Shown in pieces: positions 1 through 34,117 of a stretch of DNA of 34,117 nt (the stretch's first letter is position 1; every line of letters begins with the position of its first letter). Location: NCBI GenBank assembly GCA_038746285.1, contig JBCDKT010000043.1, positions 1-34,117 of the forward strand, given 5' to 3'. The DNA is from Bacteroidota bacterium (lineage in GTDB: Bacteria; Bacteroidota; Rhodothermia; Rhodothermales; JANQRZ01). Position numbers and translations under genes: made by a program. The notes under the pieces were generated by a model. That model worked only from the letters and a program-made list of their open reading frames with translations. It made no database searches and was not told where the DNA came from.

Positions 1-1204
1 CGGACTGTACCTGGACGACCGGGCTGACCGGGTTGGAGCCGAGGAAGGCCTGGTAGAAGACCACGCCGGACTGTGCCGAGGCGGTGTTGTTGGTCACGGT
101 GTAGGTGAAGTTGGCCGTGCCGGGGGCGGTGACGGTCTGCGTCTCCGGGTTCGCGTCGATCTCGAAGTTGTCGCCGACGCTGACCGGCGGGAAGCCGGTG
201 AGTTTCACGATCTGGTCCTGCCCGCCGAAGGCCGTGCGGCTGGCGACGAAGATCTCGTCTCCGTTCAGTACCATGCTGCGACCACCAGGCGGGGTGAACT
301 CGGTCAGGTCGGTGTCCGGGTCGGCCAGGAGCGCGGCCTCGTCGGCGAACTGCTCGCCGCCGGTGCCGTCGGAGAGGGCCGTCCCCCACTGCTCGCCGTT
401 GTCGGCGGCGAAGCTGTTGTTGAAGAGGTAGAGCCGGTCCGTGCCTGCTGCCAGTTCGAGGTCTTCGAGGCCGCCGTCGGTTCCGTTTGTGAAGACGCCA
501 TCGGCGAACGGGTCGTAGACAACGCTCAGCGAGGGCGTGCCGGCCGGGTCCGTGACCTTCACGACGACGTTCTGGAGACCACCGCCGGAGCTGCCGAACT
601 CCGAAGAGGAAGCGTAGAGGCTGCCGTCGGAGCCGACAGCGAGGTCGATGAGGTCGAGGCCACTGTCGGTGAGGACGACCGCCGGCGTCTGGCCCGTACC
701 GGTCGTGTTGACCGAGTAGAAGCCGTCCTCGGGAGCGCCGAAGAAAGCGACCCGGGCGAGGTAGACCGTGCTGCCCGTGACCGCGATGCCGGTAAGGCCA
801 TCGGCCGCTGCCAGGACGCTGCCGGTGAGGCCGTCGGTCTTGTAGACCTGGTCCACGTCCGACGAATCTTGGATCGCGGCGTAGACGTTGCCCGCACCGT
901 CGACGGTGATCGCGAAGCAGCCGTCGGCCTCGCTGTTCAGATCGGCGTTGAGCTGGGCGCTCGAGCGGAGAATCGCCGTCCGGCTGCCGGGGGCCGCGTC
1001 CGGGTCGTGCGTAACGAGGTCGCCGGTGGGGAAGTTGTAGAAGACGAAGTCGCCCGACGGAAGCTGGGCCATGCAGGAGATGTCCACGTCGGCGAGGACC
1101 CCGTCTATGAGGGACGCCTCGTCGGCGATGGTTTCGTAGTCGGTCTGCGCCGCCGCCGGGAAGGCAACGAGAGCGAACGCTGCGAGAAGCAAGGAGATAC
1201 GCAT
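1..1204 (-). CDS. Secreted repeat protein, 3' end cut by window edge
   Basis: An uninterrupted minus-strand frame runs from ATG at 1204 to the window edge (401 codons, no stop). Residues 1-20 form a classical signal peptide (MRISLLLAAFALVAFPAAAQ), so the product is exported. The body is rich in Asp, Gly and Thr, with recurring units such as AVGSDGSLYASSS and AITVDGAGNVYAA that resemble blades of an NHL- or SMP-30-like beta-propeller. The last roughly 60 visible residues (TVTAPGTANFTYTVTNNT) look like an Ig-like stalk of the kind that often precedes a sorting domain. I infer a T9SS cargo protein, but the C-terminal domain that would prove it lies outside the window. A weak -7-like TACCTTTC lies at 1246-1253. 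The ligand or function is not recognisable. Confidence 0.8.
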   Translation of the reverse strand, partial: MRISLLLAAFALVAFPAAAQTDYETIADEASLIDGVLADVDISCMAQLPSGDFVFYNFPTGDLVTHDPDAAPGSRTAILRSSAQLNADLNSEADGCFAITVDGAGNVYAAIQDSSDVDQVYKTDGLTGSVLAAADGLTGIAVTGSTVYLARVAFFGAPEDGFYSVNTTGTGQTPAVVLTDSGLDLIDLAVGSDGSLYASSSEFGSSGGGLQNVVVKVTDPAGTPSLSVVYDPFADGVFTNGTDGGLEDLELAAGTDRLYLFNNSFAADNGEQWGTALSDGTGGEQFADEAALLADPDTDLTEFTPPGGRSMVLNGDEIFVASRTAFGGQDQIVKLTGFPPVSVGDNFEIDANPETQTVTAPGTANFTYTVTNNTASAQSGVVFYQAFLGSNPVSPVVQVQS

Positions 1205-1306
1205 AGTGCGACAGGTTGGTGTGTAGGGGTTGCTGAAGGGAGACCGAAAGGTACGCCAGTCTCCGCGTCCAGCGATTAATCGCCTGTTACCTCACCCGCA
1301 ACCTTT

Positions 1307-1325
1307 GGCGCATTTGCCATGCGCC
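1307..1325 (-). terminator. Small hairpin downstream of zinc-ribbon gene
   Basis: A perfect 7-bp stem (GGCGCAT/ATGCGCC) with a 5-nt loop sits 66 nt beyond the stop of the 1391-1768 gene. No U-tract follows on the minus strand, so it may be a weak or Rho-assisted terminator, or chance. Confidence 0.3.
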
Positions 1326-1390
1326 TCTGCCTTACCCGGACGTGCCTTACCCGGCTCTCTACCCGGCCTACACGCCCTCTGGCGCTGGCC

Positions 1391-1768
1391 TCAGTTCGTG
1401 CAGATGGCGCGCAGCACGCCGCGCCGCCGGTCTAGCTGCTCGCGCCACGCGCGCTCGTCCACCCGGTCGTCGCCGAGGTAGTAGTTCCACTCGTCCACCG
1501 TGTCCTCTTTCAGCACGATCGAGGTGGTCATGCTGGCGATGCGCTTGAGGGTAGGCTGCATCCCCATCTGGTGGACGAACGTGATCTCGCACGTCCCCTC
1601 CGTCTCGACCTTCTTGACCGAGAGCCAGTTGTCCCCGCACACATGGCAGGTGAAGAAGCGCGACTCCTGCTCGCCGCCGAGGAGGTGCTCCTCAGCTGGC
1701 TCTGCTTCGTCTACTTCCAGGGGAACCATGCCGAAGCTCCCGCACGCCTTGCACCTGAGCCGTTCCAT
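1391..1768 (-). CDS. Small zinc-ribbon protein, unknown function
   Basis: This 125-aa cytoplasmic protein starts at ATG 1768. The frame is open 72 nt further upstream, but that extension (to 1840) is low-complexity and lacks conserved features. The N-terminus starts directly with a zinc ribbon: C6-x2-C9 (RCKACGSFG) pairs with C41-x2-C44 (FTCHVCGDNW). The rest is acidic/aromatic (DEWNYYLGDD) and ends near a basic helix (REQLDRRRGVLRAI). There is no signal peptide or membrane segment. The two CxxC pairs suggest structural zinc binding, possibly in nucleic-acid binding or as an adaptor. I do not recognise a named family. It is flanked by secreted-protein genes on the same strand, with gaps too wide to imply co-translation. 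Confidence 0.72.
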   Translation of the reverse strand: MERLRCKACGSFGMVPLEVDEAEPAEEHLLGGEQESRFFTCHVCGDNWLSVKKVETEGTCEITFVHQMGMQPTLKRIASMTTSIVLKEDTVDEWNYYLGDDRVDERAWREQLDRRRGVLRAICTN

Positions 1769-1857
1769 GTTTGCCGTAGTCTGAACGCGTGTGTACCGGC
1801 CCCTGCAACCCGACCCCGGAACGAACGTTTCCCGCTCCACGTCCTCTTCACCACCCC

Positions 1858-1896
1858 AAAAGGCGAGCGGGAGAGGCCGACACCCCTCCCGCTCGC
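1858..1896 (-). terminator. Intrinsic terminator of the metalloprotease gene
   Basis: An 11-bp perfect inverted repeat (GCGAGCGGGAG at 1863-1873, CTCCCGCTCGC at 1886-1896) has a 12-nt loop. Read on the minus strand, the hairpin lies 26 nt past the protease stop codon and is followed directly by GCC and TTTT (1861-1858). It is GC-rich with a short U-run, which fits an intrinsic terminator. Confidence 0.7.
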
Positions 1897-1922
1897 TACG
1901 TCGTTCCAGTGCTGTTCGCCTG

Positions 1923-4250
1923 CTACCGCACCACGGTCAGCTCGCGGACATCGCTGAACGTCTCGCCGACCACCCGGACGAGGTAGACCCCGTCGGCCAG
2001 CGATCTGGCATCGAGCGAGAACTGCTGGCTCCGGCCCGCCGCCAGCGGTCCGTCGTGGAGCTGCAGCACCTGGCGGCCGAGCAGGTCGTAGACCGCGACC
2101 TGGACGTTCTGGCTCCGGTCCACGGCCAGGTTAAGCGTGGCGCGCGCCGCGCCGACGGGGTTCGGGTAGACCGTGCTGAGCGCGTAGGCCGCCTCGGGCT
2201 GCGCCTCCGTGCTGACCACGCCGCGAACTTCGAACTCCTCGTCGTTCACGTCGAAGAAGACGTTGCCCGTCCCCATGATCATGATCCGCGCCTCGTCCGT
2301 GTCACCCACCGGGATCGAGACGACCTCGGAGCCATCGTTGTCGGTGGTCACGAGGAAATCAAAGGTCTCGCCGCCGTCGGCGGAGTAGAGGACGTCCACC
2401 TGGTCGGTGTCCACGTCACCCTCGTCCGTGCCGCCGACGTTCCAGGTGATCTCGGTCGGGCCCGCAGGGAAGACGAGGTCGTCCTCGTTGGCGAACGTGA
2501 CCTCGAAGTCTTCCTCGGCACCCGTGTCGTAGGCCCGCATCTCGATCTGCATGCTGGCGATGCCGCCCGAGCCGGCGGCGTTGTCGCGCGCCGTGAGGCG
2601 GAAGCGGAGGCGCTGCCCGTTGGAGGATGCCTGGAGCGGCAGGCGCGACCCGACCACCTGGCTTCCAGAGAGCACACGGTCGAGTCCAGCGGGGAAGTAC
2701 CGAACGGGTTCCTCCGTAGACGGAAGCGACCGGAAGAACGGCACGCTTTCGTTCCAGCCGGAGCGGCCGGGCGGCGCGCTGGCCGGGCCGAGGTCGTACT
2801 CTTCCCAGTTGTAGGTCAGCGACTCCGGCATGTCGTCGGTCGCCGAGCCGGTGAGCACGAACGGGACGTTGATCGGGATGGCGAGGCCCTCGCCCTCCGG
2901 CATCACGACCGGCGGCTCGTTGGCGCTCGGCTCTTCGGCGGCACAGGTACTGCCCGCCCCCGTCGTGATGAAGTTCGTCATCTCGATCAGCGACACGACG
3001 TGGAAGTAGTCGTCACTGTTGATCTGGATGTTGTCGACCCCGCAGATGCCGGCGTAGGCCATAATGGTCGAGCCGCTGCCGGGCTCATAGGCCGTCGAGC
3101 CGTTCCGGTTGCCGCCGGAGCAGTTCCCGTTGAGGCCATTGAACGTGTGGTTACCACGGAACTGATGCCCGATCTCGTGCGCGACGAAGTCGACGTAGAA
3201 CGGGTCTCCGATGGGCGTCGGGAGGCCCGTGACGCCCCGCGCCTTTTGGGACTCCACGCACACTGAGCCGAGGCTGGCCACGCCGCCACCGCCCGTCGAG
3301 AAGACGTGCCCGATGTCGTAGTTCTCCGCTCCGATGACAGCAGTAAGGTTGGCCTGGTTCTCATCCAGCAGCGCGAACGAGTTGTTGTTCGAGTAGGGGT
3401 CGGTGGCGCCGTTGGTGTAGATGATGTCCTCGTTCTCGGGGATGATCTCCATGCGCACGGCGATCTCGCGCTCGTAGAGCCCGTTGACGCGGGTCATCGC
3501 GACCACCTGGGCCGCGAGGCCGGCCTCCACGCTCGTTGGCACATCGTTGAGCTGGCTGACGCGCGCCGTGTACTCACCGGTGGCGGCAATGGCGATGCGG
3601 TAGGTGCGGAACGTCTCGCCGTGCTGGAACATGTCGCCGCCTCGGAGCGGCTCGTCTTCCTCTTCGTCGTCGTGCTCGACGATCTCATTCATGAACGCGG
3701 CGCGCACGCGCTCCACGTCGGGCGCGTTGTCGCGGCGGTAGTACGAGACGTAGTGGTCGATGTCGCCGCGCTGGTAGGGGTCGATGTAGACCGAGCCGCC
3801 GGGGCGCAGCACGAGCGCGTTGAACCCGAGCGGCGTCACGCTGAAGCGGAGCATCGCCGCAGGCGTGTCGATGCCCTGGCCGAGGTAGGACCGGATCTGC
3901 GGGTAGCGTGCCTGCAAGGCTGACGCCATGACGGGGGCCTCGACGACGCGGAACGTCTCCGTGCTGCCGTCGGGCATCGGAAACTCGAACAGGATGCCGC
4001 CGCTCACGTCGCCGGGGCGCGCTTCGAGCGGGGCCTCGGCCAGCATGTCAGCCAGCGCAGTCCGGTCCAGCGCGACCGTCCGGTAGGCGTCGGGCACGAT
4101 GTTGCGCTCGGCGGCGCGGATGGCAGCCTCGGACACGTCAGTCCACAGGGCGGCCTGCTGTGCGAGCGCGAGCGGGCTCGCCGTCAGCAGCAGGAGCAGC
4201 GCCGCGAGCAACGGACGCAGCCGGAAACAGGAAGCACGAACAGTACACAT
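1923..4250 (-). CDS. Secreted reprolysin-type zinc metalloprotease with T9SS sorting domain
   Basis: This 775-aa extracellular protease has a signal peptide at residues 1-30 (LLAALLLLLTASPLALA core). A propeptide-like region follows (about 31-205), then a metzincin catalytic domain (about 210-440). The zinc site is HEIGHQFRGNH (H358, E359, H362, H368), with a Met-turn at TIMAYAG (M397), which defines a reprolysin/M12B-like fold. Cysteines around 331, 377, 403 and 436 probably form disulfides. Ig/FN3-like domains span about 445-680. The C-terminus (691-775) is a type A sorting domain: YPNPVGA, then VYDLLGRQV, then ADGVYLVRV. By family knowledge this tail directs T9SS export and is cleaved. The gene looks monocistronic, with a candidate -10 at 4331-4336 and a terminator at 1858-1896. 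Its substrate is not predictable; general protein scavenging is likely. Confidence 0.93.
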   Translation of the reverse strand: MCTVRASCFRLRPLLAALLLLLTASPLALAQQAALWTDVSEAAIRAAERNIVPDAYRTVALDRTALADMLAEAPLEARPGDVSGGILFEFPMPDGSTETFRVVEAPVMASALQARYPQIRSYLGQGIDTPAAMLRFSVTPLGFNALVLRPGGSVYIDPYQRGDIDHYVSYYRRDNAPDVERVRAAFMNEIVEHDDEEEDEPLRGGDMFQHGETFRTYRIAIAATGEYTARVSQLNDVPTSVEAGLAAQVVAMTRVNGLYEREIAVRMEIIPENEDIIYTNGATDPYSNNNSFALLDENQANLTAVIGAENYDIGHVFSTGGGGVASLGSVCVESQKARGVTGLPTPIGDPFYVDFVAHEIGHQFRGNHTFNGLNGNCSGGNRNGSTAYEPGSGSTIMAYAGICGVDNIQINSDDYFHVVSLIEMTNFITTGAGSTCAAEEPSANEPPVVMPEGEGLAIPINVPFVLTGSATDDMPESLTYNWEEYDLGPASAPPGRSGWNESVPFFRSLPSTEEPVRYFPAGLDRVLSGSQVVGSRLPLQASSNGQRLRFRLTARDNAAGSGGIASMQIEMRAYDTGAEEDFEVTFANEDDLVFPAGPTEITWNVGGTDEGDVDTDQVDVLYSADGGETFDFLVTTDNDGSEVVSIPVGDTDEARIMIMGTGNVFFDVNDEEFEVRGVVSTEAQPEAAYALSTVYPNPVGAARATLNLAVDRSQNVQVAVYDLLGRQVLQLHDGPLAAGRSQQFSLDARSLADGVYLVRVVGETFSDVRELTVVR

Positions 4251-4330
4251 AGCGGCAGGGGGTCAGGGGAAGGGAGAAGTCGGTGGCCCGCAGGGCGAAC
4301 GTCTCGGGCCTTTGTCGTTCAGTTTCGTTC

Positions 4331-4336
4331 AATATA
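4331..4336 (-). promoter_or_regulatory. Candidate -10 (TATATT) for metalloprotease gene
   Basis: TATATT followed by GAACG on the minus strand would put transcription start about 75 nt before ATG 4250. No convincing TTG element is visible 19-21 nt upstream, so the call is tentative. Confidence 0.3.
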
Positions 4337-4374
4337 GGCTAGGCTTTAGCTAAGCGTGGGGGCGGAGGCGCGTT

Positions 4375-4676
4375 TTACTGTTTTGTGTCTTTCCCGTGCA
4401 GTTCCCCGCGCCCCTCGCTGCTCCGCGCGTCGAGTACCGCCCGCGCAGCCTCGGGCAGCGCCGCCGGCTCTTCCACGGCTCGGCCCGGGGCGATCTCCCC
4501 CACTCCACGGCCTCGCGGACCCGCAACCGCGTGAGGTCTGTGGTGAGGGCGACGCAGGACACGGCCGCCAGGATGGAGGCGTAGCGCTCGTGTGCCGCGC
4601 AGGCGTACGGTTCCGCCTTGAGGGGCCCGGTCTCGACGAGCGTCCCGTCCATGTCGAAGACGAGGAGGCGGACCAT
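4375..4676 (-). pseudogene. HAD-family phosphatase remnant (internal deletion and frameshift)
   Basis: Starting at ATG 4676, 8 nt after the stop of the upstream gene, the frame encodes a good HAD subfamily IA N-terminus: LLVFDMDGTLVET, with nucleophile D8 and acid/base D10. After about 39 residues the sequence jumps to CVALTTDLTR, which in intact HAD enzymes lies after motif IV, near the C-terminus. Motifs II, III and IV (Ser/Thr, Lys, GDxxxD) are absent. Beyond REAVEWG the frame degenerates and runs to a stop at 4350 (108 aa in all). A neighbouring frame instead reads as a natural C-terminus, EEPAALPEAARAVLDARS, ending at TAA 4375. This indicates loss of roughly 130 residues plus a frameshift near a GGGGG run at about 4495. 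An active phosphatase is very unlikely. Confidence 0.7.
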
Positions 4677-4684
4677 CAGCGGCG

Positions 4685-7222
4685 CTAGCGGACGAGGGTG
4701 AGCGAGCGCGAGGCGGTCCGGCCTCCCGCCGTGAGGCGGGCGACGTAGACCCCGGCAGCGAGTTCGGCAGCGTCGAACCGGACGCGGTGCGCGCCGCTCT
4801 CCTTGCTGCCCTGGTCGAGGAGCGCCACGCGCCGGCCGGCAGCGTCGAACACTTCGAGGCGGACCTCGGCGGAGCGGTCGAGTTCGTAGGCCAGCGTCGT
4901 GCTGGCGCGGAACGGATTGGGGGCCACCGCCAGCAGGCGGAAGTCCTGCGGCCCCACCGTCGGCTCCGAGGCCACAGCGGGCGGGAGCGCGCGGCGGTAC
5001 ATCCCGTTGCCGTGCGTCGCCACCTGGAGTGTTCGGTCGGCGGCGGAGTAGACGAGGTCCATCACCAAGACGGCTTCGGGCAGCCCGGCGGTGAAGGCGT
5101 TCCACGTCGTTCCCGCGTCGTTCGTCTCGAAGACGCCCACGTCGTTGCCGATGTAGACCGTCCCAGGCCGGAGCGGGTCGAAGGCAACGGCCTCGGCGGG
5201 TGCGTCGGGGAGCGTGCCGCTCACGTCGGTCCACGTCTGACCGGCGTCCTCGGTCTTGTAGACGTGCCCCGTCCCGAATCCGCCCAGCGTCACCCAGGCC
5301 ACCTGGTCGTCACTGGGGTCGATGGCGATGTCGGTCACGAAGCGGTCCGGCAAGCCCGTCGTGATGTCGGTCCAACTGCTCCCCGCGTTACGCGTGACGA
5401 ACATCCGGGGCGGCCCTGGATTGTCTACCGGCGCACGGAGGATCGGGGCCGTCGAGACGTAGACCACGTCCTCGTCGAGAGGCGAGACGGCCATCGCAAG
5501 CGTCGGGTTGGCGTTCGGGTCGATGTTGCTGCCGCCGTTCGTGGCGGTCCACGAGTTGCCCCGGTTCTCCGAACGGTAGACGATGCTGCGCCCGGCATAG
5601 AGCCGGCTCGGATCGGTCGGCGCGAGGGCGTAGGGCGCGATGAACGCCGTGTTGCCTGCGTCCGGCGGGATGATGAAGTCGAAGTCGTCCCCCCCGTCGC
5701 TGGACCGGGCCATGCCGAGGTTCTGGAACGACGCGTAGACGATGTTGGGGTCGAAGGGGTCGATGGCGCTCCACGAGCCGTCGCCGCCGAGGATGCGGTC
5801 CCAGTTCGGGCTACCGGTGTAGCGGACGGTGTTGTTGTCCTGCAACCCGCCGATGGCGAAGTCGGCGTTGCCGGGATCGACCGAGGTGCCGTTGTAGAAC
5901 TGCGTCGTCTGATACCCCTGGCTGATGTCGACGATCGTGCTGCCGCCGTTCGTCGTCCGCGCCACGCCGCCGTCGTGGGCGAAGTAGACGATGTCAGGGT
6001 CGGTCGGGTGGAAGGCGACGGCGTGGTGGTCCGGGTGCGGATCATTCAGCTCGACCTGGTTGAAGCCGCCGTTGGAAGAGAAGAACAGAGGCACACCGCC
6101 GAGGTAGAGCTCGTCCGGCCGGTTCGGGTTGACGCCGACGTAGTGGGCAAACCAGCCCTGGAAGGCGGCGTAGTTGTTCGTCGAGACCGTCGTCCAGGCA
6201 TCCCCGCCGTCGACCGTGCGGATCAGGAACGTCTCTGAGCCGCTCGTGAAGATGCCGTTGCCGACGCTGGCGTAGACCGTGTCCTGGTCGGTCGGGTGGC
6301 GGCTCAGGAGCACCTTGCCGATGTAGCTCGGCGGCACGCCGTCGGTGACCTGCGCCCACGTCGCGCCGCCGTCGGTGGTCCGGTAGAGGCCGTAGCCCTC
6401 GGACTCCTGGTTGCCGCAAGCGGCGAGGATATCGTCCGGGTCCTCGGCGTTAATCGAGATGTCGGTGCCCATCACGACGTCCAGCGAGGTGTCCCACGTC
6501 GCGCCCGCGTCGCGGCTGACGAGGATGCCCTCGGTCGTCGCGGCCCAGACGGTGGCGGCGTCGGTGGGGTCGATGCGGATCATCTGGACGCCGCGCTCCT
6601 GGTTGCGGCTCCAGTCGAGGCTCTTGGTCCAGGTCGCGCCCGCGTCGGTGCTCTTGAGGATGCCCATGCCGTAGCTGCCGCGCGTCGGCCGGTAGACGAC
6701 GCCGCCGAAGGACTCGCGGTAGCGGTAGACCTCGCCCGTGCCGAGGTAGACCGTACTCGTGTCGTCCGGGGCGAGGGCGATCGCCGAGGCGGCCGTCACG
6801 CCGAAGCCGGTCGAGATGCGCTCCCACGAGCTGTTGAGCCCGGCGTCGTAGGACCGCCACAGCCCGCCACCGGCAGACCCGACCCAGACCGTCTCCGGCC
6901 GCTCGGGGTTGAGGACGATGGCGAGCGAACGCCCACCGATGTTCTGGGGACCGATGGCCTCCCACGGCTCGCCGCCGCCGCGCGAGGCGGCTTCGAGGCT
7001 GCGCCGCGCCGCGACGGCCTCGGCAAACCCCGTGGACGGAATGGTCTCGTTGGGATAGGCCCGCTTATCGTTCCACAGCACGAGGGCTTCGTAGGCCCCG
7101 GACACAGCGTACGCGTCGGGCGCTTCCGAGGTGGGCGCCGGTTCGGGGGCGTAGAGCGCAAGGGCAACCCCGACGGCGACGACGGCGAGGCAGAGCAGCA
7201 GCGGGCGGAGGAAGGACGGCAT
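4685..7222 (-). CDS. Secreted BNR/sortilin-like beta-propeller protein with T9SS sorting domain
   Basis: This is an 845-aa protein from ATG 7222. An in-frame GTG at 7249 would add nine residues before the signal sequence and is less likely. The N-terminal segment MPSFLRPLLLCLAVVAVGVALA is a signal peptide or signal anchor. The body holds many BNR/VPS10-type Asp-box repeats, each with a S/T-x-D-x-G-x-x-W core: KSTDAGATWTK, VSRDAGATWDT, RTTDGGATWAQ, KTEDAGQTWTD, ETNDAGTTWNA. These build one or two beta-propellers. The last roughly 80 residues are a T9SS type A sorting domain (VAPNPFRASTTLAYEL, VFDAAGRRVALL, AAGVYVARL). Similar sortilin-like exoproteins occur in Bacteroidota, usually with unknown ligands and sometimes glycan-related. 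The gene is probably co-transcribed with the aminopeptidase gene 79 nt upstream. Active-site residues of a glycosidase cannot be assigned. Confidence 0.88.
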   Translation of the reverse strand: MPSFLRPLLLCLAVVAVGVALALYAPEPAPTSEAPDAYAVSGAYEALVLWNDKRAYPNETIPSTGFAEAVAARRSLEAASRGGGEPWEAIGPQNIGGRSLAIVLNPERPETVWVGSAGGGLWRSYDAGLNSSWERISTGFGVTAASAIALAPDDTSTVYLGTGEVYRYRESFGGVVYRPTRGSYGMGILKSTDAGATWTKSLDWSRNQERGVQMIRIDPTDAATVWAATTEGILVSRDAGATWDTSLDVVMGTDISINAEDPDDILAACGNQESEGYGLYRTTDGGATWAQVTDGVPPSYIGKVLLSRHPTDQDTVYASVGNGIFTSGSETFLIRTVDGGDAWTTVSTNNYAAFQGWFAHYVGVNPNRPDELYLGGVPLFFSSNGGFNQVELNDPHPDHHAVAFHPTDPDIVYFAHDGGVARTTNGGSTIVDISQGYQTTQFYNGTSVDPGNADFAIGGLQDNNTVRYTGSPNWDRILGGDGSWSAIDPFDPNIVYASFQNLGMARSSDGGDDFDFIIPPDAGNTAFIAPYALAPTDPSRLYAGRSIVYRSENRGNSWTATNGGSNIDPNANPTLAMAVSPLDEDVVYVSTAPILRAPVDNPGPPRMFVTRNAGSSWTDITTGLPDRFVTDIAIDPSDDQVAWVTLGGFGTGHVYKTEDAGQTWTDVSGTLPDAPAEAVAFDPLRPGTVYIGNDVGVFETNDAGTTWNAFTAGLPEAVLVMDLVYSAADRTLQVATHGNGMYRRALPPAVASEPTVGPQDFRLLAVAPNPFRASTTLAYELDRSAEVRLEVFDAAGRRVALLDQGSKESGAHRVRFDAAELAAGVYVARLTAGGRTASRSLTLVR

Positions 7223-7301
7223 AGGTCGGCGGGTTGGGTGAGGAAACACGGGAGTTTACGACCCGGAGCCGGCTATCGCCAGGGCATGCCGTGCTGCCCC
7301 C

Positions 7302-8951
7302 CTACTCTGCTTTCAGCACCCGGTCGTTCGGGTCGATCACGACCTCGGACCCGGGCGGCACAGTAATCTCACCTTGACCGCCCCGCATCCGCACGCGGCG
7401 TAGCTCGCCGTCCACCGACACCTCGACGGGCAGCGTGAGCGGGTAGCCCTCGGGCGTCTCCCACCGGAGCATCAGCGTGTCGTCGCCGCGCTCCGCCGCG
7501 AGGCGCGGCAGGTGCGGCTGGTCGAGGTAGAGCCGGAACAGGTCGCCGAGGTCGTCTCCGGTTTCCTTTTCGAGGGTGCGTCGGAAGTCGTCGGTCGTGG
7601 CAAAGCGGGTGTGCGAGCCGTCGGTGACCGATTCCATCGCGGGGTCGGGATACGCCATCCGGCGAAGGGCGCGCACGAAGGCCACGTCGTCGTCCACGGC
7701 CCAGCGGAGGGTGTGGAGGAACCACATGCCCTTGAAGTAGACATCAGCGTCGGTAATCTGCTTGCCGCGCCGGCCGAAGTAGGCCTCTTGGGTGTCCACG
7801 TTCGCCGCGGGGACGACGGGCTGCCGGTTCAGGATGCGCCCGCGCTTCGAGAGGAGGTAGCGCCGGTAGGCGTCCGTCCCGCCGAGGCGTTCGGCGTAGA
7901 GCGCTTCGACGTACATCGCGGTCCCCTCGTGGACCCAGAAGTGCCGCCAGTCGGGAACGGTGACGAGGTTGCCCCACCACTCGTGGGCGAGTTCGTGCAG
8001 GTGCAGCCAGTCGAACCCGAAATCGTTGTCGGTGAACGTGTCGCCGTAGGCAATCGCCGTCTGGTGCTCCATCCCGAGGTAGGGTGCCTGCGCGACGGCG
8101 TACTTGTCCGCCCGGAACGGGTACGGCCCGAAGGTCTCCTCCATGAATCGGAGCTGGTCGGCGATCTGAGGCAGCAGCCGGCGCGCTTTGTCCGCATCCT
8201 CCGGGAGCGCGTAGAACGTGATCGGCAGGTCATCGCCCGCCGTGCTCGTATACGGGTGGGTGAGGGTCTCGTACGGAGCGACGTAGAGCGAGAGGCCGTA
8301 GTTGTTGATCGGCGTCGAGACGAACCACTCGAAGCTGCGGCTGCCGTCGGGATTGTCGTGCTGGTATTGCAGTTGCCCACTCGACACCGCAGTGTGACTG
8401 GCGGGCACTCTCACGTGAATCCGCAGCGAGTCCGGCTCGTCAGAAGGATGGTCTTTCACCGGCCACCACACGTCGGCCCCCTCCCCCTGGCATGAAACAC
8501 CGACCCACCACGTCCCGTCGCCCCGGTCCACCCACGTAAAGCCACCCTGCCACGGCGGGTTCGGCGCCACGCGAGGCGGTCCGGCATAGTTCACGCCGAT
8601 CTTCAACTTTTCCCCCGGCTGCCGCGTCCGCCCGAGGTCGATCCACAGCCGCCCGCCATGCCGCTCGAACGGTAGCGCTCCTCCCCTCTCCATGATTTGC
8701 GAGACTACGAACGTCGTATCGAGGTCGAGCACGACGGTGCTCGTGGGGAGCACGATCTCGGCGTGCACTGTGACGAAACCGCCGATCTCGCGCAGCTCCG
8801 GCCTAATGTCGAGCCGGAGGGAATAGAAATGCACGTCGAAAGCCGCCTGCTCCGGGATCAGCGCGCCGCCGGAAGACGACGGGTCGGAGGCGCGGGGCTG
8901 CGCGTGAGCCGCGGCGGCGAGGAGCGTGAGCAGAGCGACGAGTCGGAGCAC
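7302..8951 (-). CDS. M1-family zinc aminopeptidase, exported
   Basis: The frame is open from 9050, but I choose GTG 8951. That start gives a signal peptide directly (VLRLVALLTLLAAAAHAQ), and a promoter-like TATGTTCG lies just upstream at 8974-8981, inside the longer frame. The product is 549 aa. By the 582-residue numbering of the longer frame, the zinc motif is HELAHEWWGN (H352, E353, H356) with the third ligand E375 in VHEGTAMY, the HExxH-x18-E signature of gluzincins. The exopeptidase motif GMEHQ is at 326-330, and Y438 is a candidate transition-state tyrosine. An N-terminal beta-sandwich domain precedes the catalytic domain. The enzyme should remove N-terminal residues from peptides in the periplasm or outside the cell, complementing the nearby secreted protease. 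It lacks a large C-terminal helical domain, as do many bacterial M1 members. Confidence 0.93.
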   Translation of the reverse strand: MLRLVALLTLLAAAAHAQPRASDPSSSGGALIPEQAAFDVHFYSLRLDIRPELREIGGFVTVHAEIVLPTSTVVLDLDTTFVVSQIMERGGALPFERHGGRLWIDLGRTRQPGEKLKIGVNYAGPPRVAPNPPWQGGFTWVDRGDGTWWVGVSCQGEGADVWWPVKDHPSDEPDSLRIHVRVPASHTAVSSGQLQYQHDNPDGSRSFEWFVSTPINNYGLSLYVAPYETLTHPYTSTAGDDLPITFYALPEDADKARRLLPQIADQLRFMEETFGPYPFRADKYAVAQAPYLGMEHQTAIAYGDTFTDNDFGFDWLHLHELAHEWWGNLVTVPDWRHFWVHEGTAMYVEALYAERLGGTDAYRRYLLSKRGRILNRQPVVPAANVDTQEAYFGRRGKQITDADVYFKGMWFLHTLRWAVDDDVAFVRALRRMAYPDPAMESVTDGSHTRFATTDDFRRTLEKETGDDLGDLFRLYLDQPHLPRLAAERGDDTLMLRWETPEGYPLTLPVEVSVDGELRRVRMRGGQGEITVPPGSEVVIDPNDRVLKAE

Positions 8952-8973
8952 GGCGGCGGCGTTTGGTGTCCGC

Positions 8974-8981
8974 CGAACATA
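8974..8981 (-). promoter_or_regulatory. Promoter -7 element (TATGTTCG) for M1 aminopeptidase
   Basis: TATGTTCG on the minus strand matches the TAnnTT(C/T)G form seen before other genes in the window. A T-run lies about 18-20 nt upstream in place of a perfect TTG. The predicted start near 8967 leaves a leader of about 16 nt before GTG 8951, which supports that start codon. Confidence 0.45.
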
Positions 8982-9030
8982 CGGCCCGCCCGCCACGAAA
9001 AAGGAGGCACCGGCCGCAGCCGATGCCGCC

Positions 9031-9058
9031 GTAGGGGTTTGATTAATCAAACCCCTAC
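9031..9058. repeat. Perfect 28-bp palindrome at the 3' end of rho
   Basis: Two exact 14-nt arms (GTAGGGGTTTGATT and its complement AATCAAACCCCTAC) abut with no spacer. The palindrome touches the last base of the rho stop codon (TAG at 9060-9058). In RNA it could form a 12-bp stem with a TTAA loop, so it may act as a terminator for rho, although no U-run follows. As DNA it is equally plausible as a symmetrical protein-binding site. Confidence 0.75.
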
Positions 9059-10329
9059 TACATCTCCGCCGGGATGAGTTCGTTCAACAAGTGGATGTTG
9101 TCCGGGCTCTGCTGGACGTGGCGGATCAGCGCCTGCATCGCCTCAACCGGGTGGCGCGAGTTGAGCGCGCGCATCAGCATGTGGTGGTACTTCACCATGT
9201 CGCCGAGGAGGCGCTCCTCGTTCCGGGTCCCGCTCTTGCGGAGGTTGATCGCCGGGAAAATCCGCTTGTCGGCCAGCTCGCGGTCGAGGACGATCTCGGC
9301 GTTGCCGGTGCCCTTGAACTCCTCGAAGATCACGTCGTCCATCCGGCTCCCGGTCTCGACGAGCGCGGTGGCGATGATGGTGAGCGAGCCGCCGTGCTCG
9401 ATGTTGCGCGCCGCGCCGAAGATCTTGCGCGGCATGACGAGCGCCCGGGCGTCGAGGCCGCCGGACATCGTGCGGCCGGAGTTGCCGCCCCAGAGGTTGA
9501 ACGTCCGCCCGAGCCGCGTCAGCGAGTCGAGCAGCACGACGACGTCCTTGCCCTGCTCCACGAGCCGCCGCGAATATTCGTAGGCGAGCGTGGCGACGCG
9601 GACGTGGTTGTCCTCCTCGTGGTCGTTGGACGAGGCGAAGACCGTGCAGGCCGTCGTCCGCTTGAAGTCGGTCACCTCCTCGGGCCGCTCGTCGACGAGG
9701 AGCGCGACGAGTTCGACCTCGGGGTGGTTCTCTTCGAGGGCGCGGGCGAGCTTCTTGAGCATCACCGTCTTGCCGGTGCGCGGCGGCGCGACGATCAGCG
9801 CCCGCTGCCCCTTGCCGAGCGGCGCGACGAGGTCGATCACCCGCATCGACACGTCCGTCGGCTCGGTGACGAGGCGGAGCTTCTCGTCGGGGTAGATCGT
9901 GACGCCGTCGTCGTAGGTGCCGAGTTCCTTCCACTCGTCGGGCGTCATGCCCATGACCTCGTCGAGGTCGGTGACCTGCCACGCGCCCTTGCGGCCGGGC
10001 TTGATCGTACCCTCGATCAGCACGCCGTCGCGGAGGTTGTACTTCTCGATGATCGGCGGCGGCATGAAGGGGTCGTTGTCGCCCTTCGGCAGCGAGGCTT
10101 CGAAGCCCCGGACGAACCCGAAGTTCTTGTCCCCGATCATCTCCAGCATCCCGACGATCGGCTTGCCGGGGTGGTTGTTCTCCTCCCGGTTGCCTTTGCC
10201 GCGCCCTCGGTTCCGGTTGCGGTTGCGGCCGCCCTTGCCGCCTCGGTTTCGCCCGCTGCGGTTGTTGCTGCTGTTTCGGTTGCCGCGTTCGCTCCGCTCG
10301 GAACGGTTCTCGCGTTGCTCTTCTGCCAT
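9058..10329 (-). CDS. rho: Transcription termination factor Rho
   Basis: Rho is the hexameric RNA-dependent ATPase that releases nascent transcripts. The 423-aa product begins at ATG 10329. Residues 1-55 are an unusual low-complexity Arg/Asn/Gly-rich tail (NRGGKGGRNRNRNRGRGKGN), probably RNA-binding and disordered. Such N-terminal insertions are known in Bacteroidota Rho, though often longer. The cold-shock-like primary RNA-binding domain follows (about 56-130; GFVRG). The ATPase core has Walker A APPRTGKT (181-188), DERPEEVTDF (213-222), Walker B VVVLLDSLTRLGR (263-275) and the secondary-site R-loop KGTGN (339-343). All catalytic motifs look intact. Transcription probably starts about 470 nt upstream (promoter 10810-10840), leaving an exceptionally long leader that may serve autoregulation. 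The 9031-9058 palindrome follows immediately. Confidence 0.98.
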   Translation of the reverse strand: MAEEQRENRSERSERGNRNSSNNRSGRNRGGKGGRNRNRNRGRGKGNREENNHPGKPIVGMLEMIGDKNFGFVRGFEASLPKGDNDPFMPPPIIEKYNLRDGVLIEGTIKPGRKGAWQVTDLDEVMGMTPDEWKELGTYDDGVTIYPDEKLRLVTEPTDVSMRVIDLVAPLGKGQRALIVAPPRTGKTVMLKKLARALEENHPEVELVALLVDERPEEVTDFKRTTACTVFASSNDHEEDNHVRVATLAYEYSRRLVEQGKDVVVLLDSLTRLGRTFNLWGGNSGRTMSGGLDARALVMPRKIFGAARNIEHGGSLTIIATALVETGSRMDDVIFEEFKGTGNAEIVLDRELADKRIFPAINLRKSGTRNEERLLGDMVKYHHMLMRALNSRHPVEAMQALIRHVQQSPDNIHLLNELIPAEM

Positions 10330-10802
10330 GAATCTGGGACTGGGTTAAACGGGAGAGACCCGGCCTCGCCGGGCGTCAGGTGGGTGCTGAGGGGTTGGGG
10401 GGTCGCTCACAGGGGATGGTCTCTCCCTGCTGAAGAGACCCGGGATCGGGAAATCCACTGAGCGACGGTCGATAGCCTGTGGTTTGAAGGCTGGGGCAGC
10501 GGTGCGGTAACCGGCCTGGGGGGATGCTTCGGTGCGGTGTGCAGTCGCCGGTCGTGTCTCGGCTCCGGGCGGCCAGCATGGAGGAGCGGGCCTGCGCACA
10601 ACACACTGCGGGTGGGGAGCACTTCAGCGCGTGAAGGTTCTGCCTTCGCCTAGCAACAAGCACGCCATGGTGCAGTCGCGCAGCGACGGCGGCCGGACTG
10701 TGCGTGTGCTGCGACGAGACCCCTGAGGCCCGTTACGTGGGCACCGAACGCCTTGCGTGGCCCCAAAAACACGGTAGCGAGGGGCACGCGTCAAGAGCGT
10801 CA
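10330..10802 (-). promoter_or_regulatory. Long structured 5' leader of rho (no gene seen)
   Basis: This stretch between rho and its candidate promoter shows no convincing coding sequence. Near rho it contains a GC hairpin (CCCGGC/GCCGGG, 10359-10373), a perfect 10-bp inverted repeat (GGGAGAGACC at 10351-10360 with GGTCTCTCCC at 10418-10427) and a direct repeat AGAGACCCGG (10354-10363 and 10434-10443). Between the inverted-repeat arms, minus-strand RNA from 10420 to 10374 has 25 C and only 7 G in 47 nt, resembling a Rho-utilisation (rut) region. Rho autoregulation by leader termination is known in enteric bacteria; applying it here is inference. The remaining 10803-10929 holds the rho promoter and presumably an rnhB promoter (weak TATCTTTT at 10858-10865). 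Confidence 0.45.
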
Positions 10803-10809
10803 ACGAGCC

Positions 10810-10840
10810 CCAATATAGTTGGTTTCCCCTTCCGGTACAA
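10810..10840 (-). promoter_or_regulatory. rho: Candidate rho promoter (TTG-N20-TATATTGG)
   Basis: On the minus strand, TTG (10840-10838) is followed after 20 nt by TATATTGG (10817-10810). This is close to the Bacteroidota -33/-7 pattern and has the same spacing as the TonB receptor promoters in this window. Confidence 0.5.
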
Positions 10841-10929
10841 TCGTTCTCGGGCCTCGCTATCTTTTCAGCCGCCCTTCACGGAGCGCAGATTCGCCCGACG
10901 CGCAGCCTTATCCCCTCTCGCCAGCCGCC

Positions 10930-11523
10930 ATGCCCTCTTTCGATCTAGAATACGCCTGTTGGCAGAGGGGGGCTCGGTGGGTTGCGGGCGTGGACGAAGC
11001 CGGACGCGGTTGCCTCGCCGGTCCGGTCGTGGCCGCCGCTGTCGTGCTCGCGCCCGACGCGCGGCTGCCTCGGCTCGACGATTCGAAGAAGCTCACCCCA
11101 GAGGTCCGCGCTGACTTGTTCGAGGCCATCGAGGCCGAGGCGCTCGCAGTCGGAGTCGGGCAGTGCTCGCCGAGCGAAATCGACGCGCTGAATATCCTCT
11201 GGGCTTCGATGGAAGCGATGCGGCGAGCGGTGCTCGACCTCGCGCTGGAGCCCGACCGCCTCCTCGTCGACGGCAACCGGGCGATCCCCGACGCGCCGTG
11301 GCCCCAGGCAACGGTCGTCAGGGGCGACGCCCGCAGCCTCTCGATTGCCGCCGCCTCGGTGGTGGCGAAGGTGACGCGCGACCGGCTGATGGTACGGCTC
11401 CACGACGCGTTTCCCGCCTACGGCTGGGCCCGGCACAAAGGGTACCCCACCGGCGAGCACTACGCGGCGCTCCGGGCCCACGGCCCGAGCCCCCACCACC
11501 GCCGGTCGTTCCGGCTCAGCTAA
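10930..11523 (+). CDS. rnhB: Ribonuclease HII
   Basis: RNase HII cleaves the RNA strand of RNA/DNA hybrids and starts removal of single ribonucleotides from DNA. The start at ATG 10930 gives 197 aa; the frame is open further upstream but that part is not conserved. The family signature GVDEAGRGCLAGPVVAAAV is intact, with D22 and E23. The other acidic ligands are D114 (LLVDGN) and D133 (RGDARSLSIAAASVVAK). The C-terminal substrate-recognition segment HKGYPTGEHYAAL is present. The length is normal. The gene is divergent from rho. Its stop overlaps by 4 bp with the stop of aroK on the other strand, so the two 3' ends share sequence and no terminator fits between them. Confidence 0.97.
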   Translation: MPSFDLEYACWQRGARWVAGVDEAGRGCLAGPVVAAAVVLAPDARLPRLDDSKKLTPEVRADLFEAIEAEALAVGVGQCSPSEIDALNILWASMEAMRRAVLDLALEPDRLLVDGNRAIPDAPWPQATVVRGDARSLSIAAASVVAKVTRDRLMVRLHDAFPAYGWARHKGYPTGEHYAALRAHGPSPHHRRSFRLS

Positions 11524-12059
11524 GCCGTGACGGGCAGCGCCTGCACGATGGCCTCGGCGACCTGCTCGGGGCCGAGCGCCTCGGCTTCGATCGTGACGTC
11601 GGCCTGGCTGTAGAACCGGTCGCGCTTGCGGAGGGCCTCGTTGATGTGGTTGACCAGCACGGCCTCAGCGAACGGCCGGCCGTCCTCGTCGAGCAGGAGA
11701 GGTCGCCCGTCAGTCCCGAGGAGACGCTGAGCGAGCGCCTCCGGTGAGAGCTTGAGGTAGACGATCGTCCCACTCGTCTCGGCCGTGAGGAGGTTGGCTT
11801 CCGTCGCGAGCGCGCCGCCGCCCGTCGCCACGACGACGTGCTCCTGCGTGGCGGCTTCGCACAGTACCGCCGTCTCTAGGGCGCGGAACACCGGCTCGCC
11901 GCGCCGGGCGAACAGGTCGGAGATCGAGACGCCCGCCGCACGCTCCACTTCGTCGTCGAGGTCGAGGAAGCGGTAGCCCAGGCGGTCGGCGAGGAGAGGG
12001 CCGGACGTGCTCTTGCCGCTGCCCATGAAGCCGGTGAGGAAGACGCGGGGTGGGTGCAT
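11520..12059 (-). CDS. aroK: Shikimate kinase
   Basis: This enzyme phosphorylates shikimate with ATP, step five of the chorismate pathway for aromatic amino acids. ATG 12059 gives 179 aa, the usual size. The open frame to 12164 is rejected because a promoter-like TAGGTTCG (12116-12123) lies within it. Walker A is FMGSGKST (residues 10-17). Shikimate contacts are DLDDEVER, FRALE and ATGGGAL. The lid Arg is in TDGRPLL, followed by the adenine-side KRDRFYSQAD motif. No aro neighbour is present. The gene is divergent from truA, with closely packed promoters, and convergent with rnhB with overlapping stop codons. Confidence 0.96.
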   Translation of the reverse strand: MHPPRVFLTGFMGSGKSTSGPLLADRLGYRFLDLDDEVERAAGVSISDLFARRGEPVFRALETAVLCEAATQEHVVVATGGGALATEANLLTAETSGTIVYLKLSPEALAQRLLGTDGRPLLLDEDGRPFAEAVLVNHINEALRKRDRFYSQADVTIEAEALGPEQVAEAIVQALPVTA

Positions 12060-12115
12060 ATCTTCGGAGCCGCGCGCGGCGGCCCGCTGGCGAGAAGGCT
12101 GGGGGGTGACCGGTG

Positions 12116-12123
12116 CGAACCTA
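12116..12123 (-). promoter_or_regulatory. aroK: Promoter -7 element (TAGGTTCG) for aroK
   Basis: TAGGTTCG on the minus strand matches the window's recurring TAnnTTCG form. It would give a leader of about 50 nt before ATG 12059. The upstream TTG element is not clear. Confidence 0.4.
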
Positions 12124-12136
12124 CCGCCGGCCAAGC

Positions 12137-12142
12137 TATAAT
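12137..12142 (+). promoter_or_regulatory. truA: -10 element TATAAT for truA
   Basis: A perfect TATAAT has a poor -35 (TGCGAA) 17 nt upstream. It predicts a leader of about 10 nt before GTG 12158. It lies back-to-back with the aroK -7 element on the other strand. Confidence 0.42.
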
Positions 12143-12157
12143 GTATCACTTTTCGCT

Positions 12158-12916
12158 GTGGCAACCTACCGTCTTCTGATCGAATACGACGGAGCCTGCT
12201 TTCGCGGGTGGCAGGTGCAGCCCAATCACCCGTCGGTGCAGGCCGCGCTCGAAGGTGCCCTGGCGACGGTGCTGCGCGTGCCGGTCGGCGTCGTCGGGTC
12301 GGGGCGGACGGATGCGGGGGTCCACGCCCGAGGCCAGGTCGCCCACTTTGCCACGGACGCGCCGGTCGATCCGTTCCGGCTCCAGCGCTCGCTCAACGGG
12401 CTGCTCGCCCCGGCCGTCGCCGTGCTCAGCGTGGCGCGGGCCCCCGACGGCTTCCACGCCCGCTACGACGCGCGGCGGCGGCGCTACCACTACCACGCCG
12501 CGAGCGCCCCGCGTGCCCTCGACCGAAGCCGGCGCTGGATCATCCGCCCGGAGCCCGACTGGACGCGGATGAACGAGGCCGCCGGCCACCTCCTCGGCCG
12601 GCACCACTTCGGCGCGTTCTGCCTCGCCAGATCCGAGACCACCAACCGCGTCTGCACGGTCGAGCGCGCCTGCTGGGTGCCGGAGGCGCGCCCCGGCGAC
12701 TGGCGCTTCGAGATCGCCGCCGACCGGTTCCTGCACGGGATGGTCCGGGCAGTCGTCGGGACGCTCGTCGAGATCGGGCACGGCAAGCGGGCACCGGACG
12801 CGCTGCCCGGCGTGCTAGCGACGAGGGACCGGCGAGCGGCCGGGCCCGCAGCGCCGCCCCACGGCCTCGTGCTGGAGCGCGTCACCTATGGCGACGCGGC
12901 TGAAACCAGCGCCTGA
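12158..12916 (+). CDS. truA: tRNA pseudouridine(38-40) synthase TruA
   Basis: TruA converts U38, U39 and U40 in the anticodon stem-loop of tRNAs to pseudouridine. I choose GTG 12158, which begins [11 protein letters not shown], the normal family N-terminus (252 aa). The open frame back to 12113 would cover the TATAAT. The catalytic aspartate is D52 in [14 protein letters not shown]. Other family motifs include [14 protein letters not shown] and [13 protein letters not shown] near the C-terminus. No residue expected to be essential appears missing. It is followed after 41 nt by the kelch lipoprotein gene on the same strand. Confidence 0.96.
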
Positions 12917-12957
12917 GCCCGCCATTCAACGCTGCCGCCTGCCACCGATTCCTACTC

Positions 12958-14340
12958 ATGCTTCGCACTGCCCTGTTCTCTCTCGCCGCGCTCCTGCTCG
13001 GGTGCGAGCGTCCGTTCGTCGAGCCGCAGGCACCAAGTGTCGAACTCGTCAGCCCCGCGGACCTCGGAGAAGTGCGCGCAGCCCAGGACCTGTCCCTTGC
13101 GTTCGAGGCCTCGTCGCCGTCCTCGGGCATCGACCGCGTCGAGGTCAACGGCGTGCCGGCGACCTTCGACCGCGACGACGACCGCTACCTCGCCACGGTC
13201 CGGCTTGAGCAGGGGCTGAACCGGATTACCGTCGAGGCCTTCGACGGCCTCGGGACTGTCGGGGGCGACACGCTCTTTGCGGTCTTCCTCCCGTTTCAGT
13301 TCGCGTCCTCCGAGACCCGCCTGCCCGGTCCGGTCGGCGGCCACGCTACCACGGCCCTGGCGGACGGCACCCTCCTCCTGACCGGCGGGGCCGGCGGGGC
13401 GGCCGAGCCGGCCCGCAGCGACGCGCTCTTGCTGGACCCGAGCACGCTTGCCTTCACCTCGCTTCGCACCCCGATGCTGGCGGCGCGCGCAGGCCACGCG
13501 GCCTCCCTCCTGCCGGACGGCCGCGTCCTGATCACGGGCGGCAGCGCGGTCGTGCGCCCGGCAGGCGCGAGTGCCTTCGTCACCACGGCCGAGCTGTTCG
13601 ACCCCAGCACGCGCACATTCAGCGAGGTACCGCTCGTGGCAGCCGACGGCGGCTTGCCCATACCGGTGCAGCGCAGCGGCCACACCGTCGCCGTGCTGGA
13701 CAGCGGCGAGGGCGACGTGTCGGTCTACCTCTACGGCGGGACGGCCAACCTCGGCACGGCCGATGCGCCGCGTCTCGGTCCGTCGCCGTTCATGCGGCGG
13801 CTCGTGTTCGAGGACGGACCCAGCGGCCCGCGCCTCGTCGCGCCGAACCGTTCGGAGGGGTTCCGCTTCGCCGCCACGTCGGGCCACACGCAGACGCCGC
13901 GCGCGGACGTGGGACCGGACGGGTTCGGGCGCTACCTGTTCGCCGGAGCGTCGGACGTGTCGGACCCGGCCACGCCGCTGCCGTTCGAGTTGACGTTCGC
14001 TCCCGAGACGATCAACACCCGGTTCGTAGGGCCGCTGCAGACGCCGCGCGCGGACCACGCCGCGGCGCGCCTCGCGGGGCCCGCGCTCTCGGAGAACCTC
14101 GTCCTGTTCACCGGCGGGCTGAGGGCTAGCGACGGAGCAGCCCTGCCATCCGGTGAAGTTTTCGCGGCCGAAGCCGCGCAGTCCTTCCGTTTCGCAGACA
14201 ATACGCGCCTGGCTGCGCCGCGCTGGGGACACACTGCAACAAATGTCGGCGACGCCCGAATACTGGTCGTTGGCGGATTCTCCGCCTCGGGAACCCCGCT
14301 CGACCTCATCGAACTCTTTACCGCCCTCCCCGCCCGCTGA
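12958..14340 (+). CDS. Kelch-repeat lipoprotein
   Basis: This 460-aa envelope protein starts at ATG 12958. The N-terminus has a lipobox (ALLLGC, lipidated C16), so the mature protein is probably membrane-anchored. Residues about 25-105 form an Ig-like domain of the type in which a hydrophobic strand ends with NRITVEAFD. The remainder contains kelch/galactose-oxidase-like blades with GH and GG markers: GGHATTALADGTLLLTGG, GHAASLLPDGRVLITGG, RSGHTVAVL with YLYGG, and WGHTATNVGDARILVVGG. A beta-propeller is likely. Copper-radical catalytic residues of galactose oxidase are not recognisable, so enzymatic activity cannot be claimed. It lies between truA and a tiny membrane protein gene and is probably co-transcribed with both. 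Confidence 0.85.
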   Translation: MLRTALFSLAALLLGCERPFVEPQAPSVELVSPADLGEVRAAQDLSLAFEASSPSSGIDRVEVNGVPATFDRDDDRYLATVRLEQGLNRITVEAFDGLGTVGGDTLFAVFLPFQFASSETRLPGPVGGHATTALADGTLLLTGGAGGAAEPARSDALLLDPSTLAFTSLRTPMLAARAGHAASLLPDGRVLITGGSAVVRPAGASAFVTTAELFDPSTRTFSEVPLVAADGGLPIPVQRSGHTVAVLDSGEGDVSVYLYGGTANLGTADAPRLGPSPFMRRLVFEDGPSGPRLVAPNRSEGFRFAATSGHTQTPRADVGPDGFGRYLFAGASDVSDPATPLPFELTFAPETINTRFVGPLQTPRADHAAARLAGPALSENLVLFTGGLRASDGAALPSGEVFAAEAAQSFRFADNTRLAAPRWGHTATNVGDARILVVGGFSASGTPLDLIELFTALPAR

Positions 14341-14350
14341 ACGCACCGCG

Positions 14351-14542
14351 ATGACGATTCAACGCATCCTCCAGGTCATCCTCGTCGCCATCGTGCTGAT
14401 GGTGGCGTTCTCGCTCCTGGTCTTCCTGCTCCGCATCGGAACGGTGCTGCTCGGCCTGGGACTGAAAATCCTCCTCTGCCTGCTGGTCGTCGCGGCCATC
14501 CTGCGGTTCTTCGAACTCCTCGCGCAGAAGCGCCGCTACTGA
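14351..14542 (+). CDS. Small two-segment membrane protein
   Basis: A 63-aa ORF starts at ATG 14351, 10 nt after the kelch lipoprotein stop. Almost all of it is hydrophobic: one segment at about 8-28 (VILVAIVLMVAFSLLVFLL) and one at about 31-53 (VLLGLGLKILLCLLVVAAI), followed by a basic tail LAQKRRY. It has no recognised family. The tight spacing and the terminator 25 nt downstream suggest it ends the truA-lipoprotein transcript. Confidence 0.65.
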   Translation: MTIQRILQVILVAIVLMVAFSLLVFLLRIGTVLLGLGLKILLCLLVVAAILRFFELLAQKRRY

Positions 14543-14559
14543 CCCGTCCCGCCGCATCG

Positions 14560-14567
14560 TATGTTCA
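14560..14567 (+). promoter_or_regulatory. arcA: Possible arcA -7 element (TATGTTCA)
   Basis: TATGTTCA resembles the TATGTTCG before the M1 gene, with CTG 18 nt upstream. Initiation about 7 nt downstream would fall inside the left arm of the following terminator, so the new transcript would lack the full hairpin. Confidence 0.3.
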
Positions 14568-14599
14568 GGCAGTCGCCCCTCCCGGCGGCTGCCTTTTTT
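14568..14599 (+). terminator. Intrinsic terminator ending the truA-lipoprotein transcript
   Basis: A 10-bp stem (GGCAGTCGCC at 14568-14577 with GGCGGCTGCC at 14584-14593, one T-G wobble) has a 6-nt loop and is followed at once by TTTTTT (14594-14599). It is a textbook Rho-independent terminator, only 16 nt before the arcA start codon. Confidence 0.85.
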
Positions 14600-14615
14600 C
14601 TAGCCGACTACGCCC

Positions 14616-15899
14616 GTGCCCGAAACTGCCTCCCGAACCGCCGAAACGCAACCCACGACCGCTCCACTGCCCGTCCTCGTCTCGTCCGAAATCGCCCCGC
14701 TGCGGCAGGTGGTCGTCCACACGCCGGGCGAGGAGATGCGGCTCGTCTCGCCGAAGAACCACGCCGAACTGCTCTTCGACGACATCCTGTTCACCGAGCG
14801 GGCGCAGGAGGAGCACCGGGTGATGTGCCGCCTCTTCCGCGAGGTCGTCGGGGCGGACGACGCCGTGCTCCAGGTGTCGGCGCTGCTCCGCGAGGCCTTC
14901 GAGCGGGAGGACGCCCGCCATGAGTTCATCGCCCTCCTCGCCGAGCGCCAGCCGCAACGCAACTTCGAGGCGTACGAGCGCGAGCTGAAGCAGCTCTCGC
15001 CGGACGACCTCCTCGCCTTCGCCTTCACGGGCCAGTCCGGGCTCCCACTCACGACGAATCCGATCCCGAACCTGATGTTCACGCGGGACCTCTCGGCCGT
15101 CGTCGGCGAGCATATCATCCTCTCGCACGCCGCGACGCCGGCGCGGGCGCGCGAGAGCATTATCGTCCGCGTCATCGTCCGTCACCACCCGCGCTTCGCC
15201 GAGGTGCAGGACCGCGTCATCGAGTTGCCGCCGCACGTCTACTTCGAGGGTGGCGACCTCCTCGTGGCGAGCGACAAGGTGGTGCTGATCGGCCAGTCGG
15301 AGCGGACCTCGCTCGGCGGCGTGATCGCGATCACGGAAGCGCTGATGCAGCGGACATCGGTGGAGCACGTCCTGATGGTCAACCTCCCGAAGGCGCGCTA
15401 CTGCATGCACCTCGACACCGTGTTCACGTTTGCCGCGCCGGGCGAGTGTGTGGTCTTCCCACCCATCATCGAGCAAGCCCGCCAGAACGTGCTGCACCTG
15501 ACCTCGACCGGCGAGCCGGGCCGGTTCAACATGGAGGTCTGGCCCAGCCTCAAGCCCGCGCTCGAAGCGCTCACCGGGCGCGGCTTCACCTTCATCCACT
15601 GCGGCGGGGACGAACCTGTCAACCAGCAGCGCGAGCAGTGGACCGACGGGGCCAACCTGTTCGCCCTCGCCCCCGGGCTCGTCGTCGGCTACGAGCGCAA
15701 CAGCCTCACCTACGACGCGCTCCGCGACCACGGCTACCACGTCGTCGAGGCGCAGGATTTCCTGAACTACCACAGCGGCAACCCCATCGGCAGCGGCGGC
15801 AAGGTGGCGATCCAGCTCCGCGGGCACGAACTCTCGCGCGGCCGCGGCGGCCCTCGCTGCATGACCATGCCGATTTTGAGAACGCCGAGCGACGAGTGA
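14616..15899 (+). CDS. arcA: Arginine deiminase
   Basis: This enzyme hydrolyses arginine to citrulline and ammonia. The start is GTG 14616 (427 aa); the first 20 residues are variable and the conserved core begins at SEIAPLRQVVVHTPG. Active-site motifs of the guanidine-modifying superfamily are present: FTRD (155-158), FEGGD (210-214), HLDTVF (H265, D267) and the nucleophile C415 in GGPRCMTMP. Ornithine carbamoyltransferase and carbamate kinase genes are not adjacent, so the ATP-yielding ADI pathway is not shown here; the enzyme may serve pH homeostasis or nitrogen release. The last codons (SDE) derive from an inverted-repeat element (15887-15952) that overlaps the gene end. It heads a possible arcA-tadA-ypdA run. 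Confidence 0.95.
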   Translation: MPETASRTAETQPTTAPLPVLVSSEIAPLRQVVVHTPGEEMRLVSPKNHAELLFDDILFTERAQEEHRVMCRLFREVVGADDAVLQVSALLREAFEREDARHEFIALLAERQPQRNFEAYERELKQLSPDDLLAFAFTGQSGLPLTTNPIPNLMFTRDLSAVVGEHIILSHAATPARARESIIVRVIVRHHPRFAEVQDRVIELPPHVYFEGGDLLVASDKVVLIGQSERTSLGGVIAITEALMQRTSVEHVLMVNLPKARYCMHLDTVFTFAAPGECVVFPPIIEQARQNVLHLTSTGEPGRFNMEVWPSLKPALEALTGRGFTFIHCGGDEPVNQQREQWTDGANLFALAPGLVVGYERNSLTYDALRDHGYHVVEAQDFLNYHSGNPIGSGGKVAIQLRGHELSRGRGGPRCMTMPILRTPSDE

Positions 15900-15952
15900 C
15901 GAGTGTCGAACGGGCACCCTACTCGTAACTTGTCGTTCGTAACTCGTCGCTC
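15887..15952. repeat. Inverted-repeat element between arcA and tadA
   Basis: Exact 11-bp arms GAGCGACGAGT (15887-15897) and ACTCGTCGCTC (15942-15952) extend imperfectly inward. The left arm contains GACGAGT twice in tandem, and the right arm contains a 14-bp near-tandem pair beginning TCGTAACT. The element includes the arcA stop codon and ends 3 nt before the tadA ATG. It may be a REP-like mobile repeat or an intercistronic hairpin. Confidence 0.6.
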
Positions 15953-15955
15953 CAA

Positions 15956-16441
15956 ATGATTTCGCTCCTCGACCCGGACCGGCGCTGGATGCAGCAGGCC
16001 TTCCGCGAGGCCGAGCGGGCGTTCGAGGAGGGCGAGGTCCCGGTCGGCGCGGTGGTGGTGAAGGACGGCGTGCTCGTCGGGCGCGGGCGCAACGCCGTCG
16101 AACGCCTGGGCGACCCGACAGCGCACGCGGAGATTCTGGCGACCTCGGCGGCGTGCGAGACGCTCGGCTCGAAGTTCCTCGACGGGTGCACGCTCTACGT
16201 GACGCTGGAGCCGTGCCCGATGTGCGCCGGCGCGCTCGTCCTGGCCCGGCTGCCGAAGCTCGTCTTCGGCGCGTTCGACGAGAAGTTCGGTGCGGCCTCG
16301 ACGCTGTACTCGATCCCGCAGGACCCGCGCCTGAACCACCAGGTCGAGGTGGTCTCGGGCGTGGAGGCGGAGCGGTCGGCGGCGCTACTCCAGTCCTTCT
16401 TCCGGGAGCGACGGCGGGACGCCACGCAGGAGCCTCGGTGA
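15956..16441 (+). CDS. tadA: tRNA-specific adenosine deaminase TadA
   Basis: TadA deaminates A34 to inosine in the tRNA-Arg(ACG) wobble position. The 161-aa product starts at ATG 15956. The cytidine-deaminase-fold zinc site is complete: HAE (H57, catalytic E59) and PCPMC (C87, C90). The region GAVVVKDGVLVGRGRN precedes it, and FGAFDEKFGA with the basic tail FFRERRR lies after it, as in TadA. A guanine or cytosine deaminase of the same fold is a less likely alternative because of the TadA-like length and tail. It follows arcA across an inverted repeat and precedes ypdA by 38 nt. Confidence 0.93.
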   Translation: MISLLDPDRRWMQQAFREAERAFEEGEVPVGAVVVKDGVLVGRGRNAVERLGDPTAHAEILATSAACETLGSKFLDGCTLYVTLEPCPMCAGALVLARLPKLVFGAFDEKFGAASTLYSIPQDPRLNHQVEVVSGVEAERSAALLQSFFRERRRDATQEPR

Positions 16442-16479
16442 AGACGAAACAGCCCGGCCGAGCGGCCGTTTCACGCGCC

Positions 16480-17472
16480 ATGGATGCGAACCCGACCCAA
16501 CCTATGCGCGACGTTGTCATCGTCGGGGCCGGCCCGATTGGGCTGGCCTGCGCCGTCGAAGCAAAGCACGCCGGCCTCGATGCCCTCGTGATCGACAAGG
16601 GCGCGCTCACGAACTCGCTTCTCGGCTACCCGACGGGGATGGAGTTTTTCTCGACCCCGGACCTGATCGAGATCGGCGGCTACCCCCTCATCGCCCGAGG
16701 CTACAAGCCGCTCCGCGAAGAAGCGCTCGACTACTACCGCCGCGTGGCCGAAGTCGAGGAGTTGGAGGTCCGGCTCTACGAGCGCGTGCTCCGGGCCGAC
16801 GGCGGGGCCGGAGCCTTCACCGTCGTGACCGACAAGGGAACCTACCCCTGCCGCGCCGTCGTGGTCGCGACCGGCTTCTACGACGTGCCGAACCTGCTGG
16901 GTGTGCCGGGCGAGGACCTGCCCAACGTATCGCACTACTACAAGGAGCCCTACCCGTTCAGCGGCCAGAAGCTCGCCATCGTCGGCGCGAAGAACTCGGC
17001 GGCGCTCGCCGCGCTCGACTGCCTCCGCCACGGAGCCGAGGTGACGATGGTGATCCGCGGCGAGGAGGTCGGGCCGAGCGTGAAGTACTGGATCCGCCCG
17101 AACCTCGTCAACCGGATCGAGGACGGCAGCATCAAGGCCTATTTCAACACCACCGTTCAGGCCATCCGCCCGGACTCGCTCCTTCTCGACACGCCAGACG
17201 GAGCGCGCGAGATTGCTAGCGACTGGACGCTCGCGCTGACCGGCTACCGTCCCAACTACCCCCTCCTGGAGGACCTCGGCATCGCCTTCGAAGGGCCGGC
17301 CCGCAAGCCCGTCCACGACCCCGACACGATGGAGACGAACCGCGCCGGCCTCTTCCTCGCCGGCACCGTCTGCGGCGGCCTCAACACCAGCGAGTGGTTC
17401 ATCGAGAACGGGCGCGTCCACGCCCGGCAGATCATAGCGCACCTGGCCGAGCGCGAGCCGGTCGCAGCCTAG
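16480..17472 (+). CDS. ypdA: YpdA-family FAD-dependent (bacillithiol disulfide) reductase
   Basis: This 330-aa flavoprotein is related to thioredoxin reductase but lacks its CxxC redox pair. ATG 16480 is chosen; an internal ATG at 16504 is possible. The FAD-binding motif is VVIVGAGPIGLACAVEAK (GxGxxG at 16-21), the NADPH-binding motif is KLAIVGAKNSAALAAL, and the C-terminal FLAGTVCGGLN closes the flavin site. The segment SLLGYPTGMEFFSTPDLIEI is typical of YpdA/Bdr, which reduces oxidised bacillithiol in Firmicutes and is also found in Bacteroidota. This suggests the organism makes bacillithiol, though no bsh gene is in view. The gene ends 3 nt from the convergent cytochrome gene. Confidence 0.88.
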   Translation: MDANPTQPMRDVVIVGAGPIGLACAVEAKHAGLDALVIDKGALTNSLLGYPTGMEFFSTPDLIEIGGYPLIARGYKPLREEALDYYRRVAEVEELEVRLYERVLRADGGAGAFTVVTDKGTYPCRAVVVATGFYDVPNLLGVPGEDLPNVSHYYKEPYPFSGQKLAIVGAKNSAALAALDCLRHGAEVTMVIRGEEVGPSVKYWIRPNLVNRIEDGSIKAYFNTTVQAIRPDSLLLDTPDGAREIASDWTLALTGYRPNYPLLEDLGIAFEGPARKPVHDPDTMETNRAGLFLAGTVCGGLNTSEWFIENGRVHARQIIAHLAEREPVAA

Positions 17473-17475
17473 CGG

Positions 17476-19641
17476 TCACGGCAAAGCGTTCAGCACCTGC
17501 TGGGCCGTGGGCTGTCCGGGGTCGAGGCGTAAGGCCTGCTGGGCGTACTGCCGCGCCCCGCTAGCATTGCCAAGCTGGAAGTAGGCGACAGCGAGGTTCA
17601 CCGCCACGTCAGCCCGGTCCGGTGCCACGGCCGAGGCCCGTTCCAGCGTCCCAGCGGCCTCCGCCAACGCTCCGCGCTGGAGTTGGTACATCCCGAGGTT
17701 GCTGAGCGCGTTCGCGTCGTTCGGCCCTGCCTCGACGGCCCGGCGGAACAGGGTGCCTGCTGCGGCCTCGTCGCCGCTGCCAGCCCGCACGATGGCAAGG
17801 TTGACGAGGGCGTCGACGTAGTCCGGCTCCAGGTGAATGGCGTTTTCGAGATGCTCGACGGCCTCGCCCGGTGCACTTCCGAGCCGAAGCAGCGCCGTGC
17901 CGAGGTTGTAGTGGGCCGAGGCCAGCCACGGCTCGTGGCCGAGAGCCTCGCGGTACTCGCGGGCCGCCGCTTCGACGCGCCCCTGGGTCTCCAGGAAGCG
18001 CCCGTAGTTGAGCCGGACGTCGGCGAGCGCCGGCTGCACCGAGAGGGCCTCGCGGTAGAGCCGCTCGATCTCGTTCGGCGGGCCGCCCGTCGCCTCGTAG
18101 GCCTGGGCCAGCGCGTTGAGGCGCTCCGGCACGCCCGGCTTGAGCCGGATCGACTCCTGCAGCGCCGGGATCGCCTGCCGCGTCCGGCCACGCTGCATCC
18201 GGGCGAACCCGAGGAGGTAGTGCCCCTCGCTGAGGTGGGGCGCAGCCGCGAGCGCCCGCTCCAGCGTCGCGATGCCCTTGTCGAGCGCTGCGACCTCGCC
18301 GTTCTGCCGGCCGTAGATGACGTAGGCCATCCCCTCGTAGACGTCGCCTTCGGTACGGGACTGACCGGACTGGTCGTCCGGGAAGTAGCTCTCTAGTTCG
18401 ATGTCGCCGCCCGTCTCCGCAGCCACCTGGACCCGGTCCTCGGCGCGGACGACCCGGATGAAGTGGTCCGTAAACGATGAGTGCGGCGCATCGTCTGCCT
18501 CGACCTTCGGCATGTGGCAGGCGAAGCAGTTAGCCTCCGACGCGTGCTGGGCGCGAAGCTCGGGCGTGGGCATCCCCGCCTGAAGCGTCGCCGGCTCGTG
18601 GCAGCCCTGGCACGTCGCGTTGAAGTACTCCGGCCCTTTGTCGCGGAAGCCCTCGTGCGGGTTGTGGCACGTCACGCAGTCCATCGCGCTGGACTGGACG
18701 AAGCAGGCGCTTTGCTTCATCCGGTCGGCGTGGGAGATGACGCTGATCGTGCCCGGCGCGCTGCCTCCCACGTCGAAGTGGGCGACGTGCGCCGCGAGCG
18801 GCTCCGAAGGGACGTACCCAAACGCCTCCTTGCCTTCCCGCAGAATAGAGACGGTTCCGTTGAGGTGGCACTGCTGGCACACGTCGAGCCGGAGGTCGAG
18901 GCTCAGGTGCGCTGGGTTGACGATCGTGTAGTCGATGGAGTCGGCAGCCTCGGGGTCCGCGAGGCGGGCCTCGACGTGGATCGAGCCCGGCCCGTGGCAG
19001 CGCTCGCACCCGATGCCGTCGGCAATCGAGGCGTACGCGCCTTCGACGAAAGACACCGGCTCAGAGGCTCCGTTGTGGCAGGCCATGCAGCGCGCCGGAA
19101 TGGTCCGGTCGAACCGACCGTTCGCCTCGCGGTAGCCCGGGCTGAAGTCCCAGCGGCCCCTCCCCCCGTCGGCCTGGGTGTACCACGTCAGCGGAAGCTC
19201 GTAGTAGAGGTCGTCCTGCTTCGTGAGGTAGGTCCGCGCGGCGGTCCCGCTACCGACGACGAAGTCCATCTGCCGGACGAGCTGGTGCGTCTTTCGGCCG
19301 CCCGGTCCCTGGCGGTACTCCTCCTGGAAGAACACGCCCTCGCGTTCGTAGACTCTGTAGTAGAACCCGCTAGCCTCGTGGTAGAGCGCTGCCCCGCCGT
19401 AGCGCTCCACGGCGCGGTCCGGCGTGAGTGCGTAGAGCGACTGCGCCATCCCGTGCGACTGGTAGCTCGTGTACAGGTCTTCGTGGCAGGAAGCGCACGC
19501 CTCGTCGCCGACGTAGGACCCGGCGTCTGTATTTCGAAAGATGGAGCCGGTTTCGACGTCCGCGACAGGGCGTGGCTCGTCCGCACCACCGCACCCGACG
19601 GCCGCGAGGGCGAGGAGTAAGAAGAGTGCTCGGATGAACAT
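17476..19641 (-). CDS. Heptaheme c-type cytochrome-TPR lipoprotein
   Basis: This 721-aa protein starts at ATG 19641. A lipobox (LAAVGC, C17) indicates membrane anchoring after export. The N-terminal half carries seven CxxCH heme c sites: CASCH (49), CMACH (185), CERCH (212), CQQCH (255), CVTCH (322), CQGCH (344) and CFACH (372), with distal histidines available as axial ligands. The layout resembles cytochrome c554 or NrfA-like multihaem domains, though family assignment is tentative. From about residue 436 to the end there are about seven to eight TPR units (for example HYNLGTALLRLGSAPGEAVEHLENAIHLEPDYVDAL), which usually mediate protein contacts. It could act in periplasmic electron transfer with a docking scaffold; the partners and electron acceptor are unknown. 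The gene appears monocistronic, with a promoter overlapping the upstream terminator. Confidence 0.9.
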   Translation of the reverse strand: MFIRALFLLLALAAVGCGGADEPRPVADVETGSIFRNTDAGSYVGDEACASCHEDLYTSYQSHGMAQSLYALTPDRAVERYGGAALYHEASGFYYRVYEREGVFFQEEYRQGPGGRKTHQLVRQMDFVVGSGTAARTYLTKQDDLYYELPLTWYTQADGGRGRWDFSPGYREANGRFDRTIPARCMACHNGASEPVSFVEGAYASIADGIGCERCHGPGSIHVEARLADPEAADSIDYTIVNPAHLSLDLRLDVCQQCHLNGTVSILREGKEAFGYVPSEPLAAHVAHFDVGGSAPGTISVISHADRMKQSACFVQSSAMDCVTCHNPHEGFRDKGPEYFNATCQGCHEPATLQAGMPTPELRAQHASEANCFACHMPKVEADDAPHSSFTDHFIRVVRAEDRVQVAAETGGDIELESYFPDDQSGQSRTEGDVYEGMAYVIYGRQNGEVAALDKGIATLERALAAAPHLSEGHYLLGFARMQRGRTRQAIPALQESIRLKPGVPERLNALAQAYEATGGPPNEIERLYREALSVQPALADVRLNYGRFLETQGRVEAAAREYREALGHEPWLASAHYNLGTALLRLGSAPGEAVEHLENAIHLEPDYVDALVNLAIVRAGSGDEAAAGTLFRRAVEAGPNDANALSNLGMYQLQRGALAEAAGTLERASAVAPDRADVAVNLAVAYFQLGNASGARQYAQQALRLDPGQPTAQQVLNALP

Positions 19642-19685
19642 CGCCGGGTGGGGCAGCGTGGTTTCGATGAAGCGGGTCGGGGCGT

Positions 19686-19714
19686 GGAAAATAACAACGG
19701 GGTGAGCCCGTCAA
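19686..19714 (-). promoter_or_regulatory. Candidate promoter of cytochrome gene (TTG-N18-TATTTTCC)
   Basis: On the minus strand, TTG at 19714-19712, within the loop of the upstream terminator, is followed after 18 nt by TATTTTCC (19693-19686). The predicted leader is about 40 nt before ATG 19641. Confidence 0.35.
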
Positions 19715-19727
19715 GGCTCACCCCGTT
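19696..19727 (-). terminator. Terminator of the TonB receptor-cargo-PorV operon
   Basis: A perfect 13-bp stem (AACGGGGTGAGCC with GGCTCACCCCGTT) and a 6-nt loop lie 30 nt after the PorV-like stop codon. On the minus strand the hairpin is followed by GTTATTTTCC, a U-rich tract. Confidence 0.8.
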
Positions 19728-19757
19728 TGGCAAAACAGTGGGTCCGGCAAGCTCCTC

Positions 19758-20795
19758 CTAGAGCGTGAAGTTCACCGAGAACGCGTTGACGCCGCTGAAC
19801 ACATCGGAGGGACGGTAGGCGTAGTCAACGGAGAGCCCACGCCCGATCATATTCAGGTTCAGGCCGGCTCCGATGTTCCAAGGCTGGAACGCCGACACGT
19901 CGGTCTCGGTGGTGAGGTCGAGCCCTCCGCGGACGAAGAACAGGTTCTGGTATCCCAACTCGACGCCTCCGGCGTACTGGTCGAGGTCGTACGCGTTGGA
20001 GCGGAAGTTGCCGAGGACGGTGGCGGTGAGGTCACCCGCGAACTGGCGCGTGTAGGCCACACCGAAGTTCAGGAGCGAGGGTAACTCGGCACCGAGGTCA
20101 TCGATGTCACCGGCGATGTTGCCCTGGCCCTGCGGCCCGTTCTGCGTGATCGGCGTGTTGAGGCCGTCGCCGCTGAACTCCATCTGCGGGCCGAAGTTCT
20201 TCAGGCTGACCCCGAAGCGGAGGCCGCTCTCGCCGACGACGTAGGTCATGCCTGCGTCGAACGCGATACCGTTCGAGCTCACGTTGTCGATCCGCCGGCC
20301 GAGGCCCTTGAAGGTGATCCCAGCCGCGATGCGGTCGGTGAACTGCCGAGCGACCGTGGCCCCGAGCACGATGACCGAGGACGTGTACGTGAGCGCCGGG
20401 TCGATCTCCGGGTTTGTCTCGGTCTGCACCGGGATGTCGCCGTAGTCCCACGACGTGAGCGTCAGCGCGATGTTGTTGTTGCCGAAGCGCTGGGCCACAC
20501 CGAAGTAGTTGATGCCGATGTCGGCCAGGTATTCCGTCCGGCTGAACATGGCGTTCGTGCTCTGGTTGGTCATGAGCGCGGCCGGGTTGCTCTGGACGGC
20601 CTCGACGCCGCTGAGCGTACCCATGCCGCTGGTGAGCGCGGAGCCGAGCGCCACGGTGCGTGGCGTGATCGGGACGAGCAGTTCTTCCATCGCCGCCGTG
20701 CCAGATCGGTCGTCTCCCTGCGCGTGGGCGTCGGGGGCGCAGAACCCGAGGAGGGTTGCGACCAAGACGCTGACTGTGAGGAGGTTCGTCTTCAT
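19758..20795 (-). CDS. PorV/PorQ-family outer-membrane beta-barrel
   Basis: The product is 345 aa from ATG 20795, with a signal peptide (TVSVLVATLLGFCAPDAHA). Family hallmarks are the N-terminal VPITPRTVALGSALTSGMG, the SNPAAL motif and the segment RTEYLADIGINYFGVAQRF followed by DYGDIPV. Alternating amphipathic strands end in an aromatic/hydrophobic C-terminal strand (AFSVNFTL), as in outer-membrane barrels. By family knowledge, PorV shuttles T9SS cargo from the translocon to the attachment complex, and PorQ and related paralogs have less defined roles. Its position 44 nt after a giant T9SS cargo gene and its shared operon suggest a dedicated adaptor, but whether it is the general PorV or a cargo-specific paralog cannot be told here. 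Confidence 0.88.
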   Translation of the reverse strand: MKTNLLTVSVLVATLLGFCAPDAHAQGDDRSGTAAMEELLVPITPRTVALGSALTSGMGTLSGVEAVQSNPAALMTNQSTNAMFSRTEYLADIGINYFGVAQRFGNNNIALTLTSWDYGDIPVQTETNPEIDPALTYTSSVIVLGATVARQFTDRIAAGITFKGLGRRIDNVSSNGIAFDAGMTYVVGESGLRFGVSLKNFGPQMEFSGDGLNTPITQNGPQGQGNIAGDIDDLGAELPSLLNFGVAYTRQFAGDLTATVLGNFRSNAYDLDQYAGGVELGYQNLFFVRGGLDLTTETDVSAFQPWNIGAGLNLNMIGRGLSVDYAYRPSDVFSGVNAFSVNFTL

Positions 20796-20839
20796 ATCAG
20801 GATTCCGGTTTGGGATGACGTGAGTGCGTCACGGTCAGG

Positions 20840-23800
20840 TTAGAAGATGGTGATTCGGTTCCGCCGGTTGACGACGCCGAACTTGAGCACCTTCTCTCCG
20901 ATACCGGGGGCATCGATGTGGATCAGGTACATGCCGCTCGCGACAGGCAGCTGGTTATGGGTGTTGAGGTCCCAGTCCAGCGACCGGGCCGGACCGTCCT
21001 TGCGGAGCGTGCGAATGAGCGTCCCCGACACCGTGTAGATGCGGATGAGCACTTCGTCCGGCAGGTTGATGAAGCGCGCGACGCGGTCGAGGTTGTCCGT
21101 CTCGTAGGCCGAGCGTCCCATGTAGGGGTTCGGCACGATCCCAATCAGGTCCAGCGCCTCTTCAGCTACTTCCGCTACGTTCGTCTCGAAGGCGAGGTCA
21201 GCCGTCTCAAAGACAATCACGTCGCCGACCGTTTCGTCACCCGCAGAGAGCGCAGGCTTCGGCGAGGTCTGGAAAGCAATCGTCGTCCCGGCAGGCGGGA
21301 CCGTTCCGTCGCCCGCCAGGTCGGCGATGATCACCCCGTCGAGGCCGCCGACGGGACCGACGAAGCGGTTGTTGGCTCCCTTGTAGCAGAAGTCGATGTA
21401 GTACCCCTGGCTGCGGCAGTCGTTGTCGCTGCCTGGCGCGTCCGGGTCTACCTGCATGTCACCGTCGTCGTCGGGGTCGTAGGTGGCACCGACGCCGCCG
21501 AAACCGTTGGCGGCGGCGGCGAACTGCGCGTAGCCGTCAGGACGGTCCGGCATTGTCCACAGGACGCGGTGCGAGACATCGAGTTGGAGGGTCTCATCCT
21601 CAATCGTGCCGTCCGGCAGCGCTCGGCGAACGGTCACCTCCTGCGACGCTCCGAAGGCGGTCTTCGTCCAGTCCGGGCCCGGGTCTCCGCCGCTCGGTGC
21701 CCGGAGGATCGGGATCATCCGCACGTCGTCGGCCTCGAACCCGTTCTGCACGTTGCGCACGTTCCAGAGTTCGAACGGCACGCTGGTGATCAGGTCGTTC
21801 CCACCTGGGACAGCCGAGGCGTAGACCGCCAGGCAGCTTCCGGGAGACGCGCACGCGCTAGTGAAGCGCATCTCGAAGTCGTCCGGCAGGGCAGCCCCGA
21901 CGAATGAACCGAGATCGGCGATGTTATTTTCCGTGTTGGTCACGACGTAGTCGTCAGTGCTGTTGGGGTTCAGCCAAACCGTGTTGCCGCCGAGGTAGTC
22001 CTCGAAGCGGCAGCCGATGTCTGTGGCCTCCGCTCCTTCGGCACATACCTCCGTGTTGGGGTTGGCCACTTCGACGATGCCAAACCCGCTACCCAGCACG
22101 GGGCCGGCATCGCCGGTGAAGGCTGCACCGGCCGCGTCGGCCGCAAAGGCCGTCGGGATGGACGCTGCGATGGCCTGCGTGAACTCGATGCCGTCAACGA
22201 CGATCCGCTGCTCGCCGGCCCGCACGACAACGGCACCGTCCTCGAAGGCGTCCTGGCCGTCGAAGGCGACGCTTCCATCGCGGAGGATGCGGAACGTCGT
22301 CTCCAGCGAGTCAGGGTTGCCGGTCGTTCCCGTGTCGAAGGAGAAGAACTCGACGGTGTACGTGGCACCGGTGAGTAGGGTCGGGTCTACGACTTCGGCG
22401 ATGATTGTGCCGCTCCCTCCACCGCCGGTACGCGTGCCCACGATGGCGTCTCCGAGGTCGGCGTTCTGCACCGAGCCACCGTTGCCGGCTTGCACGTTCG
22501 AGGGCCGCACCGTGATGTTAGTCGGCGCGCTCTCGATGATCTTCGGCGTGGAGAACTCGTTGTATGCGAAGGCCGTGATGCCGAAGTAGTAGTCGGTGTA
22601 GTTCACGAGACCGAGTTGCGTCAGGTCGAAGGTGTACCGGATGCCGGTGTCTTGCGCGTCCAGCGCAACGAACGGCACGAGGTCGCCAACGGCTGGGTCG
22701 AATTCGGTGTCGATCACCTGCGTCACGCCGTTGATGACATCAAACTGGCCGATCTGGGCACGCTGGCCTTGTTCGAAGTTGGCGTTCGGGTACTGGTAGA
22801 TGTTGAACCCTTCGAAGTTGTAGGTCTTGTCCGAGGCTACCGAGTCCGGCAGGGCTGCGATGAGCTGGTCGAAGATCTCGTAGCTGCCGAGGAAGTTCGA
22901 GCTGGTCTCGGGGTACCCCCACACCAGCGCGGCTTCGCCGGAGACTTCGATGGCCTCAAGACAGCCACCGCCGCCGGGTTGGAGTGCTGCGTTCGGGCTG
23001 TTGGTATCGCAGAGTGTGGGCGGCGGGGGCGCTGCTGCCAGTTCGAAGTCGGCGTCGTAGGCCGCCTGGGCGAGCGCGTCGGCCTGGCGCATCACGTCGA
23101 TCGAGCTGAGCCGGTCGCCGCCCTGTCCGAAGACGATGCCGAAGACGATGTCCTGGGCAACGCCCTGCTCGAGGTCAAACGGGCCGGTGGTGACGAGGAA
23201 GCGCCGGTCGCCTGACGGATTGGGTACCCCATTACCGTCGGGGTTCTCCTCACTCCAGAACTCGCCCGTGACTGGATTGCCGGGGAATGCGAACAACGTT
23301 ACTTCCCCGTCGGTCTGGTATCCGTCACCTTGCTCGGTCAGGGGAACGCCGTCCCCCCATAGACCCTGCATGAAGTTGTACTTGGCAACTGCGTTGGCTG
23401 GATCAGACCTCGGATCATTTGCACCGATGTTCTGGAAGTAGGAGTACCGCGTGACGCCGAGCGTGTCGTCTCGCTCTCCGTCTCCGTCCGCATCCACGAT
23501 CGGCCCCTGGAAGAAGTCGTACCCTGTGGCCGGCGGGACACCGTAGACGTTGTCCACGTCCTCTGCGTTGTAGACGAACCCGAGGCTCAGCGTGGTGTCC
23601 ACACCGACGAAGTCATCCGTAGCATCGCCCAAGTCCGGGTCGGAGAAGATGGAGAAGAAGGTTTCCTCCAGCGTTCCCGGCGTTTTCTTGATAATCCGGT
23701 AGCGATAGAACGTGACATCGTTGAGCGCGTCGGCGCGGGCAAATGAAAACGCCAGCACCTGGGCTTCGACGCCGATGGGCGGGCTCTGGCTTTCGAGGTG

Positions 23801-24589
23801 CGTGTTGCCCAGGTCATTCATCACCCACCAGAGAGCCTGGTTGCCGATGATCTCGGGGCGGTCCCCTCCCGCGAGGTCGTAGACGGGGCGGCCGGCAGCC
23901 TGGCGGACGCTGGGGATAGCGCGCTCTAGCTCGTTACGCTCATCGATGAAGTCGGGCGTAATCGTGTCGTCCTCGAGGCACGGGTCGTCGAGCACGGCGG
24001 GGCAGATGATGCCGTCTTTGTTGTCATCGTCGTTGCTCACGCCGTCTTCGCCCTCATCAACGAGGCCGTCGCCATCATCGTCGAACCCGTTCCCCCTGGC
24101 AGCGAGAACCGGAGCGCCGAGTTCGGCAGGCCACTGAGCGAGGTCGGCCGCCGCTGCAATTCCGGCGTCGAAGTTGAGAATGTCTGCCTGGCTGACCTTG
24201 TAGATACGGTCAAACTGGGCGCAGTCGTTCGGGTCAGGCAGCGTCCCGTCGTCGTTGAGCGGACCGGGCCAGAACTCGAAGTCATCGTAGCGAGAGCCCG
24301 CCGCGACAACGGTGCCGTCGACGATGCCGCCGATCCAGATACCGCTGGCGAAGATCGGCGGGTTGCCCGATGCCTGCGGGACGAGGTAGCCGAGGCCGTT
24401 GGTCGTAGAGCCACCGTAGAACAGGCTGCCCGTGTTGAACATGCGGGCGAGCACGTTGTTGATGTCGAGGTCTTTTTCAGCCTGACCGCTCAGGCAAGAC
24501 CCTGGCGTTGGGGACTGGCTGTAGGCCTGCGGTACCGACCCTAGCAGGAGGGCGAGAAGCAGGAGGAAGGAAGTCGTGTAAGGTCGCAT
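20840..24589 (-). CDS. Giant T9SS-exported surface protein
   Basis: The product is 1249 aa from ATG 24589, which has GGAG 9 nt upstream; ATG 24598 would add three residues. The signal peptide is TTSFLLLLALLLGSVPQAYSQ. The N-terminal region has the motif SGIWIGG followed by FEFWPGPL, which recurs in large secreted Bacteroidota proteins. Calcium-binding-like DxDGDG repeats follow (about 173-196, DDDGDGLVDEGEDG, and again near 369-377). The middle is beta-rich with FN3-like parts (YTDYYFGITAFAYN). The C-terminal about 110 residues form a type A sorting domain variant: IVPNPYMGRSAYET, IRIYTVSGTLIRTL, SGMYLIHIDAPG. Catalytic motifs are absent, so a structural or binding role is likely. It is the middle gene of a receptor-cargo-PorV operon. 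Confidence 0.88.
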   Translation of the reverse strand: MRPYTTSFLLLLALLLGSVPQAYSQSPTPGSCLSGQAEKDLDINNVLARMFNTGSLFYGGSTTNGLGYLVPQASGNPPIFASGIWIGGIVDGTVVAAGSRYDDFEFWPGPLNDDGTLPDPNDCAQFDRIYKVSQADILNFDAGIAAAADLAQWPAELGAPVLAARGNGFDDDGDGLVDEGEDGVSNDDDNKDGIICPAVLDDPCLEDDTITPDFIDERNELERAIPSVRQAAGRPVYDLAGGDRPEIIGNQALWWVMNDLGNTHLESQSPPIGVEAQVLAFSFARADALNDVTFYRYRIIKKTPGTLEETFFSIFSDPDLGDATDDFVGVDTTLSLGFVYNAEDVDNVYGVPPATGYDFFQGPIVDADGDGERDDTLGVTRYSYFQNIGANDPRSDPANAVAKYNFMQGLWGDGVPLTEQGDGYQTDGEVTLFAFPGNPVTGEFWSEENPDGNGVPNPSGDRRFLVTTGPFDLEQGVAQDIVFGIVFGQGGDRLSSIDVMRQADALAQAAYDADFELAAAPPPPTLCDTNSPNAALQPGGGGCLEAIEVSGEAALVWGYPETSSNFLGSYEIFDQLIAALPDSVASDKTYNFEGFNIYQYPNANFEQGQRAQIGQFDVINGVTQVIDTEFDPAVGDLVPFVALDAQDTGIRYTFDLTQLGLVNYTDYYFGITAFAYNEFSTPKIIESAPTNITVRPSNVQAGNGGSVQNADLGDAIVGTRTGGGGSGTIIAEVVDPTLLTGATYTVEFFSFDTGTTGNPDSLETTFRILRDGSVAFDGQDAFEDGAVVVRAGEQRIVVDGIEFTQAIAASIPTAFAADAAGAAFTGDAGPVLGSGFGIVEVANPNTEVCAEGAEATDIGCRFEDYLGGNTVWLNPNSTDDYVVTNTENNIADLGSFVGAALPDDFEMRFTSACASPGSCLAVYASAVPGGNDLITSVPFELWNVRNVQNGFEADDVRMIPILRAPSGGDPGPDWTKTAFGASQEVTVRRALPDGTIEDETLQLDVSHRVLWTMPDRPDGYAQFAAAANGFGGVGATYDPDDDGDMQVDPDAPGSDNDCRSQGYYIDFCYKGANNRFVGPVGGLDGVIIADLAGDGTVPPAGTTIAFQTSPKPALSAGDETVGDVIVFETADLAFETNVAEVAEEALDLIGIVPNPYMGRSAYETDNLDRVARFINLPDEVLIRIYTVSGTLIRTLRKDGPARSLDWDLNTHNQLPVASGMYLIHIDAPGIGEKVLKFGVVNRRNRITIF

Positions 24590-24640
24590 GCGAGCCATCT
24601 CCGTAGTTGGTGGAGTGGGAGAGTCGTTCGGGAAGAAGAG

Positions 24641-24681
24641 TCCGGGGCAGGAAGCAAGCGCGCATCGCCTCCTGCCCCGGA
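24641..24681 (-). other. Intercistronic hairpin between TonB receptor and exoprotein
   Basis: Exact 12-bp arms TCCGGGGCAGGA and TCCTGCCCCGGA flank a 17-nt loop, 5 nt past the TonB receptor stop. No U-run follows on the minus strand, so it may protect the upstream mRNA from 3' decay or reduce read-through rather than fully terminate. Confidence 0.7.
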
Positions 24682-24686
24682 GGGGC

Positions 24687-27600
24687 CTAGAAGTCCAGCA
24701 GGAAGCCGAGGCGGACGCGCCGGGGCGGACCGTAGAAGAAGCCTCCGCCCGAAGATTGTTGGCCGCCGACGTTCACGGGGCCCCCGGTATACGCGCTGTA
24801 GTTGAAGAAGCGGCTGTCCGAGAACGGAGCGTTGTTGAGGTACGTTGCTCCACCGGGTGTGAACAGGAACCCATCCTGGTCTGCCAATCCGGTCGCCCGG
24901 TAGACAGCGACGATGTTCTCGGAGTCGAGCAGGTTCTGGATCCAGAGATACGCCTTCAGACGAGCCCCTCCGAAGCCGAGATTGAAGCCTCGGTCGATCC
25001 GAAGGTCGATCCGCGAGGTGGCAGGCAGCGTCTCGCTGTTGACATCGCCCACCGTTTCGCTCGTAAACGACTGGCTGACATCGAAGAGCGGCTCGGCGAG
25101 CGGTGTGAAGCGCTGGCCGCTCCCGAAGGAGCCCAGGATGTTGATCCCGAAGTTCTCGAAGACGCGAGCCCCGCCGATCATCGGGCCCTCGTCGTCGCCG
25201 AAGCGGTAGTCGAGCGAGATGTTGCCGGTGTGGCGCTGGTCGAAGTCGGCCGGGCTGATGAAGTTCGGGAAGAACTGCCCGCGCCACACGACCGTCCCGG
25301 TCGAGGCAGCGTCCGAACCGGTCCCGCTCGCGAACGAGAGGGTGTAGTTCGTGTTGATCGACAGGTTGTTCGTCCGTCGGAGGTCGAAGCCGAGCTCGAC
25401 GCCGCTCGTCGTGGTAAAGTCGGCGTTGAGGAAGGTCCCGTACTCCGGCTGGGCACCGAAGAGGGTCCGGTTGGAGATTTTGTTCTCCTGCGTCCGGTAG
25501 AACCCGGAGAGCGTGACTGCTGCCCGGTCGCCGACGCGCTGGCGGAAGCCGAGCTCGTACTGCGTCGTCCGCTCCGGCTCGAGAGCCGAGTTGGGCGTGC
25601 GCGAGTCCTGCCCGGTGATCTCTTCGTAGTCGCTGAACGGCGTGAAGGCGCGCTCAGTCGGACGCTGGGTGGTGACGTTGTAGCTGGCGAAGAAGAGCGC
25701 CCGGTCCGTGACCGGGAAGCTGACCCCGATGCGGGGCATGAACGTCGCCTGCGGGGTGTAGTCCGTGAAGGCCTCCGAGCGCCGAGCGTCCGTGTCGGGC
25801 TCGACCTGGCCTGAGAGATCGCCTGCGATGACGCCGGACGTAGTGGAGACGCCCTGGGTGTCGAAGAAATTGCCGTCCAGGTCTCGGTAGCCGACAATGT
25901 CTCCTGCGTCGTTGAAGTAGACCGCGAAGTCGCTGTCAATGCCAGCGGGCACGTCCACGTCCGTCAGACTCCCGGCGCGAACGATCGGCGTGGTCGCAAA
26001 CGGGTCGAGGAGCACCTGCGTGTTGTTGTCGAAGACGTCGACCCGGAGGCCGAGGTTGATCACGAGGTCCCTGAACTCGATCTTGTCCTGCACGTAGCCG
26101 GCGTAGTAGATCGGCTGGTACGGAGCGATGTTCAGGTTCGTGCGGTCGAAGTAGCCGTTGATATCCTGATCGTCGACCTCGTTGAGGCCGAGGAAGTCGT
26201 ACCCGTAGCGCTCCGGCGTGATACCGCGCACGGCCTCGAAGGGCAGTTCGTCGTAGGACCGGACGCCGCCTTCGGGAAGCCCCTGCACGGTCGACTCGAT
26301 TGTCCCGTCGTTGTAGAACCGCGAGAGCGAGGCGCCCGCGATGCGGAAGTACCGGCGGGTCTGCTGCTCGAACTCGCCGCCAAACTCGATCTGGTGCACG
26401 CCGAGCTGCGTCGTGGCGCTGCCCGAGAACCGGATCTGCTGGTCGTGGGCCTGCTGGAACTGCGTGAGCTGGGCACCGGGGAGGTTGAAGGTGCCTCCTA
26501 CGCTAGCAGGCCGGGGGCCTCCGTCTTGGTCGAAGACCTGCTCGTATTGGCCGTTTCGGAAGACGAAGTAGTTGCGGGCGATCTCGTGGTAGTCGCCCTC
26601 GATGTCGCCGTAGAACAGGGCGTCCTCTACGTCACGCGAGAAGCCTTCGGGGTACTGGACGTACTTGAAGTCCTGGTACTCGCCCTGAATCTGGTAGAAG
26701 GCGTTGTCCGAGAGGCGCTGGCGGAAGGTGCCGTAGACGCGCCAGTTGTCGCGCTCGTCATTGTAGAACCGGTCGCGGTTGTAGAGCGAGTTGCCGAACA
26801 GGAATTCCTCGCGCCAGTTGGTGTTGTATCCGCCGCCGATGCGGAGGCTGAGGGCGCTCGAGATGTTGAAGTTGACGTTGCCGTTGAACGTGTAGTTGTT
26901 CTGCGGCGCGTCTACGCCTCGCTCGAAGTCGAATCGGTCCTCGAGGTAGCTCTCGGGCGCGTTGATGAGGAAGTTGTTACCTGCGATCTCGAAGCCGTCC
27001 GGAATCTGGCCACCCAGCAGAACCGCGAGGCTGTCGTTGTTGATTCCGGCTCCGGTGATGAGCGCCGGGTCAAACGGGATGAACTGCTCGTCGCCTGCGC
27101 CGTTGACGAGGCGCAGCACCTGGGGGTTGCTCTGGAGGAAGGCGAAGTCGTCGTCCGAGAGGCGGAAGGTGTCGGTGCTGTAGACCCGGAAGTCCTGCTC
27201 GAAGGTGCCCTGCCCGGAGAGGAAGAAGCTAGCCCGGCCCGGCACGATCGGTCCGCCAATGGAGAGCGAGCCGAGGTTGTAGCCGTAGGAGTCGAGCACC
27301 TCGGAGGTGATGAACTCGACGGAGCCGAAGAAGTCTTCGCGGCCGGACTTGGTCGTGATCGAGATCACGCCGCTCTGCACGTCACCGTACTTGGCGGGGA
27401 TGGTCCCGATGAGCATCTCTTGCTCTTGGATGGCGGCCTGGTTGACGCCGACGGCCGGCCCGATGCCCTCGGGCGACGCCCCGGTCACCTTGACGCCGTC
27501 CACGAAGTAGACGACCTCCTGGTTACGACCGCCGCGGATGAAGAGGTCGTCGCCGCGGCCGTTGTTGACCACGCCGTTCTGGATGGCGGCCACGTCCTGC

Positions 27601-28034
27601 ACCCCGCGGATCGGGAGGTTCTGGATGTCCTCGCCCGAGACCACGCGCGGCGCGCCGATGGCGTCCCGCTGGATGAGCGGCTGCTCGTACTCGACGACGA
27701 TCTCGTCGAGCGTGATGTCACTGCCGAGCTCGAAGTCCTGCTCGGTCGTGTACCCAGACGAGATCGTGATGCCTTCGACCGTTTTGGACTGGAAACCCAC
27801 GAACGACGCCGTGACGTCGTACTGGCCGACCGGGATGCCGATCACAAAGTAATTGCCGTCGAGGTCTGTGGCGGCACCAAGCTGCGTGCCGCCGATGATG
27901 ACGTTGGCACCCGGCAGCGGGTCGCCGAGGTCGTCAACGACGCGGCCTGACAGTTTGCCGGTGTTCTGCGCCACGGCTGCGAGCGGCGCGCCCAGCAGCA
28001 GCAGGAGCACGAGTATACCCAGGTTGCGAAGCAT
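24687..28034 (-). CDS. TonB-dependent outer-membrane receptor with carboxypeptidase-like N-terminal domain
   Basis: The product is 1115 aa from ATG 28034, which is preceded by an unusually strong Shine-Dalgarno (GGAGGAGG). The signal peptide (residues 1-23) is followed by a CarboxypepD_reg-like domain (25-105; GKLSGRVVDDLGDPLPGANV) and a plug (about 125-230; DDLFIRGGRNQEVVYFVDGV). A large 22-stranded-type barrel follows, ending GPPRRVRLGFLLDF with a terminal aromatic. No canonical SusD gene is adjacent, so it is not a standard SusCD pair. Substrate imported by TonB energy is unknown. Its operon partners are a T9SS cargo and a PorV-like barrel. It is paralogous to the receptor at 28462-31593 (shared GYFDRTN and AGYVQD blocks). 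Confidence 0.95.
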   Translation of the reverse strand: MLRNLGILVLLLLLGAPLAAVAQNTGKLSGRVVDDLGDPLPGANVIIGGTQLGAATDLDGNYFVIGIPVGQYDVTASFVGFQSKTVEGITISSGYTTEQDFELGSDITLDEIVVEYEQPLIQRDAIGAPRVVSGEDIQNLPIRGVQDVAAIQNGVVNNGRGDDLFIRGGRNQEVVYFVDGVKVTGASPEGIGPAVGVNQAAIQEQEMLIGTIPAKYGDVQSGVISITTKSGREDFFGSVEFITSEVLDSYGYNLGSLSIGGPIVPGRASFFLSGQGTFEQDFRVYSTDTFRLSDDDFAFLQSNPQVLRLVNGAGDEQFIPFDPALITGAGINNDSLAVLLGGQIPDGFEIAGNNFLINAPESYLEDRFDFERGVDAPQNNYTFNGNVNFNISSALSLRIGGGYNTNWREEFLFGNSLYNRDRFYNDERDNWRVYGTFRQRLSDNAFYQIQGEYQDFKYVQYPEGFSRDVEDALFYGDIEGDYHEIARNYFVFRNGQYEQVFDQDGGPRPASVGGTFNLPGAQLTQFQQAHDQQIRFSGSATTQLGVHQIEFGGEFEQQTRRYFRIAGASLSRFYNDGTIESTVQGLPEGGVRSYDELPFEAVRGITPERYGYDFLGLNEVDDQDINGYFDRTNLNIAPYQPIYYAGYVQDKIEFRDLVINLGLRVDVFDNNTQVLLDPFATTPIVRAGSLTDVDVPAGIDSDFAVYFNDAGDIVGYRDLDGNFFDTQGVSTTSGVIAGDLSGQVEPDTDARRSEAFTDYTPQATFMPRIGVSFPVTDRALFFASYNVTTQRPTERAFTPFSDYEEITGQDSRTPNSALEPERTTQYELGFRQRVGDRAAVTLSGFYRTQENKISNRTLFGAQPEYGTFLNADFTTTSGVELGFDLRRTNNLSINTNYTLSFASGTGSDAASTGTVVWRGQFFPNFISPADFDQRHTGNISLDYRFGDDEGPMIGGARVFENFGINILGSFGSGQRFTPLAEPLFDVSQSFTSETVGDVNSETLPATSRIDLRIDRGFNLGFGGARLKAYLWIQNLLDSENIVAVYRATGLADQDGFLFTPGGATYLNNAPFSDSRFFNYSAYTGGPVNVGGQQSSGGGFFYGPPRRVRLGFLLDF

Positions 28035-28040
28035 ATGCTA

Positions 28041-28048
28041 CCTCCTCC
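28041..28048 (-). promoter_or_regulatory. Strong Shine-Dalgarno (GGAGGAGG) before TonB receptor
   Basis: GGAGGAGG ends 6 nt before ATG 28034. It fixes the start codon and is exceptional here, because most genes in the window, such as rho and aroK, have no recognisable ribosome-binding sequence. Confidence 0.8.
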
Positions 28049-28323
28049 GAGATGGTAATGCGGTGTTGGTGTGGGCCTGCGCCGGAGCGGCGGTCGGCAC
28101 CACGTTAGCTAAGAGCGTGCGTTGAGGGGTGCCACAGGCGTCCGTGACTGCGAAGGGACGCGCACCGCCGACCACAGGGCTCGACCAGTCCGCCGCGCCG
28201 GCACCGCGCGCGAAGCCGGTGGGGCGCAGGGGCGAGCGTAGGGAGGGTCGTAACAACAGCGGATGGCGGGGTCCTCAAGATGGGCGGTTTCGACTGGTGG
28301 TTAATCGTTCCTTAACGCGGTGG

Positions 28324-28355
28324 CGAATATAGGCGGGGGGTTCGGAAGATGTCAA
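28324..28355 (-). promoter_or_regulatory. Promoter of the receptor-cargo-PorV operon (TTGACA-N18-TATATT)
   Basis: On the minus strand, TTGACA (28355-28350) is followed after 18 nt by TATATTCG (28331-28324). This fits both sigma-70 and the Bacteroidota TTG/TAnnTT(C/T)G pattern. It is the clearest promoter in the window. Confidence 0.72.
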
Positions 28356-28424
28356 GGCATTCTACGTGCCCTTCATCTTCGAGGCATACGAAACCGCCTA
28401 AATGCAGCGTTGCGCGTGGATGGT

Positions 28425-28445
28425 CCGCCGGTTTTTGCCCGGCGG
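28425..28445 (-). terminator. Possible terminator hairpin after second TonB receptor
   Basis: A 7-bp stem (CCGCCGG with CCGGCGG) and a 7-nt loop lie 16 nt after the stop of the 28462-31593 gene. There is no trailing U-tract on the minus strand, so evidence is modest. Confidence 0.35.
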
Positions 28446-28461
28446 CGGCCGTACCCTGCGC

Positions 28462-31400
28462 CTACAGCGTCACGCGCAGTCCGAACCAGACCCGGCGTGG
28501 CGGGCCGTAGGAAAATACGCCGCCCGTGCTTTGGGTGCCGCCAATATTCACCGGCCCACCGACATAAGCAAGGTAATTAAACGCCCCTCCCATCCGGTCC
28601 GGCTGACTATCGAGGTAGGCACCGCCTCCCGGTGTATTGAGAAACCCGTCGTCGTCCGGCTCGCCGGTGGCGCGGTAGACCGCCGCGACGTTCTCCGCGC
28701 CCAGCACGTTCTCGGCCCACAGAAACGCGTCGACCGTGCTGGGTCCGATGCGAAACGCCTTGCCGAGCCGCAGGTCGAGTTGGGCGACCCACGGGCGGCG
28801 CTCAGCGTTGACGTCTCCTGCTGCCTCGCTTGTGAATGTGTCGTCTGGGTTGAAGAGCGGTGCCTGGAGTACCGTGTAGGGCAGCCCGCTCTGTGCGGAG
28901 AGGACCACGCCCAATCCGAGGCCTTCGAGGACAGGACCGAACGCTTCCCCCACCCGGTAGTCGGCTACAAGGTCGAGCGCGTGGCGCACGTCGAAGTCGC
29001 TGCGGGCGTCGGTGGCTGGAAACAGCCCTCGCCAGACGACGGTACCCGTCGAGGCTGCGCCGGCCCCGGTGCCGTCGGCGAACGAGAGCACGTAGTTCGC
29101 GCGAAGCGACACGCCTAGTGTCCGGTCGAGGGCGCCTGCGAGGTCGAGGCCGTAGACGGTCGCGGAGCCGATGTTGCGCGGCGTGGTGTATTCCGGCCAG
29201 CCGCCGTAAAGGATCTGCTGCTCGATGAGATCGCTATGGCGGCGGTAGAAGACCGTCCCGCGCACCCGCACTCGCTCGGCAAACGTACCCTCCGCGCCGA
29301 GCCCAATGTCGTCCACGGTCTCGGGACGCAGCGCGCCGTTGCCGACCGCGTCCCCGCCGGTTACCTCTTCGTAGACCGAGAAGGGCGCGTAGAGCTGCGG
29401 CGCGGGCCGCCGGGCGAGCCGGCCGTAGTAAGCGAACGCCGTCGCCTGCTCCGACAGGCGGGCGCGCACGCCGAGGCGCGGCTGCACCGCGACGTGCGTC
29501 GGAGCCGACTCGAACGCGGCGGAGCGGGGCTCCTCGGTGAGATCGACCTGCCCGGAGCGCTCGCCGGTGATCGTGAACGCGAAGGCCTCTTCCCCACCGG
29601 CGTCGTAGAACCGCCCGTCGAGATCGCGGAAGCCGACGACGGCGCCGGAATCGTCGAAGTAGACGGCGAAGTCGCCCCCGATGCCGTCCGGTCGCGCGTC
29701 GAGCGCCGAGGCGCGAACGACGGGCACCGTCGCGAAGGGATCGCGCAGCACCGTCGCGTTGCTGCCGAAGGCTTCGACCCGCAGGCCGAGGTCGAGGGCG
29801 AGGCGGCCGAACGTGACGTGGTCCTGCACGTAGCCCGCAGCGTAGGTTGGCCGGTACGGAGCCACGTCGGGGTTTGTCCGGTCGAAGTAGCCGTCTGCGT
29901 CTTCGCTGTCCGTCTCGTCCAGCCCGAGAAAGTCGTAGCCGTAGCGCACGCGGGTGACGCCGCGCAGGGCCTCGAACGGCAGCTCGTCATAGCGCTGCAC
30001 GCCGTCCTCGGGCAGTCCCGCGACCGTGGACTCCACGCTGCCGTCGGCGAAGAACCGGGCGAGGCTGCCGCCGGCGAGCACGAACTGCCGGTGCGTCTGC
30101 CGCTCGACTTCGCCCCCGACTTCGAGCCGGTGTGCGCCGAGGGTGAGCGCCGCCCGGCCGTGCACGCGGAACGATGCCCCTTCGCCTTTCTGGTAGATCG
30201 AGGTGGGCGCGCCCGGCAGCGCAAACGTGCCGCCGACGGTCCTGGGCCGCGCCGCGCCATCTTGCGTGAAGATCGGCTCGTACTGCTGGTTGCGGAAGAC
30301 GAAGTAGCGCTGGGCGATCTCGCTCGCGTCCGCGTCGATGTCGCCGTAGAACAGCGCGTCCTCGACCTGGTCCGAGAACTGGCGCGGGTGCTGGACAAAG
30401 CTCGAACGCTGGCCTTCGACTTGAAGCTGGTACGATGCCCGGTCGCTAGGCGCGTAGTCCAGGGCGGCGTAGAACCGGCCGGCGTCGCGCTCGGCCCGGT
30501 CGAGCCCGTCGCGGTTGTAGAGCGCGCTGCGGAAGCGCCGCGCGGGATTCGCCGTCCGGTCGAGCCGGTCGCGGCTGAGGGTTGCGCCGAGCCGGAAGCG
30601 GAGCGCCGGCATCAGGTTGAGGACGGCGCTGCCGTCGAGCGCGAAGGCATCGAGCGGATCGTCCTTGCCGCGCTCCAGTTCGAACCGGTCCTCGGTGAAG
30701 GTGGCCGGCGCGTTGATCAGCCCGTTGCGCTCGGAGATCTCGAACCCGGCCGGGAGGTCGAGCATGGCGCGAAGGTCGCTCTGGGTGAAGGGCTGCCCGC
30801 TCGCGGCCGCTTGCTGCGCGGCCTGCCACGGGAACGGCACGTCCCGGGTCTCGCCCTGCGCGTTCACCGTGCGCACGACCTGCGGGCCCGCGAGGAGGTC
30901 GGCGTAGGCGTCGTCCGAGAGCCGGTACGTCTCGATGCCGAACGGCGTGGCATCGGCCAGGCGGCGCACCTCGCCCGAGAGCGCGAAGCGCCCGAACTGA
31001 GGGTTGGCGAGCGGCCCATGCACGGCGAACGACCCGAGGTTGTAGCCGAACGCGTCGAGCCCCTCGGAGGTGATCCCCTCGACCCGGCCGCCGTAGCGCG
31101 CGCCGCCCTCGCGCGTCTCGATGGCGATCAGGCCCCCTGCCGCCTCGCCGTAGCGCGCCGGAACGTGGCCCGACAGCACCTCGATCCGCTCGACCACCTC
31201 GAACGGCACCGCCGGCTCACCCACGACGCGCACGCCGTCGATCACAAACGTCGGCTCCTGCCCGACCCGCTCCCGGTCGAAGACGCTCGCCAGGCTCTGA
31301 TTAAATAGACCAGTCTGATTCGCGAAATCGGTGACCGTGCGCCGGCTCAGCAACGGCACGCCGAGGTAGGACCGGTAGAACAGCGTCCCGTCGTCCAGCT

Positions 31401-31593
31401 TGCGGGCGACGCCCGGCAGGAGCGACGCTACCTCGCGCACGTCGCGCACCGGAAGCCCGTCGAAGCCGGGGCCGGAACCGTCGTCCCGCGTCCAGGCCGA
31501 GAGGCCGAGCGAATCCGCGTGCCACGCGTTGGGACCGGGTTGGGCCGCGAGCGGAGCGGCGAGTAGAACGAGCAGGAGCAGGCGAGCAGGCAC
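28462..31593 (-). CDS. Second TonB-dependent receptor, paralog lacking N-terminal domain
   Basis: The product is 1043 aa and starts at GTG 31593. After a short signal peptide (LLLLVLLAAPLAAQ) the protein goes almost directly into a plug (about 45-165; PTFVIDGVRVVG, YGEAAGGLIAIETR), so the carboxypeptidase-like domain of its neighbour is absent. The barrel shares long blocks with the 24687-28034 receptor, such as RYGYDFLGLDETD, GYFDRTNPDVAPYRP and GYVQD, and ends GPPRRVWFGLRVTL. A tandem duplication followed by divergence is likely. The plug carries an extra segment (YRSYLGVPLLSRRTV) before the DGV motif that may alter signalling or substrate. It has its own promoter between serA and its start, and no SusD or PorV partner. 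Substrate unknown. Confidence 0.92.
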   Translation of the reverse strand: MPARLLLLVLLAAPLAAQPGPNAWHADSLGLSAWTRDDGSGPGFDGLPVRDVREVASLLPGVARKLDDGTLFYRSYLGVPLLSRRTVTDFANQTGLFNQSLASVFDRERVGQEPTFVIDGVRVVGEPAVPFEVVERIEVLSGHVPARYGEAAGGLIAIETREGGARYGGRVEGITSEGLDAFGYNLGSFAVHGPLANPQFGRFALSGEVRRLADATPFGIETYRLSDDAYADLLAGPQVVRTVNAQGETRDVPFPWQAAQQAAASGQPFTQSDLRAMLDLPAGFEISERNGLINAPATFTEDRFELERGKDDPLDAFALDGSAVLNLMPALRFRLGATLSRDRLDRTANPARRFRSALYNRDGLDRAERDAGRFYAALDYAPSDRASYQLQVEGQRSSFVQHPRQFSDQVEDALFYGDIDADASEIAQRYFVFRNQQYEPIFTQDGAARPRTVGGTFALPGAPTSIYQKGEGASFRVHGRAALTLGAHRLEVGGEVERQTHRQFVLAGGSLARFFADGSVESTVAGLPEDGVQRYDELPFEALRGVTRVRYGYDFLGLDETDSEDADGYFDRTNPDVAPYRPTYAAGYVQDHVTFGRLALDLGLRVEAFGSNATVLRDPFATVPVVRASALDARPDGIGGDFAVYFDDSGAVVGFRDLDGRFYDAGGEEAFAFTITGERSGQVDLTEEPRSAAFESAPTHVAVQPRLGVRARLSEQATAFAYYGRLARRPAPQLYAPFSVYEEVTGGDAVGNGALRPETVDDIGLGAEGTFAERVRVRGTVFYRRHSDLIEQQILYGGWPEYTTPRNIGSATVYGLDLAGALDRTLGVSLRANYVLSFADGTGAGAASTGTVVWRGLFPATDARSDFDVRHALDLVADYRVGEAFGPVLEGLGLGVVLSAQSGLPYTVLQAPLFNPDDTFTSEAAGDVNAERRPWVAQLDLRLGKAFRIGPSTVDAFLWAENVLGAENVAAVYRATGEPDDDGFLNTPGGGAYLDSQPDRMGGAFNYLAYVGGPVNIGGTQSTGGVFSYGPPRRVWFGLRVTL

Positions 31594-31621
31594 GGGCGCA
31601 GGCGTGGGTGTGCAAAGGCGA

Positions 31622-31652
31622 CGAAGCTACTCCCCGCGTCCCAGACATACAA
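31622..31652 (-). promoter_or_regulatory. Promoter of second TonB receptor (TTG-N20-TAGCTTCG)
   Basis: On the minus strand, TTG (31652-31650) and TAGCTTCG (31629-31622) are 20 nt apart, in the 74-nt gap after serA. The leader would be about 23 nt. Confidence 0.6.
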
Positions 31653-31667
31653 CCAACCCACCTGCGC

Positions 31668-33251
31668 TCATACGTGGACCACGCGCACGTCCTCGACCCC
31701 CTCGATGGCCTCGACCTGCCGGACCACGTCCCTCGGCACGGGCTCGTCCACGCCGATCGCCGTCAGCGCCGTCTCGCCGGGGCGGTCCCGCCCGAGGGCG
31801 AGCGAGGCGATGTTGATCCCGGCCTGGGCCAGCAGCCCGCCGACGGTGGCGAGCATCCCCGGCCGGTCGACGTTCTGGTAGAACAGCAGGTGCCCCTCGG
31901 GCTTGGCCTCGAACCGGAACCGGTCGAGCCCGACGAGCCGCGCGTCGTCTTCGCCGAGCACGGTGCCCATGACGGAGCGCGTCCCGGCGTCGGTCTCCAG
32001 CGCGACCTCGACGAGGTGGGTGAAGTCGGCCGGCTCGGAGTGGCGCTGCTCGTCGACCGCGAGACCCATCTCGCGGGCGAGCGCGGGGGCGTTGATGAGG
32101 TTGACCGGCTGGTCGCTCCACCGGGTGAGGATCCCGCGGAGCGCGGCGACGGTCAGCACCTCGGCGTAGCGCCGCGTGGTCTCGCCGTAGCAGCGCACGG
32201 TCACGCGGCGCACCTGCCCCTCGGCGATTTGGCCGACGATCCGCCCGAGCCGGTCGGCGAGGTCGATGAACGGGCGGGCCTCGGGCTGGGCGGCGGCGCG
32301 GATCGCCCCGGCGTTGACCGGCGTCGAGACCGGGCGCTCGTGGAGCGCTTCGATGACCTGCTGCGTGACCTGCCGGGCGACCTTCTCCTGCGCCTCGTCG
32401 GTGGAGGCCGCGATGTGCGGCGTCCCCACGACGCGGGGGTGCCGGACGAGGTCGTCGAGCGCGGCGGGCGGCGGCTCCTGGCTGTAGACGTCGAGGGCCG
32501 CCCCGCCGACCTGTCCGCTCTCCAGCCCCCGCAGCAGCGCGGCTTCGTCCACGATCCCCCCCCGCGCGCAGTTGACGACGTAGACGCCCTCGCGGCACGC
32601 GGCCAGGGTCTCGTCGTTTATGAGGTGGCGCGTCGCATCGTTGAGCGGCGCGTGGAGGGTGATGACCTCGCTCTCGGCCCACAGCCCGGCGAGGTCCACG
32701 AGTTCGACCCCGACGCGGTCGGCGGCCTCGGGCGAGAGCACCGGGTCGAAGCCGATAGTCCGCATCCCGAAGCTCTGCATCCGCCGCGCCACAGCCCGCC
32801 CGATCTTCCCAACGCCGACGATCCCGAGCGTCTTGCCGTCGAGTTCGGCACCGGAAAAGGGTGCGCGCTCCCAGGCCCCGCCCTTGAGCGAGGCCGCCGC
32901 CTGCGGAATCTGCCGGGCGAGCGCGAGCATCATCGCGCAGGCGTGCTCGGCCGTCGAGACCGTGTTGCCGTCGGGCGCGTTGAGGACGAGGATGCCCCGC
33001 CGCGTCGCCGCCGCGAGGTCGATGTTGTCCACGCCGACCCCGGCCCGCCCGATCACGCGGAGGCGCTGCGCGACCTCGATCAGGTCAGCGGTGATCTTGG
33101 TGCCGCTGCGGACGATCCACCCGTCGGCTTTGGGCGCGAACGCCTTTAGCTCTTCGGGCGACTGCTTGAGGTGGACGGCGGCCTCGATCCCGGCCTCCTC
33201 CAGCAGCGTCCGGCAGATCGGGTCGAGGTTGTCGGTGACAAGAACACGCAT
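31668..33251 (-). CDS. serA: D-3-phosphoglycerate dehydrogenase, long form
   Basis: SerA oxidises 3-phosphoglycerate to 3-phosphohydroxypyruvate, the first step of serine synthesis. The product is 527 aa from ATG 33251, matching type I enzymes with both an intervening (ASB-like) domain and an ACT domain. The Rossmann motif is GVGKIG (146-151). Catalytic residues are R230 (NCARGGIVDE), E259 (YSQEP) and H279 (TPHIAAST). The intervening domain spans about 315-450. The C-terminal ACT domain (about 454-527; VDRPGMLATVGGLLAQAGINI) suggests feedback regulation by serine. No serB or serC is adjacent. It is 59 nt downstream of engB in the same direction and may share its transcript. Confidence 0.97.
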   Translation of the reverse strand: MRVLVTDNLDPICRTLLEEAGIEAAVHLKQSPEELKAFAPKADGWIVRSGTKITADLIEVAQRLRVIGRAGVGVDNIDLAAATRRGILVLNAPDGNTVSTAEHACAMMLALARQIPQAAASLKGGAWERAPFSGAELDGKTLGIVGVGKIGRAVARRMQSFGMRTIGFDPVLSPEAADRVGVELVDLAGLWAESEVITLHAPLNDATRHLINDETLAACREGVYVVNCARGGIVDEAALLRGLESGQVGGAALDVYSQEPPPAALDDLVRHPRVVGTPHIAASTDEAQEKVARQVTQQVIEALHERPVSTPVNAGAIRAAAQPEARPFIDLADRLGRIVGQIAEGQVRRVTVRCYGETTRRYAEVLTVAALRGILTRWSDQPVNLINAPALAREMGLAVDEQRHSEPADFTHLVEVALETDAGTRSVMGTVLGEDDARLVGLDRFRFEAKPEGHLLFYQNVDRPGMLATVGGLLAQAGINIASLALGRDRPGETALTAIGVDEPVPRDVVRQVEAIEGVEDVRVVHV

Positions 33252-33310
33252 CGGGGCGGGAAGTCGAGGGTCGGGAATCCGCGCAAGCTACCGACTTTGC
33301 TCGACACGCG

Positions 33311-33922
33311 TCACCCGACGTTCGTCAGTAACTCGGCCCACTGCCAGACTTCAGCGGCCCCCTGTTTCTTCTCGGCCGACGTGAGGACGACTGGCAGGTC
33401 GAGGCCCATCCCGGCGAGGCGCTTTTTGAGCTGCGCCACACGGCTCCGCTGCTGATTCTTGCCGAGCTTGTCGGCCTTCGTCAGCAGCACGGCGTACGGC
33501 ACCGGCCCGCCGCGCAGGAGGCCGAGCAGCTCCTCGTCGAGCCGGGTCGGTGGGTGGCGGCTGTCGATGAGGTGAAAGACGAGACCGAGTTCTTCGCGCT
33601 CGGTCACGTAGCGCCCGATGAGCTGCATCCACTTCGCCCGCTGCTGCTTCGAGACCTTCGCGTACCCGTAGCCCGGGAGGTCGACGAGGTAGAACCCGCC
33701 GTCACCGTGCTCGTTGGCATTGGCGAGGTAGAAGTTGAGCGTCGCCGTCTTGCCCGGCGTATTGCTCGTCCGCGCCAGCGCCCGCCGCCCGATGAGGTAG
33801 TTCAGCAGGGACGACTTGCCGACGTTCGAGCGCCCGACGAAGGCGAGTTCCGTCCGCCCGTCGGTCGGGAGCTGCGCCCACGCCCCGGCGGACCGGGCGA
33901 ACTCGACGGTGCGGATCTTCAT
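33311..33922 (-). CDS. engB: Ribosome-biogenesis GTPase EngB (YsxC/YihA)
   Basis: EngB is a GTPase needed for late 50S subunit assembly. The product is 203 aa from ATG 33922. The G motifs are G1 GRSNVGKSS (30-38), G2 TPGKT (55-59), G3 DLPGYG (81-86), G4 TKAD (148-151) and G5 TSAEKKQG (181-188). The N-terminus (KIRTVEFARSAGAWAQLP) and the YAKVSKQQRAKW switch region are typical. Length is normal. The region upstream (33923-34117) holds purine-rich sequence and an octanucleotide repeat that may affect its expression. Confidence 0.97.
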   Translation of the reverse strand: MKIRTVEFARSAGAWAQLPTDGRTELAFVGRSNVGKSSLLNYLIGRRALARTSNTPGKTATLNFYLANANEHGDGGFYLVDLPGYGYAKVSKQQRAKWMQLIGRYVTEREELGLVFHLIDSRHPPTRLDEELLGLLRGGPVPYAVLLTKADKLGKNQQRSRVAQLKKRLAGMGLDLPVVLTSAEKKQGAAEVWQWAELLTNVG

Positions 33923-34014
33923 TTGCGAGAGGGAGAATGGGGGAACGGGCGAAAGGGAAGACGGGCATCGGCGTGGGGCACGACGGCCTCAGTAATTTGT
34001 GTGGCTTTTCTTGA
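33923..34014 (-). promoter_or_regulatory. engB upstream region with degenerate purine-rich repeats
   Basis: Plus-strand sequence at 33925-33960 is made of degenerate GAGAGGGA and CGGGCGAAAGGG units, opposite in strand bias to the distal TCGCCCTC array. Complementarity between the two could permit a large foldback. I see no clear promoter or gene here. Confidence 0.35.
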
Positions 34015-34112
34015 TTCGCCCTCTCGCCCTCTCGCCCTCTCGCCCTCTCGCCCTCTCGCCCTCTCGCCCTCTCGCCCTCTCGCCCTCTCGCCCTCTCGCC
34101 CTCTCGCCCTCT
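34015..34112. repeat. Octanucleotide tandem repeat (CTCTCGCC)n
   Basis: Eleven exact consecutive copies of CTCTCGCC run from 34021 to 34108, flanked by degenerate partial units (ATTCGCC before, CTCTACGCC after). The array sits about 100 nt upstream of engB. Because 8 is not a multiple of 3, copy-number change in coding sequence would shift the frame; here it appears to be intergenic. It may be a slippage-prone locus. Confidence 0.9.
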
Positions 34113-34117
34113 ACGCC

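Follow-up and report, generated by a model that had tools for sequence, protein, structure and literature searches.

A conserved trio of a TonB receptor, a predicted T9SS cargo and a PorV-family barrel in Rhodothermales and other lineages

Genes for a TonB-dependent receptor (TBDR), a 1252-aa cargo protein and a PorV/PorQ-family barrel lie in this order on the minus strand at positions 19758-28034 of the window, by which we mean the whole stretch of 34,117 nucleotides that was analysed, and the same order is conserved in several phyla. We think it rather probable that the trio is an arrangement resembling PorZ-PorQ, in which a dedicated barrel of the PorV family first carries the cargo and afterwards anchors it beside a TonB-dependent transporter to which a ligand is offered. 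Once Sec has moved the cargo across the inner membrane, its C-terminal Ig-like domain (CTD) would guide it through the cell's only SprA translocon in the outer membrane. There the CTD would be taken by the adjacently encoded barrel and not by the general carrier PorV, recognition depending partly on a C-terminal extension. The CTD would stay uncleaved, as in PorZ-PorQ and PorU-PorV, with the barrel remaining bound as a permanent anchor, and the anchored cargo would present a ligand, most likely a sugar or glycan, to the neighbouring TBDR for TonB-driven uptake, making it a T9SS-delivered functional counterpart of SusD. By analogy with known pairs, the role of the barrel as carrier and anchor is well supported, if inferred, whilst the CTD is presumably retained and the cargo presumably touches the TBDR; capture of a ligand for import is a plausible task and, of those considered, the most likely.

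Locus layout and conservation of the gene order

The TBDR (1115 aa; 24687-28034, -) is followed by the cargo (20840-24598, -), which begins with a signal-peptide-like segment, and by the barrel (345 aa; 19758-20795, -). A consensus promoter scan of 12.5 kb gave one match only, against 0.8 expected: TTGACA-18-TATATT (28326-28355, -), with 11 of 12 positions matching and a sequence almost letter-for-letter identical in two relatives, one of the same genus (G001) and one of the same family (G002). The leader placed downstream of it, of about 280 nt if its start is inferred from the -10 hexamer (28035-28319, -), ends in GGAGGAGGTAGC followed by the ATG; a riboswitch or other known RNA was rejected here, as zero Rfam families matched at gathering cut-offs. 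Between the TBDR and cargo genes lies a hairpin with a 17-pair stem (24641-24681, -), the structure of which is kept in both relatives while its letters differ, and 3' of the PorV-type gene lies an intrinsic terminator (19696-19727, -), with a terminator hairpin of matching stem at the same place in both. Within the order, a strong hairpin was found 3' of PorV in 28/28 loci and between TBDR and cargo in 22/28, but is not typical of the cargo-PorV gap. As the TBDR-cargo hairpin usually lacks a T-run (median 2 of 8), it looks like an element of mRNA processing or stability, and the signals fit a single transcript with such an element after the receptor gene. The unit of three genes with promoter, hairpin and terminator that a preliminary description had proposed was thus located in all its elements, and all three signals recur in the two relatives.

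Loci for comparison were picked by similarity of the cargo alone, so that the neighbouring genes could not bias the choice, and a trio was counted as syntenic where a TBDR lay directly upstream and a PorV directly downstream on the same strand. This order was found in 31 of 40 cargo copies from Rhodothermales, in 35 of 42 from other families and classes of the phylum, and in 61 of 83 from named genomes, a set which overlaps the other two (some contigs being identical) and includes Ignavibacteria, Melioribacter, Calditrichota, KSB1, Neomarinimicrobiota, Flavobacteriales, Chitinophagales and Bacteroidales; the genomes are mostly MAGs, and the counts take related genomes as they come, uncorrected for kinship. 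Many of the copies lacking a partner are at contig edges or are tandem or orphan duplicates. The linkage of the three families in other genomes, which the same description had put forward as a test, is therefore conserved across several phyla.

Vertical inheritance alone can preserve some gene clusters, and the linkage could in principle be an ancestral gene order without joint function. We regard this as very improbable, given that the arrangement is kept across several phyla and that one genome can hold several similar trios whose members have diverged, for which inheritance of a single locus is insufficient. In the single-contig genome G012, about 10 of the 17 PorV genes examined are in trios, one of them of the type found in the window and about nine further, and divergent trios are also present in the genome under study, on contigs C33 and C6. 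Tandem trios or tandem cargo-PorV units occur at four loci (L143, L138, L189 and L192) and suggest duplication of the whole unit. Elsewhere (L090 and L106), cargo-like genes stand in tandem arrays that include neither PorV nor TBDR, and their C-terminal extensions are altered or absent. The genome under study also holds orphan cargo paralogues, 43-63% identical in segments (L027, 5535-8231; L028, 6462-9155; L029, 7106-11480), which have ordinary type A ends and no adjacent TBDR or PorV; an orphan paralogue on contig C8 carries an in-frame TAG.

No other protein of the genome is as close to the trio TBDR as a second TBDR (28462-31593, -) which lies upstream of the promoter. It has no CarbopepD_reg match and, among the loci examined, adjoins the trio in the nearest relatives alone. 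The terminator is closely followed by a gene for a 721-aa protein (17476-19641, -) with multihaem cytochrome c domains, matching Cytochrome_C554, MtrC/MtrF-like and decahaem models, and a C-terminal TPR array. Two ordinary CTD proteins are encoded elsewhere in the window, at 1923-4211 and 4685-7222 (-), namely a metallopeptidase of reprolysin-like type and a propeller protein of sortilin/Vps10 type. The trio often has an ordinary CTD protein as a neighbour in Ignavibacteria-like and Neomarinimicrobiota loci; conserved neighbours were rejected as a clue to function, Pfam showing little besides the CTD in the flanking proteins.

The barrel and the C-terminal domain of the cargo

The barrel matches the PorV/PorQ family model NF033709 (113.5 bits, cut-off 90), and its profile retrieved only the PorV of F. 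johnsoniae from the PDB (E 1.9e-8). Identity with canonical PorV, PorQ or PorV2 was rejected, all the equivalog models scoring below cut-off, including those for canonical PorV (NF033710, 33 bits against 250) and PorQ (NF033711, 84.9 bits against 220). A tree of 94 PorV-family proteins, built by a quick search with SH-aLRT support and no bootstrap, placed the barrels adjoining this type of cargo in one clade (SH-aLRT 99; 47 rows from six major lineages, all those sampled), nearest to which lie the remaining trio barrels, and the PorU-linked canonical PorV proteins in a separate clade (SH-aLRT 99).

SprA was found in 119/119 cargo-positive genomes, as against 229/296 of the genomes searched. 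The genome under study has one SprA, and a second one reserved for such cargos was rejected, as the second match is a 67-residue stretch below cut-off. The C-terminal end of the cargo (residues 1142-1244; 20867-21175, -) is predicted to adopt an Ig-like fold of T9SS type, for which the top three Foldseek matches were PorZ and PorU chains; VIA gave Z 10.1 for PorZ, 9.2 for PorU and about 7 for the CTDs of RemA, RemZ and NucA, and the weaker fold matches include S-layer and adhesin beta domains. No match was obtained with the standard type A models PF18962 and TIGR04183, and a type B cargo was rejected because PF13585 and TIGR04131 were not matched either. The cargo is not among the 150 PF18962 matches listed in its own genome, and none of those listed lies, by coordinates, directly before a PorV-family gene. 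All 43 cargos compared share lysine K1239, which corresponds in position to the nearly invariant CTD lysine that contacts PorV in structures of CTDs with the translocon (PMC10994853). Judged by its modelled structure, the cargo CTD is a T9SS class with a type A-like fold that the standard models miss.

Beyond this fold the cargo continues into a short extension, RRNRITIF (20843-20866, -; consensus of the order KKRVQLNxF). All 120 PorV-linked cargo copies have 9-10 residues beyond the CTD core, in most cases hydrophobic at -4 and ending in F or Y, whereas ordinary CTDs are without it and solved CTDs end where the cargo runs on for 8-9 residues. In the AlphaFold model the tail is not part of the CTD fold, and confidence is low at its end. 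When 'intact' was taken to require hydrophobic residues also at -4 and -1, the extension was intact in 111/120 PorV-linked copies as against 10/27 unlinked ones (Fisher p 2e-9, with kinship not controlled). About ten copies have an intact extension and no adjacent PorV. The trios on C33 and C6 have no extension, which cannot therefore be needed for linkage to PorV in general.

In known systems uncleaved CTDs keep PorU attached to PorV and PorZ to PorQ, and protection of CTDs from cleavage by their cognate barrels has been proposed as a hypothesis (PMC10202324). As the nearest arrangements are stable pairs of CTD and barrel, the barrel of the trio may be the final anchor of the cargo as well as its carrier. 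The trio unites a CTD of the PorZ/PorU sort with a downstream carrier gene such as type B cargo has, and a carrier that turns into an anchor would be the simplest mechanism. A self-contained module with a dedicated PorV, as the preliminary description had it, is thus upheld by the conserved linkage, the separate PorV clade and the lack of SusD, while its term 'shuttle' probably needs to change. It would nevertheless be possible for the barrel to be just that, a transient specialised shuttle to the attachment complex, after which PorU would remove the CTD and the cargo would be linked to LPS or released, with the TBDR merely co-regulated. This is what is known to happen to ordinary type A cargo (PMC10202324), and the genome itself has a PorU-PorV-like pair on contig C24. 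We consider this unlikely, however, since the CTD goes undetected by the ordinary type A model, is similar to CTDs that are retained and bears a conserved extension, and the TBDR is kept first in nearly all trios. It tells against our favoured reading that the carrier PorV is plastic and accepts many CTDs (PMC10994853), so that a dedicated partner is not mechanically required.

The N-terminal half of the cargo and the receptor

Homologues of the cargo are present in 56/60 related genomes, and the protein went unrecognised in Pfam and NCBIfam except for a weak PorZ match, below cut-off, at the C-terminus. It was modelled in two halves with mean pLDDT of 84 (N-terminal half) and 80. The former contains a predicted supersandwich domain (about residues 37-522; 23033-24490, -) resembling the N-terminal domains of GH15/GH65/GH94/GH116-type enzymes (VIA Z 14-19 over ~230-270 residues, at 3.1-4 A), with no catalytic helical barrel apparent in the models and zero matches by sequence of this half in the PDB. 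The modelled fold is of a carbohydrate-active-enzyme type, yet this does not prove sugar binding. The motif SDPDLGDATDDFVGVDT (cargo residues 319-335; 23594-23644), among the best-conserved stretches across all phyla, looks like a putative metal site.

A large all-beta cargo with Asp-rich repeats near residues 172-195, together with the S-layer and adhesin domains among the weaker CTD matches, might also be expected of a structural or adhesive surface layer formed by cargo and barrel, to which the TBDR would be an extra anchor or assembly site and not a transporter. A purely structural partner would not need the plug, the CarbopepD_reg domain and the TonB-box-like motif that the TBDR retains, and we think this explanation is quite unlikely. 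In Pfam and NCBIfam searches the TBDR was recognised as CarbopepD_reg, Plug and TonB barrel (PF00593, 3.5e-21; PF13620, 2.8e-18; PF07715, 3e-6), of which PF07715 and PF00593 exceed cut-off. Its TonB-box-like motif, LDEIVVEYEQ (residues 109-118; 27681-27710, -), lies between CarbopepD_reg and plug, and an ExVV-like pattern, E-[VI]-V-[VI], is common in the TonB-box region of 120 trio TBDRs. The region was rejected as a trio-specific signature, as the TBDRs of other trios have much of it too.

TBDRs can act in signalling, and with the TBDR gene first in the unit this one could serve sensing, or export and assembly of the cargo (e.g., gating or quality control), instead of import. This appears improbable to us: neither a sigma/anti-sigma pair nor a signalling domain was recognised among the window proteins scanned, and the orphan cargo paralogues exist with no TBDR nearby. 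Capture of a ligand for import is favoured because the TBDR is a constant partner and has a plug and a TonB-box-like motif, and because the cargo has a fold of carbohydrate-enzyme type.

Significance and relation to known systems

The trio could, more tentatively, be a further architecture of nutrient uptake at the outer membrane, parallel to SusCD, consisting of a TonB transporter and a T9SS-delivered binding subunit held on its own PorV-family barrel by a retained CTD, with a C-terminal latch in this branch; it would be old in the FCB group and multiplied in some lineages. We regard this broader view as possible and somewhat doubtful. The genome under study has one PF07980 (SusD) match, on contig C1. 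Over 13 genomes, PorV and SusD counts gave a Spearman coefficient of -0.49 (p 0.086, phylogeny not controlled), and the inverse relation is weak and suggestive only. Up to 28 PorV-family genes were found in one genome, G299, with zero SusD_RagB matches.

New here are the trio PorV clade, the CTD with its extension and the supersandwich fold of the cargo; no description of the trio was found in open-access papers on T9SS and on the occurrence of PorV paralogues together with SusD or TonB receptors. Type A CTDs have been said to be all served by one PorV (PMC12618676), in contrast to which we find cargos with a type A-like CTD fold that have their own PorV-family barrels in several phyla, often in multiple copies, each tied to a TBDR. 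If the favoured reading is true, it would account for the many PorV-family genes of many FCB genomes and would define a new class of CTD missed by standard models; it predicts that the cognate barrel shields the CTD from PorU, and it may uncover a SusCD-like import system in SusD-poor lineages.

Of the systems compared, PorZ-PorQ and PorU-PorV likewise combine a CTD protein with a PorV-family barrel, and it is to PorZ and PorU that the CTD fold of the trio is closest. However, the cargo is related to them in the CTD alone and carries a C-terminal extension; its gene has those of its barrel and a TBDR as neighbours, and the barrel scores below cut-off in the equivalog models for PorV and PorQ. 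The genes of type B CTD cargos are immediately followed by those of their PorP/SprF carriers, which serve as anchors (PMC12618676, PMC9143113); these cargos share with the trio a large surface protein, a carrier gene directly downstream and cognate pairing, whereas the CTD of the trio has a type A-like Ig fold, its carrier is of the PorV family and the partner gene encodes a TBDR and not PorE. In BamG-BamH, a FadL-like barrel grips its extracellular partner through loops (PMC12578637), but BamG belongs to BAM, while the profile of the trio barrel matches PorV alone in the PDB. From SusCD the trio differs in the absence of SusD, none being found among the 17 window proteins scanned, which agrees with the earlier view that it is not a classical SusCD locus; its TBDR also scores far under the SusC/RagA cut-off (TIGR04056, 53 bits against 368), and where SusCD has a lipoprotein as partner the trio has a predicted T9SS cargo. 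What the trio has in common with SusCD is a TBDR with CarbopepD_reg and, adjacently encoded, a partner which in the trio is predicted to be surface-exposed.
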